From positions 1 to 64,000 of the forward strand of contig JADLDK010000028.1 of assembly GCA_020846715.1 (NCBI GenBank): 64,000 nt of DNA. Direction: 5' to 3'. The notes beneath the pieces are model-generated. The model saw nothing but the letters and a program-made list of their open reading frames with translations. It searched no databases and was not told the origin of the DNA. Positions 1 to 64,000 of the stretch are shown here, piece by piece; within the stretch, counting starts at the first letter, position 1; each line of letters starts with the position of its first letter. This stretch comes from Armatimonadota bacterium (GTDB lineage Bacteria > Armatimonadota > UBA5829 > DSUL01). A program made the position numbers and the translations under genes.

Positions 1-1
1 G

Positions 2-3000
2 GATATAGACTTTCAGGGCCGTGTGAGCGCTGCGTTTGCCCTTGGGCGCACGGGACTCACTGACGATCCTCATGGGCATGGCACACATGTCAGCGGGTCA
101 GTTCTCGGGAATGGGAAGCTCAGCGGATCTGACCCTTCGACTCACAGCTATCTAAACTCTTACGCAGGAGTGGCGCCAGAAGCAAATCTGATTATGCAGA
201 GCGTGCTGGACGCCAATGGCAATCTCGGTGGGCTTCCAGCAAATCTCGCGACACTGTTCACACAAGCCTATCAGGCCGGTGCGCGTGTGCACACAAATAG
301 TTGGGGCGCAACAGTGGCGGGCGTCTATGATACTGACGCCAGTCAGGTCGATCAGTTTGTCTGGTCACATCCGGATGCAGTTGTGCTGTTTGCGGCGGGC
401 AATGACGGCGTGGACGCTGACAGTAACGGTGTTATTGATCCGCAGTCGGTCGGTTCTCCAGGCACCGCCAAGAACTGTATCACTGTGGGCGCAACAGAGT
501 CCGTTCGGTCGTCAGGCGGATATCAGTTTCAATGGGGGACTGGTTCCTGGGCCAGCAATTACCCAGCTCCGCCCATCAAGAACGACCTGATCTCAGACAA
601 CAGTTTTGGCATGGCAGCTTTCTCCAGCCGCGGGCCGTGCGAAGATGGGCGAATCAAGCCCGATATTTGCGCCCCAGGCACGAATATCCTGTCTGTGCGC
701 AGTCACAATCCTGCGGCTGGTACAGGCTGGGGCTCGTACAACGCAGACTATGTGTACATGGGCGGAACGAGCATGGCCACTCCTCTGGCGGCGGGAGCGA
801 CGGCGTTGCTGCGGCAATATTTCCAGCAGGTGAAGGGCATTGACCCTTCCGCCGCCCTGATCAAAGCAACTCTTCTGGTAAGCGCCCGGGACCTGACTCC
901 TGGACAGTATGGCGCCGGCTCATCTCTTGAGATTCCTGCCCGACCGAACAACGTCGAAGGCTGGGGACGGGTGGACCTGCAGGCGGCTGTCAACCCCGCA
1001 CCACCGAATACCCTGCAGCTTGAAGACTACAAAGCCGGTTTACAGACCGGGGAGATCCGCTCTTTCTCTTTCAGGATCGTTACCGCAGGCGTGCCGCTTC
1101 GTATCGCCCTGGCGTGGACGGACTATCCCGGTGACGTGTCTGCATCCAAAGCCCTTGTGAACGACCTGGATCTACAGGTACACGCGCCGAGCGGCCAGGT
1201 CTTTGCGGGCAACGGAACGTCAGACCACGCCAACAACGTGGAAAGCGTGGACATCGCCTCACCTGAGATCGGCACGTACACGGTGACCGTCAGCGGCTAC
1301 AGCGTTCCGCACGGACCACAGCCCTTTGCCCTGGTAGCTCAGGGGGGGCTTCCAAATGCCGCACTCTCCGGACATATTACGTCAACATCTGGCACACCAA
1401 TCCCCAACGCTGCTATTACCGCAACTTCCCTCAGCGCGGTCTTCACAGCCTCTTCCAGACCGGATGGCAGTTATGACATCGCTGTCATTCCGGACGATTA
1501 CAGCGTGGAGGTGTCTAAGAATGGCTGGAGTTTCAATCCGGTATCGCATAGCGTGACAGTACCTGCCGAAGGCGCCGGGAATGTAGATTTTGTAGGGACA
1601 GCCTCTCCCGCCTCCATAAGCGGCTCTGTTTTTGGCGCCCAGACACAACAGGGCTCCGGAACGTGGCAGTCTGTGCACCCCTATCTTAATAACACAAACG
1701 ACTCCGTCACAATCTCCGGACCAGCCAATGCTGTGCGCATGCGGGTGCATTTTGCCCAGATGGCGACAGAGAGCGGGTACGACTTTGTAACGATCAGCGA
1801 CAGCGATGGCGGAAGCGCGACGAGCTATTCCGGCAATAACAATGACTTCTGGAGTCCCTGGATAGACGGAAACGCAGTGCGGGTGAATCTTTCATCAGAC
1901 GTCAGCGTGACGCGGTATGGCTGGCTGATAGATGCGTTCCAGGCCACCATTCCAGGTTCGCCGATGACAGGCGTCACAGTTACAGACAGTCTCTCCGGCA
2001 TCTCGAGCGTCAGCGGCCTCGACGGTTCCTACGTATTTCCCAGCGTGCAGCCGCTGCCGACGACCCTTTCAGCTTCGATTGCCGAGCACGTAATAAAGCC
2101 GTCACAACGCGACATTGCGCCGACACCGGGGCAGAGCGTGCAGGGTCAGGATTTTGTGGCTATACCAGAGGTTCCGGTCATCCACGTCAAACTGACTCAC
2201 AGCTACCCGGGAGACCTGGTTATCAAGACCGGTGTTGGAACCGTCGCCAACCCGGTTCTGATACGCACTATCTGGAATCGCCAAACTGCGAGCAATCCGA
2301 CCCTGACCCTCGATATTCCTGTGGATGAAGGCAATCCCTACTTTCCGCCGAGCGCCGCCCATCCCTGGTTCCTTCAGATCTGTGATCAGTCTGCCTATGA
2401 CCAGGGCACACTGCTGGAGTTTTCGATAAGCAGGAACGGGCGAACGTACGGTTCCTTCCAGACTCCCGCGGCGATAAACGATCTGACCTGTGTGACGGTG
2501 AGCGTTCCCTCCCAGACTCCGATTCGAATAGGCGACGCAAAACAGCTTGCCAACAACACCAGTTGCCTGCTGATGGACAAGATAGTGACGGCCGTGTTCG
2601 CCGATCGCATATACGTGCAGGAATCGGATCGCTCTTCCGCTATCTGTGTGCCAGGAGTCTTTGGAGTCACTGCGGGAGACTGCGTTTCTGTACTGGGCGC
2701 AGTTGATCTGATGGGGTGCGAGCGGATTGTAAATGCGGCTCAGGTGCAGAAGACGGCGCAGGGATCCTGGCCGGTGCGCCCGCTGTTCATCGGAGGCAGG
2801 AATGTGGGTGGTGAGCCGCTGTCACCCGTGACTCCAGGCTTTGCAGATTCAATTGACCTCAACAACATAGGGTTGCTGGTCACTGTGTCCGGCACGGTAC
2901 GAAAAACTGATGCAGGCTGGTTCTATGTGGATGATGGAACTGCGGCGCCAGACGGCAGCGGGTACGGCGGCATACGCGTGGCCGCCGATGTGCTACAGAT

Positions 3001-3139
3001 ACCTCAGACTGGAGCGTTTGTTACCGTGACAGGAATCTCCAACTGCAGAGACTCTGGCTTTGGCGCAGCGCGCATCATCTATCCAAGATCGCAGGAGGAC
3101 ATTGTAGTTCTCCATGACGCACCCTCACCGCAACCGTAG
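2..3139 (+). CDS. Subtilisin-family (S8) secreted serine protease, 5' partial
   Basis: The reading frame is open to the window edge, so the start and the catalytic Asp lie upstream. The catalytic His is in HGHGTHVSG (about residue 26 of the visible part), the oxyanion Asn in FAAGNDG and the nucleophile in GTSMATP (about residue 257). After the protease domain comes a beta-sandwich with the AWTDYPG...LVNDLDLQV signature common behind S8 domains. It is followed by a carboxypeptidase-regulatory-like repeat (SGHITSTSGTPIPNA), a second copy near VTVTDSLSG, a proprotein-convertase-like P domain (LTHSYPGDLVI) and a roughly 200-residue C-terminal module shared with three other proteins in this window. 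It is probably an extracellular protease for polymer breakdown. A GTG at base 23 is inside the domain and is not a credible start. Confidence 0.9.
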   Translation, partial: DIDFQGRVSAAFALGRTGLTDDPHGHGTHVSGSVLGNGKLSGSDPSTHSYLNSYAGVAPEANLIMQSVLDANGNLGGLPANLATLFTQAYQAGARVHTNSWGATVAGVYDTDASQVDQFVWSHPDAVVLFAAGNDGVDADSNGVIDPQSVGSPGTAKNCITVGATESVRSSGGYQFQWGTGSWASNYPAPPIKNDLISDNSFGMAAFSSRGPCEDGRIKPDICAPGTNILSVRSHNPAAGTGWGSYNADYVYMGGTSMATPLAAGATALLRQYFQQVKGIDPSAALIKATLLVSARDLTPGQYGAGSSLEIPARPNNVEGWGRVDLQAAVNPAPPNTLQLEDYKAGLQTGEIRSFSFRIVTAGVPLRIALAWTDYPGDVSASKALVNDLDLQVHAPSGQVFAGNGTSDHANNVESVDIASPEIGTYTVTVSGYSVPHGPQPFALVAQGGLPNAALSGHITSTSGTPIPNAAITATSLSAVFTASSRPDGSYDIAVIPDDYSVEVSKNGWSFNPVSHSVTVPAEGAGNVDFVGTASPASISGSVFGAQTQQGSGTWQSVHPYLNNTNDSVTISGPANAVRMRVHFAQMATESGYDFVTISDSDGGSATSYSGNNNDFWSPWIDGNAVRVNLSSDVSVTRYGWLIDAFQATIPGSPMTGVTVTDSLSGISSVSGLDGSYVFPSVQPLPTTLSASIAEHVIKPSQRDIAPTPGQSVQGQDFVAIPEVPVIHVKLTHSYPGDLVIKTGVGTVANPVLIRTIWNRQTASNPTLTLDIPVDEGNPYFPPSAAHPWFLQICDQSAYDQGTLLEFSISRNGRTYGSFQTPAAINDLTCVTVSVPSQTPIRIGDAKQLANNTSCLLMDKIVTAVFADRIYVQESDRSSAICVPGVFGVTAGDCVSVLGAVDLMGCERIVNAAQVQKTAQGSWPVRPLFIGGRNVGGEPLSPVTPGFADSIDLNNIGLLVTVSGTVRKTDAGWFYVDDGTAAPDGSGYGGIRVAADVLQIPQTGAFVTVTGISNCRDSGFGAARIIYPRSQEDIVVLHDAPSPQP

Positions 3140-3179
3140 TGGACTGATCTGGATTTACGACACTGGCGTGAGCGCATCC

Positions 3180-3746
3180 CTAGAGCAACATCGCAGCGGC
3201 AATTACAAACGCTGCTGACCAGATCGCCACTGCAAGCTCTCGCAGGATGAGATGCGGCCAGCAGAGAACCGTTCCGGGCCCCTGGCATGGCCATCTGTGC
3301 GGAGCGGTATCGGAAGCCGCCACCTCACTATACTCACGCTCACGAGACCAACCCGGGTCTAAAGGAGCAGCCCTGCCCGGGCCAAAGATGAGCCAGACCG
3401 CAGACCCAACGGCCCCAGTAGCGACCGACAGCAGCAGCAGGCGCAGGCCAACGTGCGCTTGGGACGTCCACCTTAGAGCAAAACCCAGCAGTGCGGCGGC
3501 TGCAGCGCCTTTCCACATTCCAGCCAGAGCGTGATTCCAAAGATTCCTGGACAAAACTCGCAGCGGCCACACTCTATAGAATCCATTTACCAGCACAAAC
3601 TCAGCCTTCTCGCGTTCATTGCGCGGAACGAAGAATCCCCTGTTTCGCAGAGCTTTTCGCATGCGCGCGATCTTTCCAGCCAGCCCGGGAGCCACCGCCG
3701 GGTCGATACCTGCGGGCAGTGGTTTCATTTCACGCGGGTATGGCAA
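3180..3746 (-). CDS. Hypothetical membrane protein
   Basis: This 188-residue protein matches no family I recognise. The first 65 residues are basic and polar. Hydrophobic stretches follow at about 75-95 (GAAAAALLGFAL), 98-120 (LLLLSVATGAVGSAVWLIFG) and at the C-terminus (LAVAIWSAAFVIAAAMLL), suggesting three membrane segments. A GGAGGAG sequence lies about 10 bases before the ATG. The start overlaps the end of the Fe-S flavoprotein gene by 22 bases, so the two are probably cotranscribed and translationally coupled. A membrane partner for that flavoprotein is possible but is inferred from position alone. Confidence 0.6.
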   Translation of the reverse strand: MPYPREMKPLPAGIDPAVAPGLAGKIARMRKALRNRGFFVPRNEREKAEFVLVNGFYRVWPLRVLSRNLWNHALAGMWKGAAAAALLGFALRWTSQAHVGLRLLLLSVATGAVGSAVWLIFGPGRAAPLDPGWSREREYSEVAASDTAPHRWPCQGPGTVLCWPHLILRELAVAIWSAAFVIAAAMLL

Positions 3747-4939
3747 GTGATCTCCTCCACATGCTCCAGCGCCTGCATGCTGATTGCGTCTTCAAGGCAG
3801 ATGCGCGCGCACAGCCCGCAACGGGTGCATTTGCTGTCGTCCTTCAGTAGCACGGCCACGTGTCCCGCGCCCGCCCGCACCTGAGCGCCAGGCACCATGG
3901 CAATTACCTGCTCCGGGCAAATCTCCACGCAAAGGCCACACATCGTGCAAGCGTCAGCGTCGAAGACAGTATTGATGTCACAACGAAGACAGCGCGCTCC
4001 CTGTTGCTGCGCGACAACTTCCGGATAGCTGAGCATGACTTCGACTGGTTCTGTCATCCGTTCAGGCTTCTGGCGCGGGTACACATCCCAGTTCACCGGC
4101 ATCCTGTAGGCGGGTAGCGGAATGGGGGTAAGGGCCCGACAGGTGCGCTCTTCCAGCGTCTGCGCTGTGAGGTGTTCGTGAACCTGACGCGCTACCTGCT
4201 GCGCGTTTGCCATAGCATAAATGAAGGGCTCTGGGCCAATCGCGGCATTCCCCGCAACAAACGTACTCGGCGCATCCACGTGTGGTCCTGGATGTCCGGA
4301 CGCCAGGACAGCAGCGTCAAACTGAGACTCAAGCTCGCCCAGAGCTTCCCGGCCGATTTTCTGCGCCAGACGAAGCTCGACACCGAGAAGGCCAATGGCG
4401 TCAACCTCCGCCTGAAGGACTGCGGCAGGGAGAACAGACTCAGGCATAGCACACAGCTGTCCGCCAGCCCGGTTTTTCTCTTCAAACACAACGCAGCGAT
4501 ATCCGAGGCGCGCCAGGTCGTGGGACAGCGTTAGCCCGGCTGGCCCAGCGCCTACGACAGCTACACTCATGCCGTTTGGCTCCGGATGGGCCGATCCGGA
4601 CGCGGTAGACAGCTCCAGCCCGTAGTGAGAGTCCACTAAAGCCTCTGGCCCAAGCTGTTGACAGACAAACGTCTTCAAGTCCCGAATAGAGACAGGAGCG
4701 TCAATATTCCGGCGATTGCAGGCATCCTCACAGGGCGCAGAACATGCGCGACCGCAGACACTGGCGAGCGGATTGCGCGCCCGGGCAATTCGATAGGCAT
4801 CCAGGTAGCGCCCCTCGCTGATGGCCACAACGTAGCCGCGCGCATCGGTCCCCAGCGGACACGCCACCCGGCACGCGACATTGTGGGAATAATAATCCAA
4901 ATCCGGCTTGCGCGTTTTGAACTGTTGAGACTCTGCCAT
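3725..4939 (-). CDS. GltD-like FAD/iron-sulfur protein lacking the NAD(P)H domain
   Basis: This 404-residue protein resembles the glutamate synthase small subunit/dihydropyrimidine dehydrogenase Fe-S flavoprotein group. The N-terminal cysteines are C23, C27, C62, C66, C70 and C74 (the C-x3-C-x3-C type). A dinucleotide fold has VVGAGPAGL at 128-136, and GVELR near 186 matches the FAD domain. The C-terminus carries two ferredoxin motifs, CTMCGLCVEICP (331-342) and CTRCGLCARIC (371-381). The chain passes from DAAVLASG (208-215) almost directly to the closing FAD segment FVAGNAAIGPEPF (227-239), so the inserted NAD(P)H-binding subdomain of about 130-150 residues seems absent. The start chosen is ATG at 4939, preceded by GAGGGAG; a longer frame to 5020 lacks a better site. 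Confidence 0.75.
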   Translation of the reverse strand: MAESQQFKTRKPDLDYYSHNVACRVACPLGTDARGYVVAISEGRYLDAYRIARARNPLASVCGRACSAPCEDACNRRNIDAPVSIRDLKTFVCQQLGPEALVDSHYGLELSTASGSAHPEPNGMSVAVVGAGPAGLTLSHDLARLGYRCVVFEEKNRAGGQLCAMPESVLPAAVLQAEVDAIGLLGVELRLAQKIGREALGELESQFDAAVLASGHPGPHVDAPSTFVAGNAAIGPEPFIYAMANAQQVARQVHEHLTAQTLEERTCRALTPIPLPAYRMPVNWDVYPRQKPERMTEPVEVMLSYPEVVAQQQGARCLRCDINTVFDADACTMCGLCVEICPEQVIAMVPGAQVRAGAGHVAVLLKDDSKCTRCGLCARICLEDAISMQALEHVEEITCHTRVK

Positions 4940-5100
4940 AGCTCCCTCTGCCAGAAGCGTCATCGTACTGAACCTGATTCCACGCGGGGACCTAACGACG
5001 CTCCATCGCTTTACCCCCATCCGCGGCTACCGTGCCGAGCAGATCATAGGCTGGTTTACTACGCACGGCAAGAGCTTCTGCGCCGATTACCAGACAGGCT

Positions 5101-5187
5101 CCACTCCTCGAGGAGCTGCAGGAACGCGAAGAAAGCATGCGCGGCGCACTCCAGGGGAAGTTTGCGGTAATCACGGGCGGCGCTGGC
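5101..5187 (+). pseudogene. Possible remnant of a short-chain dehydrogenase N-terminus
   Basis: In one frame this stretch reads PLLEELQEREES, then an ATG at 5137 followed by RGALQGKFAVITGGAGAL. The last part matches the first beta strand and glycine-rich turn of short-chain dehydrogenases (L-x-GK-x-AVITGGA). The frame then runs into the 3' end of the opposite-strand gene at 5191, and no dehydrogenase continues. It could be a decayed fragment left after a rearrangement or chance. The match is only about 15 residues. Confidence 0.2.
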
Positions 5188-5190
5188 GCC

Positions 5191-7353
5191 CTAGAACTTC
5201 ATCCCGAGCTTCATTTCGGCTTCGTATCTCCGTCTCTGTTCGGCAGCCGCCTCGTCATCGATGCGAGACCCGCTAAGAGACAGATTGAAGTCGCTGCCAA
5301 GGTTGCGCGTGACGCCGAGACTGATGCGCCGGGACGACACGCCCGCGCTCTCCTGCGTCTCGCTGTACTCATAGCCGCCGGTCAGTTGCGTAGCCCGCGC
5401 CACTGCGACACCCAGTCCCAGCCGCGTCTGGAACCACTGCCGCCCGATGGCGTACTCGTCTTTGTAGGAGTAGTCGCCCGTCAGCGCCAGAATTCCGAAT
5501 GTTGACTTCAGACCGAGCGAGCGGCTGGAGTACTGCTGCGGGTTTCCCTTGCTGTCTTCTGGGTTATCCGCCAGAGCCGCAGTCAGCCCGAGATACTTCC
5601 AGGGCTCCAGAGTGAAGCTGAGCATCGTGGTGTCGATGCTGTAGTCTCCGGCGTCCCGGGTCTTGTAGCCGCCTGCAATGTTGAAATAGTCGAGAGGTTT
5701 GGCGGAGGCATTGATATCCTTCACCGCCAGTGTATTATCGTCGGAGTCCGAAAACGCATACCCACCGGATAGTTTCAGGGTCTTGTAAGGCTGGGCATCC
5801 AGACGGATGTCGTGCGTGCGAAAGCCTGCGCTTGCCTGCCGGTCAGTGATGCCGGCGGAAAGCTTCCAGCGGTCGCTGGCAGCAGTCGCGACACGCAGCC
5901 CGGCGCTGTTGTCTGCTCCGCCGAGATCGCTTCCTCGTCCAGCGAAGTTCGCCTGCAGTTCGACAACCTTGAGAGGCCTGGCTTTGACTCCAATATCAAC
6001 CGCCGTAGTGTCCTCACCTGACTGTACAGTGTTGGCCTGGAAAGCCGCCGTTAACGCAACGTCCTTGAGTGGCGCGGCGCTGAGGCCCACATTCAACGCG
6101 CTGGCGGATCCGGTGGCCTCGGAGTCCGTGAGCTTCATCCCCGCATTGACAGCCACATCCTTCAGGAGGCTTGTATTCAGCGTCACCTGTTGCGTAGTCG
6201 TGCGGCTGAGCGCATCCTGTGGACCCTGAAGCGTATCCGTCCATACAAACTGTGTGCTGGTTTTCTGGCCGATGGCGGAGGCCAGCTTGAACTCGTTGAC
6301 CTGCACGTCAGTGACCCCGCTGCCGGTCTGCGTCGCCGTAGCGGTGCGAGTAAACAGAAAAGCTGTTCCGGGCGCAACGTTGTAGCCAAGCGTGTTGTTG
6401 AGCGTTGTCACTGTCTTGGCGCCCCCGGAAAAATCCCTGCGGTCATAAGACGATCCCAGCGACAGGCGAGAGCCTTCCGGCTTCCACGCGAGCGCCAGAT
6501 TTTGCTGCCCTTCACCGCCCTTGAAGCCGTAGTCCTTGGCTGCGGAGAAGGCCTGCCCCGCGCTGACGTATGAGCCCGTGATGCTGAGATCGCCAATCTG
6601 CGTCGTGCCGCCAAACCTGGCCGCCGCGCGCTGCCAGAGACTGCCAGAGTTGGCGGCGCCTCCCTGATCCATATACACGGAAGAGGCAAAGCTGGTGTTG
6701 GCGCCAAGCTGGGTCTTGCCCTGAAAGCCCAGAATGGCGTCTGCAGCATTTGGATCTGTGGCGCTCTGGCGATAGAGAGCACTCATCTGTAAGCTGGAGG
6801 AGCCCGAAGAATAAAGATTCAGGGCGAGCGGAAGGGCAAATCCACTACCACTGCGTACAGAAGTTGCGGGGTCGAGGCCGTACTCCACCTTGGCCATACT
6901 GCTGGCGCCCAGAGGCGAGGTGAACGCGATAGTCCCGGAAGCGGGGTCCAGATTGTAGTCAACTCCGCGCAGACCCGGACGGCCGTCAATCAAAACCGTC
7001 TCACGTCCCGGAACGATACCTTTCCACGAGAGTCTGAACGGACCACGAGAGCCATTGCCGGAAATGACATCCCTCGCAAAACCGCGCTCCAGATCGGAGG
7101 AGCCAGCGGCGCTGAGGGTGGTTCCACCAGGAGAAATCTGTGCCGCACGGCCCACCCCTGACTCGCTGAAGCTCTGCGATGCAAATCCTGCCTTGACGGC
7201 AGGCAGCCAGACGGCCGGCAGGCACAGACACAGACAAATGGCCTTCCGGCTTAGCGCCGGCAGACCACTGAAGCGCGCGCCCGGTTTTGCTCCAGTCACA
7301 TGCATCTTTGACTCCGTACTATGAGACGCCCGAAGACGCATAATGTTTCCCAT
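5191..7353 (-). CDS. Secreted outer-membrane beta-barrel-like repeat protein
   Basis: This 720-residue protein begins with a basic region and a hydrophobic segment (AICLCLCLPAVWLPAVKAGFA), a probable signal peptide ending near residue 56. Next is a small domain with RGPFRLSWKGIVPGRETV and RGVDYNLDPASGTIAFTSP, a pattern seen in surface proteins that start a barrel or passenger. The remaining 500 or so residues alternate polar and hydrophobic positions in strand-length units rich in Gly, Ser, Thr and Ala (for example KTLKLSGGYAFSDSDDN, YLGLTAALADNPEDSKG). They end in a short strand, YEAEMKLGMKF, with a C-terminal Phe, which fits an outer-membrane barrel insertion signal. The ATG at 7353 follows AGGAAGGAGG. 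It is divergent from the glycosidase at 7448. The cargo or ligand cannot be told. Confidence 0.65.
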   Translation of the reverse strand: MGNIMRLRASHSTESKMHVTGAKPGARFSGLPALSRKAICLCLCLPAVWLPAVKAGFASQSFSESGVGRAAQISPGGTTLSAAGSSDLERGFARDVISGNGSRGPFRLSWKGIVPGRETVLIDGRPGLRGVDYNLDPASGTIAFTSPLGASSMAKVEYGLDPATSVRSGSGFALPLALNLYSSGSSSLQMSALYRQSATDPNAADAILGFQGKTQLGANTSFASSVYMDQGGAANSGSLWQRAAARFGGTTQIGDLSITGSYVSAGQAFSAAKDYGFKGGEGQQNLALAWKPEGSRLSLGSSYDRRDFSGGAKTVTTLNNTLGYNVAPGTAFLFTRTATATQTGSGVTDVQVNEFKLASAIGQKTSTQFVWTDTLQGPQDALSRTTTQQVTLNTSLLKDVAVNAGMKLTDSEATGSASALNVGLSAAPLKDVALTAAFQANTVQSGEDTTAVDIGVKARPLKVVELQANFAGRGSDLGGADNSAGLRVATAASDRWKLSAGITDRQASAGFRTHDIRLDAQPYKTLKLSGGYAFSDSDDNTLAVKDINASAKPLDYFNIAGGYKTRDAGDYSIDTTMLSFTLEPWKYLGLTAALADNPEDSKGNPQQYSSRSLGLKSTFGILALTGDYSYKDEYAIGRQWFQTRLGLGVAVARATQLTGGYEYSETQESAGVSSRRISLGVTRNLGSDFNLSLSGSRIDDEAAAEQRRRYEAEMKLGMKF

Positions 7354-7447
7354 GGCCTCCTTCCTGTGAAAGACTTCGGCTGCACACCGATGCGCACTTT
7401 GCCCTGCCGCGTAGATATGTTACACTGAAGCTGGAGAGGAATGTAAT

Positions 7448-9907
7448 ATGATTCGACTCTACCCTCTGATACTGGCCCTTGCAGGGGTATTGTGGTCTGC
7501 GCCCGCTCACGCGCTTCTTGTGTGTCTGGACGCCGGCGCCCCGATCAACGAAAGCACTGGCCAGATTCAACTCAACGCGGCAGCGCTGAAGGCTACCGGC
7601 ACGCAGTACGTTCGCGTAAACTTTATTCTAGGACCGTGGAGCAATCCCAATGACGCCACCAAACGCGGCCCGCAGAATATGAGCTGGAAGCAAACTTACG
7701 ACCAGATCATCCACAGCCTGACTTCTCAGGGGATTGAGGTGTACGCTCTGATAGGTGCGCAGGCTGTCCACAGCTCGGCAGGCGGCAACTACAACAGCGA
7801 TCAATGGGTCAATGACTACGTAGCAAACTTCACCACCATCGTTGGCCAATTCAAAGATCGCGTGCGGGTTTACGAGTCTTTCAATGAACCCAACGACTGG
7901 GCCGGCGGCACAACCGCCCAGGTGCAGCCATTCTGGTTTGCAAAGATGCTGCAAAACATCTACCTTTCGGTGAAGATCAATAACGGGCACCAGAGTGACC
8001 AGAGCTGGCAGGTAACGCTGGTGAGTGGGCCTGGCTTCAGCCACGACATGGACACCGTCGCCACTTACATGCAGCAGACCTACCAGGCGGGTATCAACCA
8101 GCTTTCGTGGACGTCAGTCAAGAACAGCTACGGAACGTATCCGTTGGACGGCATCGGCTATCACATCTATGTCGCTCAGGGATCAACAGACACAACCACA
8201 GTCCGCAACGCTGTCAACAAGAACCTCAACGCAATCTGGAGTACAGTCAAGAGCTTTGAGGGGTCCAACACGCCTAAGAAGCTCTGGGTATCGGAGTGGA
8301 GCTGGAACACGGCATCGGTTTCAGAGAGTGGGCAGGCCAGCAATCTGACGACTGTGTTCAATCTGTTCAAAAGCGACGCACGCGTCGCGCTGGCGAGCTG
8401 GTTTCAGATTACGGACTTTGGGGCCTCCGACAAGTGGGGGCTCTTTCGGGCGGGCGGCCTCACTGAGGCTAACAAGAAGCCGTCCTGGCAGGCCTTCCAC
8501 GATTTTGCGGGGGCGCAGAACACTCCCGGCTCCATTACAGGCACAGTGCGTGACACACTGGGCAATTACCTGCAGGGTGTACAAGTAACCGCTTCGCCGG
8601 GCGCTTTCTCTACTACGACAGCGGCAGACGGAAGTTATACTTTATCTAATATACCTGTGGGAACTTATACTGTAGCTGCACAGAAGTTTGGCTACCGCCC
8701 TGGCAGTCAAGCGGTGAATGTGACATCGGGCACAGCGGCAACGACCTCTTTTGTCCTGGGGTTACCAGCTACAGTCACATCTCCGGCCGGCGCAAAGCAG
8801 AGAACGGATGGGAGCTTCGTCAGACTGGACAACGCAGTCGTGACCGCAAACTTTGCCGGAGACCGCATCTATATCGAGGCGGCCGATCGGTCCAGCGGCA
8901 TCGGAGTAACCGGCGCGCAGGCGGCAGTGGGAGACCGCGTGAACGTGACGGGTACGATGGTAAGTGCCGACGGAGAGCGTGTGTTCACATCGGCCGGCGT
9001 TCAAGTGGTTGCCTCAGGCCAGCCTGTCCCTTTTCCGCTGTCTATGCGCAACTCCACCCTTGGGGGTGAATCATTTGCGGCTCAGGGAGGTGTTGTGGAT
9101 AATGCGACCACCAATCCTGCCACTCCGGGCATTGGGCGCAACAATGTGGGACTTCTGGTTACAACATGGGGAAACGTCACGTTTGTTGACGGTCCGGGTG
9201 CGTGGTTTTACATTGACGACGGCTCAGGGCTGAAAGACGGGTCTGGCCATGTCGGTGTACGGGTCGCGGCTTCCGGGCTCACTTTGCCCGCCGAAGGGAA
9301 CCTGGTGCGCATCACAGGTATCAGCGGAGTGACGCGGATTGGCTCCAACAATGCCAGAATTGTGAGGGCGCGGCAGCAGAGCGATATTGTAAGGCTCTAC
9401 CCTCAAACGCTGGAGCCAATCGTCGGCAACGCCAGTTTTGAGGATGGAGCGCTTGCGCCCTGGAGCGCCTGCGGGTCAACGGATAACATTATTACGGGGA
9501 CGTGGTTTGGTGGAATCACGGCGCACTCTGGCAATGCCTTCGCCGGCACGGCCACGAACGGAGGAGTGCGGTCCGGTGGCTACTACCAGACGGTGGCTGT
9601 GGAGCCGGGCACGTCCTGTGTGGCCAAAGTCTGGAGCGCGGTATTTCGAGCTGCCAATTCCACCACATCCACGCTGTCGCGTATCGGGATTGACCCGAGT
9701 GGCGGAACGAATCCCGCTTCAGCGAACATCGCCTGGTCCGCCTGGGACATGCAGAGCGCAGACTACACCTTCGTCTGGCGGCAACTCCAAACACCTGCGG
9801 TTACCTCGATTTCTTCTACTGTGACTATCTTTCTGGACTTTCAGCAAAGCGAAAGCGCGGGCTGGCATGTCAACTGCTTCGACGACGCAACGCTTGAGGT
9901 CCACTGA
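7448..9907 (+). CDS. Secreted clan GH-A glycosidase with accessory modules
   Basis: This 819-residue protein has a signal peptide (1-22, ending SAPAHA). The TIM-barrel region at about 23-350 carries the clan GH-A marks: an acid/base candidate E147 in SFNEPND and a nucleophile candidate E283 in LWVSEWSW. Sequence alone does not fix the GH family; GH39 or GH5-like is plausible. A carboxypeptidase-regulatory-like domain follows at about 360-435 (GSITGTVRDTLGNYLQGV, DGSYTLSNIPVGTYTV). Then comes the shared C-terminal module (about 437-655; IYIEAADRSSGIGV, NNVGLLVTTWG, FYIDDGS, VRITGIS). The last domain, at about 660-819, starts IVGNASFEDGALAPW and resembles a carbohydrate-binding jelly roll. GGAGAGGA precedes the ATG. 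It is probably exported to attack polysaccharide. Confidence 0.85.
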   Translation: MIRLYPLILALAGVLWSAPAHALLVCLDAGAPINESTGQIQLNAAALKATGTQYVRVNFILGPWSNPNDATKRGPQNMSWKQTYDQIIHSLTSQGIEVYALIGAQAVHSSAGGNYNSDQWVNDYVANFTTIVGQFKDRVRVYESFNEPNDWAGGTTAQVQPFWFAKMLQNIYLSVKINNGHQSDQSWQVTLVSGPGFSHDMDTVATYMQQTYQAGINQLSWTSVKNSYGTYPLDGIGYHIYVAQGSTDTTTVRNAVNKNLNAIWSTVKSFEGSNTPKKLWVSEWSWNTASVSESGQASNLTTVFNLFKSDARVALASWFQITDFGASDKWGLFRAGGLTEANKKPSWQAFHDFAGAQNTPGSITGTVRDTLGNYLQGVQVTASPGAFSTTTAADGSYTLSNIPVGTYTVAAQKFGYRPGSQAVNVTSGTAATTSFVLGLPATVTSPAGAKQRTDGSFVRLDNAVVTANFAGDRIYIEAADRSSGIGVTGAQAAVGDRVNVTGTMVSADGERVFTSAGVQVVASGQPVPFPLSMRNSTLGGESFAAQGGVVDNATTNPATPGIGRNNVGLLVTTWGNVTFVDGPGAWFYIDDGSGLKDGSGHVGVRVAASGLTLPAEGNLVRITGISGVTRIGSNNARIVRARQQSDIVRLYPQTLEPIVGNASFEDGALAPWSACGSTDNIITGTWFGGITAHSGNAFAGTATNGGVRSGGYYQTVAVEPGTSCVAKVWSAVFRAANSTTSTLSRIGIDPSGGTNPASANIAWSAWDMQSADYTFVWRQLQTPAVTSISSTVTIFLDFQQSESAGWHVNCFDDATLEVH

Positions 9908-9943
9908 AAAATTCTTTCTACAAAAAACCAGTATTGCAAGTGA

Positions 9944-9972
9944 TTGACAGCAACGGTCTCAAGTGGTAGCCT
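9944..9972 (+). promoter_or_regulatory. Candidate sigma-70-type promoter for the PEP-CTERM gene
   Basis: TTGACA at 9944-9949 is followed after 17 bases by TAGCCT at 9967-9972. A TG one base upstream of the -10 makes it an extended type. It lies 74 bases before the ATG at 10046. The -35 is perfect and the -10 is weak. Confidence 0.45.
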
Positions 9973-10045
9973 TGATTGATAATGCGGGAGGAGCCGGGGG
10001 ATGGATCACATGTCCGAGCACGCCCCGCAAAGAAAGGGAGAAACG

Positions 10046-10810
10046 ATGAAAGCTTCTTTTAGCCTTCTGGTCCTGGCTGCGACTGCTGTGTGCGCTAACG
10101 CAGCGCCAGTCGTAACCACCACCCAGGGTAATGACGGCGATCTGGCAAAAAGCCCCAGCGCGATTGATCTGATTGAAGGCAAGATTGCGACAGAGCTGCC
10201 CGGAGACAAGGGATGGCATCCAGCCAATAGCGACCCACTGGATAAGTTGCCAGCGTTCACTGACGGTCAGGGAATGCGCGCAACCGGTCTGACCGGTTTG
10301 CTGAACGACTTTCCAGGCCCGGGCACACCGACCAAACTTATTCAGTACGATCTGAACTCTCCCACAGACATCTGGGAGATTGACGTGTTCTCTGGCAACA
10401 ACGGCAGAGACGGCCGCGTGTTTCACACTTATACGGTGGCCTTCTCAACAGACGGCGCCAATTACAGCAATCCGATCTACGTGCAGTCGCATCCCTCTGG
10501 CACTCTCAACAACGCGAACAACAATCAGTGGGCGAGAGTGTTGACGCAGCTCACGGATAGCGCCGGCCCGCTGGCGACTGGTGTCACCAACCTGCGCTTC
10601 AGCTTCTACGCAGTGGACAACACTCAGGGACAGATGCGGGATCCGTTTGACGGTGTTAACCCGTTTACAGGTATTGACGACGGACTGGGCGCACCGATCT
10701 CATCTCCATTGATTCTCGAGATTGATGTGGTTCCGGAGCCGGCTTCCGTAGCCGCGATGGCCCTTGGGCTGACCGGATTTGCCGCGACCTTCCGCCGACG
10801 GCGCGCGTAA
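10046..10810 (+). CDS. PEP-CTERM sorting-signal protein
   Basis: This 254-residue exported protein has a signal peptide ending CANA. The body is a beta-rich domain of about 205 residues of unknown function (TELPGDKGWHPAN, LTGLLNDFPG, GRVFHTYTVAFSTDGANY, GQMRDPFDG). It ends with a classical PEP-CTERM signal: VPEPAS, a hydrophobic span and RRRR. Such tails are processed by exosortases, and none lies in this window. GGGAG precedes the ATG at 10046; an upstream ATG at 10001 would bury the signal peptide. The next gene is a close tandem paralogue of the body but has a different C-terminus. Confidence 0.85.
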   Translation: MKASFSLLVLAATAVCANAAPVVTTTQGNDGDLAKSPSAIDLIEGKIATELPGDKGWHPANSDPLDKLPAFTDGQGMRATGLTGLLNDFPGPGTPTKLIQYDLNSPTDIWEIDVFSGNNGRDGRVFHTYTVAFSTDGANYSNPIYVQSHPSGTLNNANNNQWARVLTQLTDSAGPLATGVTNLRFSFYAVDNTQGQMRDPFDGVNPFTGIDDGLGAPISSPLILEIDVVPEPASVAAMALGLTGFAATFRRRRA

Positions 10811-10828
10811 ATCCAGCGTTCAAGTCAT

Positions 10829-10858
10829 GGGAAGCGCAGTGCCCACTCTGCGCTTCCC
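10829..10858 (+). other. Intergenic hairpin between tandem paralogues
   Basis: A perfect 11-base-pair inverted repeat (GGGAAGCGCAG at 10829-10839, CTGCGCTTCCC at 10848-10858) with an 8-base loop sits between the two paralogous genes. It has no T run, so it is a poor intrinsic terminator. A role in mRNA processing or partial attenuation is possible. Confidence 0.5.
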
Positions 10859-10877
10859 CTGCCGAAAGGAACAATCG

Positions 10878-12224
10878 ATGAAAGGCTATTTTCTGCCGCT
10901 TGCTGCCGCTGTGCTGGCAGTATCTCTGAGTGCCCCCGGGATCACTGCACCCGTTGTCGTGACGACGCAGGGTGAGCTGGGCGATCTGGCAGCCGCCTAC
11001 AGCACCACTGATCTGATCGAGGGAATGATCGCAACCGAGCTGCCTGGCGACAAAGGTTGGCATCCTGCCAACGCCGACCCCTTGGACAAGCTGCCGGCTT
11101 TCACTGACGGACAGGGCATGCGGCCAAGCGGCCTTACGGGCCTTCTGAACGATTTCCCAGGCGCGGGCACACCGACAAAGCTGATTCAATATCAGTTTGA
11201 CAGCCCAAAAGACATTGACGAGATTCGTGTTTTCAGCGGGAACAAGAATAATACTGACGGACGTGTTTTTCACACTTACACTGCAGAGTTCTCACCCAAC
11301 GGGATAGACTTCACGCCGCCGATCTATGTCCAGTCGCATCCCTCTGGCACTATTAACAATGACGCCGGAATATTCAACCACTGGCACAACGCGTTGACGC
11401 AGTTGACGGACGATTCCGGAAAAGTTGCTTATGGCGTGCGCTATTTGCGACTCAAATTCTATTCCGTTGACAACACCGGTGGTCAGATGCGCGATCCGTT
11501 TGACGGCGAGAACCCGTTTACCGGTACGGATGATGGATTGAGCGCAGGCTTTGTCTCTCCGTTGATTCTGGAGATCGACGTGTTCGGCGCCAACAGTGTT
11601 GCGCAGCCAGTTGCCACTATTGGCGAAGCGCGCGCAAAGCCGCTGGGGATGCTGGTTTCACTGAGTGACAAGGTTGTCACCAAGAGCGCTACAACCGAGT
11701 TCTTTATGGAAGAGGCGAACCGCAGCGCCGGAATCAGAGTAGTTTCTGCAGAGAACCCACCGGCAAACCAGAAGGTGTCGATCACGGGACAGATTGTAAC
11801 CTCGTCCACCAACGGCGAGAAGTATCTGGAAGCCACGGGACAGCCTGCCACTGTTGGGGCGGCTGCGACAGTTGGCCCACTCGATATGCGAAACGGCGTC
11901 ATCGGAGGTCAATCCGCAACTGGTAGCGCAGGGCTGGCGACAGATGGTCTTCTGGTCACGACATGGGGCAAAGTCACCGGCATTGATATTGGCAACAGCG
12001 TCGTGTACATTGACGATGGCAGCAATGCAGCCAACGATACGCCGGTCGGAACTTTAGGCGAGCAGGTCGCGGGGCTTAAGGTCGGTCCTGGTGATGTGTT
12101 CAGCCTCCTGCCGGGTCAGTATGTCGGTGTGACGGGGATTTCCCGTCTGGACGCCGGCGGCCTCGGCATTATCCGACGCGTAGAGCCGCTGGACTTTGGC
12201 TCTTCTATAGTGAGTCTCGACTGA
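10878..12224 (+). CDS. Secreted paralogue of the PEP-CTERM protein, with the shared C-terminal module
   Basis: This 448-residue protein has a signal peptide (MKGYFLPLAAAVLAVSLSAP). Residues of about 25-240 are strongly similar to the body of the upstream PEP-CTERM protein, including TELPGDKGWHPAN, LDKLPAFTDGQGMR, YVQSHPSGT and GQMRDPFDGENPFTG. The PEP tail is absent. In its place is the roughly 200-residue module found in the subtilase and both glycosidases (ANRSAGIRVV, VSITGQIV, LDMRNGVIGGQ, GLLVTTWGKVTG, VYIDDGSN, YVGVTGISRLD). AAGGA lies 8 bases before the ATG at 10878. The pair looks like a tandem duplication followed by a C-terminal swap. Confidence 0.85.
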   Translation: MKGYFLPLAAAVLAVSLSAPGITAPVVVTTQGELGDLAAAYSTTDLIEGMIATELPGDKGWHPANADPLDKLPAFTDGQGMRPSGLTGLLNDFPGAGTPTKLIQYQFDSPKDIDEIRVFSGNKNNTDGRVFHTYTAEFSPNGIDFTPPIYVQSHPSGTINNDAGIFNHWHNALTQLTDDSGKVAYGVRYLRLKFYSVDNTGGQMRDPFDGENPFTGTDDGLSAGFVSPLILEIDVFGANSVAQPVATIGEARAKPLGMLVSLSDKVVTKSATTEFFMEEANRSAGIRVVSAENPPANQKVSITGQIVTSSTNGEKYLEATGQPATVGAAATVGPLDMRNGVIGGQSATGSAGLATDGLLVTTWGKVTGIDIGNSVVYIDDGSNAANDTPVGTLGEQVAGLKVGPGDVFSLLPGQYVGVTGISRLDAGGLGIIRRVEPLDFGSSIVSLD

Positions 12225-12250
12225 ACTATTCCTGAGCCGCTTTTCCTGCT

Positions 12251-12281
12251 GAGCCGGAGTAAACCTCCGGCTCTTTTTTTT
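12251..12281 (+). terminator. Intrinsic terminator
   Basis: GAGCCGGAG (12251-12259), a 5-base loop, CTCCGGCTC (12265-12273), then eight T. It ends the transcript of the tandem paralogues. Confidence 0.9.
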
Positions 12282-12358
12282 GTACCGATGTTAAGGACTT
12301 CTTCAGAACGCCCGTCATACTCAGCAGAAGGCCTTCGAGACAACAGCAAAACAGGATA

Positions 12359-12778
12359 ATGAGGAGTATGAAAAATAGAACACTGGCTCTCTTAGCCACA
12401 GCCTTTGTGCTGATAACCTCCGTGGGAGTCTGGGCAGCGGACACTCACCCGAAAACTCAGAACGGGCGACTCGATCCGCAGGCAAGACACCGCGCCATAG
12501 GCTGTCTGCAGAAAGCCGCAGACGCCGCCGGCGTAACTCCGGAGCAGAAGGCTCAGATTAAACAGATCAACGACAAGTTCCGGGCGGACGTGAAGGCCTT
12601 GCGCCAATCTGACCTGCCTCAGGACCAGAAACGCGCAAAGTTGCGCGAGTTGAGGATCGCGCACCGCGAGGAGATCAAGAAGGTTTTGACTACACAGCAA
12701 CTGACGGCGATCAAGAAGTACATGAAAGAGAACTGTCCGCGAACTGGCGACGCTGCCCGACAAGGCAAAAAGGCATAG
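12359..12778 (+). CDS. Small Spy/LTXXQ-like periplasmic protein
   Basis: This exported protein of 139 residues has a hydrophobic signal segment ending VWAAD. The mature part is helical and highly charged. It contains VTPEQKAQIKQINDKF, DQKRAKLRELRIAHREEI and LTTQQLTAIKKYM, the paired LTxxQ-type helices of Spy/CpxP proteins. Those act as periplasmic chaperones or sensors of envelope and metal stress. The exact start (ATG at 12359 or 12368) is unclear because AGGA and GAGGAG lie very close to both. It is flanked by two strong terminators, so it is a monocistron. A distant analogue lies at 62324-62941. Confidence 0.65.
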   Translation: MRSMKNRTLALLATAFVLITSVGVWAADTHPKTQNGRLDPQARHRAIGCLQKAADAAGVTPEQKAQIKQINDKFRADVKALRQSDLPQDQKRAKLRELRIAHREEIKKVLTTQQLTAIKKYMKENCPRTGDAARQGKKA

Positions 12779-12823
12779 CGCCAAATCTGACCAAACTTAC
12801 ATCTGACCCACACACGCACTCAA

Positions 12824-12856
12824 AGGTCCCGCCTTTCACAGGCGGGACCTCTTTTT
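12824..12856 (+). terminator. Intrinsic terminator
   Basis: AGGTCCCGCC (12824-12833), a 7-base loop, GGCGGGACCT (12841-12850), then C and five T, just after the Spy-like gene. Confidence 0.9.
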
Positions 12857-12950
12857 GTCAAAGGCAGGCAGGAGTTGACAGGCACTCCTGCAATCAGACA
12901 ACCTCTTCGCACGAGATTCCTTTCAGTTTGAACAAGGGGTGCGAAAGAAA

Positions 12951-13928
12951 ATGGATATGCAGTACACACAACTTGGCCGATCCGGGCTGAAGGTCAGCCG
13001 CTTCTGCCTGGGCACAATGAACTTTGGCCCTGTCACCAGTGAGGCCGACAGCCACAGGATTATGGATCGCGCACTGGAGCACGGTATCAATTTCTTTGAT
13101 ACCGCCAACGTCTACGGCTGGGCGCTGGGGGAAGGCATTACGGAGCAGATCATCGGACGCTGGTTCGCAAAAGGTGGCGGCCGGCGCGAGAAAACTGTGA
13201 TTGCAACCAAGCTCTACAACGAGATGGGAAACTGGCCGAACGAATCCCGCGTGTCCGCCCTGCACATCCGCCACGCCTGCGAAGGCAGTCTGAAGCGCCT
13301 GCAGACTGACTATATCGACCTTTACCAGATGCACCATATCGCCCGTGAGTGCCCCTGGGAAGAGGTCTGGCAGGCATTTGAAAAGCTTTACAACGACGGC
13401 AAAATCCTGTATGCAGGCGCCAGCAACTTTGCTGGCTGGCACATTGCCAAGGCACAGGAGGAAGCGCGCAAACGCAACTTCATGGGCCTGGTCTCGGAAC
13501 AAAGCCTTTACAACTTGAAGGCGCGTACGGTGGAGTTGGAAGTGCTGCCAGCCTGCCAGGACTACGGCCTGGGTGTGATCCCGTGGAGTCCGCTCGGCAG
13601 CGGGCTTTTGGGCGGGGCTTTGAAGAAAGCAAGCGAGGGCCGGCGCGCTCAGGAAGGCGTGCAGCAGACCATTGAAGCTCACCGTCCCCAGCTTGAGAAG
13701 TATGAAAAGCTCTGCGCGGACATTGACGCAGAGCCCGCCAATGTGGCGCTGTCGTGGCTCCTGCATCAGCCCGCTGTGACTGCGCCCATCATCGGCCCGA
13801 GAACTCTGGGGCAATTGGACAACACTCTTCGCGCGCTTGAGGTCAAACTGAGCGAAGAGACGCTCAAGAAGCTGGACGATATCTGGCCGGGACCGGGAGG
13901 AGCTGCCCCTGAGGCCTACGCCTGGTAG
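12951..13928 (+). CDS. Aldo/keto reductase
   Basis: This NAD(P)H-dependent oxidoreductase of the aldo-keto reductase superfamily has a TIM barrel of about 325 residues. The catalytic tetrad is visible: Asp and Tyr in FFDTANVYG, Lys in VIATKL and His in DLYQMHH. The cofactor site is marked by GASNFAGW and VTAPIIGPRTLGQLD. The N-terminus YTQLGRSGLKVSRFCLGTMNFG is typical. The physiological substrate cannot be read from the sequence. ATG at 12951 is preferred over the GTG at 12939, because family members begin a few residues before the LGRSGLKVS motif. The flanking terminators indicate a single-gene transcript. Confidence 0.9.
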   Translation: MDMQYTQLGRSGLKVSRFCLGTMNFGPVTSEADSHRIMDRALEHGINFFDTANVYGWALGEGITEQIIGRWFAKGGGRREKTVIATKLYNEMGNWPNESRVSALHIRHACEGSLKRLQTDYIDLYQMHHIARECPWEEVWQAFEKLYNDGKILYAGASNFAGWHIAKAQEEARKRNFMGLVSEQSLYNLKARTVELEVLPACQDYGLGVIPWSPLGSGLLGGALKKASEGRRAQEGVQQTIEAHRPQLEKYEKLCADIDAEPANVALSWLLHQPAVTAPIIGPRTLGQLDNTLRALEVKLSEETLKKLDDIWPGPGGAAPEAYAW

Positions 13929-13992
13929 GACGCCCCGTTTCACCGCCGCTGCGATGACAGTCGGGTCTGATCTCGCAACGACGCATTAATAA

Positions 13993-14024
13993 AGCGCGCC
14001 GCTTTACCGCGGCGCGCTTTTTTT
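13993..14024 (+). terminator. Terminator between convergent genes, possibly bidirectional
   Basis: AGCGCGCCGC (13993-14002), a 6-base loop, GCGGCGCGCT (14009-14018), then a T run to 14024. The minus strand ends TTTATT, so it may also stop the glutamate dehydrogenase transcript. Confidence 0.85.
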
Positions 14025-14044
14025 AGAACAGGTTCGTCGAGAAT

Positions 14045-15313
14045 CTACACCCAGCCGCGCAACTTCATGGCCTCGGCCACGCGTTGGATGGAGACCATGT
14101 AGGCGGCGGTCCGCATATCAACGCCAAACTCTGTCGACGTGTTGAGAACCGCGCGGAACGCTTCGGTCATCTTACGATCCAGGCGGTGATGTACCTCCGC
14201 TTCCTCCCAGTAGTAGCCACTCGAGTTCTGCACCCATTCAAAGTACGAAACAGTGACTCCACCGGCATTACACAGGAAGTCTGGAATTACAAACACGTTG
14301 TTGTTAAACAGGATCTCGTCAGCCGCGGGAGTCGTCGGGCCGTTAGCGAGCTCTGCGATAATATTAGCTCGAATACGGGAAGCATTGTGTTCCGTAATGA
14401 CCTCTTCCAACGCGGAAGGCGCAAGAACTTCTACATCCAGCTCCAGCAACTCATCATTGCTGATCTGCTGAGCGCCAGGGAAATTGGCCACAGTACCCGT
14501 GCGCCGCTTCTCATTTACGAGTGCCTGTGGATCAAGTCCGCCGGGGTTATAAACTCCTCCGCGCGTATCACTGACAGCGACAATCCGGCATCCGAGAAGG
14601 TCGTGGAAGAGTGTCGCCGCATACTGGCCAGCGTTGCCGAATCCCTGAATGGCAACCGTGCTTGACTTGAGGTCCAGCCCAAGGTGCTCCGCTGCCTCAC
14701 GGACCGTATAAGCCCCACCCCGGGCAGTGGCATCGCCACGCCCGGCGGATCCGCCGATAGCCAGCGGCTTGCCCGTAATAACTCCGGGCGCATGGTGGCC
14801 AACGATGGTGGAGTACTCATCCATCATCCAGGCCATAATCTGCGGTGTGGTGTACACATCTGGAGCGGGAATGTCTTTATCTGGACCAATGAAGCGGCTG
14901 ATTGCGCGCACGTAGGCGCGGCTCAACCTCTCAAGCTCCGTCTCGGAGAGAGATTTCGGGTCACAAATGATCCCACCCTTACCGCCGCCCAACGGAATGT
15001 CCACAACGGCGCACTTCCACGTCATCCACGCGGCAAGCGCGCGCACGGTGTCAATCGTCTCCTCAGGATGAAAACGGATGCCGCCCTTGTTCGGACCTCG
15101 AGCGTCGTTGTACTGCACTCGATAAGCATTGAACGTCCGGCAAGATCCGTCGTCCATCTTGATGGTGAGGGTAACGTGCATCTCACGCGCCGGCTGTCGC
15201 AGCGCAGTGTGAATGCCAGAGTCGAGTTTAAGGATTGCCGCAGCCTTGTCAAGCTGCTGCTGTGCTATATGGAAGGGGTTGATCTTCTCTTCCAACAGTT
15301 GTGCGTGGGCCAA
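14045..15313 (-). CDS. gdhA: Glutamate dehydrogenase
   Basis: This hexameric-type glutamate dehydrogenase (422 residues) interconverts glutamate with 2-oxoglutarate and ammonium. Substrate-site marks are [11 protein letters not shown], the catalytic-lysine segment PLGGGKGGI and the Asp in IPAPDVYT. The nucleotide fold has [46 protein letters not shown] and a C-terminal helix complete the family pattern. The start is judged to be TTG at 15313, because GAGGAG lies 7 bases before it; an in-frame TTG at 15328 has no ribosome site. Specificity for NAD or NADP is not clear. Confidence 0.93.
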
Positions 15314-15774
15314 TGTCGTTCTCCTCAAGTGGTAACGCCGAGAAGGCTACGCATGAAAGAAGTATGGCGCACGACTATGTGCTGGTAAGTAGCCAGCGGT
15401 CTCCCGCTCTGCATTGCCAGTGCAGGCGTTGTGAGCAAGGAAACATCTCAGAGATCCAAACCAGGGGCTTTGTTCGCGTGCTCTTGCGCGCGATGTCTGA
15501 TCAGACTCTTTTGCCTCAGAATGGGCAAATCATGCACAACCTTACATTTCGGGAAGTACAATTTAGCAAGATTACGCGCTCTGCGTCAAGATATGAAGAT
15601 ACAAAAATTCAGTCTTTTCAGGGGGACAACTCACTTTTTCGAGCCAAAACAGACGCAAAATGCCTTGACGCGCAGATTTTCCACTTGTCTCAGCTTGCTC
15701 TATGAGCGCCTACAATACGGGCGAGAACAAGGGTTTTTGCGGACGCCCCAATAAGACGAGCCGGGGGAGATGCG
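15314..15774 (+). other. Intergenic region between divergent genes
   Basis: These 460 bases separate gdhA from the dehydrogenase pair. Short frames exist on the plus strand but have no family resemblance and no good ribosome sites. A TACAAT at 15711-15716 could be a -10 element for the gene at 15775, but I find no well-spaced -35. Both promoters presumably lie here. Confidence 0.4.
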
Positions 15775-16809
15775 ATGAGAGCGGCTGTGCACACCGATGC
15801 TTTTGAACTGAGTTTGCAGGACTGGCCGGACCCGGAAATCCGGGCGCCGGATGACGTCATTGTCCGAGTCGGATCGGTGGGCATTTGCGGAAGCGATAAG
15901 CACGATCTGGACCACTTCCCGGCGCGTCCGCAGATTCCGGGCCACGAGTTCGCCGGAGTCATCCATGAGGTGGGCGCTGATGCGGCTGGTTTCAAGCCTG
16001 GCGACCGTGTCCTGGTCAGGCCGCATACGCGGTGCGGAAAGTGTGGAGAGTGTCTCAAGACACCTCGCGGAGAGTGTCTGTCCCCGGGAGTTTTTGGCTG
16101 CCGTGGTGTGCAACACCCACCCGGCGCTATGGCGGAGCAGATACTGGTCCGGGCGGAAAATCTCTGGAAAGTCCCAGACAATATTCCGCTTGCGCACGCT
16201 GCCCTTGCCGACCCTCTGGCGGTCGCCATTCATGCCGTAGAGCGCGGGCCGTCCGTACGTGCAGAGACCTGCGTTATTATGGGCGCCGGGGTCATCGGGC
16301 TGTTGCTTGCACAGGTGCTGCGGCTTGACGGCGCCGGTGAGGTCGCGCTGGTGGACGTGCTGGCGTCTCACCTGGAAGTGGCGAGGGGACAGGGTGAGTT
16401 CCTGACATTTTCGGGCGATGACCGGGAAAAGCTCGAAGGTGATCTGAACGCGCTGAAATCCGGAATCTTCTTCGAGCTCGCGGGCGGAGAGGCTCCGACG
16501 CTGGATGCTGCCATTCAGTGTATCCGCCCGGGTGGGACCGTGCTGCTGGTGTCTCAACGTCCAGGTGGCGCATGGATCAATTATCAGAGAGTAATGGGTA
16601 ACGAGCTGAACCTGCACGGGGTCGCGGGGGTGTCGGACGAGGCCTGGGAGCGCGCCGTTGAGTTGCTGTTCTCCGGGCGAATCAACGCAGCGCCGCTGAT
16701 TACCCACACCTACCCGCTCGAAGAAGCGACCCGGGCGCTTGACACAGCCTGTCACGGAGACTCGCTAAAGGTCTGTCTGTCACCTAACCCGGACCTGATG
16801 GGATGCTGA
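15775..16809 (+). CDS. Zinc-dependent alcohol/polyol dehydrogenase
   Basis: This 344-residue medium-chain dehydrogenase is of the sorbitol/threonine dehydrogenase type. Catalytic zinc ligands are Cys in VGICGSDKHD and His-Glu in PGHEFAG. The structural zinc site is CGKCGECLKTPRGEC. The cofactor fold has VIMGAGVIGLLLAQ, and an Asp at the end of the next strand (VALVDVL) suggests NAD preference. GGGGGAG precedes the ATG. Its last 7 bases overlap the start of the sugar isomerase-like gene, so the two are cotranscribed. Together they probably oxidise and isomerise a sugar or polyol; the substrate is not identifiable. Confidence 0.88.
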   Translation: MRAAVHTDAFELSLQDWPDPEIRAPDDVIVRVGSVGICGSDKHDLDHFPARPQIPGHEFAGVIHEVGADAAGFKPGDRVLVRPHTRCGKCGECLKTPRGECLSPGVFGCRGVQHPPGAMAEQILVRAENLWKVPDNIPLAHAALADPLAVAIHAVERGPSVRAETCVIMGAGVIGLLLAQVLRLDGAGEVALVDVLASHLEVARGQGEFLTFSGDDREKLEGDLNALKSGIFFELAGGEAPTLDAAIQCIRPGGTVLLVSQRPGGAWINYQRVMGNELNLHGVAGVSDEAWERAVELLFSGRINAAPLITHTYPLEEATRALDTACHGDSLKVCLSPNPDLMGC

Positions 16810-17621
16810 GGCTCGGTCTGGATTCCTACAGTCTGCACCGGACTCTCGACGCCCTTGAGCCCTACTCCGCCGTTCGCGTCTTTCTGAAAAAAGTGAAGGA
16901 ACTGAAGCTGGATGGCTGGCAGTTCGACCCGAGGCACCTGGACGGCTGGAACAAAGACCTGGTGCGGGAAATCGGCGCCATCAGCCGGGGCGAGGGGCTG
17001 TATCTGGAGCTGGGCAGCGGGGGATTTGAGCACGACCACCTGATTGGACGCCTGGAGATGGCTGCGCAAGCCGGGGCGAGGAGCCTTCGCACTTTTGTAG
17101 CGCCGGAGCGGATTGCCGTAGGCGCCGAGCGAGTCAGGGAGATTGCCGGGTTTGCCGTACCACACCTGACTCGACTCGCTGCAGCCGCCTGCGACCTGGG
17201 CGTTCCAGTCGCGGTTGAGAACCACGAAGACCTCACGAGCGAAGAGCTTCAGCAAATGCTGGAGGCTATCGGCAGCGATTGCGTTGGTGCGTGTCTGGAC
17301 GCAGCTAACGCTTTGTCCGTTGGAGAAGACCCCGCCGAGTGCGCGCGCCGCCTAGCTCCGTGCACAATAGCCTGCCACCTGAAGGATTGGAGTGTGCGCG
17401 TGCAGGACGGCAGACTGGAGCGGACCACCAGGCCGTTCGGCAGCGGTGACGCCAGATTGGACGAGGTCTTTAACCTGCTGCGCGAAACCAGACCAGAGCT
17501 GCCTATCACTGTCGAGCAACCCTACATAGATCCGCGCGATCCCGGAGCGCCGGATAACGAAGACGCCGCCGTACGTCAGGCAGTTGAATACGTGCGCGGT
17601 CTGGAGAGCGGCCAGCCCTAG
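16803..17621 (+). CDS. Sugar phosphate isomerase/epimerase-like TIM-barrel protein
   Basis: This 272-residue protein has the xylose isomerase-like/AP endonuclease 2 fold. It starts LGLDSYSLHRTL. Metal-site-like segments are PVAVENHEDLTSEELQQML (Glu), GACLDAANAL (Asp), CHLKDW (His) and PITVEQPY (Glu), spaced as in sugar epimerases of this superfamily. The ATG overlaps the dehydrogenase stop by 7 bases, indicating translational coupling and a shared pathway. It is likely cytosolic, as no signal peptide is present. Epimerase or isomerase activity is inferred from the fold only. Confidence 0.82.
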   Translation: MLRLGLDSYSLHRTLDALEPYSAVRVFLKKVKELKLDGWQFDPRHLDGWNKDLVREIGAISRGEGLYLELGSGGFEHDHLIGRLEMAAQAGARSLRTFVAPERIAVGAERVREIAGFAVPHLTRLAAAACDLGVPVAVENHEDLTSEELQQMLEAIGSDCVGACLDAANALSVGEDPAECARRLAPCTIACHLKDWSVRVQDGRLERTTRPFGSGDARLDEVFNLLRETRPELPITVEQPYIDPRDPGAPDNEDAAVRQAVEYVRGLESGQP

Positions 17622-17640
17622 CTTCTAAGGACGTTCCCAG

Positions 17641-19458
17641 CTATTGCCGTCTGACGACGAGCAGCCAGTCTTCATTATACGGAGCATTGAAACTCGCTTC
17701 GACCGGTCCTCGAACCTTGCTCTGAGATAGAAGCGCCTTCGTGCCCTCACCTGTCCGCGGGTTGAACCAACCGGCAGTGAAATTCCCTTCCGGCAAATCG
17801 AGTTGAACCAGGCCGCCAGAGGGTTTGTACACGAGGTACGTCCTACCCTCTTCGCACAATACGTAATCGTCTTCAGCAGATGTGAGGCGGTCCCGCGTGA
17901 ACAGGCGCTCAATCGGAATCTTCTGCTGGCGGAAGAACTCAAGAGCGATATGCGCATATTTCCACGACTCCTCGCGACTTCTCCAATCCTCGCAGAGCAA
18001 ATCGTTGCACGGGAGCGCATAGCCGAAGTAGTACTCAACGCCTGCGCCGCCCGCCATCAGGTTACCCCAGAGGGTGCGCTTGCGGATATCGTCTGCGCTG
18101 CGCCCGATGGCCTTCGGGTCGAACCCGTCATAGCCTTTATCCGGAGGTACACCCGTGTCCGCGCCGTTCTGCTCATCGCTCGCCACAACCCAGAGCTTTC
18201 CAGCCCTCGTGGATTCCCACACCCACCAGATCGTGAACCCGTGTACGTCGTCCCAGCCGTTCTGAAGGGAAGCTCCGGTCAGATCGGACGCTTTGCCAAG
18301 ATGCGCCTTGTAGAGCTTCTCCTGATCGCCGGGAAAAGTGTGCAGGGCGATGTTGTGACCGTACGGGTCATGCTTGTGGAAGAACGCGGCCATCGCCTTT
18401 TGCTGGGCCACTGTTTGAGAGTTCTCTTCCCCGAGATTCCACGTCAGCCCCTGAAGATGGCCGAAGCGCGCGATCAGTTCCCTGTAGTAGAGCCTGCGCT
18501 CCGTGCCAAGTTCGCCACCGTCCAGGGACTCCGGCACATCGTTGTCGTTCTCCGTTTCCTGCGTCTTAAACTGGAGATGTATGCCTTTTGCCTGCGCGTG
18601 CTCGAATACAATAAGCCACTGATCGAGCTTCGAACAATCATAGCGGGTTTTCTGGTTGCGGGTCACAAATGGCCAGACATTATCGCCGTCTCCTCCGGCG
18701 TTGTACGTGAGGAAGGAAACCGTATTCATCCCCTGTGAGGCGAGATAGTTGATGGCGCCAATAAGTCCGCGACCCTTGCCAGCCTTCCAGACCGGATCGC
18801 CAGGTCGCCAGTCGCGCACGTGCGCCTGGAACGTCTTCAGCGGCGTTTTGAGCGTGGAGGTCCCGTCGAAGTCCTTGTAGGCAAGCAGCGTCTCCGGAGA
18901 GTCCGGCCCCGCCTTCAGAAAGTACTCCTTCGAACCCGCGAAGCGCAGATAGCGCTCGCCAACATACTGCAACCATCCCCTTGCGCGAAAGTCCGGCCAC
19001 CTCTTGTCAGAGGGCGCAACGCGAACGGAACCGGTCTCACCGTCAAAGAAGCCCGCTGAGACACCGGCCCTGGGGTCCTGACTTACGGCAATATCAGGGC
19101 CTTTTCGGAAGGAGACGTTGTAATCCCACAGTCCGGTTTCATTTGGACAGAACTGCGCGCGCCAGACGCGCCCGGAGGAAGCGGAAGTCTCCGCTGCCCG
19201 GCCATCCGCCGCATAGTAACCGTAGATGAGATAGGTCTTTCCCGTTGCCTTGTGGCGAAAGGTGACATTTAGTCTGTAATCGAGAAACGGATTGGGATCG
19301 GCGGTTTCACTTGTATCCGGACCGGCAAAGCTCAGACTTAGAGTGTGCCACTGCTTGAGCTCTCCGCTAACCCTGGCGCCCGCCCGCACGGAAGGTGCAG
19401 TGACGGCGCACAGGGCAGCGAACAGAATGACGGTCGTGAGTCTGGCAGGAGAAAGCAT
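17641..19458 (-). CDS. Secreted DUF5060-type glycosidase-like protein
   Basis: This exported protein of about 605 residues has a signal peptide ending near VRAGA. An N-terminal beta-sandwich (to about residue 110, with FRHKATGKTYLIYGYYAADG and NETGLWDYNVSF) matches the DUF5060 type found before glycosidase barrels. The central barrel of about 300 residues contains INYLASQGMNTVSFLTYN, LTWNLGEENSQT (an acid/base candidate Glu) and WVVASDEQNG (a second carboxylate candidate). The C-terminal beta domain with YLVYKPSGG, LDLPEGNFTAGWFNPRTG resembles the putative collagen-binding domain of this group. The likely start is ATG at 19458; an in-frame GTG at 19473 is possible. The substrate is unknown. 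Confidence 0.75.
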   Translation of the reverse strand: MLSPARLTTVILFAALCAVTAPSVRAGARVSGELKQWHTLSLSFAGPDTSETADPNPFLDYRLNVTFRHKATGKTYLIYGYYAADGRAAETSASSGRVWRAQFCPNETGLWDYNVSFRKGPDIAVSQDPRAGVSAGFFDGETGSVRVAPSDKRWPDFRARGWLQYVGERYLRFAGSKEYFLKAGPDSPETLLAYKDFDGTSTLKTPLKTFQAHVRDWRPGDPVWKAGKGRGLIGAINYLASQGMNTVSFLTYNAGGDGDNVWPFVTRNQKTRYDCSKLDQWLIVFEHAQAKGIHLQFKTQETENDNDVPESLDGGELGTERRLYYRELIARFGHLQGLTWNLGEENSQTVAQQKAMAAFFHKHDPYGHNIALHTFPGDQEKLYKAHLGKASDLTGASLQNGWDDVHGFTIWWVWESTRAGKLWVVASDEQNGADTGVPPDKGYDGFDPKAIGRSADDIRKRTLWGNLMAGGAGVEYYFGYALPCNDLLCEDWRSREESWKYAHIALEFFRQQKIPIERLFTRDRLTSAEDDYVLCEEGRTYLVYKPSGGLVQLDLPEGNFTAGWFNPRTGEGTKALLSQSKVRGPVEASFNAPYNEDWLLVVRRQ

Positions 19459-19713
19459 AAATCGGACTCTCACTTATCGTTGTGGCACGTTGGTGAATGC
19501 CAGCGTAGCCTGTAATCTTGATGATTAATTCGGCGAGCACAAGTGAAAATCATCCAGACAAGACGGTTCTCGTACGAAGACGCCGTCCGCCTCCCGCTGC
19601 AGTTTGTCCTCTTACCCGGTAAGAGTCTCCAAACCAGTACTCACAAAAGAGCGCGAGGGACGTATCTATTTCTTAGAAAATTCAAATATTTACTGAAAGA
19701 ATATGCTTAATCG

Positions 19714-19743
19714 TTGACACGAGGGGCTTGGAGGCCGTAGAAT
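19714..19743 (+). promoter_or_regulatory. Promoter of the nos operon
   Basis: A perfect TTGACA (19714-19719), an 18-base spacer, then TAGAAT (19738-19743). Transcription would begin near 19750, leaving a leader of about 195 bases before nosZ. I see no clear FNR/NNR palindrome (TTGAT-N4-ATCAA) nearby. Confidence 0.7.
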
Positions 19744-19768
19744 TGGCGCGAACCACACGCGAGTGAGC

Positions 19769-19791
19769 ATACGATAGAGTGGCTGTCGTAT
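19769..19791 (+). other. Hairpin in the nosZ leader
   Basis: ATACGATAG (19769-19777), a 5-base loop and CTGTCGTAT (19783-19791) pair over 9 positions with one G-T wobble. It lies near the 5' end of the predicted nos mRNA. Its role in stability or regulation is unknown. Confidence 0.45.
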
Positions 19792-19945
19792 ACTCTTGTG
19801 CATTTTTGCGCAAAGGTCGCGATTCTATAGCAACCAAGTCCGGATGTCCGCCGGCAAAAGACCTGACACTTGTTCTTTCTGTCGTGGCAACTCTCCGCTG
19901 GCTGTCCGGAAGCGTCTTACCTCACGAAAGCAGAGGAGGAGTGAA

Positions 19946-21982
19946 GTGGCTTACGAGACTTCTGACAACAGCAAGACCTGGGCTGTCGTGGCAGCCATTG
20001 TGGTCGTTGTGTTCGCAGCGATTGGCTGGCTGATTTTTCGGCCAAGCGGTGAAGGCGGCGCACAGGGACCGGGTGGCGCTACCCTGACAAGAATGCCGGG
20101 TGACGCCAACTCCATTATCAAGAATCGCCAGATGTCGCCTGAGGACGTTCTGGCGGCGCTGACAACCTACATGCCCTCCGGCAAGCATGACGACTACATG
20201 ATGTTCGCCTCTGGTGGGCATGGTGGCCAGGTGCTGGTGATAGGCGTGCCTTCAATGCGACTGCTCAAGGTGATCGGGGTGTTCACTCCGGAGCCGTGGC
20301 AGGGCTGGGGTTTTTCGGAAGAAACCCGTGCCGTGATCAACGGCAAAGCTGGGGATGGCACTGATCTGTTGTGGGGCGACACGCATCACCCGGCCTTGAG
20401 TGAGACCAATGGCGAGTATGACGGCCAGTTTCTCTTCATCAACGACAAGGCCTCAGCGCGTGTCGCAGTCATCGATCTCCGAGACTTCGAAACCAAGCAG
20501 ATTGTTAAGAACCCGCTGGCCATCAACGACCACGGCGGCGCCTTTGTCACTCCGGACACCGAATGGGTTATTGAAGGCGGTCAGTATGCGCATCCTATCG
20601 GTGGAAAATACGCGTCCCTGGCTGATTACAAGAAATCCTACAGGGGGTTGGTCACCTGCTGGAAGTTCGATCGCAAGAAGGGCAGCATAGACCCGTCCAA
20701 ATCCTTTGCTATTGAGTTGCCACCGTACTGGCAGGATCTGTCGGACGCCGGCAAACTTGTGAGTGACGGGTGGATATTCCTGAACTCGTTCAATACGGAG
20801 ATGGCCACAGGCGGCGGAGAAAAGAAGGGCGGCGTCTGGTTTGAGGCCGGCACAACCCAGCGTGACATGGACTACCTGCACGTCATCAATCTCAAGAAGG
20901 CCATCGCGACAGCGGCTGCAGGCAAGACGACCACCATCAACGGATTCCGGATGATCCCGCTGCAGACTGCAGCCTCTGAGAGCATTCTGTACTTTGCCCC
21001 AGAACCCAAAAGCCCGCACGGGGTGGATGTCACCCCTGGCGGCGAGTATATGGTAGTCTCCGGCAAGCTGGACCCACATGTCACAATTTTCAGCTTCCAG
21101 AAGATGATGGATGCTATCAAGAACAAGTCATTCTCCGGGAAAGACCCTTACGGCGTCCCGATCTTTGACTTCAAGAAGGTTGTGGAAAAGCAGGTGGAGT
21201 TGGGCCTGGGGCCACTTCATACGCAGTTTGACGACAAGGGATACGCCTATACGAGCCTTTTCCTGGACAGCGCTGTGGCGCGGTGGTCACTGGGTGGGCC
21301 GTACGAAAAACTCCACTCAGATAAACCGTGGACGCTCGTCAAGAAGATACCTGTGCAGTACAATGTCGGACATCTTGCCGCCGCGGAAGGTGATACCGCC
21401 AAGCCCGCCGGTCACTTCCTGGTCGCGTTGAACAAGTGGTCGGTGGACCGGTTCGCTAATGTGGGCCCTCTTCTGCCGCAGAACCTGCAGCTCGTGGACA
21501 TTTCCAATCCCGGCGATAAGATGCAGGTGCTGTATGACATGCCCATTGGAATCGGCGAACCTCACTATTCGCAAATCATCAAGGCCGACAAGATCAAGGC
21601 GTGGGACGTGTACCCTGAGATCGGATGGTCGCCTGTTACGCAGAGCAAGTCTCCAAAAGCCACGACTGTTGGCCAGGAGCGCATCGTGCGCAACGGAAAT
21701 ACTGTTGAAGTGTTCATGACGGCCATCAGGAGTCATCTGAACCCGGAGCATGTCGAGGTGAAGAAAGGCGACAAGGTGATCTGGCACGTGACGAACGTGG
21801 AGCGAGCGCGCGACGCAACGCACGGATTCGCGCTGTTCAATCACAACCTCAGCCTTGAACCGGGTGAAACGGAGACTATCTCCTTCACAGCGACGAAAGA
21901 GGGAGTCTATCCGTACTACTGCACGGAGTTCTGCTCAGCGCTTCACCTGGAGATGACCGGGTATCTTCTGGTGAAACCGTAG
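19946..21982 (+). CDS. nosZ: Nitrous oxide reductase, clade II type
   Basis: This copper enzyme of 678 residues reduces N2O to N2 at the end of denitrification. All seven CuZ histidine segments are visible: SGGHGGQ, DTHHPALS, NDHGGAF, QYAHP, PHGVDV, LHTQF and VGHLAA. The C-terminal cupredoxin carries CuA ligands C659, C663, H667 and M670 (CTEFCSALHLEM). The N-terminus has no twin-arginine motif but a single hydrophobic segment (about 12-30), which acts as a Sec signal anchor or signal peptide, as in clade II enzymes. The start is GTG at 19946, six bases after AGAGGAGGAG. A longer frame from 19796 exists but lacks a ribosome site. It is first in the nos operon. Confidence 0.95.
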   Translation: MAYETSDNSKTWAVVAAIVVVVFAAIGWLIFRPSGEGGAQGPGGATLTRMPGDANSIIKNRQMSPEDVLAALTTYMPSGKHDDYMMFASGGHGGQVLVIGVPSMRLLKVIGVFTPEPWQGWGFSEETRAVINGKAGDGTDLLWGDTHHPALSETNGEYDGQFLFINDKASARVAVIDLRDFETKQIVKNPLAINDHGGAFVTPDTEWVIEGGQYAHPIGGKYASLADYKKSYRGLVTCWKFDRKKGSIDPSKSFAIELPPYWQDLSDAGKLVSDGWIFLNSFNTEMATGGGEKKGGVWFEAGTTQRDMDYLHVINLKKAIATAAAGKTTTINGFRMIPLQTAASESILYFAPEPKSPHGVDVTPGGEYMVVSGKLDPHVTIFSFQKMMDAIKNKSFSGKDPYGVPIFDFKKVVEKQVELGLGPLHTQFDDKGYAYTSLFLDSAVARWSLGGPYEKLHSDKPWTLVKKIPVQYNVGHLAAAEGDTAKPAGHFLVALNKWSVDRFANVGPLLPQNLQLVDISNPGDKMQVLYDMPIGIGEPHYSQIIKADKIKAWDVYPEIGWSPVTQSKSPKATTVGQERIVRNGNTVEVFMTAIRSHLNPEHVEVKKGDKVIWHVTNVERARDATHGFALFNHNLSLEPGETETISFTATKEGVYPYYCTEFCSALHLEMTGYLLVKP

Positions 21983-22016
21983 GACTGTTCGGGAGCACCC
22001 TTACGAGACGCAGAAT

Positions 22017-22670
22017 ATGAAAAAACGACTGAATACAATTATCGGACCGCGAGTGCCGCCCGATCTCCAGAAACAAGACTCTCTGAGGTTTCTGCTCCCG
22101 ACACTACTGTTGTCGCTTTCGGTGGTGTGCCTGCTGGTAAGTATCTCTCAGCCTTACTGGCGGCTGAAGCTGCACGCTCCCCAGTATCCTGGAGGGTTGT
22201 CCGTGCAGGTTTACCTCACCCACACCACCGGCGACGTCAAAGAGATTGACGGACTGAACCACTATATCGGGATGAAGTCTTTGTCGGAAGCGGCAAAGCT
22301 GGAGAGGTCCATAAGCGTCGCCGCTGTGCTGGTGCTGGCAGTTCTATTGCTGGGGGCGACATACGTTCACACACGGTGGGCGGTCTTGCTGGTCATCCCG
22401 TGCCTGATCTTTCCATTTGGATTTCTGGGGGACCTGTACTACTGGTTGCGGGCTTTTGGGCTGAACCTCAATCCAGAAGCCCCGCTCAATCATGCGGTCA
22501 AACCCTTTGTGCCAACGATTCTCGGAGAGGGATTCGTCGGGCAATTCAAGACAGTCGCATCCGTTGACAGCGGGTTCTACCTGGTGTGCATGGGTTGCGT
22601 GCTGGCGATTGCCGGGTTGTGGTTCCATCGCCTTGCGTACAAGCCTCTGCAGGACCAGGCCTTGTCGTGA
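22017..22670 (+). CDS. nosB: NosB-like membrane protein of the nos cluster
   Basis: This 217-residue integral membrane protein has hydrophobic segments at about 26-46, 100-117, 122-142 and 186-206. Between the first two is an extracytoplasmic-looking loop with SQPYWRLKLHAPQYPGGLSV and GDVKEIDGLNHYIGM, a pattern I associate with the membrane protein encoded next to clade II nosZ (NosB). It follows nosZ by 34 bases and its TGA overlaps the nosDF start as GTGA. Its exact biochemical role is not established. It may anchor NosZ or pass electrons. The NosB name rests on position plus this loop. Confidence 0.75.
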   Translation: MKKRLNTIIGPRVPPDLQKQDSLRFLLPTLLLSLSVVCLLVSISQPYWRLKLHAPQYPGGLSVQVYLTHTTGDVKEIDGLNHYIGMKSLSEAAKLERSISVAAVLVLAVLLLGATYVHTRWAVLLVIPCLIFPFGFLGDLYYWLRAFGLNLNPEAPLNHAVKPFVPTILGEGFVGQFKTVASVDSGFYLVCMGCVLAIAGLWFHRLAYKPLQDQALS

Positions 22671-24835
22671 GATCTGCTTTTCTTGCTGCGCTGCCAGTCG
22701 GCTTCGCGGCGCTTTTGTGCGCCGGGTCCCTCGGAGCCCGCACACTGACAGTCACACCTTCAGACAATCTCCAGGCTGCGCTGGCCATGTCTCGCGCAGG
22801 CGATACGGTGCGGGTTGTCGGCGGTCACCACCAGGGCCACTTCAAGGTTTCTGTACCAATGACGCTGGCGGGTGAGAACAGCCCGATTCTGGACGGTGGT
22901 GGTCATGGCACGGTGCTTGCTATAGATGCGCCCGATGTCACCGTGCGCGGATTCCATCTTCGCGGAAGCGGCGACTCCCTGGATATGGAAAACTCCGGCA
23001 TTGTCGTTCTGGCGCCGCGAGCCCGAGTTGAGAACAACACAATTTCTGATGCGCTCTTTGGCATCTTTCTGCGAAAGGCCGACGATTCAGTTCTCAGGAG
23101 TAATCAAATTACCGGCAAGGACCTGGATGTGCCACGCCGGGGAGACCTGATCCGCATCTGGTACAGCAATGGTGTGACAGTTGAGGATAACACCCTGAGC
23201 CAGGGGCGCGATGCGGTCCTCTGGTACTCACAAGGCTTGAAGATTCGGCGCAACCGCGCCCTCAACAGCCGCTACGGGCTTCACTTTATGTACTGCGACG
23301 ACGCAGACATCGAGGGCAACACTCTATCCAACAACTCGGTCGGCATCTTTTTGATGTACAGCAGGAGACTGCGGCTGGTCGGCAACACGATCGCGAGCAA
23401 CCGGGGTCCAAGCGGCTACGGTGTGGGTCTGAAAGATATGGACGATGCGTTGATTGAGAACAACGCACTCGTGGACAACCGCATCGGCATCCACACGGAC
23501 AGTTCTCCAAGAGAGATTGACAGCATTCAGACAATAGCGCGAAACCTTATCGCCTACAACGATGTTGGCATCAGCATCCTCCCAGATACGCAGCGCAACT
23601 ACATAACCACAAACAGCTTCCTGGAGAACGGGGAGCAGGTGCAGGTGGCGGGATCCGGCCAGTTGCAGGGCAACATTTGGGCAGAGCGCGGCCGGGGAAA
23701 CTACTGGAGCGACTACGCAGGTTACGACAGGAGCGGGCGAGGTGTGGGGGAGGTACCCTACCGATCGGAAAGTCTCTTCGAGAATCTCACACAACGAGCG
23801 GAGGTCTTGAAGGTGCTGGCTGGCAGCCCGTTCCAGGTAGCGCTGGACTTCGCGGCTCGCGCGTTTCCTGTGTTCAGACCTGCTCCGAAACTGACCGATC
23901 CCAATCCGCTTATGACGCCTGTGCTGCCGCAAGGCGTCCCGGCACTCCCGCGTAAACAGGGACGAGGCCTGGCTGGCACAGCAACTGGTCTGATGCTTGC
24001 GCTAGTTGCGATCGCTGGCCTGCCGCGTGCGCAGAAGGACCCTCGGCGTCCGAGACGTCTGCGCACACCGACCGCTGATCCACTCATCGAAGTGGAAGCT
24101 CTCACAAAAAGATTCGGCGCAATCGAAGCGGTCAAGGGCGTCTCCTTTGCGGTAAGACAGGGAGATGTCGTAGCTCTGTGGGGCCCAAACGGAGCTGGAA
24201 AGACCACCGTACTTCGATGTCTTCTGGGTCTGTTTCCTTTCAGTGGCCAGGTCAGGGTGGTCGGCGTAGATATGCGATCCAGAGGGCGTCTGGCGCGCAG
24301 GTTTATCGGATTTGTTCCGCAAGAGCTCAGCTTTCACGACAGACTCTCGACGGCGGAGACACTTGAGATGTACGCTCGTCTGAAGCACGCGCCGCTTGCC
24401 CGGGTTAAAGAGTTGCTTGAAACTCTCGGACTGATGGAGCATCATCGCAAGAGCGTGCGCGCGCTGTCTGGAGGACTGAAGCAGCGGCTGGCTCTGGCGT
24501 GCGCACTGCTGTCGGACCCGCCCATTCTGCTGCTGGATGAGCCGACCTCCAATCTGGATCAGGCCGCCAGAGACGATTTTTTGAGTTTGTTGTCCGATCT
24601 GAGCCGCGCCGGCAAGACTCTGGTATTCACGTCACACAGACCCGAAGAGGTCGAGTCGCTTGCGACACGCATTATCCTGATGGAAAATGGCAAGATTGTC
24701 CGGGATACCCAGATCAAAGGAACTCCCTCTGAGGCGGTCACGGATGCGGATGCTCATTCTGAGTTGAAAGACGCCACAGATATTCTTGCGTCCGCGAACC
24801 CGAACGAGTGCGGCCTTGCTCTGGAGGGACATTAG
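22667..24835 (+). CDS. nosDF: NosD-NosF fusion: periplasmic copper-maturation domain plus ABC ATPase
   Basis: One unbroken 722-residue frame joins two normally separate proteins. Residues 1-24 form a signal peptide. About 30-400 is a right-handed beta-helix of NosD type with repeats such as NSGIVVLAPRARVENNTIS, RYGLHFMYCDDADIEGN and GIFLMYSRRL. A hydrophobic span at about 433-452 (GTATGLMLALVAIAGL) can cross the membrane. From about 471 a complete NosF ATPase follows: Walker A GPNGAGKTT (about 505-513), Q-loop FVPQELSF, signature LSGGLKQR, Walker B ILLLDEPTSNLD and H-loop FTSHRPEE. The topology would put NosD outside and NosF inside. GTG at 22667 overlaps the nosB stop (GTGA). NosD/F/Y mature the CuZ site. 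Confidence 0.88.
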   Translation: MRSAFLAALPVGFAALLCAGSLGARTLTVTPSDNLQAALAMSRAGDTVRVVGGHHQGHFKVSVPMTLAGENSPILDGGGHGTVLAIDAPDVTVRGFHLRGSGDSLDMENSGIVVLAPRARVENNTISDALFGIFLRKADDSVLRSNQITGKDLDVPRRGDLIRIWYSNGVTVEDNTLSQGRDAVLWYSQGLKIRRNRALNSRYGLHFMYCDDADIEGNTLSNNSVGIFLMYSRRLRLVGNTIASNRGPSGYGVGLKDMDDALIENNALVDNRIGIHTDSSPREIDSIQTIARNLIAYNDVGISILPDTQRNYITTNSFLENGEQVQVAGSGQLQGNIWAERGRGNYWSDYAGYDRSGRGVGEVPYRSESLFENLTQRAEVLKVLAGSPFQVALDFAARAFPVFRPAPKLTDPNPLMTPVLPQGVPALPRKQGRGLAGTATGLMLALVAIAGLPRAQKDPRRPRRLRTPTADPLIEVEALTKRFGAIEAVKGVSFAVRQGDVVALWGPNGAGKTTVLRCLLGLFPFSGQVRVVGVDMRSRGRLARRFIGFVPQELSFHDRLSTAETLEMYARLKHAPLARVKELLETLGLMEHHRKSVRALSGGLKQRLALACALLSDPPILLLDEPTSNLDQAARDDFLSLLSDLSRAGKTLVFTSHRPEEVESLATRIILMENGKIVRDTQIKGTPSEAVTDADAHSELKDATDILASANPNECGLALEGH

Positions 24836-25665
24836 TGGATCCAAGCGTCGTCCTCGTACTGGCTCAGAAAGAGCTCAAAGACTCCTTCCGCAGCCGCTGG
24901 TTTGTCGTTTTTGCAGGAGTGTTTGCAGGGCTGGCGCTGGCGCTTGTGGCGTTCAGCATGTCAGGAGCGGCCAGCTACGGAATCTCCGGATTTGGCCGCA
25001 CGGGGGCTTCGCTGGTCAACCTGGTGCTTCTGATTGCGCCATTGATGGGGTTGACTCTGGGGGCGCTGGGGCTGGCTGGAGAACAGGAGAGAGGTACGCT
25101 GGCGTATCTGTTAGCGCAGCCACTCGGAATGCTGGAGTTGCTGGTCGGCAAGTATTTGGGCATGGCGCTGGCGATTCTTGGCGCGTTGTCGGCGGGCTTT
25201 GGCGTCAGCGCGGTGGTCATTCTCGCCCAGGGCGGATATGCGGATGGCGGCGACTTTCTGGCTCTGATGATACTCTCGTATCTGCTGGCGCTCGTCAGCC
25301 TGAGCCTCGGATTCCTGCTGGCCAGCCTTGTGCGAAGCAGCGTGACGGCGCTTGGCGCGGCGTTATTTGTCTGGCTGATGCTGGTATTTGTGGGGGATCT
25401 TGGCCTTATGGGCACGGCATTGGTGCTGCGGTTTAAGATAGATACTCTTTTTGTTGCGGCGCTGGTCAATCCGCTGCAGGTTTTCAAGATGGCGTCAGTG
25501 ATCCGGCTTGGCACTCAGCCGGAAGTTCTGGGTCCGGTTGGCGTCTATGCGTCGCGCACGTACGGGTCGCATTTGATGGCGCTTCTGGTAAGTATTCTGC
25601 TGGTCTGGATTGCGGCGCCACTGGCCGGGTCGGTGGCCTTGTTCAGCAGACGAGGCGCCGCGTGA
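24835..25665 (+). CDS. nosY: NosY ABC transporter permease
   Basis: This 276-residue permease has about six hydrophobic segments (WFVVFAGVFAGLALALVAFS, LVLLIAPLMGLTLGALGL, LALVSLSLGFLLASLV and others). The N-terminal VVLVLAQKELKDSFRSRWFV is typical of ABC-2 permeases of the NosY type, and AGEQERGTLAYLLAQPL matches the conserved coupling region. It is the membrane partner of the NosF domain encoded just before it. The start is GTG at 24835, sharing one base with the nosDF stop (TAGTG), with GGAGGGA six bases upstream. The stop overlaps nosL by GTGA. Confidence 0.9.
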   Translation: MDPSVVLVLAQKELKDSFRSRWFVVFAGVFAGLALALVAFSMSGAASYGISGFGRTGASLVNLVLLIAPLMGLTLGALGLAGEQERGTLAYLLAQPLGMLELLVGKYLGMALAILGALSAGFGVSAVVILAQGGYADGGDFLALMILSYLLALVSLSLGFLLASLVRSSVTALGAALFVWLMLVFVGDLGLMGTALVLRFKIDTLFVAALVNPLQVFKMASVIRLGTQPEVLGPVGVYASRTYGSHLMALLVSILLVWIAAPLAGSVALFSRRGAA

Positions 25666-26126
25666 AGGCACGTTGGCTGGTGCTGCTTGCTCTGACGACG
25701 GCATTTCTCAACGCTGGATGCGCCCGCCAGGACCCAACAGCCACACCGCCACAGGTGCGCTACGGACAGGACCCCTGCACCGAGTGTTCGATGATTATCA
25801 ACGAGTCCAGATACGCTTCTGCGCTGGTGACGGCAGATGGGCAAACGCTACTGTTCGACGATCTGGGAGAGCTTGGAGCTCACGCGAGAAAACTCGACAA
25901 ACCACCGCTCATGGTGTGGGTGCGCGATTATAGCCGTCCAAAAGAGGAAGCATGGCTGAAGGGCTCGCAAGCAGTGTTCGTTCAGAGTCCACAATTGAAA
26001 ACCCCCATGGGATACGGATTTGTGGCTGTCGCTTCAGAAAGCGAGGCGAAAAATCTGGCCGTCGAGACGAAAGGGCGCGTTCTACGTTTGAAGGAGATCC
26101 TTTCTGCGGAAGAACAACTGCGCTGA
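25662..26126 (+). CDS. nosL: NosL copper-binding lipoprotein
   Basis: This 154-residue protein has a lipoprotein signal with lipobox LNAGC, so it is predicted to be a membrane-anchored periplasmic copper chaperone. The metal motif DPCTECSMII is the C-x2-C-x-M site of NosL. Later segments (LLFDDLGELGAH, AVFVQSPQLKTPMGYGFVA) match the NosL fold. It is thought to deliver Cu(I) for NosZ assembly. The start is GTG at 25662 within the nosY stop (GTGA). The genetic position and motifs agree. Confidence 0.92.
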   Translation: MKARWLVLLALTTAFLNAGCARQDPTATPPQVRYGQDPCTECSMIINESRYASALVTADGQTLLFDDLGELGAHARKLDKPPLMVWVRDYSRPKEEAWLKGSQAVFVQSPQLKTPMGYGFVAVASESEAKNLAVETKGRVLRLKEILSAEEQLR

Positions 26127-26135
26127 GACAGAATT

Positions 26136-26161
26136 TTCCAGACATGGTATCTTGTCTGGAA
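26136..26161 (+). promoter_or_regulatory. Perfect dyad upstream of the cytochrome gene
   Basis: TTCCAGACA (26136-26144) and TGTCTGGAA (26153-26161) form a perfect 9-base inverted repeat with an 8-base spacer between nosL and the cytochrome lipoprotein gene. It has no T run, so it fits either an operator or an mRNA stem that sets relative expression. Confidence 0.45.
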
Positions 26162-26179
26162 TCTTGTAAGGAGGAATGA

Positions 26180-26677
26180 GTGAAACTGAGTAACCCAAAG
26201 TGGGTAATGTTTGCGGCGCCAACAGTCTTGGCGATGGCATTGGTAGCGGGCTGCGGTGGCCCGAGCACGGAAAGCTCGCAGAGTGGGTCTTCGTCGTCTG
26301 GCTCTTCAACCAGCGCGCCAGAAACAACGGCTCCGTCGTCCACAGCTTCAACGCCTGCGGGTTCGACGACCACGGCTTCCAGCTCTTCAGCCAGTGATGA
26401 AGCCAAAGGCAAGGAGCTGTTCGGAAAGACATGTGCGACGTGTCACGGCCCGAAGGGCGAAGGCATGCCGGGTCTGGGCAAGGACCTTATTACGAGCAAG
26501 TTCGTGAAGTCGGAGACAACCGACAAGCTGGTCGCTTTCTTGAAGGTGGGGCGCCCTGCGACGGACCCGCTTAACACGACCAAAGTTGATATGCCGCCAA
26601 GAGGCGGCAACCCGGCTCTCACAGACGATGATCTGAAAGACATCGCTGAATACGTCAGACAGATGAATAAGGGCTAG
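26180..26677 (+). CDS. Mono-haem cytochrome c lipoprotein
   Basis: This 165-residue protein has a lipobox (LVAGC) and a Ser/Thr-rich linker of about 45 residues (SSSSGSSTSAPETTAPSS). The class I cytochrome c domain has haem site CATCH in LFGKTCATCHGPKGEGMPG and a C-terminal helix DDLKDIAEYVRQM. The axial Met is probably in KVDMPPRGG. It sits last in the nos operon, 53 bases after nosL, and is a plausible membrane-tethered electron donor to NosZ; that role is inferred. The start is GTG at 26180, five bases after AAGGAGG. Confidence 0.88.
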   Translation: MKLSNPKWVMFAAPTVLAMALVAGCGGPSTESSQSGSSSSGSSTSAPETTAPSSTASTPAGSTTTASSSSASDEAKGKELFGKTCATCHGPKGEGMPGLGKDLITSKFVKSETTDKLVAFLKVGRPATDPLNTTKVDMPPRGGNPALTDDDLKDIAEYVRQMNKG

Positions 26678-26708
26678 AGCCTCTTACAAGGGAAAACGAG
26701 CCATTTGC

Positions 26709-26738
26709 GGCTGGTCGCACTTGCGGCCAGCCTTTTTT
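26709..26738 (+). terminator. Intrinsic terminator of the nos operon
   Basis: GGCTGGTCGC (26709-26718), loop ACTT, GCGGCCAGCC (26723-26732) with one G-T pair, then six T. Confidence 0.85.
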
Positions 26739-26968
26739 GCCTGTCAAGTGCCACTGTCGCAATGAATCAGCGTGGCAAGCGACTGCAAATCGTGGAAGGG
26801 TTTCTTTGGAGTGTGAGGCGCCTGCCGAGGATTTGTGGCGGTGGGCGGTGGGCCACTCCGGAGACGCGGAGAGGGCAGAGTCCCGAAAAAGCTTGTGTGG
26901 ACCGGACTTCTGATGTATCCTTACTATAGTCATCCACTAAGCGTAGTCCCTGCTGAAGGAGGTCCCCA

Positions 26969-29386
26969 CTGAAGTACCTGGCCTGTACCCTCGCACTTTT
27001 CTCTCTTCTTGGCATCACTCCCGCCTCGTCGAACCCTTACGGTATCGCCGGAGCAGGGCAACTCTCAAAGCTCGGCATGCCCGCCGGATGTCTTGAATAC
27101 TCATGGGATTCTCTGGGCCCTTCCTCGCAAATCGAGATGTGCCGGCCCAATCACTACTACGAATATCTCGGCATTGCGACGCGGTGGTGGGGCTGGAACC
27201 AGAATACAGGACAGATCAACAATCCCTCGCAGCTTGCCACATGGATATCCACACATCCGGGCAAGATATGGATCATTGGGAACGAACCTGATCTGAACAG
27301 CCAGGACGGCCTGACGCGCGAACAGTACGCGGCGATGTTCAAAACCTACTACGATTTCATTCGACCGCTGGATCCGAGCGCCAGGTTCGCTATTGCCGGA
27401 ATTACCGGTGGGTCCAACAACTGGTCTCTGAACTACAGCATCGAGTGGTACGGCTACGTTCTCAACTACTATAAGACTACCTACGGATATCCGATGCCTG
27501 TGGACATCTGGAACGTTCACTCCTACGCCGGGGCGATGCAGATTGAAGACCCGGACCAGCCGATTCGCGACTTTGTACAGCCCTTCGTCAACTGGTGTCA
27601 CACGGTGGACAACGGTCGTTATGCGGGCGCAGAGGTGTGGATCACTGAAATGCCAATCGGTGAGTGGATGGGCGCTCTCAATCAGGAGTGGATCATCTGG
27701 TTTGCTGAGCGCTATCTTCCACGCCTGGAACAGTCAGGAGTTTCAAGGTGGTTCTGGTTTATCTCACAGGCCTGGGATTCCTACACGAACGTTGGACTGG
27801 TAAACTCAAACGGGACAGTGTCTGCGCTTGGGCAGGCGTACGCAAGCCTCGCAAACAGCTATCCCAACCCTGTTCCACCTGTGGAGCCATTTGTTCCACA
27901 ACCCGCGCCACAGTACTTTCAGGACAGCTTCAGTTCCGGAGGACTCAGTGACCCGTGGATGGTCAAGGCGGGCGTCTGGGTGACGCAAGGTGGAGCAATT
28001 CGACAACAGCGAGTAAATCCTGAGTTCGAGGGCGAAACGTGTGTGCTCCAACACCGGTATTCCGATTTCTCAGCGGACCTGGACATGCGTGTCAACAACG
28101 CCACTGATACCGCAAACTGGGTTGGCTTCGTGTTTCGCATGAACGGGCGATTTGAGTCCATTACACGGAGCGGATACCTCGTTTACATGCGGCGCAACGG
28201 AGCAATCGGCCTTTATAACATCATTGACCATACCGTGCAGGAGATACCAGCCGCAGTAGCCGACGGATCGCAGTGGCAAAACTTCCGGGTTACCGTGGTT
28301 GGCTGGCGCATTCAGATCTGGGTGAACGGCGCGCTCCTGATAGACTGGACAGATACGAACCACCGCTTCGGTGAAGGGTATCTTGCGCTACAGGTCTACC
28401 GCACCGACAGCAGCTACCGCAATGTGCGCGTGACAAAGCTGCCGAATGGCCCGAGTGTTCTGCAGCCGGCCCTGACAAATAGCCAGGACACCCTTACGGC
28501 GTCCTGGGCGCTGGATCAGCCTCCCTGGGGGATTACCGAAACGCAGTACGCTGTGGGGACTACTGCGGGAGGAACAGACACGCGGGGCTGGACCAGCGTG
28601 ACCGGCAACACCCTCACCGCCACCAATCTAAGTCTGAATGCCGGCGCCAGATACTACGTTTCGGTGCGGTTCAAGGACACGTTCGGACTTTGGAGCAGCG
28701 CGGGTACTGGCGGTGGGACAACTGTTCTCCCGCCAAAGGGACAGCCCTCTCCGGTCGCCGCCGCCAAAATGAAGGCGGACGGGCAGCCCATTGAGCCGTT
28801 CATCGGTATTATCAGCGCGGGGACAGACGCTCTGGGGACCGTGCTTTATGTTCAGGACCTCGACCGCGCCTCTGGGATCCGGGTCGCGACGACAACTCCA
28901 ATGACCGCAGGAACGGTTGTCAATGTGGCTGGAAAAGTAAGTAGTGTCGGCCCGGAGCGAACCATACTTCCAACCGGCATTACAGTGCTCGGCAGCTTGC
29001 CGCCACCCACCCCTTTACATCTTGCGGTGATGAATGTTGGCGGCGCGGACTGGAAGAACAGCTCGGGCGGCGTCTATCAATATGGAGTTCCGCGCAGCCT
29101 GGCGCTGAATAACGTGGGTTTGCTCGTGAGTGTCTCCGGGCGAGTGACGGATTCGCGCGGATTTTCGTTGACGGTCTGGGACGGCTCCGCCTGGGATACC
29201 AGCAGTCCTCCGAAAGACATCTTCGGTTCAGACGGAGTCCTGGTTGCGACGCGCGGCCTTGTGACGGTACCTCTGGGCGCAATGGTTAGAGTGACAGGAA
29301 TCTCTTCGCTCAGAACAAGCGTTGCGGGAATAGCGCCGCAGCTTCTTATCCGCACAGCCTCAGACGTGGAAGTGCTTACGCCCTAG
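26969..29386 (+). CDS. Secreted clan GH-A glycosidase-like protein, probable CTG start
   Basis: The 805-residue frame encodes a signal peptide (KYLACTLALFSLLGITPASS) only if it starts at CTG 26969. There AAGGAGG lies 6 bases upstream, a TGA closes the frame at 26954, and no ATG, GTG or TTG occurs before 27077. The barrel (about 40-290) has a catalytic candidate E106 in IIGNEPD and E227 in VWITEMPIGEW. Next are a LamG/DUF1080-like sandwich (QYFQDSFSSGGLSDPWMV, GYLVYMRRNGAIGLYNI), an FnIII-like domain (GARYYVSVRFKDTFGLWS) and the shared C-terminal module (YVQDLDRASGIRV, NNVGLLVSVSGRV, VRVTGIS). It is probably an exported polysaccharide-active enzyme. Confidence 0.8.
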   Translation: MKYLACTLALFSLLGITPASSNPYGIAGAGQLSKLGMPAGCLEYSWDSLGPSSQIEMCRPNHYYEYLGIATRWWGWNQNTGQINNPSQLATWISTHPGKIWIIGNEPDLNSQDGLTREQYAAMFKTYYDFIRPLDPSARFAIAGITGGSNNWSLNYSIEWYGYVLNYYKTTYGYPMPVDIWNVHSYAGAMQIEDPDQPIRDFVQPFVNWCHTVDNGRYAGAEVWITEMPIGEWMGALNQEWIIWFAERYLPRLEQSGVSRWFWFISQAWDSYTNVGLVNSNGTVSALGQAYASLANSYPNPVPPVEPFVPQPAPQYFQDSFSSGGLSDPWMVKAGVWVTQGGAIRQQRVNPEFEGETCVLQHRYSDFSADLDMRVNNATDTANWVGFVFRMNGRFESITRSGYLVYMRRNGAIGLYNIIDHTVQEIPAAVADGSQWQNFRVTVVGWRIQIWVNGALLIDWTDTNHRFGEGYLALQVYRTDSSYRNVRVTKLPNGPSVLQPALTNSQDTLTASWALDQPPWGITETQYAVGTTAGGTDTRGWTSVTGNTLTATNLSLNAGARYYVSVRFKDTFGLWSSAGTGGGTTVLPPKGQPSPVAAAKMKADGQPIEPFIGIISAGTDALGTVLYVQDLDRASGIRVATTTPMTAGTVVNVAGKVSSVGPERTILPTGITVLGSLPPPTPLHLAVMNVGGADWKNSSGGVYQYGVPRSLALNNVGLLVSVSGRVTDSRGFSLTVWDGSAWDTSSPPKDIFGSDGVLVATRGLVTVPLGAMVRVTGISSLRTSVAGIAPQLLIRTASDVEVLTP

Positions 29387-29412
29387 AGCAGTTTTGACAA
29401 CTCTGGCGAGCT

Positions 29413-29437
29413 CAGGCAGCGGCGAATCGCCTGCCTG
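29413..29437 (+). terminator. Hairpin after the glycosidase gene
   Basis: CAGGCAG (29413-29419) pairs with CTGCCTG (29431-29437), and the inner GCGA/TCGC extends the stem. No T run follows, so termination here is only possible. Confidence 0.35.
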
Positions 29438-29565
29438 GAGTGGAGAGAAACTCCGCGCCAAATTGAGAAGCCGGATGCCTGAAGAAATACTTCTTCTGCC
29501 CAGACATCGACCAAGGCTCACCCAATGCGTGTGATGTGAAAGCAGAGAGCGAGCCCTGGAACGAA

Positions 29566-30222
29566 TCAGGAAGGAAGCAGCGTGTAGAACGTATAGTTTT
29601 CCGCGCTTTTTAGACGTCCATACGGATAGTACTGCACGTGCCCGTCATAGAAGAGGAAGTTCAGTCCTTCTCCATTGTTGTGCGTGTAGTGATCCTGCAC
29701 TGGCGGGTCGTGATCGTCCTGATAATTGGTGCTGCCCAGGACGTTTCCGGCAATGTGCCATTCAGTGAGAAGCACCCACTGCGCCGCACTCCCTGGAATT
29801 TCCGAAAGTTTGATTCCTCTTCCGTACCTGCCATCTTTGAGCGCGCGCTGATCGTTCATTGAGTAGCTGCGCGGCAACTTACCAGGTTGGCGCTTCACGC
29901 CGTCACTAGGACAGCGAAACAGCTTTTCCGACTTGACATACGATTGGATCATCGTATCCCAGCTCGCCCATCCTCCTCCACTCAACGGAGCGGCGCTCGC
30001 GGGATAGAAGCCCTGGTTATCATCCGCGTACTGCAGAAATGCCAGACCAAGCTGCTTCTCGTTGTTCATACAGGAAGTCCGCCGTGCGGATTCACGGGCC
30101 CGGCTGAAAACCGGGAAAAGAATCGCTGCCAGAATTGCGATAATCGCGATAACGACCAGTAACTCAATGAGCGTAAAGGCGGCCACGCTCCGTCGAGCGC
30201 GACCAGTTGCTCTGTGATGCAT
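29566..30222 (-). CDS. Prepilin-like protein with DUF1559-type C-terminus
   Basis: This 218-residue protein has a type IV prepilin/pseudopilin leader: basic residues, then [26 protein letters not shown], with cleavage expected before Phe of FTLIELL. The downstream [19 protein letters not shown] and the terminal [14 protein letters not shown] are typical of the large DUF1559/prepilin families of Planctomycetes, Verrucomicrobia and Armatimonadota. It probably sits in the membrane as a pseudopilin or substrate of a type II-like system. The start is ATG at 30222, preceded by GGGGGA; an in-frame TTG at 30243 is less likely. No pilus assembly genes are nearby. Confidence 0.85.
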
Positions 30223-30545
30223 GTCAGTGTCCCCCAATAACAATGACTGTCAACCCGCGTAACAGGTTCCAGTCATATAGCCGAAGGCCTTGCTGTGGCT
30301 GCGCCACCTTGTGTCGAAACCAGCTCGTTTGCACAAGCGGCCGTTCTGGCAGCGCGACTGCTGAAAGCGCAGCGCTACTGCAGTCGAGCCAGAATACCAT
30401 ATCGCCCGGAGAATTTACAAATCCCTTTTCATACGCGCCACAGATTCTCACTCTCAACCTCTACCAATTAGCATGCTATCAGCGTAACAGGTTGCGGAAC
30501 AGTGCCGCCAGGATGGAGAAACGCCCGCCAGGCGGAGCTTCCGCG
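30223..30545 (+). repeat. Intergenic region with a 12-base direct repeat
   Basis: No gene is supported in this region of about 320 bases. The sequence GCGTAACAGGTT occurs at 30257-30268 and again at 30482-30493. I found no TTATCCACA-type DnaA box here, although the rpmH block is often close to a replication origin. Confidence 0.3.
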
Positions 30546-30574
30546 TTGAAGGCGCCAGGCGCTCATGATATAAT
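30546..30574 (+). promoter_or_regulatory. Promoter of the rpmH-rnpA block
   Basis: TTGAAG (30546-30551), a 17-base spacer and a perfect TATAAT (30569-30574) preceded by TG one base upstream (extended -10). It lies 30 bases before the rpmH start. Confidence 0.8.
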
Positions 30575-30604
30575 GCGGCACGCGAAAAGTCTTCGGAGAC
30601 AGGA

Positions 30605-30751
30605 ATGAAAAGAACGTATCAACCCAAGGTGCGGCGCAAAATGCGTGTGCACGGATTCATGAGCAGAATGTCCACTAAAGGTGGCGTCAACGTTATCAAG
30701 CGTCGCAGGCTGCGCGGACGCAAGCGGCTGACTGTGCGGCGCATGGGCTAG
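30605..30751 (+). CDS. rpmH: Ribosomal protein bL34
   Basis: This 48-residue basic protein of the large ribosomal subunit begins [18 protein letters not shown]. It continues with the conserved STKGG...[19 protein letters not shown] lies 6 bases before the ATG. It leads the conserved rpmH-rnpA-yidD-yidC-khpB-mnmE order found near many bacterial origins. The length and sequence agree with the family. Confidence 0.97.
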
Positions 30752-30777
30752 CGGGAAACCTTCAGGCAAAGAGGCTC

Positions 30778-31242
30778 TTGCTCTCACAAACACACAGGCT
30801 GAAGGCTGATCGGGATTTCCGCTTGGTTCACGGACGCGGACGCAAGTTCGTCACCCCTTACTTTTTTGCGCGCGCGCTTCAGAGAATGTCCCGGGTGGAG
30901 GGAGGCCAGGAGCCTCGCGGAGCGCGTTTTGGTTTTTCAGCCTCGGAGCGCGTGGGCTCCGCCGTAGTCCGAAACAGAGCCAAGCGCCGGCTCAGGGAAG
31001 CAACACGCACATACTTGAGCCAGACGGCGCGCGGCGGTGGCGAAATAGTCGGGTGTAAAGACTCGATCGCGGGGTGGGACTTCGTCATAAGCGCCCGGGA
31101 AGCCGCCGCAACAGCCCCTTTTTCTGACCTGGTGACTGAGATTGAGCGCGCGATACGCAATCTGAGCTCCGCAAACAAGCCCACGCAACGGCAACCGCGC
31201 AGACACTCGTTGCAGAATGGACGCGATGGAGTCAACACATAA
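30778..31242 (+). CDS. rnpA: Ribonuclease P protein component
   Basis: The protein subunit of RNase P supports the catalytic RNA in tRNA 5' maturation. The RNR signature is visible as [19 protein letters not shown], with [21 protein letters not shown] at the front and [12 protein letters not shown] later. At 154 residues it is slightly longer than usual, with a basic tail. The start is TTG at 30778, preceded by GAGG. The last 26 bases overlap yidD. Confidence 0.93.
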
Positions 31243-31483
31243 CCCGGCCCAGAATGCTGCCCACAGATCGCCTGTGCAATCAGCAGCCCTGTTCGCAATC
31301 AGAGGCGTGTACCAGAGGCTCTCTGCAGTTACCCCGAAAGTGTGCCGATTCCAACCGTCCTGCTCGGAATACATGGCCCAGGCTATCGAGAAGTATGGCG
31401 TGCTCGTCGGATTCTGGATGGGCTTGAAGAGGCTGCTGAGATGCCATCCTTTTCACGAGGGCGGCTTTGACCCTGTTGAGTAG
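31217..31483 (+). CDS. yidD: Membrane protein insertion efficiency factor YidD
   Basis: This small protein of about 88 residues has the YidD signature: [33 protein letters not shown], written here from conserved positions in [10 protein letters not shown], and then [16 protein letters not shown]. It is thought to help YidC and the Sec machinery insert inner-membrane proteins. It overlaps the rnpA end by 26 bases and precedes yidC by 24. Either the ATG at 31217 or the one at 31226 may be used; neither has a strong ribosome site. Confidence 0.93.
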
Positions 31484-31507
31484 GCGGGTCGCCAAGGAGT
31501 TTTTTTA

Positions 31508-32725
31508 TTGTTTTTGAGACGCACCGTATCCATTGGCGCTGCCGTCGCGAGCGTTCTGCTGGTGTTCATGGCTTCACAATCGGGGCGCGCGGACACCGCG
31601 GTGGATTCACAGCTTGCCAGTATACAAAGGTCCATCTCGGAAGCCGCCGCCAAGCCAGACAAGCCTCGGCGCAAAGCACTGGATGATCTGAACACGAAGC
31701 TCCAGAGTATTGTCAAGGCAAACTCGGCGGATACGGTTGTGACGCACCACGCGCAGCTTCTTCAAGCCGAGATACTGGAGAAGCGGGACAAAGACCCCGT
31801 GAGCGGCTCACAGCACCAGGCGGCCGTAGCGTACCGCCGGCTGGTAGTGACAGCAGGTCCCGGGGCTATGCAGGGGCATCCGCATGACGGATGGCCTGAT
31901 GAGTACGTCCAGCAGGCGTATGAACAGTACAAGCTGAGCGCGACCCGCATCGACAAGGCGAACCAGAGCAAGCTCGAGTACAGATTTCTGGACTTTCTTG
32001 TCTCGCTGACAGGCCGGAATAAGCACTACAGCTACTGGCTGGCGATTTTTGCGGTGACGCTTCTGGTCAAGCTGATTATCACGCCTCTATCTCACATGCA
32101 GTTTGAGTCTATGCGCAATATGCAAAGACTCCAACCGAAGCTGGAGAAGCTGCGCAAGGAGTTGGAAGACGACCCGCGCGAGTTTCAAAAGCAGCAGTGG
32201 CAGCTCTTCAAAGACTACAATGCCAATCCCCTGATGGGGTGTCTGCCGCTGCTTGTCCAGCTTCCTTTTCTGATGCTGCTGTACCGGATGATTCGCGTCT
32301 ATGAGTTCCAGTTCGCAAAAGGCGACTTTCTCTGGATCGGCAGCGCTTTATCAATGAAAGTCCCGGGTATAGGAGCGAGCCTGGCAGATCCGGACTGGAT
32401 TCTGCTGGTGCTCTACGGGGTGAGCATGTACATTTCCACCAAGATGAGCTCAGCGGCAACGGTGGACAAAGCTCAGGCCGACCAGCAGAAGATGATGGCC
32501 TTTCTGATGCCTGTCATGCTTTTGTTCTTCTTCAAAGACTTCGAGTCCGCGTTCATTCTTTACTGGCTCGTTCTGAACATTCTCACGACGACTCAGCAGT
32601 ATTTTATGCTGAACAAGCCAGTCCCTGCGCTAGCCCTTGAAGATGAAGAGCCTGTTATCACTCCGGTCCAAGCCACAGCCGCTGTGGCTGCTACTAAGGG
32701 GCCACGCCCTCGGAAGAGGAAGTGA
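31508..32725 (+). CDS. yidC: Membrane protein insertase YidC
   Basis: This 405-residue insertase for inner-membrane proteins has an N-terminal membrane or signal segment (about 8-24) and an extracytoplasmic stretch of about 130 residues. The conserved core follows: YSYWLAIFAVTLLVKLIITPL, a charged helical hairpin (NMQRLQPKLEKLRKELEDDP), NPLMGCLPLLVQLPFLMLLY, then two more spans with MAFLMPVMLLFFF and FILYWLVLNILTTTQQY. The groove position that is often Arg appears as Lys (LLVKLI). The tail is basic. The start is TTG at 31508, with AAGGAG eight bases upstream. Confidence 0.95.
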   Translation: MFLRRTVSIGAAVASVLLVFMASQSGRADTAVDSQLASIQRSISEAAAKPDKPRRKALDDLNTKLQSIVKANSADTVVTHHAQLLQAEILEKRDKDPVSGSQHQAAVAYRRLVVTAGPGAMQGHPHDGWPDEYVQQAYEQYKLSATRIDKANQSKLEYRFLDFLVSLTGRNKHYSYWLAIFAVTLLVKLIITPLSHMQFESMRNMQRLQPKLEKLRKELEDDPREFQKQQWQLFKDYNANPLMGCLPLLVQLPFLMLLYRMIRVYEFQFAKGDFLWIGSALSMKVPGIGASLADPDWILLVLYGVSMYISTKMSSAATVDKAQADQQKMMAFLMPVMLLFFFKDFESAFILYWLVLNILTTTQQYFMLNKPVPALALEDEEPVITPVQATAAVAATKGPRPRKRK

Positions 32726-32848
32726 CCGGCCCGGACAGATCCCGATGCTCTCGGGCGTGCTGGCGGCGTCGAAGACTGTTCTCGCGCACCTATAGATTGC
32801 CGAGAATTGGCGACGCTGCAGCGTGCAGAAAGGTACACACATAGAAAG

Positions 32849-34162
32849 ATGCGCAGTGTTGAGACAACTGGCAAAACGATTGAAGAAGCAAAGCAGAAGG
32901 CCGTTCAAGAGCTGAATGTGCCTGAGCAGGAGATTGAGTTTTAGGTGCTGGAAGTCGGCGCTAAGGGGCTGTTTGGACTGCTTGGCGGAGCCCCGGCCAG
33001 AGTGCGGGCGACGCATTATGAGATCAAGCGCCACCGCCTCTCCTCAACGCAGGCATCCCCACGCGTAGGCTCTCCCATTGTCGACGAAGAGGATTCCGGC
33101 GCCCGGTCTCACCGGGGAAGGTCCCGATCCAGCCGATCAGGCGATACCGGAAGGAGCGAAGGACGCGGGCGCAGCCGAGGCGAGGGACGATCCGGCGAAC
33201 GGCAGTCTGGTGATCGCGCAGACTCAACCCAGCAGCATTCGGACGACGGACGCGCCCGGCGCGACCGGTCGAGCCAAAGAACGGACCGAGCGGCTTCGAG
33301 CAGGACAACTCCTGATCACCCTCAGCCCACATCGGCTTCGGAGTCCGAGTCCCGGCCGAAACCGCAGGAGAGCAGTAGAGGTTCTCGAGGCGCTCGCTCG
33401 TCGCGGGAGAGTGGCCGCGGCGCAGCAAGATCCGGCGCTGACGGCGGGCAAAGGCTTGAGAGCCAACACAGCTCTGACGAACGAAGCGCCGAGCAAGAGT
33501 CTTCCCGTGAGCGCAGGCAGTCTGGCGAAAGACAGACGTCTTCCACGCGATCTTCGGGGGGTAGGAGATCGTCACGAGCTTCGTCGTCGTCAGAGACGAG
33601 GCCGTCAGTCGCAAAGTCATCCGACAAAAACAAACAGGAAGCAGGGACGGACAAAGTGAACATTGAGGCGCGTTCGGAAGAGGCGTTGGCGCTTGTGAAC
33701 AGGATTCTGGATGCTGGAGAGCTGGGCGCCAGGGCGCAGATCGCCACCGCCAATGCCAGCGGCAATGCCGGTGGCAAGGCCGACGGCAACGGTCACGACG
33801 GAATCGACATTGACATTGAAGGCGGTGACAGCGCCCTGCTGGTCGGGCGTCAGGGACAGTGTCTGGATGCGCTGCAATTTCTGGTAGGCATTATCGTCAA
33901 CAGACGCAGTGACAGCAGAGTGCGCGTCACTCTGGACGCAGACGGCTTTCGGCGAAAGCATCGAGAAACGCTCGAAGCAACCGCCCTGGACCTCGCGCAG
34001 CAGGTCATCGAGCACAACCAGGAAGCCGAACTGGAGCCACTGCCGGCTCGAGATCGACTCATTATTCATAACGTGCTCAAAGGACACGCGGGCGTCTACA
34101 CGTACAGTGAGGGCGAAGGCGAGGATCGGCACGTGATTATCTCGCCGAAAGAGTCCGAGTAG
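32849..34162 (+). CDS. khpB: RNA-binding protein KhpB/Jag, interrupted by an in-frame amber codon
   Basis: The frame from ATG 32849 encodes a Jag_N domain (RSVETTGKTIEEAKQKAV, ELNVPEQEIEF). It meets TAG at 32942-32944, then continues VLEVGAKGLFGLLGGAPARV without a shift. The stop stands where the family usually has Glu, so GAG to TAG is the simplest change. After a disordered linker of about 190 residues rich in Arg, Ser and Glu, a KH domain follows (LLVGRQGQCLDALQFLVG, with GRQG as the loop). An R3H domain (LEPLPARDRLIIHNVL, VYTYSEGEGEDRHVII) ends the protein. A GTG right after the stop could restart translation. The family binds RNA and affects cell elongation and division. Sequencing error, readthrough or real disruption cannot be told apart here. 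Confidence 0.85.
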
Positions 34163-34318
34163 GCATGTGGGCGCGCCTGCTCACGCAGCGCAAATGAGTG
34201 TGTTGCCATATCCAGCACCCCCGTCTGACGCTTGGCGCTGAGGCTGTGAGGCCGTGAACAAGAAGCCTGGTCGCTCCCGGGAGCGCACTGTTTTGTCTCT
34301 TTGACTCATCTGTCAGTT

Positions 34319-35674
34319 ATGTCTGCTTCGGACACAATCGCGGCACTGGCGACAGCTCCAGGGATGGGGGCTGTCGCCATTGTTCGCATTAGCGGCCCAC
34401 TGTGCCTGCAAATTGCAGAGTCAGTTGGCAGGCTGACGCCAGAGACCCTGAAGCCTCGAAGCGCGCGCCTGGCGGGAGTGCGCTCTCGGGACGGCGACGA
34501 GGTGGACAGAGCGCTCTACACTTTCTATCCTCAGCCCGCCAGCTTTACAGGAGAAGACTGTCTGGAGATATCCTGTCACGGCGGGTATGCCGCTGTACAG
34601 GCCGTGCTTGCAGCAGTCATGAGCGCAGGAGCGCGGCCTGCCGAACCGGGTGAGTTTACGCGGCGCGCTTTTGTAAACGGCAAAATGGACCTCGCACAGG
34701 CCGAGGCCGTAAACCAGCTTATCAGGGCCAGAACGCAGACGCAGCGCGCGGCCGCCAAGCACACGCTGGACGGCGCGCTTTCTCACCGCGTGAGAGGTTG
34801 CTCAGAAGTTATCACACGCATTGCAGCGACCCTTGAAGCCAGCATAGACTTTCCGGAAGACGTGGATGAGCCTGATCGCGCGGTGCTAGCAGCCGAGCTC
34901 AGCGCGGCGATCGAGTCACTGGAGCGCACAGTTGAGCTGGCGTCCAGGGGGCGCATGCTCTCTGCGGGCATACGCATGGCTATTGTCGGACGCCCTAACG
35001 TCGGAAAGTCCTCACTCCTGAATCTTCTTGCTACGCGCCCAAGAGCCATCGTGAGCGATATCCCCGGAACAACAAGAGATTTTCTGGAAGAGACTGTAGA
35101 GATCGGCGGTCTCTGTGTGCTGGCGATAGACACGGCGGGCATTCGAGACACAGCGGACATTGTTGAACAGGAAGGGGTAAAAAGGGCTCTGGAAACGCTG
35201 GAGCAGGCGGACATTGGGCTGATCGTGCTGGACGCTTCAGAGGGTTTGAGGCAGGTGGACATCGAGGTTCTGGACAAGGCCGGAGATCGGGCAGTGGCAG
35301 TCTGGAACAAGACGGATATCGTGCGCGCCTCCCCGGACGACCCGCGAATTCCTCCCAGCGTGCCGTGCGTGCGAATGTGCGCCTTGTCAGGCGAAGGGCT
35401 CCCTGAACTGGAAGTGGCGGTAATATCCCGGCTGGGCGCGGGCAGCGGCTTTTTCGACGAGGCTCTGGCGGCCACCCAGCGGCAGGTCGCAGCGCTTGAG
35501 CGAGCGCGGGAACATCTGCGTGTAGCGGAAGAAGCTGTCCGGTCGCCTTACGCGCTGGATCTGGCCGCTATTCAGATTCAGACAGCACGCGGCGCTCTGG
35601 CTGAGATTACAGGCGAAAATGTGGTGGACAGCCTGATTGACACGATCTTCTCGACCTTTTGTATCGGAAAGTGA
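34319..35674 (+). CDS. mnmE: tRNA modification GTPase MnmE
   Basis: This 451-residue GTPase forms, with MnmG, the 5-carboxymethylaminomethyl group on wobble uridine 34 of tRNA. The N-terminal folate-binding domain starts SASDTIAALATAPG and has FTGEDCLEISCHGG. The G domain has GRPNVGKSS, DIPGTTRD, DTAGI and NKTD. The C-terminus ends FCIGK, the essential family motif. ATG at 34319 is chosen by similarity; a TTG at 34301 would add six residues. It closes the rpmH block, 156 bases after khpB. Confidence 0.96.
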   Translation: MSASDTIAALATAPGMGAVAIVRISGPLCLQIAESVGRLTPETLKPRSARLAGVRSRDGDEVDRALYTFYPQPASFTGEDCLEISCHGGYAAVQAVLAAVMSAGARPAEPGEFTRRAFVNGKMDLAQAEAVNQLIRARTQTQRAAAKHTLDGALSHRVRGCSEVITRIAATLEASIDFPEDVDEPDRAVLAAELSAAIESLERTVELASRGRMLSAGIRMAIVGRPNVGKSSLLNLLATRPRAIVSDIPGTTRDFLEETVEIGGLCVLAIDTAGIRDTADIVEQEGVKRALETLEQADIGLIVLDASEGLRQVDIEVLDKAGDRAVAVWNKTDIVRASPDDPRIPPSVPCVRMCALSGEGLPELEVAVISRLGAGSGFFDEALAATQRQVAALERAREHLRVAEEAVRSPYALDLAAIQIQTARGALAEITGENVVDSLIDTIFSTFCIGK

Positions 35675-35773
35675 GTGAAGGTCTGCTCCAGAGAACAGGC
35701 GTTGGAGATATCTTGTGCAGGCGGATGAGTTACCCCACCCCGCAAAAAGACAAAGCTACGTGAGAACAGCTCT

Positions 35774-36469
35774 ATGTGCGGACGATACACACTGACCGAA
35801 GTCAGCCCGGAGGCGCTTAGGAAGATATTTCTTCTCCAGCACGTGCCTGAGCTTAGACCGCGCTACAACATCGCTCCCAGCCAGGACATTGCGGTAATCA
35901 GAGAAGGCCGCGACACGGGCGCTCGCAACGTGGAGATGCTGCACTGGGGGCTCATTCCGTCCTGGGCAAAAGAGGAGAAAATCGGCAATCGGATGATCAA
36001 CTTGCGCGCCGAAACAGTCGCGCAAAAGCCAGGATTCAAAGGAGCGTTTCGCTACAGGCGCTGCCTGATACCCGCAGACGGCTTTTACGAATGGGCACTA
36101 CCAGACTCCAGCCCCCGCAAACAGCCCGTGTACATCAGGAGAATCGACGCGCAGCCTTTCGCGTTTGGTGGTCTGTGGGATCGGTGGGTGAGCCCGGACG
36201 GAGCTGATATCGAGTCCTGCACGATCATTACGACACAGCCAAACAACCTCATCAGTCCGCTGCACGACAGGATGCCCGTGATCATTGGGCCACAGAACTA
36301 CGCGGAGTGGCTCAGCCCGGAAAACCACGACACCCAGACTCTGCTGCGGCTGTTGGCGCCCTCCCCATCAGAGGAGTTGGAAGCGTACCCGGTGAGTCCA
36401 ATCGTCAACAATCCGCGCAACGAAGACCCCGCGTGTATCGCACCCTTGGCACAACCGAGCGGCCAGTAA
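35774..36469 (+). CDS. SRAP-domain protein (YedK/HMCES family)
   Basis: This 231-residue protein forms a protective thiazolidine crosslink to abasic sites in single-stranded DNA. The catalytic Cys2 is exposed after Met removal (MCGRYTL). Other active-site parts are RYNIAPSQ, HWGLIPSWA, NLRAETV, CLIPADGFYEW and the His in LHDRMPVI. It is the usual length for bacterial members. It stands alone downstream of mnmE, and its 3' end is 8 bases from the convergent peptidase gene, with no terminator between. Confidence 0.93.
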   Translation: MCGRYTLTEVSPEALRKIFLLQHVPELRPRYNIAPSQDIAVIREGRDTGARNVEMLHWGLIPSWAKEEKIGNRMINLRAETVAQKPGFKGAFRYRRCLIPADGFYEWALPDSSPRKQPVYIRRIDAQPFAFGGLWDRWVSPDGADIESCTIITTQPNNLISPLHDRMPVIIGPQNYAEWLSPENHDTQTLLRLLAPSPSEELEAYPVSPIVNNPRNEDPACIAPLAQPSGQ

Positions 36470-36477
36470 GGAATTCG

Positions 36478-37665
36478 CTAAAAAACTTTCTCCATCTGCT
36501 GGTTAAGAAGCACCCCGTAAAGCACGTCGTAAGCCTTCTTTGCTACCTGATCTGCCGGCTGGCCCGCCAGGGTGGTATCCTCCGGCTTGACATCAATGAG
36601 CAACTCTCCTCGGGCGGTGACAGTGGCGGGATTCGCGCTCTGCCGGACATCCCGCGTGCGCAGATCTTCATTCAGCAGCGCGTTTATGTGTTCAGCGATA
36701 GACTTTGCGCGGTCTTCTGAGGACTGATCGGTCTTTGCGGGGGCAAACATCATCTGCCCATCGAGCCACACTTCAAAGAGGTCTTTGTCCTTTTCGTTCT
36801 GCTTGACGGAAGCGACCGGGCCCTTTGTTACAGCGCGACGATTGATTGGGATTCCCAGACCAATGAGCCTGGCTTCAAGCTCATGCGCCCGGTCAGCGGC
36901 GAAGGGGTGAGTCTGATAGACCCCCCAGTTGATGGATGGCCGTAGAATCTCATCGCGCGCCAGACGCTCCATAAAAGTAAGCATGCCAACAGGGTTGTAC
37001 TTAGACCGTGTGAGCAGCGCAAGACCAGTCAGATCCGCGTCTTCCTCCGCCTGACGTGAATATCCGTTGAGTCTGGCCAACTGGACAAAGCGCGCGCCCA
37101 TCAGGACGTTGCCCGTATTCTCCGGCGAAGCGCGTGCCGCGATCATAGCGACCAGGACCATGGCCAACTGGTTCATCCCTTTGGCCTGCTCCTTGATGAG
37201 CGAGAGCATGTGGTGATGGGCAATGTGGGAGATTTCATGCGCCAGGACCCCGGCCAGTTCGTCGTCCGACTGGACGTAGTCAATCAACCCTTTGTTGACG
37301 TAGACAAATCCCCCCGGCATTGACAGGGCGTTGACGTCCTTGTCATCCAGCACTTTGAAAGTGTAAGTGAACTTTTTGACCGCGGAAGACCCGTAGGTGG
37401 CGGGGAGCTCCTGGGCATTAGCGATATCCGCCAGTTCCTGACCGATACGCGTCACGCGACCGACGTATGCCTCATCCGTGACCAGTTTGTACTGCTTCTC
37501 AAGCTCGGCGGAGGCTTCTTTACCGATTTTGACCTCATCCGTGCCTTCTTTGGCCTGAGCAACAGGGGCGAAAGCAAACAAGCAGGTAACAAGAAGCGCG
37601 CTCGCCACCAACACAGCGCGAGCGCTAACTCGGCCTTCTACGATTGCGTTCAGACTGAAGCGCAC
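36478..37665 (-). CDS. Secreted M48-family metalloprotease
   Basis: This 395-residue exported zinc peptidase of the BepA/LoiP-like M48 group has a signal peptide with VLVASALLVTCLFAF ending AQA. The zinc motif is HEISHIAHHH in VLAHEISHIA, and the third ligand is Glu in RQAEEDADLTGL. ALSMPGGFVYVNKGLI and THPFAADRAHELEARL are also conserved. It probably handles misfolded outer-membrane or periplasmic proteins. The start is judged to be GTG at 37665, with AGGAG seven bases upstream. A longer frame to 37695 begins with ATG but lacks a site. Confidence 0.9.
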   Translation of the reverse strand: MRFSLNAIVEGRVSARAVLVASALLVTCLFAFAPVAQAKEGTDEVKIGKEASAELEKQYKLVTDEAYVGRVTRIGQELADIANAQELPATYGSSAVKKFTYTFKVLDDKDVNALSMPGGFVYVNKGLIDYVQSDDELAGVLAHEISHIAHHHMLSLIKEQAKGMNQLAMVLVAMIAARASPENTGNVLMGARFVQLARLNGYSRQAEEDADLTGLALLTRSKYNPVGMLTFMERLARDEILRPSINWGVYQTHPFAADRAHELEARLIGLGIPINRRAVTKGPVASVKQNEKDKDLFEVWLDGQMMFAPAKTDQSSEDRAKSIAEHINALLNEDLRTRDVRQSANPATVTARGELLIDVKPEDTTLAGQPADQVAKKAYDVLYGVLLNQQMEKVF

Positions 37666-37889
37666 CGGAATTCTCCTATCACCTGGACTCATCATGGACT
37701 TTGACGCACAAAGCCAAGCGTACGTTCCTGTCCACCATTTTGGCGTTTTGGCTCAGATTCTCCCACAAGCCCTATATCGCGTGTGCGCGAGCGCACTTGA
37801 GACCGCCATTCCGCCAAAACCCCGTACTCTGCTGAGGCTCTGTCAAGACGGTAAGGCGGAAGTACACAGTAATTCTGGAGGATGAAACG

Positions 37890-38606
37890 ATGAGTGGTCT
37901 GGCACTGGCGGTCTATTTGCTGTATGCGGCCCAGAGCATTGCTCCGGGCTCCGCGCAGCACACCAGAATCTCCGCCGTAAAACCTGGCATGTCTCAGCTC
38001 AGGCTTGCTTCCGATAGCAGCAAGCCCACTCAGACGGCGCATCTGGTTCTATCTTCCAGTGCTGAATCAAACGCTCAGACGCCAGCGCACAGCGCCTCCC
38101 TGACCAGCGCGCCCGCGAATCAGCGAGCGATGCCAGCAGCAATGACTGGCGATGAGATACGCTATCTGGAGCTTACAAACAATGAGCGCAGGCGAATTGG
38201 GTTGAAGCCGCTCGCTCAGGACCTTCTCCTCACCTTCATTGCTCGACGCCACAGCGAAGAGATGCACCGTCTGGACTACTTTTCCCACGAATCTCCCAAC
38301 AGCGCCGAACGCACGCCTATGCAGCGATATCTGGCGCAGATCAAAGGTCAGCCCTCCTACGCTCTGGTGGGGGAAAATCTGTTCTACTGCTCGCGTGTGG
38401 ATGTCAATCGTGGCCACAGGGCCTTTATGAACAGCCCCGGACACCGCAGCAATATTTTGGATCCGCGCTTTGAAAATATGGGTGTCGGCATCTTCAAAGC
38501 ACCGGACGGAAGTTTCTACGTGACCGAGATGTTTCTGGCCAACCACCAGGCCAGACAGGCCCGGGCGCCCAGCCAGTCCACAGAGCAGCCGCAGCCAGGC
38601 GGATGA
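37890..38606 (+). CDS. CAP-superfamily (SCP/YkwD-like) exported protein
   Basis: This 238-residue protein has an N-terminal hydrophobic segment (ALAVYLLYAAQSIAPG), a Ser/Gln/Ala-rich linker and a CAP domain from about residue 88. Its marks are LELTNNERRRIGLKPLAQD, RRHSEEMHRLDYFSHESP, GENLFYC, FMNSPGHRSNILDPRFENMGVGI and FYVTEMF. The His/Glu cavity residues of the family are present. The role in bacteria is poorly known. GGAGG lies 8 bases before the ATG. It is transcribed divergently from the M48 gene. Confidence 0.85.
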   Translation: MSGLALAVYLLYAAQSIAPGSAQHTRISAVKPGMSQLRLASDSSKPTQTAHLVLSSSAESNAQTPAHSASLTSAPANQRAMPAAMTGDEIRYLELTNNERRRIGLKPLAQDLLLTFIARRHSEEMHRLDYFSHESPNSAERTPMQRYLAQIKGQPSYALVGENLFYCSRVDVNRGHRAFMNSPGHRSNILDPRFENMGVGIFKAPDGSFYVTEMFLANHQARQARAPSQSTEQPQPGG

Positions 38607-38617
38607 AAATATAACTG

Positions 38618-39076
38618 TCAGCTGAGCGTGAAGTCCGCGCCCGCTTTCTGCAGTCCTTCCAGAACCACACGGGCGTTGTCTGAGAGTAAGTACTGTTTGG
38701 GCGTGCCGCGATCGCTGTACCCAATAAGCAGATCGTCCACCATTGGCCACGGCTGTCGCTTCACAACGACAGTCTTGATGGAATCCAGCGGAATGTCCAG
38801 ACGGCTGAACGCAGTGCGGTAGTTGACGATAAAGCGGCGGTTGGTGATTATCACTTCCCACGGTGTGAACAGCCACCCAATTAACGGCCCGGATTTACCG
38901 AACCTGTGGTGGAGCACGGCCTTCTCCCGCGGCCGCGGACGCGCTCTGGGCGGTCCAAATCCCCATGCGCGCACGGCTATTCCCAGATAAGCGAAGTCCA
39001 TCCACGCGCCAAACAGCAAAGCGCCCAGAACAAGGACGCCCAGAATCACAAAAACGTAGAGCGGTATTTCTAGCAA
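38618..39076 (-). CDS. Membrane-anchored bacterial PH-like protein
   Basis: This 152-residue protein has one N-terminal membrane segment (about 5-27), a basic proline/arginine stretch (GPPRARPRPREKAV) and a beta-rich domain. The domain's VIITNRRFIVNYR, LDIPLDSIKTVVV and CYT-free core resemble bacterial PH-like domains. The function is unknown. It lies convergent to the CAP gene, with 11 bases between them. Confidence 0.55.
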   Translation of the reverse strand: MLEIPLYVFVILGVLVLGALLFGAWMDFAYLGIAVRAWGFGPPRARPRPREKAVLHHRFGKSGPLIGWLFTPWEVIITNRRFIVNYRTAFSRLDIPLDSIKTVVVKRQPWPMVDDLLIGYSDRGTPKQYLLSDNARVVLEGLQKAGADFTLS

Positions 39077-39236
39077 ATGGTCTTCCTGAAACAGTGAGTG
39101 ATATGCGGGAAAGCTCAGTCAAATTGCGCCAACCCTCAGCACAGGTATTGTAGCCAATACTGCGCTGTCCCTGCCGTCTGTCTCCTCTACGCTCACCCAA
39201 CTTCGCCCCGGAGGAGCCGCAAGCGGGCTACGCGGG

Positions 39237-40139
39237 TCATTTTCCCTCCATCGCCTCCAGCAGACCGCCCGGCCCGGTGTGCGGTATCGTAACATGGTTG
39301 ACGCCGCGCAGCTCATGAAAACGGATGGACGGCGACAGCAGTGGGAGCGAGCGCCCCATCGTGACAGGAATGACACGGTCCTGATCGCCGTGCAAGATAA
39401 CGATGCGGGGAGCTTGGCGGCGCTTCAGCAACTGCCTGATACGCGCCCGGTTGTCGTAGCGGTCGCGAAGCAGATGGGAAAGCGGCCAGCCCACGCGGCG
39501 CAGGGCCATGTCATACGTGCTGGTGAAGGGAGAGGCCAGTACGACCCGCTTCACCGGATGACGCATGTCAAAGAGCAGGCTGGTGGCGCAGCCGAGGGAA
39601 TGTCCCACGCTGCCGATGTTCTGCTCCAGCCGGGGGACCGGCGTCGCCAGATAGGCAGACAGCGCCTTCAGCGCTCCTTCGCTTCCAGCGAGGATGGTCC
39701 CGGGAGAGGGGGTCCCTTCTGAGAAGCCGTACCCCGGATAGTCCACCAGAAGAAATCCTGCGAAAGGGTCGCGCCTGCGGGCCTCGTTCACAAGCGGCAA
39801 CCAGCCGAGAGCGACCGAGCCATTTCCGCCGAACATCACCCACAGGCGCCTGGGGGCATGGCTCGGCAGAAGAGCGGGTTCCACGTAAAAGGACTTCTGT
39901 TGCCAGACCTGGCCATCCGGGGAGATGCTGTAGGAGAGCGGGACGACTCCGGGCGGAAGCCTATGGAGCGTGCCCGCGGGATAGTGAGCGCGCTGATAGA
40001 GGATTCTGCCCTGCGACAGATAGAGTAGCGCCACCGCCGTCACTGCGGCGAGCAGCAGACTGCGCAAAAAAACAGGCCAGGTGAGTTGCCTGGCGATCAA
40101 GCCGCGGAAGCGCGCATGAATCGCATGGGCTCTACTCAT
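39237..40139 (-). CDS. Membrane-anchored alpha/beta hydrolase
   Basis: This protein of about 300 residues has an N-terminal membrane segment (FLRSLLLAAVTAVALLYL) and an alpha/beta-hydrolase fold. The nucleophile elbow is GHSLGCA, the oxyanion region LWVMFGGNG, the acid in HGDQDRVIP and the catalytic His in VNHVTIP. VDYPGYGFSEG is typical of the BEM46/YfhR group. The ATG at 40139 overlaps the permease stop by 8 bases; a TTG at 40154 is an alternative. It is the last gene of the efflux operon. The substrate is unknown. Confidence 0.85.
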   Translation of the reverse strand: MSRAHAIHARFRGLIARQLTWPVFLRSLLLAAVTAVALLYLSQGRILYQRAHYPAGTLHRLPPGVVPLSYSISPDGQVWQQKSFYVEPALLPSHAPRRLWVMFGGNGSVALGWLPLVNEARRRDPFAGFLLVDYPGYGFSEGTPSPGTILAGSEGALKALSAYLATPVPRLEQNIGSVGHSLGCATSLLFDMRHPVKRVVLASPFTSTYDMALRRVGWPLSHLLRDRYDNRARIRQLLKRRQAPRIVILHGDQDRVIPVTMGRSLPLLSPSIRFHELRGVNHVTIPHTGPGGLLEAMEGK

Positions 40140-41433
40140 ACCGAAGCGCGGCAATCGGGTCCACGTAGGCGGCGCGAATGGCAGGATACAGTCCGAAGAT
40201 CACGCCCACCCCACTGGCAACCGACAGCGAGAGCGCAATGGCATGGACGCTGACCACTGTTTTCCACCCTGCGTACTGAGCAATAAGCTGTGCGCCTCCC
40301 ACGCCCAGTCCCACTCCCAGCACTCCGCCAAAGATGGTGATGACCAGAGCTTCCAGAAGAAACTGGCGGACGATATCCGGGCGCGTCGCGCCAACGCAGC
40401 GCCGAATCCCGATCTCGCGGGTTCTCTGGGTGACGGTGGCAAGCATGATGTTCATGATGCCGATGCCGCCGACCACCAGCGAAATACCGGCGATAGCCCC
40501 CATGACGATGTTGAAGACGCGCTGAGTTTCCTGGCTCTGACGGATAAGCTCGGAGGGAATTTCTATGGCGTAGTCGTCCACATTGCGGTGCCGGCGCCGG
40601 AGAATATCATTAATAACCTCCGCCGTCACCGGAGCTGCGGCTTCTGAGCCCGCGAGCACCACAACGCCCGACAGCGGCGTGTTGTCACGAGCCTGTCTTG
40701 CCGTCATAGCGCGCAGAAGCTGCATGACGGCGTTTGCATTCGTCGGCACCGGTTGTTCAGAATATATCAGGAAGTCTTTCATAGCGACTTCGATGGGGAT
40801 GTAGATGTCGAAGTCCTGATCCGGTATCTCGACCACAGTGCTGGACGGAACGATTTTCTCCGCCAGAGAGCCGACTACCGTAAACACTTTTCCTGAGAGC
40901 TTGACAGTACGTCCTACCGGATTTTCAAAGCCAAACAGGCGGCGGCGAACTCCAGACCCCAGAACGCACACACTGGCCATTGATATGGAATCATGCTGGG
41001 TGAGAAAGCGTCCGGCGGCCAATTCCGATCGCGTGACATTCCTGTAGCCAGCCGCCGTACCGAGAACCTTCGCCTGAACCGGCGTGCCGACAGTCTGCAA
41101 CTCCGCCACCACCTGGCGCACAGGCACAACGTCCACAGCGTACGACAGAACCTGCCTTATCGCCACGACGTCACCGTAGTTAAGACCATACGGGGACTTC
41201 TCCTGAGCTTTCTCAAGGGCCAGTCCCGCCATGGACTTGCGCTCCACGCGGATAACATCCACTCCGAGCAGCTTGAGCTGAGCCATCGCTTCCAGGCGCG
41301 CTCCTTCGCCAATGGACACCATCGCAATAACTGCCGCCACACCGAAGATGACTCCCAACATCGTGAGAAACGAGCGCAACTTGTGCGCAAGTATCTCCGA
41401 TAGCCCGCTGACGACAGCTTCCCAAACGCCCAT
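40132..41433 (-). CDS. MacB-like ABC transporter permease
   Basis: This 433-residue permease has the MacB topology. The N-terminal segment (LAHKLRSFLTMLGVIFGVAAVIAMVSIGEGA) leads into a large periplasmic domain of about 240 residues. Three C-terminal spans follow (VMGAIAGISLVVGGIGIMNIMLATV, LLEALVITIFGGVLGVGLG, ALSLSVASGVGVIFGLYPA). TREIGIRRCVGATRPDI is the FtsX/MacB coupling motif. The MacB ATPase domain is not fused and no ATPase gene lies next to it. It works with the adaptor and TolC genes upstream, exporting a lipid, peptide or drug. Confidence 0.9.
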   Translation of the reverse strand: MGVWEAVVSGLSEILAHKLRSFLTMLGVIFGVAAVIAMVSIGEGARLEAMAQLKLLGVDVIRVERKSMAGLALEKAQEKSPYGLNYGDVVAIRQVLSYAVDVVPVRQVVAELQTVGTPVQAKVLGTAAGYRNVTRSELAAGRFLTQHDSISMASVCVLGSGVRRRLFGFENPVGRTVKLSGKVFTVVGSLAEKIVPSSTVVEIPDQDFDIYIPIEVAMKDFLIYSEQPVPTNANAVMQLLRAMTARQARDNTPLSGVVVLAGSEAAAPVTAEVINDILRRRHRNVDDYAIEIPSELIRQSQETQRVFNIVMGAIAGISLVVGGIGIMNIMLATVTQRTREIGIRRCVGATRPDIVRQFLLEALVITIFGGVLGVGLGVGGAQLIAQYAGWKTVVSVHAIALSLSVASGVGVIFGLYPAIRAAYVDPIAALRYE

Positions 41434-41436
41434 AGA

Positions 41437-42843
41437 TCAGGTCTTCTTCACCGAAGGAACAGGTACGTTCGCCTTGCCCGTGGCCGACTTGCCGCCAGGC
41501 CGGCTGTTTTCAGAGTCCGCGGGCGTGGCCCCTCTGGACGGGTCCCGCAGGGCAACCGCCTGACCGGGTCTGAGGCCTTTGGTGACGACGATGAAGCTGT
41601 CGTTCCGCTTTCCGACTTCGACAGTGCGCGCCGAAAACTGCGAGCCGCGTTTGACGTAAACGATCTTTTTCCCATCGCGCTCCTGCACGGCTTCCAGCGG
41701 AACATAGCTGCACTTTGGCGCCATGTCGGAGATGATCTCGGCGTTAGCAGTCATACCCGGCCGCAGCTTCGAAGGGCCTTTGGTGACGACTTTGACGGTC
41801 ACCTCAAAGTTTTTTCGTCCTGGAGTTCCCGAAGACGACTCCCACGGATTGACTTCGGTAGCCAGCGTGGAGATGTCCGTGACACTACCCGAGAACTTCG
41901 CCCCGGGCAAGGCATCCACGGTGAGACGCACCTTCTGCCCCACCCTGACCCGGGCAATATCAGCTTCATCCACATTCACAGTTACCTGCATATTGGCCAG
42001 ATCGGGAATCTGAAGCAGCGGTCGGCGCGGCCCCACAACATCTCCCTCCTTGGGCTTGCGGACGCCGTCTCCCATCCACATTTTGGTCAGGACCACCAAC
42101 CCATTGCCGGGGGAGAGGACTCGCGCCTGCGCAAGCTTGCGTTTGGCCTCATCCGCCTGCTGGCGGGCCATAATCATGGCGAACTCGACGTTTTGAAGGT
42201 TGGTCTTCTCCTGTTGCTCCTTGTTCTGAATCTCCTTCTGTTTGAGCGAAAGGGACGCCTCACCCTTTGTGACCGTCAACTCCTTTGAGCGCACTTCGAT
42301 GTCCGCCAGGTCCACTTCTGTCTGCGGAATCAATTTGTCGGCGGCGAGACGCTTTTTCTTCTCCAGTTGTGTCCTGGCGCGTTCAAGCTCCGCCTTATTG
42401 AAGTCCAGGTCGGCTGTCTGCTGCTCAAGCTCGGTCTTGTTGGATTCCCCCAGAATCTCAAAGGCGAGTCTGGCCTTCTCGAGATTGGCCCGCGCGTTGC
42501 CATAGGCCAGCGTCTCCTTATTGGCCGCTTCTTTGAGGGGCTGTTCGTCGAGCTGGATTACCAGATCGCCTTTTGACACTGTCTTGCCCTCCGGGACCAG
42601 ATACAATATCTTCCCCTCGGTTTCCGGAGAAACGGCGACGCTGCTCTGAGACTCAACCGTGCCGAGTTCTTTGACACTGATGACCAGATCGCCAGTCTTT
42701 ACGAGAGCCGTGGGCACAAAGGCCTCTTTCTTATCTTCAGGAAACCATTTCCGCCACTGATCGGGCACAGTTCTGTACCCAACCCAGACAACGGCGGCAA
42801 ACAGCAGCCACTTCACGACAGACCAGAGTATGCGATTTTTCAA
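41437..42843 (-). CDS. HlyD/MacA-type periplasmic adaptor
   Basis: This 468-residue membrane-fusion protein has an N-terminal anchor (ILWSVVKWLLFAAVVWVGY). The lipoyl halves are at VAVSPETEGKILYLVPEGKTVSKGDLVIQLDE and ARVLSPGNGLVVLTKM. They flank a long alpha hairpin (ANLEKARLAFEILGESNKTE through LKQKEIQNKEQQEKTNL). Beta-barrel and membrane-proximal domains follow (VTVNVDEADIARVRVGQKV, VPLEAVQERDGKKIVYV). It links the permease to TolC. The tail is Pro/Lys-rich. It lies 3 bases from the permease gene and 9 from the TolC gene, so it is one operon. Confidence 0.9.
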   Translation of the reverse strand: MKNRILWSVVKWLLFAAVVWVGYRTVPDQWRKWFPEDKKEAFVPTALVKTGDLVISVKELGTVESQSSVAVSPETEGKILYLVPEGKTVSKGDLVIQLDEQPLKEAANKETLAYGNARANLEKARLAFEILGESNKTELEQQTADLDFNKAELERARTQLEKKKRLAADKLIPQTEVDLADIEVRSKELTVTKGEASLSLKQKEIQNKEQQEKTNLQNVEFAMIMARQQADEAKRKLAQARVLSPGNGLVVLTKMWMGDGVRKPKEGDVVGPRRPLLQIPDLANMQVTVNVDEADIARVRVGQKVRLTVDALPGAKFSGSVTDISTLATEVNPWESSSGTPGRKNFEVTVKVVTKGPSKLRPGMTANAEIISDMAPKCSYVPLEAVQERDGKKIVYVKRGSQFSARTVEVGKRNDSFIVVTKGLRPGQAVALRDPSRGATPADSENSRPGGKSATGKANVPVPSVKKT

Positions 42844-42852
42844 GGAAACACC

Positions 42853-44424
42853 TTATGACTTCTCAGGCGGCTTCGAGTCGCCTTCGACAGATGTGGACGT
42901 TTGCCCGCCCTGCGACGCAGACCCCTCCAGGCCACCGCCTGACACTTCCGCGGCCAGATCCCGCCCGACGGCCAGGTACAGGTTTATGCGGGAGAGGTAG
43001 TAGCTGATTTGCGCTGACAGAAGGCTGCTCTTTACGCGCGCCAGAGACACCTGCGCATCCAGCAAGTCTCTATTGAGCCGCAAGCCCTCCTCCACCATCC
43101 GTTGCGCCGTTGTCAGATTCTTCTGCGCAACGTCCAGATTTGCTTCGAGGATGTCAATGGAAGCCTCTGCCGCATCCATCGAACGCGTAGCTTCCAGAAC
43201 TTCGTTCCTAATCTCCTGGCGCTGAAACTCCCGCTGCGTCAGGAGCTGATCCAGGCTTCGCGCTGCCATCAGCTTTCGCTCGCGGCGCGAGACGCTGCCC
43301 AAGGGCATGGTGTATTCGAGTCCGGCGGTCCAGCTTGTCGCAGACGTATAGCTGTCTGACCCGCCAAACCCCAGACCGGCTTTCGTGAAGCCCCCAACGG
43401 CATTTAACTGTGGCTGAAGTCCGTTCGAGGCGAGATCTAGATCCAGTCGCTGACGCTTGACGCCAATATCCACGACGGACAGATCTCTGCGCTTCTGGAG
43501 GGCTTCCTCTACCAGCTCCGCCGGGTTGAGCTTCACACGCTCCTGCGGAACCGTATCAATGAGATCGGGCTTTTGTCCCACTTTGAGTCCCATGCCAAGG
43601 AGCAGCGCGTCCAGCGCATCCTGATAAGCGCGCTTGCGCGACACCAGCTCATCCTCACTCTGCGCAAGCTGGATTTCCGCCTGTGAGACTTCGATCTCCG
43701 CCACAAGACCCTCTTCCAGTTTCCGCCGGGCCATACGCACGGTCTCTTTGGAGATTTCTATGTCGGATTCGCTGACCGCGATAAGGTCACGCGCGCGGAC
43801 GGCCTGGAAATAGTTGCGCACCGTTGTTTGCACGAGACTCTGACGCGCGAGAAAAAGTTGATCATCACTCATGAGCACGTCATACTCAGCGTTGGTGATG
43901 CCCACGGCCGTATCCGACAGGCTCCCCGCCCCCTGTATTAGAGGGCGGCGATAGCGAAGCTGCATCGTGGAGGTGTAATTTGAGGTGCTTGCAGGAATGA
44001 CGGTCGCGCTCAGTGAGTCACCAGAGCGCAACTTCCACGCCAGCTCACTGCCCGCGCTGGCGCTCATCTCCGCCGACCCGCCGCCGACTGAGCCTTGTGA
44101 GAGACCTGCAAATACGCTGGTAGTCCGCAGCTCACGCGCGCTCAAAAGTCCGGAGCGCGCTGCCAGATAGCTGACTCGAGACTGCTTGAGCTGAGGGCTG
44201 TTCTCAAGAGCCAGACGCACTGCTTCCTGCGCTGTGAGCTTTTGCGGAACAGGCGCCTGTGACAGTCCAGAGGCTTGTGAGGACTCGGCCACTGGAAAGG
44301 ATAGGCCCTGCTGTGGTTGAGCATCCGTCGGCGCCGCCTGCACCGCCGGAGAAAGAAGCAAAAGCGCCAGTGAAATCAGATAAGCCAACGCACGCACTCC
44401 CAAAACTGATGCTCGCGCTTCCAC
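42853..44424 (-). CDS. TolC-family outer-membrane efflux protein
   Basis: This 523-residue protein has a signal peptide (ALAYLISLALLLLSPAVQA). Two repeats of long helices and barrel strands follow the TolC plan: LTAQEAVRLALENSPQLKQSRV, MARRKLEEGLVAEIEVSQAEIQLA, VQKRRDLSVVDIGVKRQ-type second repeat and EGLRLNRDLLDAQVSLARVKS. It forms the exit duct for the adaptor and permease encoded after it. The GTG at 44424 has only a weak site, and internal GTG or TTG codons are possible. The terminator at 44512 isolates it from the upstream small gene. Confidence 0.88.
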   Translation of the reverse strand: MEARASVLGVRALAYLISLALLLLSPAVQAAPTDAQPQQGLSFPVAESSQASGLSQAPVPQKLTAQEAVRLALENSPQLKQSRVSYLAARSGLLSARELRTTSVFAGLSQGSVGGGSAEMSASAGSELAWKLRSGDSLSATVIPASTSNYTSTMQLRYRRPLIQGAGSLSDTAVGITNAEYDVLMSDDQLFLARQSLVQTTVRNYFQAVRARDLIAVSESDIEISKETVRMARRKLEEGLVAEIEVSQAEIQLAQSEDELVSRKRAYQDALDALLLGMGLKVGQKPDLIDTVPQERVKLNPAELVEEALQKRRDLSVVDIGVKRQRLDLDLASNGLQPQLNAVGGFTKAGLGFGGSDSYTSATSWTAGLEYTMPLGSVSRRERKLMAARSLDQLLTQREFQRQEIRNEVLEATRSMDAAEASIDILEANLDVAQKNLTTAQRMVEEGLRLNRDLLDAQVSLARVKSSLLSAQISYYLSRINLYLAVGRDLAAEVSGGGLEGSASQGGQTSTSVEGDSKPPEKS

Positions 44425-44511
44425 TCACCAAAGATGCGCCATCCACGAAGTTCTCGACACAACAGCGTTCTTCCTGTCACCGATTTGCGTGCAGACAACA
44501 GTGCGGCCCAC

Positions 44512-44549
44512 AAAAACAAAGCGGCCAGCAGTACCCTCGCTGGCCGCTT
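44512..44549 (-). terminator. Intrinsic terminator of the 87-residue gene
   Basis: On the minus strand, AAGCGGCCAGC, a 9-base loop and GCTGGCCGCTT are followed by TGTTTTTG. The stem is 11 base pairs (44519-44529 with 44539-44549). Confidence 0.85.
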
Positions 44550-44600
44550 CGAACTCACTATGCACATTTAGGACCCTGATGCTCATCCATGAGAGGGCGC

Positions 44601-44864
44601 CTAGTCCGCCAGCTTCAGCCCTGCCTTTCGAAGCTGCCTGGCTATCGCGGCGTTGTTTTCAATGATAAGCTGAGCGGCCAGTTCGGCCGAGTAGTCAAAC
44701 ATCCTTGACAGACACTCATTGGCATAGGACGACAGAGCTCCTCTCACGTCTCTCGACTGCTGTGTGATGCGGTCGAGATCGGACAGGACAGCTCTGCGGA
44801 AGTCTGCCGCCAACGCTAACTTCAGCTCATCAGCCCGCCGTGTGGCGTCAATGCCCACTTTCAT
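44601..44864 (-). CDS. Small helical protein of unknown function
   Basis: This 87-residue protein matches no family I know. It is predicted to be almost wholly helical with heptad-like hydrophobic spacing (LKLALAADFRRAVLSDLDRI, LSRMFDYSAELAAQLIIENNAAIARQL). It has one Cys and no signal peptide, and would be cytosolic, perhaps oligomeric. GGGAG lies 8 bases before the ATG. It has its own promoter, a repeat-bearing leader and a terminator, so it is a regulated monocistron. Confidence 0.6.
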   Translation of the reverse strand: MKVGIDATRRADELKLALAADFRRAVLSDLDRITQQSRDVRGALSSYANECLSRMFDYSAELAAQLIIENNAAIARQLRKAGLKLAD

Positions 44865-44895
44865 GTTTGATGCTCCCTACAACGATTACTCTTTC

Positions 44896-44941
44896 GGAGT
44901 GGGCGGCTCCATATAATGATCTTGAGGAGTTGGGCGGCTCC
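44896..44941 (-). repeat. Duplicated 15-16-base element in the leader
   Basis: GGAGTGGGCGGCTCC (44896-44910) and GGAGTTGGGCGGCTCC (44926-44941), plus-strand reading, are near-identical direct repeats 30 bases apart. Each has GGAG/CTCC ends able to form a short stem. They lie between the promoter at 44965 and the start of the 87-residue gene. They could be a protein-binding site on DNA or RNA. Confidence 0.4.
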
Positions 44942-44964
44942 TCCTGTTATCTATGAGGAAAGTG

Positions 44965-44997
44965 CTCTATTATAGATAGAGCCCACGGCGAAGGCAA
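44965..44997 (-). promoter_or_regulatory. Promoter with overlapping palindrome
   Basis: Read on the minus strand, TTGCCT (44997-44992), a 17-base spacer and a perfect TATAAT (44974-44969). The -10 is inside CTCTATTATAGATAGAG (44965-44981), an inverted repeat with CTCTAT/ATAGAG arms. A repressor there could block the 87-residue gene. Confidence 0.5.
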
Positions 44998-45007
44998 GAG
45001 GTTGAGC

Positions 45008-45038
45008 AAAAAAACTGTGATTCAACAGCAGATTTTTT
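45008..45038 (-). terminator. Candidate terminator after the cytochrome gene
   Basis: On the minus strand an A-run, CTG and TG pair with CA, CAG and a seven-T run around a TTGAAT loop, with two single-base bulges. It lies 126 bases after the hexahaem cytochrome gene. Confidence 0.4.
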
Positions 45039-45163
45039 GAGACAGACTGAGAGCCCCTGAGACGAGCCCGATCTGAGCCGGAGCATTTGAGCGCATATGA
45101 AGGGCGCCAGAAGCAAGCCCGACACCGACCAGAGGCGCCGGGCTTCAAAAGCTAATGCAGGAT

Positions 45164-46123
45164 CTACTTTGCGCCCGGGATGACCCAGGTGTGCATGCCT
45201 TGTGGCATATGGCATGATGCGCAACTCATCTCGGGTGTCAGCTTTGGATGCTTAGGACTGGCTACGTCGCTGGCGTGGCAACTGTTGCACAGCTCGGTCT
45301 GAGGCTTCTTCAGTTGAGCCGGCTTGTCCGAGCCTTTCCCGTGCATTTCGTGGCAGGTTATGCAGGTGACGCCCGCACCGGAGTGTTTGCTGTTCACCCA
45401 CTCGTTGTACTGCTGCTTGTTACCAGGACCGTTGACCTTGTCCAGAACCAGGTAGCGGCCGAGATCGCTGCCCCACTTGTAACCCTTCGCGTAGCGCACC
45501 GTACCGTCAGTGCTTGCTCCGGTCGCGTGGCACTGCCCGCAGATCATCGCCTGACGGGCGGGGGCGAGCGTCTTCGGATTTCCGATTTTCGTCCTGTCGG
45601 CCGTCTTGGCGTGTGCGCTGCCCGGACCATGACATGCTTCGCACGTCACGCCGAGATCCGACCACGCGTGAGTCTGAGGATTGAAGCCTGTGGTATGTTT
45701 GGGAATAAGCTCTGTGGTAGCGTCAACGACATCCTGCGGCTCCCACTTCGAGGCCGTCTTGTTCCACTTGCCTCTGAGAGTCTTCAGGTCTTTGTCCACG
45801 TATATCTGATAGGAGCCGTCGTTGACTATGTAAGCGACGTCAGCCTGACGGATGGGAGAGTCTTCGTCAAAGGTAGCGAGCATGGCTTTTGGCGTGTCGG
45901 CTTTCTGCATGGCATAAGGGTGTTTGGTCTTCACGAACGCCTCAACAACGGCCGGCGTCTGCACTTTGTGGCAGACCATACACACTTTGTCCATGCCAGC
46001 CGTATACGTGGCGTCGGCCGGCGGATCGGCAATGGCCATATGCGCAACACCCAGCACAACTGCGCTCAACGTCACGCTACCCGCCACCGCCACTGCAAGC
46101 TTTGTCACTGGAGTCAGACCCAC
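45164..46123 (-). CDS. Hexahaem cytochrome c
   Basis: This exported protein of about 319 residues has six C-x-x-C-H haem sites: CMVCH, CEACH, CGQCH, CITCH, CNSCH and CASCH. The signal segment is KLAVAVAGSVTLSAVVLGVAHMAIA. The spacing, with KTKHPYAM near the first site and CEACHGPGSAH, resembles the cytochrome c554-like multihaem group. It is periplasmic and probably carries electrons. GTG at 46123 is preferred because GGAGGAAAGG precedes it; the frame is open to TTG at 46162. It follows the six-gene membrane operon in the same direction after a gap of 137 bases. Confidence 0.88.
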   Translation of the reverse strand: MGLTPVTKLAVAVAGSVTLSAVVLGVAHMAIADPPADATYTAGMDKVCMVCHKVQTPAVVEAFVKTKHPYAMQKADTPKAMLATFDEDSPIRQADVAYIVNDGSYQIYVDKDLKTLRGKWNKTASKWEPQDVVDATTELIPKHTTGFNPQTHAWSDLGVTCEACHGPGSAHAKTADRTKIGNPKTLAPARQAMICGQCHATGASTDGTVRYAKGYKWGSDLGRYLVLDKVNGPGNKQQYNEWVNSKHSGAGVTCITCHEMHGKGSDKPAQLKKPQTELCNSCHASDVASPKHPKLTPEMSCASCHMPQGMHTWVIPGAK

Positions 46124-46260
46124 TCTGATAACCTTTCCTCCGGTTAGAATGACAGGCAGCAAGCCACCCGTCAGAGTACTTTCCCTTTAGCCTTAGACGC
46201 TCCCAAACCCTGCTTTCGGCGCGCTTGTATGTAGCTTTTCTGAGAACAAAATGAGACGGC

Positions 46261-46974
46261 TCAGTGCACTACGCGCAGCCAGTCCGCCAGAAGAAACCAG
46301 ACACGGCCGATCAAGAGCGACATTCTGGCCATAACGGTGGACCCGAACATTGCCCCGAACGCGAACATCAGCATCCAGCGACCAATGCGGGCTGAACCTC
46401 CAGCCGCCTTGTGTTTGTTGTAGTCGTAGCTAAAGAAAAAGTAGCTCAATACTGTGAGCAGCACAAAAACGAACACCGCGTTGTTGAGCGCCCCGGAAAC
46501 TGAGAGTGACGCTTGCGGTGTGTGGGGCGCGATTGAGGCGGCGGTCCCAGCAGCGACGGCGTAGCTGTGATGCGGCCACAAAGGCTTCAGGCTGGCGACA
46601 ATCTTGGGGAAGTTGTTGCCAGCAAAATCCTGGAACATGAAGCCAACCGCCAGCCCCATGACAATGCCGAAAGCCAGGCGGCTGATCCAGTTGTGCTTCT
46701 GGGAATAGATGAAGTAGAACATCCCGCCCCCAACAAGCGCAAACGCCCACCACCACTGCCCCTGATCCCACATCGGGACCCACCACTTCGGGATGAGCAC
46801 CTCCGAGACAATCAGAAACAGCCCATAGCCAACCGCCAGCCCCAGATAGAAATGCTCGAAGACGCGATAGACCACGTTTTCGCGGTACAGGAATGTGTAG
46901 ATCGCCAGCGTGCAAATGGCCCCTGCCCAGATGATGGCCCTCTCGCCGGTAAGCAGATGCAGCAGATCGCTCAT
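46261..46974 (-). CDS. Membrane protein of the unknown operon (gene 6)
   Basis: This 237-residue protein has about six hydrophobic spans (IIWAGAICTLAIYTFLY, FYLGLAVGYGLFLIVSEVLI, WWAFALVGGGMFYFIY, LAFGIVMGLAVGFMFQDF, VFVFVLLTVLSYFFFSY, MLMFAFGAMFGSTVMARMSLLIGRVWFLL). There is a loop of about 40 residues between the fourth and fifth. I do not recognise the family. Its ATG overlaps the preceding stop (ATGA). It is last in the tight cluster, before the cytochrome c gene. Confidence 0.65.
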   Translation of the reverse strand: MSDLLHLLTGERAIIWAGAICTLAIYTFLYRENVVYRVFEHFYLGLAVGYGLFLIVSEVLIPKWWVPMWDQGQWWWAFALVGGGMFYFIYSQKHNWISRLAFGIVMGLAVGFMFQDFAGNNFPKIVASLKPLWPHHSYAVAAGTAASIAPHTPQASLSVSGALNNAVFVFVLLTVLSYFFFSYDYNKHKAAGGSARIGRWMLMFAFGAMFGSTVMARMSLLIGRVWFLLADWLRVVH

Positions 46975-47804
46975 GAGGACGCGCCTTTTGCGGCACGGGA
47001 AAGAAAGTAGCCGGCGTTGGCCAAAACGACAAGCCCAATCATCAATAGCTCGGCAAATGACAGCGAGTTGCTCCAGCGAAGTCCATTGCCTGGAATTCCC
47101 AGCAACTTCTCATACTGAGCCGCTCCGACCATGCCGGGCAGCATACCGACGATCTGATTGGCGTCCAGAGGATCGTATCCCTGTGCCACCATAACTGCCG
47201 TAGGCGCATAACCAAGTGGAACGCCGTAGGCCTCGTGCGCAAATGCAATCAGGTCGCTGATGCCTCCAACAGGCGTGATGTGCGCAATGAAGCCGACATC
47301 GCGAATCGTCTTGATGCCGCGCATAGCCTTGAGCTTCTCAATCGGCACGCCTTTGTAGTCCTGTTTTACAGTTGCGGGAAGGTTCTTGCCCAACCCCTTG
47401 AAAAACGACGGCAGAGGCACGACACGCCAACCCCAGTTCACCCAGTCATCTCCGTACTTCTTCCCCTCCTTTTGCGCAATCTTCTCCGCCAGGTTCTCCA
47501 TCAAAGTGGACGTCTGGGGCGCGAAAGGCAGGATCGCAAAGGGGATGTTGCGGCGAAAGAGGTGCGTCATCAGAGCTGCTGTCTGCGGCTGGCTTTCGGC
47601 AATAGTGCCTGCCCCCCAGTCTCCCGTAAGAATGGCGATCTGACCGTGGGGGATGTGCTCAACTGTGTCATAAACGCCCTGGACTTCCGGGTTCACGACT
47701 GTGGGCATCTGAAACCGGACAAACATCGGGATAGCGACGACGACAACCAGCAGCAGATACATAATCCGCCGGTCAATTGTCTGGATAGCAAGAAGGTATT
47801 TCAT
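46971..47804 (-). CDS. Doubly membrane-anchored protein of the unknown operon (gene 5)
   Basis: This 277-residue protein has an N-terminal span (IMYLLLVVVVAIPMFV) and a C-terminal span (AELLMIGLVVLANAGYFL). They flank a soluble domain of about 210 residues with IAILTGDWGAGTIAESQPQTAALM, IPFAILPFAPQTSTLMENLAEKI, HITPVGGISDLIAFAHEAYG and PTAVMVAQGYDPLDANQIVGMLPGM. The alternation of strands and helices suggests an alpha/beta fold. No known motif or function is evident. It overlaps the next gene by ATGA and lies 3 bases after the preceding one. Confidence 0.65.
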   Translation of the reverse strand: MKYLLAIQTIDRRIMYLLLVVVVAIPMFVRFQMPTVVNPEVQGVYDTVEHIPHGQIAILTGDWGAGTIAESQPQTAALMTHLFRRNIPFAILPFAPQTSTLMENLAEKIAQKEGKKYGDDWVNWGWRVVPLPSFFKGLGKNLPATVKQDYKGVPIEKLKAMRGIKTIRDVGFIAHITPVGGISDLIAFAHEAYGVPLGYAPTAVMVAQGYDPLDANQIVGMLPGMVGAAQYEKLLGIPGNGLRWSNSLSFAELLMIGLVVLANAGYFLSRAAKGASS

Positions 47805-47807
47805 CTC

Positions 47808-48725
47808 TTAGACGTCGCGCTCAAAGTAGCTGCCACGCTCGAGGGAGAGCCAGATGCGAAGGCCAGTCGCCAGCATGCCCACCGCGAGTCCAAAATTGAT
47901 ACCCCTCTGCGCCGCTGCGTTCGGCTGTCTCAGAACCCATTGCCCAACGCGCTCGATTCTCAGATTTGACAACAGACCATGATCCGGCAGCCAGCTTGTC
48001 AGCCATGCGCCGACCGGAATCTGGCTCAGCATCACCAGAAGCGCCGCAGCCATCATAATGCTGGCTTCGAAGCTGCGGATGCGAAAGGCGCGGTACGCTG
48101 CTGAGATAATAAAGAAGGCAATTAACGAGAACATTGCGGCGTCGAGCTGGAAGAACAGCCCGCTCGTCGCGAACGCAAAGAGGTCCGGAATTCCAGAAAA
48201 TTGCTTGAGATATCCGGCAAAGATCATGAACGCCAGCCCGAGAAAGAAGAATGAACTGGCAAATGCGCCCTTGGTGACGTGGACGACGTTTCGGAAGTGA
48301 AGGTGGATCAGATTCCACAATCCCAGCGCGAAAGTAAACGCCCCGATAACCTGCCAGACCGTATTGACATTCTCCAGATACAAAGACAGCCAGTTCTCAT
48401 CAGGCGCCAGACGCGAGTTGGACGCCAGAGGGCGCAAGAACCACCCGAACAGAGCGCTCATCGTCCGGTTCCACGGGGAGTGAGAGGCGAGCACCGTCTC
48501 TGCAGTTGCTTTCGGTGGCAGGAGAAACTCCAGGCTGAAGTACAGGCCGGCAATGAACGTGGCGGAGACGATCAGGGGCTTGCGGAAGCGCTTGGGTGTC
48601 TGCGTCAACAGAGCTATGAAGAGGCCGCCAGCGAACAGGCATCCGGCAATGTAGAGCGCGTTGAGTTTGTGATTGGGCTGCGCCTGGAAAAACGCCCCCA
48701 GCGGCAGTGCAAGACCTGTGCTCAT
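47808..48725 (-). CDS. Polytopic membrane protein of the unknown operon (gene 4)
   Basis: This 305-residue protein has about seven or eight hydrophobic spans (LYIAGCLFAGGLFIALL, PLIVSATFIAGLYFSLEFLLP, VIGAFTFALGLWNLIHLHF, SSFFFLGLAFMIFAGYL, AAMFSLIAFFIISAAYRAF and SIMMAAALLVMLSQIPVGAWL). Histidines in LIHLHFRNVVHV could bind metal or haem, but that is speculation. The family is unknown to me. ATG overlaps the preceding stop (ATGA). Confidence 0.65.
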   Translation of the reverse strand: MSTGLALPLGAFFQAQPNHKLNALYIAGCLFAGGLFIALLTQTPKRFRKPLIVSATFIAGLYFSLEFLLPPKATAETVLASHSPWNRTMSALFGWFLRPLASNSRLAPDENWLSLYLENVNTVWQVIGAFTFALGLWNLIHLHFRNVVHVTKGAFASSFFFLGLAFMIFAGYLKQFSGIPDLFAFATSGLFFQLDAAMFSLIAFFIISAAYRAFRIRSFEASIMMAAALLVMLSQIPVGAWLTSWLPDHGLLSNLRIERVGQWVLRQPNAAAQRGINFGLAVGMLATGLRIWLSLERGSYFERDV

Positions 48726-49558
48726 CCGCCCACCGGGAGTGAAAAGAATTCGACGACTTTCAGCAGAGCCGCTGGCCAGTGCCGATCAAGCCCGAGCTGC
48801 GCTCCCAAAGCTGTGCCACCCGAGATTCCCGCCACAGTGACCGAGATAACCCCCAGAACGACACATGCGATAAGCACCAGCTTGGCCCAGTCCTGCCCAA
48901 CGAGGCTTCCGAGCAGGGTCGGCTCTTTGGAGAGGTAAGCGCTTCCCGCGTAGTACTCATCTCCAATAATTGTGTAATCACATGCGGCGATGAAGAACGG
49001 AAGCTGCGCAGTCTCCGGCGTCCCGGCTACCTGGATCGCGCCCACATGGTGCCCCGTCTCCGCCAGAATGAGCGACTCAGCAAAGAAGTTGCCAAAGTAA
49101 AAACAGCTCGCCACACGCTCCCTCGTCATGACGCCCACGGAGGCTGACGCATACGCAAACTGCTGGTCGGAGAGAAACTGGATGTCCTGGGGTTCGTACA
49201 ACTCAGGCGTTCCTTCGTGCGTGTAGGCTTCCCGCGCGACTTCCTGAGCGATCGTGAAAAGCACCGCATCTGCCAGCGCAACAATAACCCGCGTCCGGAA
49301 CTTCGCAGCCAGCCGCAAAATGTGCGACAAAATGGACATTGACTGCAGCCCGACGATATTGAGTCCCTGAATGCCTGGAGAGTAGAAGATCGCCCGCCCC
49401 ATTTCAGTCGCGCGCCCGACAGCTTCGTCAATGGCCTGCAGCCCCGGAATCTTTCTAATGAACAGCTCCGCGCCGCGACGCGCGGACACAATCTTGTAAA
49501 GAATCAAAAAGCACAGAATGAACTCGATCAGAGCAACAGAGAGATTGGCGTGCTTCAC
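48722..49558 (-). CDS. Membrane protein of the unknown operon (gene 3), DUF6754-like
   Basis: This 278-residue protein has an N-terminal span (SVALIEFILCFLILYKIV). A soluble region of about 190 residues follows, with GRATEMGRAIFYSPGIQGLN, AAKFRTRVIVALADAVLFTIAQEVARE and ETGHHVGAIQVAGTPETAQLPFF. The C-terminal part is hydrophobic (LVLIACVVLGVISVTVAGISGG). The central motif recalls proteins labelled DUF6754, though I cannot confirm this without a search. The start is GTG overlapping the preceding stop (GTGA). Its conservation suggests a core component of the complex. Confidence 0.65.
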   Translation of the reverse strand: MKHANLSVALIEFILCFLILYKIVSARRGAELFIRKIPGLQAIDEAVGRATEMGRAIFYSPGIQGLNIVGLQSMSILSHILRLAAKFRTRVIVALADAVLFTIAQEVAREAYTHEGTPELYEPQDIQFLSDQQFAYASASVGVMTRERVASCFYFGNFFAESLILAETGHHVGAIQVAGTPETAQLPFFIAACDYTIIGDEYYAGSAYLSKEPTLLGSLVGQDWAKLVLIACVVLGVISVTVAGISGGTALGAQLGLDRHWPAALLKVVEFFSLPVGG

Positions 49559-49893
49559 GTCGCTTCCTTTACCCGCGCCGCGTGCATCGCTTCGATATGA
49601 CCGATCAGCCTTTCAGCGCCTCCGTCCTGGTACATCAGTCTTGAAAACTCTCCCACACCGTCCAGCCCAAAGACCGGCGCCAGCACGGGTGAGGCCACAA
49701 GCAGCGCCTGTCCGGCCAATCGGGATAGGGGGCGGTGCATATCAAGGAACAGAATTGCCGGTGTGGCCAGGCCAAGCCGGACAACTCTGCGGGCAATCCT
49801 GCGGCACAGCTCCTCGGCCTGCTCCGGCGCCAGCGGCTCATTCAGATCAATCAACGGCGGCCGCTTCCTGACTTCGGCAGCGCTGCACAACAT
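49555..49893 (-). CDS. Small protein of the unknown operon (gene 2)
   Basis: This protein of about 112 residues has RPPLIDLNEPLAPEQAEELCRRIARRVVRLGL and a mildly hydrophobic stretch (GQALLVASPVLAPVFGL), probably an amphipathic or peripheral helix. It lacks a clear signal peptide. The start chosen is ATG at 49893, six bases after AGGAAG; the frame is open to TTG at 49920. It overlaps the 3' end of gene 1 by 47 bases and gene 3 by GTGA. The family is unknown. Confidence 0.5.
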   Translation of the reverse strand: MLCSAAEVRKRPPLIDLNEPLAPEQAEELCRRIARRVVRLGLATPAILFLDMHRPLSRLAGQALLVASPVLAPVFGLDGVGEFSRLMYQDGGAERLIGHIEAMHAARVKEAT

Positions 49894-50317
49894 CCAGCAC
49901 TTCCTGCCGGTTCCCAGCAAACCGAAGAAAAACTCCGCGGTAAACCTCCCTGCGAGAGCGAACGCTCAGAGGAGATAGCTTCACGCCATCGCCTGCCAGC
50001 CATATTCTGCGCACGTTCTCCCAGCCGATTTCGCTGCGAGAAAACAGACAGCGAGCGCCCGCGCTCTTCGCGCTGATGAAGTAGTGCACGGGAAATAGAT
50101 AGTCAGCCACAGAAGCCACAATGGCAGCCCCCACCACAACCGCAGCGCCCCAGCCGAACATGGAGGCTCCTGCCCAGCCTGCGACCAGAACGCAGCCTAT
50201 CACCACGGGTAGGCGGCGCGGGTCTTCTCTGAGCCGGTGCGTACTCCACTGCAGCACAGGCACGTGCGCGCATGGACTAAGGGTTTCTAATTCGAGAGTT
50301 GTGTGGCAATCTGACAT
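49847..50317 (-). CDS. Membrane PH-like protein of the unknown operon (gene 1)
   Basis: This 156-residue protein has a hydrophobic hairpin at about 37-73 (LPVVIGCVLVAGWAGASMFGW and AAVVVGAAIVASVADYL). A C-terminal beta-rich region follows (VHYFISAKSAGARCLFSRSEIGWENVRRIWL, VYRGVFLRF), similar in outline to bacterial PH-like domains. It is the first gene of the cluster and presumably the head of the transcript. The function is unknown. The 128 bases upstream to the dxs end hold no gene. Confidence 0.6.
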   Translation of the reverse strand: MSDCHTTLELETLSPCAHVPVLQWSTHRLREDPRRLPVVIGCVLVAGWAGASMFGWGAAVVVGAAIVASVADYLFPVHYFISAKSAGARCLFSRSEIGWENVRRIWLAGDGVKLSPLSVRSRREVYRGVFLRFAGNRQEVLDVVQRCRSQEAAAVD

Positions 50318-50445
50318 AGTCTGAGCAAGAAGTCAGTAGACCGCGAAAGCGCGTTGGCGCAAATACTCCCGCGTGGTGTTGGACACAGGATTCTATCTGC
50401 GCACGCAAAATCCCTGCAATCTCATCCGAGACGTTTTGCCAGCCG

Positions 50446-52356
50446 CTAGCGTTTGTGAGAATCGGCGGTGCGAGCGCACAAACTCATCGCCCGATCCACA
50501 ATCTGCAGGACGCTCAACCCGCATTCCTGTTTTTGCCTGTCCGGAGAATCGTGCTCGATAAACCGGTCGGGCACGCCAATTCGCGCCACGGAGCAGTGCG
50601 GAGAGCTTTCTGACAAGAGTTCGGCCACAGCACTGCCAAACCCGCCGACGACGCTGTTCTCCTCCAGCACAACAACGCGTCCACACTTCTGGGCGGCAGC
50701 GCGAATCCGCTGCTCATCCAGCGGTTTGACAAACAGCGCATTGATCACTTCCGAGGAGACTCCACGCGTGGCAAGCTGCTCAGCGGCCTCCTGCGCAAGC
50801 GGAACCGTGGACCCTACAGCGACAATAGCAAGGTCCTCACCAGTTCGCAGAGTCTGACCACGCCCGATCACCAGAGGCCTTGGGACGCGCTTCTCCCACT
50901 CCTGCGGGCACGCTCCTCTCGGATAGCGAATGGCAATCGGGCCATCGTGCTGCATAGCCGTCAAAAGCATATCCCCGAGTTCGTTCGCCGTGGAGGGCGC
51001 CATTATGACCATGCGGGGCATCAGGCGCAGGTACGAAAGGTCAAATACGCCGTGGTGTGTCGGGCCATCGTCACCCACCAGCCCAGCGCGATCCAGACAG
51101 AAGACAACTGGCAGGTTCTGGATGCACACGTCGTGCAGCACCTGATCAAACGCGCGCTGCAGGAAGGTGGAATAGATAGCGACAACCGGGCGCATGCCCG
51201 CTGCAGCCAGCGACCCGGCAAAGGTGACGGCGTGCTGTTCCGCGATAGCAACGTCAAAAAACCGCTCTGGGAAGCGCTGCGCAAAACCCGTCAGACCCGT
51301 TCCATCCGGCATGGCAGCCGTTATCGCGACGACGCGCTGATCATCGGCGGCAATATCCTCCAGATACTCGGCAAAAACTTTGGTCCAGGTCGGGTTCCCG
51401 GACTTCTTCTCCATCTTCCCGCTTTCGGTGTCAAAGGGCGTTACGCCGTGGAAGCACCGGGCGTCGTTCTCCGCATACTCACAGCCCTTGCCTTTCACCG
51501 TAACCACATGCACCAGCACAGGCCCTTTGAGCGCCTTGACTCCTTCAAAGACCTCTATCAGCGTTTCCGTGTCGTGCCCATCAATAGGCCCGACATACGT
51601 GAAGCCCAGATGCTCAAAGACCGGACCGTCCTTCGGAGAAACCAGATGCGCCATCCCCAGCTTGAGCCCCTCCGCAGCCTGGTGGATGGCCCGGCTGCCC
51701 ACTGGCATGTGCTCAACGATGCCTTTCGCCCGCTGCTCGATCTCTTGCACAAAGGGCCGGGATCGCAGACGGGCAAAGTGTGTTGAGAGCGCACCGACAG
51801 CCTCCGCAATGGACATGGAATTGTCGTTGAGGATCACGGTCATGTCCGTTTTGAGCTGCCCGGCGTGATTGAGCGCCTCTATGGCCATTCCAGAAGTGAG
51901 AGCGGAGTCGCCAACGACAGCGACGACATCCTCGTGAGTGCCCTTGAGGTCGCGGGCCTGGGCGTATCCCAGCGCTGCTGAGATGGCCGTCCCGGCGTGT
52001 CCGGCCCCAAAGGCATCGTAGGGACTCTCCTCCATGCGGCAGAAACCCGAGAGCCCCCCGCCCTGTCGAATCGAGTGGAACTGGTCTCTTCGGCCGGTCA
52101 GCAGTTTGTGAGGGTAGGACTGGTGTCCAGTGTCGAAGATGATGGTGTCTGTGGGCGCATTCCAGACTGTATGGATCGCGATAGTCAACTCTGAGCATCC
52201 GAGATTGCTCGCAAGATGGCCGCCGTTCTTGGAGACGACGCCAAGCACCTGTTCCCGGATCTCCTCAGCCAGTGTTTTCCGCTCCGCTGGCGTCAGCTCT
52301 TTGAGATCTGCGGGAGATTCAATCCGTCCCAAGACACTTTTTCTCTCGTGTGACAT
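50446..52356 (-). CDS. dxs: 1-deoxy-D-xylulose-5-phosphate synthase
   Basis: This 636-residue thiamine-diphosphate enzyme condenses pyruvate and glyceraldehyde 3-phosphate in the first step of the MEP isoprenoid pathway. Conserved parts include LGCSELTIAIHTVW, DTGHQSYPHKLLTGR, FGAGHAGTAISAALGYA, VILNDNSMSI, DGPTHHGVFDLSYLR and IAEQHAVTFAGSLAA. The thiamine motif reads GDSALTSGMA, with Ser where GDG is usual. It follows the nucleotidyltransferase-like gene by 6 bases, in an operon with ispE. Confidence 0.95.
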   Translation of the reverse strand: MSHERKSVLGRIESPADLKELTPAERKTLAEEIREQVLGVVSKNGGHLASNLGCSELTIAIHTVWNAPTDTIIFDTGHQSYPHKLLTGRRDQFHSIRQGGGLSGFCRMEESPYDAFGAGHAGTAISAALGYAQARDLKGTHEDVVAVVGDSALTSGMAIEALNHAGQLKTDMTVILNDNSMSIAEAVGALSTHFARLRSRPFVQEIEQRAKGIVEHMPVGSRAIHQAAEGLKLGMAHLVSPKDGPVFEHLGFTYVGPIDGHDTETLIEVFEGVKALKGPVLVHVVTVKGKGCEYAENDARCFHGVTPFDTESGKMEKKSGNPTWTKVFAEYLEDIAADDQRVVAITAAMPDGTGLTGFAQRFPERFFDVAIAEQHAVTFAGSLAAAGMRPVVAIYSTFLQRAFDQVLHDVCIQNLPVVFCLDRAGLVGDDGPTHHGVFDLSYLRLMPRMVIMAPSTANELGDMLLTAMQHDGPIAIRYPRGACPQEWEKRVPRPLVIGRGQTLRTGEDLAIVAVGSTVPLAQEAAEQLATRGVSSEVINALFVKPLDEQRIRAAAQKCGRVVVLEENSVVGGFGSAVAELLSESSPHCSVARIGVPDRFIEHDSPDRQKQECGLSVLQIVDRAMSLCARTADSHKR

Positions 52357-52362
52357 AAGGCT

Positions 52363-53151
52363 TTAGACTTCTTTATTACCGGAAGGAGAAGGGCGCCGAT
52401 CAAGCAGAATCCGCTCTGCAAGCGCGAAGTCGGTCAACTGATCCAAATCTTCACCGATCTCTGGCTCATCACAGACAAGCGCGCGCAGTCTGCCAGGCAT
52501 CGCTCGCTCAGCCGCCGACTCCAGAGCGCGGACACTGACTGCGCCGCTCCATATCTTCTGAGCTGCGATCACTTTCAGCAGCGTCCCGAAACCGACCATT
52601 CTCGCCAGCTTCAGCGGCTCTTTCCTGGCTTTGTAAAGGTCTTGAATGCGGGGCTCGGCGCGAAGGGCAAAATCCTTGTCTATAAGTACTGCATTTCCGC
52701 CAGTGAACGTTCCTTCCCTTACTCGAAGAAAGGTGCGCTTCAGCTCTGGATACCTGGCGTCACAGTCCTGCTTGCGAATGACAGGATAGACAAAGTCTGC
52801 GCTCAGTTCAAGCCCCCTGTCCACCAAGCGGCAAATTGCGGGGCCTTCGATCAGTGGAATGTCAGAGCTGGCCACCAGAATATCCGGCCCGCGCGCCTCG
52901 CGCACGCCTCGCATCATATTCTCCAGAAATGTCTCGCCAGGTTCAATCTGCACATCTCCGTCTCTGGCGTGAGGGCCGACTGTGATAACCCGGCTGATGC
53001 GCTGCGAGGACCGCAGAGCCTCCAGAACCCAGTCAATCATCCGTCGCCCGGCAACTGGCACATCTGATCGCCACTCCACATCGAATGCCTTGCGCACCTC
53101 CTCAGTAGCAGGCGCGCCAGCCAGCAGCACGCATTCAAGTTGAGACGGCAC
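52363..53151 (-). CDS. MobA-like nucleotidyltransferase family protein
   Basis: This 262-residue protein has a GT-A-type nucleotidyltransferase outline. A first strand, ECVLLAGAP, is followed by VPVAGRRMIDWVLEAL, GPDILVASSDIPLIEGPAICRLV and FTGGNAVLIDKD. The usual glycine/arginine-rich nucleotide loop (GG-x-S-x-R-M) is shortened and altered, so activity is uncertain. Its start is GTG at 53151, overlapping the ispE stop by one base (TAGTG). It lies between ispE and dxs, but it lacks clear IspD motifs; a link to isoprenoid synthesis is only suggested by position. Confidence 0.7.
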   Translation of the reverse strand: MPSQLECVLLAGAPATEEVRKAFDVEWRSDVPVAGRRMIDWVLEALRSSQRISRVITVGPHARDGDVQIEPGETFLENMMRGVREARGPDILVASSDIPLIEGPAICRLVDRGLELSADFVYPVIRKQDCDARYPELKRTFLRVREGTFTGGNAVLIDKDFALRAEPRIQDLYKARKEPLKLARMVGFGTLLKVIAAQKIWSGAVSVRALESAAERAMPGRLRALVCDEPEIGEDLDQLTDFALAERILLDRRPSPSGNKEV

Positions 53152-54008
53152 TAAAGGGCGCTCCGCTCTGGCAGGCCTGAAGCCACTGCGCGCCAAACAT
53201 CCGAGAAGTCTTCCGTAGCGCGCTCTGCTGCTTCACGAGTCGGGAAAATCCCAAACACCGCAGACCCGCTCCCGCACAAAAGCGCCCCCCGTGCACCGGC
53301 CCGCTCCAGACGGGCTTTCAGGTCTGCAATCTCCGGAAAACGACTGAACACTGCCATCTCGAAGTCGTTGCCCAGGAGACCGGGCACAGCATCGCTATCC
53401 CCGCTTTCAAGCGCCTGAGCCATCCGCGCAGCAAAGTGACCTTTCCTCACGCCGCCCGCTTTGTCCAGCTCGCGATAGGCCCAGCCGGTGGGCACTCCGA
53501 CATCAGGCTTCACAATGAGAAAGTGCAGCTTCATCCGCGTGCGGACAGGTGCAAGCTCTTCCCCGCGCCCCCTGCCCCTCGCGCAGCCTCCCTCCAGAAA
53601 AAACGCGACATCAGATCCCAGAGTTGCGGCAAGGTGTCTCAGGTTCTGGCTAGACTGGCTAAAGTGAGCCGCCGCACGCAGAGCCGAGGCAGCATCCGAC
53701 GAGCCACTGCCCAGGCCAGCCTCCACGGGGATGCGTTTCCAGAGCCTTTGACTCACGCCGGAACATCCGGGCAGTGCATGCGCAGCTTTTACGACGAGAT
53801 TGTCCGCCCCGGACGGCGCAATTCCTTCTTCCAGTTTGAAGTCAAATGAACCTGGTGTTGAAGCGACTTCCAGCGTATCCGCCAGGTCTATTTCGTAGAA
53901 AACAGTATCAATATCGTGGAAGCCGTCCGGACGGGTACCGTAAACATCCAGCGCCAGGTTGACCTTGGCATAGCAGGACAGCGTGAGGGGCGTGGCGTTG
54001 ACATTCAT
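53151..54008 (-). CDS. ispE: 4-diphosphocytidyl-2-C-methyl-D-erythritol kinase
   Basis: This 285-residue GHMP kinase phosphorylates CDP-methylerythritol in the MEP pathway. YAKVNLALDVYGTRPDGFHDIDTVF opens the protein in the family manner. The ATP loop is PVEAGLGSGSSDAASALRA, FFLEGGCARGRGRGEEL follows, and the third motif is ALLCGSGSAVFGI. It is first in the ispE-nucleotidyltransferase-dxs operon. Confidence 0.95.
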   Translation of the reverse strand: MNVNATPLTLSCYAKVNLALDVYGTRPDGFHDIDTVFYEIDLADTLEVASTPGSFDFKLEEGIAPSGADNLVVKAAHALPGCSGVSQRLWKRIPVEAGLGSGSSDAASALRAAAHFSQSSQNLRHLAATLGSDVAFFLEGGCARGRGRGEELAPVRTRMKLHFLIVKPDVGVPTGWAYRELDKAGGVRKGHFAARMAQALESGDSDAVPGLLGNDFEMAVFSRFPEIADLKARLERAGARGALLCGSGSAVFGIFPTREAAERATEDFSDVWRAVASGLPERSAL

Positions 54009-54056
54009 AGGAGCAGACGCATTATAGCAGTTGCGCCTGCCACATGGAAACGATCT

Positions 54057-54788
54057 TCAGTACGTCCACGGATAGGTTGCGGCCGGTGAGAACTTCACGT
54101 TGCCGCCCTTGATCATCAGCGAAAGCACGCCCTGGTCGCCTTTCATACTCATCGCATGCAGGAAGTCAGACACAACCGGCCCACCCATCTCCTTGGCTGT
54201 CTGCCGGCTCTGGGCGGAAAATTCATTGTTCAGGACAATGCCCGGATCGTCCAGATCAACGTCCAGCCTGCCCGGGGAGAGGTAGTCGTTTGGACCGTAG
54301 ATGTGTGGCCAGAAGTGATAACTCGCCTGGAAGAACTGGGGTGGATTGGTCCCAGGAGTCTGAACAAGAACGTAACCCGTGCCCGGATCGTTGACTTTGC
54401 TGGCCTTCACGCACCAGAAGACTTTGCCAGTCTTGGCATAGGGATAGAGTGGGCCAAGGCCGTCATACTGTTTCTTGAAGTCTGTGGTTCCTGGCCACGA
54501 TTTGGGAGCGGGAGGCATGAAACCTCTAAAATCGTCCGCATACTGAGTGAGGGCGATGTAAATCTGGTGCAGATTGCTGGTACACGTCGCCAACCTTCCC
54601 CGCTCTCGCGCCTGGGCAAAGACTGGAAAGAGAATGGCCGCCAGTATAGCGATGATAGCTATGACAACCAGCAGTTCAATGAGTGTGAACCCTCGCCTGG
54701 ACTCTCGGAGCGGAATGCGCAGACTGCACGGCGCGGCTTCTGCGCGAACGAAGATGGCTCGTTTCGCACTTCGCATTTCTTGACTCAT
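54057..54788 (-). CDS. Prepilin-like protein with DUF1559-type features
   Basis: This 243-residue protein has the leader [39 protein letters not shown], shown here by its conserved parts, and processing is expected before Phe of FTLIELL. The mature part has [21 protein letters not shown] and FWCVKAS, and ends [17 protein letters not shown], close to the DUF1559-like secreted prepilins. It is a second member besides 29566-30222. The start is ATG at 54788, five bases after GGGGGA; a GTG at 54812 is less likely. It stands 48 bases downstream of ispE's start region and is probably a separate transcript. Confidence 0.82.
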
Positions 54789-55076
54789 TTTAATCCCCCT
54801 GTGCCCCACCACCTCTTCATACTACTGCTGAGACTCTGCAAAGTCAATACAGAGAAAGTCTTGTGAGGGAAGCTTGAAATCTCCGGGCAGAACTTGTGAA
54901 ATACTGGACAACTTCGACACGGTCCCGGCAATCGCATGAGGCGCCGGAAGGCGCCGTCTGGAGGCAACTACTGCGTAGTGGAGACGCCGGTCTAAGCTGC
55001 GTGAGAGAGGGTTCACAGGCAAAACAAGCCCGGCGCGAAGCGCAGAATTTATCACATCTCAGACCCTTGGATTTCA

Positions 55077-55106
55077 TTGGAACTCCTGTGCAGTGTTTGC
55101 TATAAT
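55077..55106 (+). promoter_or_regulatory. Promoter of dnaA
   Basis: TTGGAA (55077-55082), an 18-base spacer and a perfect TATAAT (55101-55106) with TG one base upstream (extended -10). The region 54789-55076 before it holds no gene, and no TTATCCACA-like DnaA box was found. Confidence 0.75.
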
Positions 55107-55140
55107 TGCGGCCGGTGGAGACCATGCCGCCGCGGCAAAA

Positions 55141-55167
55141 CTTCTCCCTGCCGGACCAAGGGAGAAG
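55141..55167 (+). other. Hairpin in the dnaA leader
   Basis: CTTCTCCCT (55141-55149), a 9-base loop and AGGGAGAAG (55159-55167) form a perfect 9-base-pair stem about 30 bases before the GTG start. It has no T run. It may affect mRNA stability or translation. Confidence 0.5.
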
Positions 55168-55197
55168 GTCTGAGTAGTCGTCAGGAGAGGGGTAGGA

Positions 55198-56592
55198 GTG
55201 CGTCAGAAAAACCAGTTGCGATTCGGAGAGGAAGAGAGTCTGATTGCACTGCGCACAGCCTGGAGCCGGGCGCTTGAGGATCTGGAGCGCCAGATCAACA
55301 AGCCTCTTTTCGAAAGCTGTCTCAGCACCGTTACGCCAATCGCGATGGAAGGGGAAAACGCAGTCCTCAGCGCGACCAGCGAGTTTGCCAAGTACTGGAT
55401 TGAGAACAAGTATCTCTCGACAATCCAGCAAGCTCTGAGCGCTCATCTGGGCCTGCCAGTGAGAGTATCTGTACGGCTGGTTCAAGATCAGTCTCAGCAA
55501 GGTCCGCTGGACAATCTGGAGGCTCCAGAGCCCAGAATCGAGCGCAAGCCTGGCAAAGGTGAGCTTGAGTTTGTCCTCAACGAGCACTTCACCTTCGACA
55601 ACTTTGTTGTGGGCGCATCGAACCGGATGGCGTTCGCCGCGAGCCAGGCCGTTGCGAAATCTCCTGGCGCCAGCTACAACCCGCTGTTCATCTATGGCGG
55701 TCCGGGGCTGGGGAAAACTCATCTCCTTCAAGCGATCGGGCATTTCGTACGGAAATACCACCCGGACATGGGCATTCAGTACACGAGCGCTGAGACGTTT
55801 ACGTGTGACTATGTGGCGGCAGTCAGCGACCGCAAGACCGCACAGTTCCGGCGTCGTTATCGGAACATTGACGTATGGCTGGTGGACGACATACAGTTTC
55901 TGGCGGGCAAGGAGCGCACGAAAGAGGAGTTTTTCCACACTTTCAATTCACTGCACGAAGTCGGACGGCAGATCGTTCTCACCAGCGACAAGCCACCCAA
56001 GGAACTGGAGTTGGACTTGCGTCTGTCATCGCGCTTTGAGGCCGGCCTGGTCGTAGACGTTGCTCCGCCGGACCTCGAGACGCGCATGGCCATCATCCAG
56101 TCCAAAGCTCAGAAGCGCGACATGACCATTCCCAACGATGTTGTGCTTTACATGGCGCGTCTGATCCGCTCCAATATCCGCGCCATCGAGGGCGCTCTGC
56201 TGAGGATTCACGCCTACGCGGCGATGATGCACGAACCCGTAAGCACCGACATGGCAACGGACATCCTTGCCCGTTATTTTGAAGAACCAAAAGAGAATAT
56301 CATCACGCCAGACACTGTGCAGGAAGTCGTCGCGCGGCACTTCAGGGTGGATGTAAAAACCCTTAACAGCCCGTCAAGACAATCCGATGTCGTGATGGCG
56401 CGGCAGGTGGCAATGTACCTCATCCGCCAGCTCACGCAGTCATCGTTGCCCACTATTGGCAAAGCGTTCGGCGGCAAGGATCACTCAACAGTGCTGCACG
56501 CCATCAACAAGATCAGCAAGCTGGTGCTGCAGAACTCTCAGGTTGCGGACGATATCAGCGCTCTCAGCCGCGAGCTTCAGTCCGGCAACTGA
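55198..56592 (+). CDS. dnaA: Chromosomal replication initiator DnaA
   Basis: This 464-residue AAA+ protein opens the origin and loads the replisome. An N-terminal protein-interaction domain (LEDLERQINKPLFESCLSTV) is followed by FTFDNFVVGASNRMA, Walker A GGPGLGKTH, Walker B VWLVDDIQFL and SSRFEAGLVVDV. The C-terminal DNA-binding domain carries VVMARQVAMYLIRQLT and the signature GGKDHSTVLHAINKI. The start is GTG at 55198, seven bases after GGAGAGG. No dnaN follows; the next gene is a convergent PEP-CTERM protein. It is 24 kb from the rpmH block that normally lies beside it. Confidence 0.97.
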   Translation: MRQKNQLRFGEEESLIALRTAWSRALEDLERQINKPLFESCLSTVTPIAMEGENAVLSATSEFAKYWIENKYLSTIQQALSAHLGLPVRVSVRLVQDQSQQGPLDNLEAPEPRIERKPGKGELEFVLNEHFTFDNFVVGASNRMAFAASQAVAKSPGASYNPLFIYGGPGLGKTHLLQAIGHFVRKYHPDMGIQYTSAETFTCDYVAAVSDRKTAQFRRRYRNIDVWLVDDIQFLAGKERTKEEFFHTFNSLHEVGRQIVLTSDKPPKELELDLRLSSRFEAGLVVDVAPPDLETRMAIIQSKAQKRDMTIPNDVVLYMARLIRSNIRAIEGALLRIHAYAAMMHEPVSTDMATDILARYFEEPKENIITPDTVQEVVARHFRVDVKTLNSPSRQSDVVMARQVAMYLIRQLTQSSLPTIGKAFGGKDHSTVLHAINKISKLVLQNSQVADDISALSRELQSGN

Positions 56593-56614
56593 CCTTAGCA
56601 GCGTTTCCCCATTC

Positions 56615-56650
56615 AAAAAAAGCGCTGACCGGAATCTCTCTGGTCAGCGC
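56615..56650 (-). terminator. Intrinsic terminator of the PEP-CTERM gene
   Basis: On the minus strand GCGCTGACC (56650-56642), an 11-base loop and GGTCAGCGC (56630-56622) are followed by seven T. It also lies in the dnaA 3' region, but without a plus-strand T run. Confidence 0.85.
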
Positions 56651-56679
56651 ACAGAACTCAGGTTAGCTGTAGAGCTGGA

Positions 56680-57432
56680 CTACTTGCGGCGCCGGAACAT
56701 TGTCCCGGCAAATCCGACGAGCCCGGCGCCCAGAGCCAGCATGCTGGCGGGCTCGGGGGTGACGAAGGTGATATCGTCGTAGTACATTCCCGCGCCGTTG
56801 TTCGAGAGGCCGCTGCCAATACGAACAAACGTCAGCGGATAGGTATTTGCGGCAGGCAGAGTAATGTCGGCAAAGAGGTTGCCATCCAGCCACATCTGGA
56901 AGTGGCCATCCCCGCCCTGCTTAATACGCGCTGTATGCCAGCCAACCGAACGTGAGAAGCCGGTGTTGAACCAGCCGGCTGCCGGAGGCGTGCCACCATA
57001 GAGAATGCGTGCGTTGTACTGAGCTGTATTGGCAGGCGCTGCATTGTAGTTGCCAATGGCAAAGAGCTGTTGCAGTGTCCCACTTATGCCGCCACTGGAG
57101 TAGCTGCCCAGCTGGATCCAGTTCCTCTGGCCGGTATTGATGGCGGTGTCGTAGAAGCTCCAGGACAGATCCCAGTCCTTCTCGGCGTTGTTAATCTGAT
57201 GCCAGATGTAGCCGATTGGTGCAGACCCAGTAGGAGCAGATGCAATAAGAGCGCTGTGAGTCGGGCTCACAGACTGGTCTGATGATATAGCCACCCCAAA
57301 CGCACCGGCATTCACCTCGTTCCACGCACCGAGGCCACTTTCAAAGTCCTCAGTCCACGTGAAGGACGCGGCGCTTGCAGAAACCGCCGAAGCGACTATC
57401 AGTGCGGCGCCCAAAGCGAAGAGACGTCTCAT
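56680..57432 (-). CDS. PEP-CTERM protein with a LamG/PEP-type beta-sandwich
   Basis: This 250-residue exported protein has a signal peptide (LFALGAALIVASAVSASA). The body is a jelly-roll-like domain (FTWTEDFESGLGAWNEVN, WDLSWSFYDT, GWHTARIKQGGDGHFQMWLDG, MYYDDITFV) of LamG-like outline, perhaps binding a polysaccharide. The tail is a complete sorting signal: TPEPAS, a hydrophobic helix and FRRRK. GGAG precedes the ATG. A long hairpin-rich leader lies upstream. No exosortase gene is in the window. Confidence 0.85.
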   Translation of the reverse strand: MRRLFALGAALIVASAVSASAASFTWTEDFESGLGAWNEVNAGAFGVAISSDQSVSPTHSALIASAPTGSAPIGYIWHQINNAEKDWDLSWSFYDTAINTGQRNWIQLGSYSSGGISGTLQQLFAIGNYNAAPANTAQYNARILYGGTPPAAGWFNTGFSRSVGWHTARIKQGGDGHFQMWLDGNLFADITLPAANTYPLTFVRIGSGLSNNGAGMYYDDITFVTPEPASMLALGAGLVGFAGTMFRRRK

Positions 57433-57452
57433 AGGTTTTCTCCTTCTACATC

Positions 57453-57597
57453 AGGGCAGCTTGGTGCCCTTGTTTATTCAGGGCTCCGTTCGCAGCCCCC
57501 ACATACGGAGAGATCGTTGTCTCTCCTCCGGGCAGCTCTCAAAGGACGCCACTCCGGTGTTTCCTCATTGAATGCGGCCGGACAATCGGCCTTCGCA
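57453..57597 (-). other. Hairpin-rich leader of the PEP-CTERM gene
   Basis: Four successive inverted repeats occur upstream of the gene. They are AGGGCA/TGCCCT (57453-57470), GGGCT/AGCCC (57479-57499), GGAGAGA/TCTCTCC (57507-57526) and a compound stem with TGCG plus GCCG arms (57573-57597). They may form a structured mRNA leader. It matches no riboswitch class I can name. A weak 82-codon frame, 57474-57722 minus, covers the same place. Confidence 0.35.
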
Positions 57598-58019
57598 GCC
57601 GGATTAACGGCCACACGAATCGGGCATGGCTGGCTTTCTTGCCACCTGCCACGCACCCGGGACTTGCGCCAGCGATCTCCCTCGGCCCGAAAAAGACATC
57701 GGAGCCAACCGTGGAAGCTCACACCTCCATGCGAACTGCTGGAAACCGGGGCGGATGATACAGGCAGGCCTCTCAGGCCACCTTGCCCTGGACCTCTAGC
57801 GGGTCTTCTGAAGAGAAACAGATTGGAACACGCCGCCGCACATCACTGCGTCACCGGTTCCGCTGATTTTCCCACATTTATTGTCTTATATTCTGCCGGC
57901 CTTGTCAACGCATCGCGCCAATTTAGGTATATTCTACAGGCTGGCGAGTGTGGTGGTGGGCGTTTGACACGATGCGGGCGCATGGCTAAGATGATCGAAA
58001 GCGGTTTAGTTTAACGGGT
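57598..58019 (+). other. Intergenic region before translin
   Basis: These 420 bases hold no supported gene. A plus-strand frame of 165 codons (57517-58014) crosses it but has low-complexity Arg/Pro-rich content without motifs. Promoters of the two divergent flanking genes presumably lie here. Confidence 0.35.
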
Positions 58020-58652
58020 ATGGACCAACTCAGAGCTATTGCAGAGAAGCTCCGGCAGACGCTGGAGGACAAGAATACGGTGCGGGAACAGGCGCTGAAA
58101 CTCTCTCGCGAGGCTATCCGGTGCTCCGCAAACTCCATCCGCGCAACGCACCGCAGCCAGTGGGATGAGGCAGAAACTTTGTTGGCCGAGTCCAGGCGGC
58201 GCGTGCGGGAGTGTCAGGAGCTGTTGCAAGACCACCAGGACATCTACTACGCGGGTTATACGCAGGATGCTCAGAAAGAGTACGCGGAAGCAGAGCTGGC
58301 AATGGCGATAATGCGCGGGAATCCCCTCAAGAGCGCGGAGGAGCTTGAAGTGGAGGCCGCCCCGTATCTGAACGCGCTTGGAGAGGCGATTGGCGAGACG
58401 CGGCGGCATGTGCTGGACGTCATGCGCAAGGGCGATCTCGCGCGAGCAGAAAAGCTGCTGGATATTATGGATGAAGCGTACTACACTCTTGTGACATTCG
58501 ACTATCCGGACGCCATTACAAACGGACTGAGGCGCACGACAGATATGGTGCGCGGTGTGCTGGAGCGCACACGCAGCGATCTAACGGTCAGCATGCAACA
58601 GCGGGAGTTGGAGAAGACGATTGCTGAGGCGGTGAGCAAACTGGAACGCTAG
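58020..58652 (+). CDS. Translin-family protein
   Basis: This 210-residue all-helical protein is of the translin superfamily, which binds single-stranded RNA or DNA and in eukaryotes forms an octameric ring. REQALKLSREAIRCSANSIRATHR and AGYTQDAQKEYAEAELAMAI are followed by VDYPDAIT-like FDYPDAITNGLRRTTDMVRGVLERTRSDLT, the typical C-terminal signature. Carboxylates in the C-half could form an RNase site as in TRAX, but this is not certain. It lies between a PEP-CTERM gene and the CCA-adding-type gene, so RNA metabolism fits. It is followed by a terminator. Confidence 0.85.
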   Translation: MDQLRAIAEKLRQTLEDKNTVREQALKLSREAIRCSANSIRATHRSQWDEAETLLAESRRRVRECQELLQDHQDIYYAGYTQDAQKEYAEAELAMAIMRGNPLKSAEELEVEAAPYLNALGEAIGETRRHVLDVMRKGDLARAEKLLDIMDEAYYTLVTFDYPDAITNGLRRTTDMVRGVLERTRSDLTVSMQQRELEKTIAEAVSKLER

Positions 58653-58680
58653 GTTGCGCTTTGCGCCTGGGCAAGGTTTG

Positions 58681-58730
58681 GACGGCCGGTTACCGCGCGT
58701 GGAAATGACGCCTGGCAGCCGGTCTTTTTT
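58681..58730 (+). terminator. Imperfect intrinsic terminator after the translin gene
   Basis: CCGG and CGCGT segments (58686-58700) pair with ACGC and CCGG (58708-58722) through a long imperfect stem, followed by six T (58725-58730). Confidence 0.5.
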
Positions 58731-58770
58731 CTGCTTTTTCGGCTGAGACAAATACGGCGGCAGAAATGAC

Positions 58771-60150
58771 ATGATCGATCAGACAATCGCGACAATTCGG
58801 CAGGCGACAGACAACGATCAGTTACGCGACAAGCTGTTTCTGGTAGGAGGTTTACTGCGCGACCTTGCTCTGGGACTGACGCCGGAGCAGGACGTGGACA
58901 TTGTCTGTTTGACTGATGCTCTGGGCGTAGCTGAGCATCTTTTCAACGCGGGCGTTACAGACCATTCCCCGGTACTGTATCCGCGCTTCGGCACAGCTAT
59001 GGTCACGGTGAAAGGGATTCCGGTAGAGCTGGCGACTGCGCGGCGAGAGTCTTACAGCCCACAAAGCCGCAAGCCTGTCGTGGACCCCGCAACGTTGCAC
59101 GAGGACGTGTTGCGCCGGGACTTCACAGTGAACACTCTTCTGCGCAATCTCCACACGCGCGAGGAACTGGATCTGACCGGCAGGGCTTTTGCGGACCTGC
59201 AGGCCAGAATCATCCGGACTCCACTGAATCCGCTGGACACGTTTACTGATGACCCTTTGCGTATGCTGCGGGCAGTCAGGTTTGCGGCAAAACTGGGCTT
59301 CGAGATCGAAAAGCAGACCGAAGACGCGCTGCGGGCATCTGTGGAGAGACTTGCGATTATCAGCAGGGAAAGGATACAGGAAGAGTTCTCGAAGACACTG
59401 ATGCTGGCTCAGAATACGCGGGGGCTGGAGATACTGCGAGAAACGGGACTGCTCCAGGAGTTTGCTCCTGAGCTGGCACAAATGTACGGCGTCACGCAGA
59501 ACGAGTTTCACCTGTACGACGTGTGGACACACACTCTCAAGGCCGTTGACAACCTGCCGGAAAGCGCTGATCTGACACTGAGACTCGGCACGCTTTTTCA
59601 CGACATCGGCAAGCCTTCAACTCGCACGGAAGATGACTCTGGCGTCCACTTCTACGGGCATCAGCATGTCGGGGCGGAGATGACGCGCACTGTTTTGCAG
59701 CGGCTCAAATACTCCAATGACTTGATCCAGAAAGTGGAGCGGCTGGTGGACAAGCACATGCGCATCGGCGAATACAACAAAGAGTGGTCGGACTCGGCGG
59801 TGCGACGCCTTGTGCGCGATCTGGGCGAGCAGATGGAGGAGTTGTTCGTCCTCTCTGACGCTGACAAGGCCGCCTGCAACCCGGAACACTTCTATCTCGA
59901 TTCTTCCGTCGTGCGAGAGCGTGTGGAGCATGTGCAGGCAGAACAGGATTACAGACGCGTTCAGAGCCCTCTGGACGGAAGAGAGATTATGCAGCTTGCA
60001 GGTATTGGCCCGGGGCCAAAGGTTGGCCAGTACAAAGAGGCGCTGATCAATGAGATGCTGGAGGGGCGTCTGTCACCGGATGACACGCCCAAAGCGCGCA
60101 GCATCCTGAAGCAACTGGTGGAGAAAGATCATGGCGGCCAGGACAACTAA
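58771..60150 (+). CDS. tRNA nucleotidyltransferase/poly(A) polymerase family protein with HD domain
   Basis: This 459-residue class II nucleotidyltransferase probably adds or repairs the tRNA 3' CCA end. The head domain has FLVGGLLRDLALGL and DVDIVCL (catalytic carboxylates), RRDFTVNTLL and DPLRMLRAVRFAAKLGFEI. ERIQEEFSKTLM leads to the neck. An HD phosphohydrolase domain follows: TLFHDIGKPSTR, then GHQHVGAE and DKHMRIGEY. The C-terminus has LDGREIMQLAGIGPGPKVGQ. CCA-adding, A-adding or poly(A) activity cannot be separated by reading. It overlaps smpB by 20 bases. Confidence 0.88.
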   Translation: MIDQTIATIRQATDNDQLRDKLFLVGGLLRDLALGLTPEQDVDIVCLTDALGVAEHLFNAGVTDHSPVLYPRFGTAMVTVKGIPVELATARRESYSPQSRKPVVDPATLHEDVLRRDFTVNTLLRNLHTREELDLTGRAFADLQARIIRTPLNPLDTFTDDPLRMLRAVRFAAKLGFEIEKQTEDALRASVERLAIISRERIQEEFSKTLMLAQNTRGLEILRETGLLQEFAPELAQMYGVTQNEFHLYDVWTHTLKAVDNLPESADLTLRLGTLFHDIGKPSTRTEDDSGVHFYGHQHVGAEMTRTVLQRLKYSNDLIQKVERLVDKHMRIGEYNKEWSDSAVRRLVRDLGEQMEELFVLSDADKAACNPEHFYLDSSVVRERVEHVQAEQDYRRVQSPLDGREIMQLAGIGPGPKVGQYKEALINEMLEGRLSPDDTPKARSILKQLVEKDHGGQDN

Positions 60151-60601
60151 GGCAGCGGCCCGGACGGGCACACCCTCAATTGAAAACCGCAAAGCGCGTC
60201 ACGAGTATTTCATTGACGACTCTTTTGAGGCGGGTATCGCGCTGGCGGGCTCGGAGGTCAAATCACTCCGGCAGGGCAACGCCAGCCTGCAGGACAGCTA
60301 TTGTCAGATCCGAAACGGCGAAATCTGGCTGGAAAACATGTACATCCAGCCTTACCGGGAAGCGAACCGTTGGAACGTTGAAGAGAGACGACCTCGCAAG
60401 TTGCTCGTGCGCAAAGGGGACATCCTGCGCTGGCAGCAAAAATCGCAGGAGAAGGGCATCGCTCTCATCCCACTCAAACTGTACTTTACGCGCGGATGGG
60501 CTAAAGTTCAGATTGGAGTGGCGCGAGGTAAAAAGCAGTACGACAAACGCGACGCTATCAAGGAGCGCGATATTCAGCGCGACGTGAGATGGGGAGAGTA
60601 G
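60131..60601 (+). CDS. smpB: SsrA-binding protein SmpB
   Basis: This 156-residue partner of tmRNA in trans-translation rescues stalled ribosomes. Family marks are ENRKARHEYFIDDSFEAGIALAGSEVKSLR by its conserved core, LQDSYCQI, YREANRWN, RKLLVRKGDI and the tail KKQYDKRDAIKERDIQRDVRW. The ATG lies in the last 20 bases of the preceding gene, indicating coupling. No tmRNA gene is recognisable in the 148 bases that follow. Confidence 0.96.
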   Translation: MAARTTKAAARTGTPSIENRKARHEYFIDDSFEAGIALAGSEVKSLRQGNASLQDSYCQIRNGEIWLENMYIQPYREANRWNVEERRPRKLLVRKGDILRWQQKSQEKGIALIPLKLYFTRGWAKVQIGVARGKKQYDKRDAIKERDIQRDVRWGE

Positions 60602-60749
60602 CCAGGCAGGCGGCCTTGAGCATGCAAGAAAAGCCTGTAAGACGCCCTAATGTCGCACCTGGAGGGCGCGAGGATGTGAGGGCACGCGCATTAGTGGAAT
60701 ACTCTTGTAGCCCGCATTGCTCTGAGAATCCGCGGGCGCTGGATAGTCT

Positions 60750-61682
60750 ATGAATCATGCACTGGTTACCGGCGGAGCCGGATTTCTGGGATCACATCTG
60801 GGGGATTTGCTGCTGGAGCGCGGATGGCGCGTGACGGTGATGGACAATCTCATCACTGGCGACACTCGCAACATCGCACACAATGTTGACAATCCCAACT
60901 TTCGATTTATCCACTACGACGTCACGAACTATCTGTTCGTACCGGACAAACTGGATGCGGTGTTCCACTTTGCCTCTCCAGCCAGCCCGATAGACTATCT
61001 CCAGCTTCCAATCCAAACGCTCAAAGTAGGCTCATTGGGAACACACAAAGCGCTCGGGCTGGCGAAAGCTCATGGCGCGCGTTTTCTGCTGGCCTCAACG
61101 TCAGAGGTCTATGGTGACCCTCTGGTACACCCGCAGACAGAGGACTACTGGGGCAATGTTAACCCGGTCGGCCCGCGCGGCGTTTACGATGAGGCCAAGC
61201 GCTTCGCCGAAGCCATGACCATGGCGTACCACAGGTTTCACGGCGTAGATACCAAGATCGTGCGAATCTTCAACACTTACGGCCCGCGCATGCGCCTCAA
61301 TGACGGGCGCGTCGTGCCAGCTTTTGTCGGGCAGGCGCTGCGTGGCGAGGAGTTGACTGTTTTCGGGGACGGCTCTCAGACCCGCAGCTTCTGCTACGTC
61401 AGCGACCTGATCGAAGGCATTTACCGCCTGGCAATGAGCGAAGAAAACAACCCGACCAACATTGGCAACCCCTCTGAGATGACAGTGCTGGATTTCGCCA
61501 AAGCCATCAGGAAAGCGACCGGTTCCAATAGCAATATCATTTTTCAAGAGCTGCCAGTGGATGACCCCAAAGTGCGCCAGCCCGACATCTCCAAGGCGCG
61601 CCGGCTACTGGACTGGGAGCCGGAGATACCGCTGGAAGAAGGCATCCGGCGGACTATCGACTACTTCAGGGACAAGGTCTGA
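60750..61682 (+). CDS. UDP-glucuronate decarboxylase (UDP-xylose synthase)
   Basis: This 310-residue extended short-chain dehydrogenase converts UDP-glucuronate to UDP-xylose with bound NAD. The fold starts [17 protein letters not shown]. The active site has [24 protein letters not shown] in outline and the Tyr-Lys pair in [33 protein letters not shown] and [17 protein letters not shown] are also family marks. The match with UXS is stronger than with epimerases. Its role is probably in surface polysaccharide. Confidence 0.92.
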
Positions 61683-61805
61683 AGCGCCCGCCTTCGCCGC
61701 GCTCGGAAAGCAGGCTGCGGACTTCCGAGCTCCGAAAACCTTCAGCTCCACGTGTCACGATACACAGGAGTCAGATGAGGCAGTGGCCGAGTCCCGGGAA
61801 AAGAA

Positions 61806-61820
61806 TGATAATAGTTACTA
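61806..61820 (+). promoter_or_regulatory. Possible Fur-family operator
   Basis: TGATAATAGTTACTA is a partial palindrome similar to Fur/Zur/PerR boxes (TGATAAT-N-ATTATCA, four of seven positions in the right arm). It lies 32 bases before the Fur-family gene and could be an autoregulatory site. Confidence 0.3.
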
Positions 61821-61851
61821 CACTCGTAGAGGAAATCGCCGCAGCACCGAC

Positions 61852-62256
61852 ATGGAACACGATCAAGGGCTTCAGATAACACAACAGCGTCAGGCCGTAC
61901 TCAGGACGGTTCAGCAGGCGTGCGGGCACATAGATGCTGGAGAGGTCTATCAGCGCGTTCGCCGCCTCCTTCCCAGGATCAGCCTGGGCACTGTGTACCG
62001 GGCCCTTGGGGCGCTGCGGGACGCGGGTCTGATCTATGAGATCGTGAACAGCAGCGGGCCGGCGCTCTACGACGGCAACCTCAACGCACACCAGCACATT
62101 ATCTGCCGGTCCTGCGGCAAAGTGGAAGACATGGATGTGGAGCTTCCAGTTACGCTGTTGGAGCGCTCTGCATCGGCCAGTGGTTTTTCCTCTATTGAGC
62201 AGAGCCGGATAGACTTCCACGGCATCTGTCAGGAGTGCGCATCCGCGCGAAACTGA
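61852..62256 (+). CDS. Fur-family metal-dependent or peroxide regulator
   Basis: This repressor of about 134 residues has the winged-helix part ITQQRQAVLRTVQQACGHIDAGEVYQRV, written here by its core, and LGTVYRALGALRDAGLI as the recognition helix. The dimerisation domain has HQHIICRSCGKVEDMD and ends FHGICQECASA. The two C-x-x-C pairs make a structural zinc site. Whether it is Fur, Zur or PerR cannot be told. ATG at 61852 is chosen because the frame upstream lacks family similarity; its ribosome site is weak. It follows the UDP-glucuronate decarboxylase gene by 169 bases. Confidence 0.85.
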   Translation: MEHDQGLQITQQRQAVLRTVQQACGHIDAGEVYQRVRRLLPRISLGTVYRALGALRDAGLIYEIVNSSGPALYDGNLNAHQHIICRSCGKVEDMDVELPVTLLERSASASGFSSIEQSRIDFHGICQECASARN

Positions 62257-62323
62257 GGTAGCGGGAAAGGCGCGCAGCACAAGCGCAGAACGCCGCACTG
62301 GCGCCTCCCCTCTTTGACAAAGG

Positions 62324-62941
62324 CTACAACCCTGGATCCGGATCCGGCGCAGCCCCCGGAGGTGGCATTGGGCCACCGGGAGGCGGAGTTCCGGGCTGAC
62401 CAGGTCCAGGACGTCCCGGGCCCTGCAACGATCGCAATGGGCGCCGGGTCCTCTCACGCAGCAGTTCCGTCAGCTTTGCGTTTTGCTCAGGCGTGAGCTG
62501 AGCGCGCGCCTGCACCCAAAAGTCGATACCGATCTCTGCGACCTTTAGCCTGATACTGTTGATGCGCGCAACGAGGTCTTTTGCCGCAGCGGCGTCAGGT
62601 GTGCTCGAAAGCATCGCATCCGCCAGTTGTTTATGAAGCGGCGGGATCTGCTCCAGAAGCGGACGCGTGGACCCCAGCTTGGAGTTCGCCAGCTTGCGAA
62701 TGGTCTCTTTTTGCTGGTCGGTCAGATCAAGCTGCTGCCCGAGCCGCATCAAGTCACCTGGCGGCGCAACAAGCGTCTCCGTATTAATGCCGTCACGGAC
62801 CGGAGGACGCACGCGGTCTGCGGGCCTTTCAGGTCGCGGGGAAGCAGCTGGACGCTCTGCAGCTTTAGTTGACAACCCGGAAACAGCCAGCACTACAGCT
62901 ACTCCCAGTGACAAAGCTGTCAGTCTCACTGTTGTATTCAT
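62324..62941 (-). CDS. Periplasmic Spy/LTXXQ-like protein with Pro/Gly-rich tail
   Basis: This protein of about 205 residues has a signal peptide (ALSLGVAVVLAVSGLSTKA). A basic proline region (RPAASPRPERPADRVRPP) leads to a helical domain with LDLTDQQKETIRKLANSK and QLTPEQNAKLTELLRER, two LTxxQ-type motifs. The tail is Pro/Gly-rich (PGRPGPGQPGTPPPGGPMP). It is perhaps a periplasmic chaperone or metal-stress protein. The start is ATG at 62941, with GAGGAG ten bases upstream. The small protein at 12359 is a shorter analogue. Confidence 0.65.
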   Translation of the reverse strand: MNTTVRLTALSLGVAVVLAVSGLSTKAAERPAASPRPERPADRVRPPVRDGINTETLVAPPGDLMRLGQQLDLTDQQKETIRKLANSKLGSTRPLLEQIPPLHKQLADAMLSSTPDAAAAKDLVARINSIRLKVAEIGIDFWVQARAQLTPEQNAKLTELLRERTRRPLRSLQGPGRPGPGQPGTPPPGGPMPPPGAAPDPDPGL

Positions 62942-63016
62942 GTGTTTTGTTCTCCTCAGAACTGTCCGTATCGCTCTGATGCGCGACGGACACTGCAAGC
63001 GCTGGACAAACGGCGG

Positions 63017-64000
63017 TCAGCCACCGGCTCGCAAGCGCGCCAGCGCCTGCTGCGCCTCTTCATAGCCCGGCCTGATTTCCAGCGCACGCCGGTAAAGCCG
63101 CTCTGCAGCGCGCCTGTCTCCGATCTTTTCGTAGACTTCTCCCTGCCGCATCGCCAGACTCGGCCAGCGCTCGCCGCCAAGGTCTGACGCCCGGCTGAAG
63201 GCTTTGAGAGCCTTTTCATACTCCGACTGGCCCTGATAAACACAGCCGATAAAGTAAGAAGGTGTGGCTCGGTCAGGCGCAAGAGCTGCAGCCTGCTCAA
63301 ACTGAAACAGGGCTTCCTGGTTATCTGAAACGCTCATCAGCGCGCGGCCGTACTCCAGCCGCAACCCATAGGCAGCCGGGTCCAGCGCGATGGCAGCTTT
63401 CAACTGGGCAACGCGCTCACGCTTCTTGCCGATCTTGTCATAGGCTCTGGCCAGAGAAAGCCGCAGAGCAACGGAATCCGGTCTTTTCGTCACCTGGTCC
63501 TGCAGCAGCTCAACGGCTTTGTCAGCGCGTCCACTCTTGAGCAAGTCCTGTGCCTGCCTCGAGACCCGCAACTCTTCTTCGGAGGGCATATTGCGCCCGT
63601 GTCCGAGTGAGTGGACAATAACACGCTCCAGGTCCGGCATCTGGTACAAAGCAACCTGGCCTTCTACCAGAGTTGTCACAGCACCCTTGGAATCCGTGTT
63701 GAATGCGAACAGCCACAAGCCGTCAGGCGAGGTGTAAGCCGCGCCCTGACGAGCGCCGATATCATCCTGAACCAGTGGAACCCACTTGAGAGCCTGCATT
63801 TGCGGCGTGTAATGCTCGCGCAAGCTCCGCGCCAGAGCTTCGCGGTCTATGGGCGGCCTGGATCGACGGGTTGAAGACGGCGCATAGCGGCGGACGACTA
63901 CGCTTCTTATGCCCTCCAGGCCGGTGTGGCGCTCGGACATTCGCTCCAGCATAGCGCCCTGCAAACGAAACTCATGCACCTGCGTCAGGCCGGGCGGCGG
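63017..64000 (-). CDS. TPR-repeat protein, partial at the window edge
   Basis: The frame is open to the edge (the last visible upstream codons read PPPGLTQ), so the N-terminus is missing or at a GTG near 63979. A region with YAPSSTRRSRPPIDREALARSL and a possible beta domain (YTSPDGLWLFAFN, VALYQMPDLERVIV) comes first. Five or so tetratricopeptide units follow, for example AQDLLKSGRADKAVELLQDQV, PSYFIGCVYQGQSEYEKALKAF and GEVYEKIGDRRAAERLYRRAL. It is a likely scaffold for protein contacts. The function is unknown. It ends 75 bases before the Spy-like gene. Confidence 0.8.
   Translation of the reverse strand, partial: PPPGLTQVHEFRLQGAMLERMSERHTGLEGIRSVVVRRYAPSSTRRSRPPIDREALARSLREHYTPQMQALKWVPLVQDDIGARQGAAYTSPDGLWLFAFNTDSKGAVTTLVEGQVALYQMPDLERVIVHSLGHGRNMPSEEELRVSRQAQDLLKSGRADKAVELLQDQVTKRPDSVALRLSLARAYDKIGKKRERVAQLKAAIALDPAAYGLRLEYGRALMSVSDNQEALFQFEQAAALAPDRATPSYFIGCVYQGQSEYEKALKAFSRASDLGGERWPSLAMRQGEVYEKIGDRRAAERLYRRALEIRPGYEEAQQALARLRAGG

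Follow-up and report, generated by a model that had tools for sequence, protein, structure and literature searches.

A tandem OB-fold module as a proposed interchangeable C-terminal retention tail of exported proteins in one class of Armatimonadota

Four copies of a shared module

The window, by which we mean the whole stretch of 64,000 nucleotides that was analysed, contains four genes for secreted proteins in which an earlier note, made from the sequence alone, had recognised a common C-terminal module of about 200 residues (Table 1). The N-terminal domain of the 819-residue protein (7448-9907) is glycosidase-like only by eye, without a Pfam match, and the real start of the ORF at 27077-29386 probably lies upstream of position 27077.

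Table 1. Position of the module copies and of the genes that bear on them in the window.
Feature	Position	Strand	Remarks
Subtilase ORF	2-3139	+	Peptidase_S8 and CarboxypepD_reg (Pfam); continues past the window's left edge; carries copy 1
Module copy 1	2522-3112	+	C-terminal in the subtilase ORF; motif, profile, predicted structure
Copy 1, predicted OB barrel 1	~2561-2758
Copy 1, predicted OB barrel 2	~2876-3085
819-aa ORF	7448-9907	+	Signal peptide, glycosidase-like N-terminal domain, CarboxypepD_reg, copy 2, C-terminal domain
Module copy 2	8777-9394	+	In the 819-aa ORF; profile, predicted structure
Copy 2, predicted OB barrel 1	~8816-9013
Copy 2, predicted OB barrel 2	~9155-9370
PEP-CTERM protein	10001-10810	+	PF07589 over cut-off; PEP-CTERM tail (10730-10798) in place of the module
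Module-tailed paralogue	10779-12224	+	N-terminal domain in common with 10001-10810; module starts where the PEP-CTERM tail would
Module copy 3	11613-12191	+	C-terminal in the paralogue; profile
Glycosidase ORF	27077-29386	+	Glyco_hydro_cc and 3-keto-disaccharide hydrolase domain (3keto-disac_hyd; Pfam); carries copy 4
Module copy 4	28748-29377	+	C-terminal in ORF 27077-29386; profile

The four modules are homologous, as had been claimed, but only three of the four proteins end with the module; in the 819-residue protein, copy 2 is followed by about 170 residues of another domain. The motifs quoted for the module (MRNxGG, FYIDDGS and VxVTGIS among them) are present in the copies, although their wording was only approximate: the subtilase reads IYVQESDRSSAICV, GGRNVGG, NNIGLLVTVSGTV, FYVDDGT and VTVTGIS, and the paralogue of the PEP-CTERM protein reads FFMEEANRSAGIRV, MRNGVIGG, TDGLLVTTWGKVT, VYIDDGS and VGVTGIS. 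A profile built only from the modules of two genomes (G218 and G222), which excludes the window copies to avoid circularity, recovered all four of them with E values of 4.9e-60, 8e-58, 2.3e-43 and 1.8e-37, and gave zero matches to reversed versions of the same proteins. Chance similarity, which would have refuted the shared module, is therefore ruled out.

The domain following copy 2 (9395-9907, about 160 residues, NASFEDG..) was also observed at L015, L031 and L040, standing before or after the module in several proteins, and is probably a carbohydrate-binding-like repeat.

Fold and family of the module

The structures predicted with AlphaFold2 for copy 1 (2522-3103; pLDDT 96.3, pTM 0.91) and copy 2 (8777-9388; pLDDT 92.2, pTM 0.89), with module copies from their own genome as the input alignment, have the same order of elements: a short helix leads into a first set of five strands, and a linker containing a conserved GG connects these to a second set of five. 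Their best Foldseek matches are OB folds, including YgiW, RMI2, RPA14/32, Cdc13/Stn1 and the tandem-OB HIN-200 domains, and the best match to a single barrel is 1nnx (YgiW/YdeI), with a TM score of 0.66-0.67 by target length. In the same line, the OB model PF01336 of Pfam is matched in 16 of 60 single copies (best E value 1.2e-8), and the module profile has remote matches to the OB fold of a secreted endonuclease of known structure (9sf8, E 1.3e-4, first barrel) and to archaeal RPA14 (E 1.2e-3, second barrel). Altogether, the two confident models and these matches support the prediction that the module consists of two consecutive OB barrels of the OB-fold superfamily, as the earlier note had guessed from the strand pattern. 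The modules are acidic, with a median pI of 5.2 and a net charge of -3, and only 3 of 59 have a pI above 8. Their conserved polar residues include those in the DRSxGI loop, the GER turn and the DDGS loop.

The absence of any nameable sorting tail was likewise borne out, as no curated Pfam or NCBIfam family covers the two-barrel module in the four window proteins or in the 60 modules scanned. The best curated matches among those 60 are generic single-OB models, and NirD/YgiW-type NCBIfam models match weakly in up to 6 of them. A match of the 819-residue protein to NF052345 (anammox S-layer) was discarded, since it comes from the cargo and vanishes when modules are scanned alone. No description of such a domain was found in the literature, and plasmids gave no match.

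Copy number, position and cargo

A profile of the four window copies matched about 60 more proteins in stretches of the same genome, and a six-frame search, the method used for all whole-genome counts, gave about 76 module matches, a few of which are fragmentary, in this source genome of 3.2 Mb (94% complete). The four copies first noticed are thus all real, but they are only the window's share of a much larger set. Mean column identity across 60 copies is just 27%, so that, judging by this divergence, the family is an old one and no recent repeat. Two module copies (G000:C50:84111-84629 and G232:C1:50025-50615) carry in-frame stops, which indicates that some copies are decaying. The ORF at L039 (12988-13296, + strand) holds a module fragment only, like a pseudogene remnant; it shares with the last 37 residues of the protein at L033 (1545-4685, + strand) an extension of 37 residues after the module (TLTLSAPAIVNEVMKPQG..) that is 86% identical.

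Of 125 modules examined in three genomes, 106 reach to within 20 residues of the stop codon, the module not being C-terminal in about 15% of proteins. A signal peptide was called in 51 of the 63 module proteins of the home genome by a hydrophobicity heuristic (not SignalP), and several of the proteins without a call are clipped by the edges of contigs or fetched stretches, or extend upstream. Position, signal peptides and the class distribution described below agree with the proposal that this is a C-terminal domain of secreted proteins of the lineage. The 59 cargo parts searched with Pfam are diverse. Their enzymes include subtilases, glycosidases (glucoamylase, alpha-amylase, GHL10 and others), amidase, metallophosphatase and glucose/sorbosone dehydrogenase; sulfatase-modifying-like proteins, CarboxypepD_reg, fn3 repeats, beta-helix, NosD-like and PQQ beta-propeller parts were found as well, among others. 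No nuclease family is among the 25 Pfam families listed for these 59 parts, a list outside which 24 rarer families remain. Moreover, the NCBIfam choice-of-anchor Q domain (choice_anch_Q) was matched in five module-tailed cargo proteins.

Distribution in the phylum

A search of 291 genomes of the phylum found the module to be abundant in 24 of the 28 genomes of one class, with at least 11 matches in each, and to be absent outside the class or present in one or two copies, mostly as weak matches. The class restriction applies within the phylum, no sensitive search having been made beyond it. Full six-frame counts gave 68, 65, 104, 64, 38 and 70 modules in six genomes and none in two. In other classes, the strong single copies are followed by another 404-438 residues within large multidomain proteins, and two weaker ones are found near the end of GHL10-like hydrolases, a label which rests on similarity to copies of the home genome. 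The inference is that this class took an older domain and multiplied it as a tail. The only subtilase of one module-free class genome (L075 of G221, 2823-5360, - strand) has GWHMFSIP and GWNMVGNPF motifs at its end, perhaps another C-terminal domain.

Replacement of PEP-CTERM tails and exchange of modules

The tandem neighbours at 10001-10810 and 10779-12224 are 67% identical over their common N-terminal domain, and their alignment parts after ...SPLILEIDV, where the former goes on with VPEPASVAAM... and the latter goes into the module. A second tandem pair with alternative tails, 59% identical, was found at L067, and about five more cargo families have both tails at 25-45% identity, some of these pairs being remote (25-32%). 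In total there are 11 homologous pairs in about seven cargo families, and for 9 of 47 PEP-CTERM proteins there is a homologue with the module as its tail. The module thus takes the place of the PEP-CTERM tail on homologous cargo, which favours the anchoring role suggested in the earlier note; the sugar binding that the note named beside it is still possible. A PEP-CTERM tail (PEP motif, transmembrane helix and basic cluster) occurs in none of 125 module proteins. Genes of both kinds also lie close together: 22 of 41 PEP-CTERM genes have a module no more than 5 kb away, where 7.7 would be expected at random, and none of 2000 random placements reached the observed number. The test used approximate lengths for 32 contigs, and secreted genes may cluster for other reasons, which could add to the proximity.

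Each of the 24 class genomes with the module has exosortase (PF09721) and PEP-CTERM proteins, and the four module-free ones have neither, with at most one weak PEP-CTERM match under the cut-off. These four, which belong to two lineages and represent about two independent losses, have few or no subtilases. Since they also lost most subtilases, a general loss of the secretome explains the co-occurrence equally well, and the match may reflect nothing but that loss. Moreover, exosortase is found in 240 of the 291 phylum genomes, mostly without the module, so that the two are no obligate partners. One exosortase locus of the home genome (L061) has genes for a sugar transferase, a chain-length kinase, an export protein, exosortase, an EpsI-like protein, an ABC exporter and glycosyltransferases; with these identities, assigned by reading the sequences, it reads as a classical exopolysaccharide cluster. 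Comparable exopolysaccharide loci with exosortase have been described for PEP-CTERM systems (PMC1569441). Many class genomes have two exosortase types, one of about 300 residues and another in an open frame of 530-630 residues, which suggests a fused second domain.

Modules are also exchanged between cargo proteins, as judged from two tandem pairs with cargo of equal identity. In the first one (L109 of G218, 1871-4552 and 4590-7094), the cargo parts are 57% identical and the modules 97%, which can be read as a recent replacement or conversion that affected only the tail, whereas in the other (L132), with cargo again 57% identical, the modules share only 29%, the background level.

Comparison with known systems

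The closest parallel is the PEP-CTERM/exosortase system (Haft et al. 2006, PMC1569441), whose tails are also C-terminal, occur by the dozen in a genome and are carried by unrelated cargo with signal peptides, at times on homologous cargo, in neighbouring genes and with the same presence or absence within the class, a match that may only reflect secretome loss. The module differs in being predicted as a folded tandem OB of about 200 residues that has neither a PEP motif nor a transmembrane helix nor a basic tail, and in its larger cargo (median ORF of 830 residues versus 260). The secreted nucleases ExeM, YhcR and NucH (PMC6085458; 9sf8, 9sf9) are likewise extracellular and are described as having two OB regions, the first of which can be aligned with the module; in them, however, the OB region is N-terminal to the EEP nuclease domain and serves catalysis, whereas the module forms the C-terminal tail of many proteins that are not nucleases. 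YgiW/YdeI (BOF, NirD/YgiW family) is a periplasmic, stand-alone single barrel and no tail, in contrast to the tandem tail described here. The C-terminal domain (CTD) of the type IX secretion system (T9SS) is also a folded domain at the end of dozens of secreted enzymes, which become attached to the surface. Its fold is an Ig-like beta-sandwich, unlike the OB barrels of the module models, and SprA was not found in the class genomes. Finally, the choice-of-anchor models of NCBIfam embody the same idea of one cargo with alternative C-terminal anchors, but they describe the cargo, and the module itself has no model.

A retention tail and its alternatives

Class-wide copy number, C-terminal position, tail interchange and mutual exclusion with PEP-CTERM lead us to propose that the tandem OB module is an interchangeable C-terminal retention tail, which would keep exported proteins at the surface or in the matrix; we give this reading a probability of roughly 0.55, the ligand being inferred without binding data. 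The cargo would cross the inner membrane by Sec and leave the cell by an outer-membrane route not identified, and the folded double barrel would then retain it on the cell surface or within the exopolysaccharide matrix through a common ligand, for which a matrix polysaccharide is the first guess. The module might in this way give large enzymes the surface retention that PEP-CTERM/exosortase gives to small proteins. Since proteins that otherwise match carry it instead of the PEP-CTERM tail, the module is probably a lineage-specific means of holding enzymes at the cell surface. On the other hand, neither a ligand nor an attachment machine has been identified.

OB folds can bind oligosaccharides, and glucoamylase, alpha-amylase, GHL10 and other glycosidases are among the cargo, so the module could instead be an accessory domain similar to carbohydrate-binding modules (CBMs), which directs enzymes to polysaccharide of the environment rather than to the producing cell. 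The single copies of other classes, placed inside multidomain proteins or GHL10-like enzymes and not amplified as tails, fit such a role, but subtilases, amidase, metallophosphatase, sulfatase-modifying-like, beta-helix and PQQ beta-propeller cargo have no common substrate, and neither the substitution for a PEP-CTERM tail nor the C-terminal position in nearly all cases is what one would expect of a CBM; we regard this explanation as unlikely. Binding of extracellular DNA or RNA, by which enzymes would be tethered to a DNA-containing matrix, has in its favour that the nearest relatives of known structure are nucleic-acid OB folds, namely RPA14 and the first OB of a secreted endonuclease (E 1.3e-4), and that DNA degradation by ExeM depends on its YhcR-like region, which has two OB regions (PMC6085458). 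The acidic charge of the modules (median pI 5.2), unlike that of typical DNA binders, makes this very improbable, and it is retained because the nearest relative of the first barrel is a nuclease domain.

A conserved C-terminal domain restricted to one class and carried by dozens of unrelated cargo proteins also recalls the T9SS CTD, LPXTG and PEP-CTERM, and the conserved GG-containing linker between the barrels would suit a targeting signal for a dedicated translocon or attachment enzyme. T9SS itself was rejected, as SprA (TIGR04189) stays under the cut-off in all 28 class genomes, seven weak partial matches of 40-90 residues being discounted, and the type II system does not discriminate either, because GspD-like secretins occur in 27 of the 28, including module-free genomes. 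No candidate partner gene was found, although not all genes were profiled systematically, and a T9SS-like signal is considered quite doubtful. A bolder speculation is that the OB tail is read by a class-specific outer-membrane translocon or attachment machine, an undescribed sorting system handling most large exported enzymes, for which the odds seem low; its standing as a parallel to exosortase/PEP-CTERM, sortase/LPXTG and T9SS is just as tentative.

An unnamed folded family tails some 40-100 exported proteins per genome across one class, that is, much of the secretome. The replacements suggest that in bacteria a binding domain can take over from a membrane-sorting signal, and homologous proteins differing only in a PEP-CTERM or module tail make the function directly testable. 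Moreover, with a module profile many hypothetical proteins of the class could be assigned to the surface or the matrix.

Another locus in the window

Apart from the module, the window contains a nitrous-oxide reductase locus (19796-26126) with a Sec-type NosZ (TIGR04246, E 7.9e-259). The ORF after NosZ (22586-24835) encodes NosD fused to an ABC ATPase (NosF-like), a fusion that looks unusual, and is followed by putative NosY-like and NosL-like ORFs, recognised by eye, and a putative cytochrome c.
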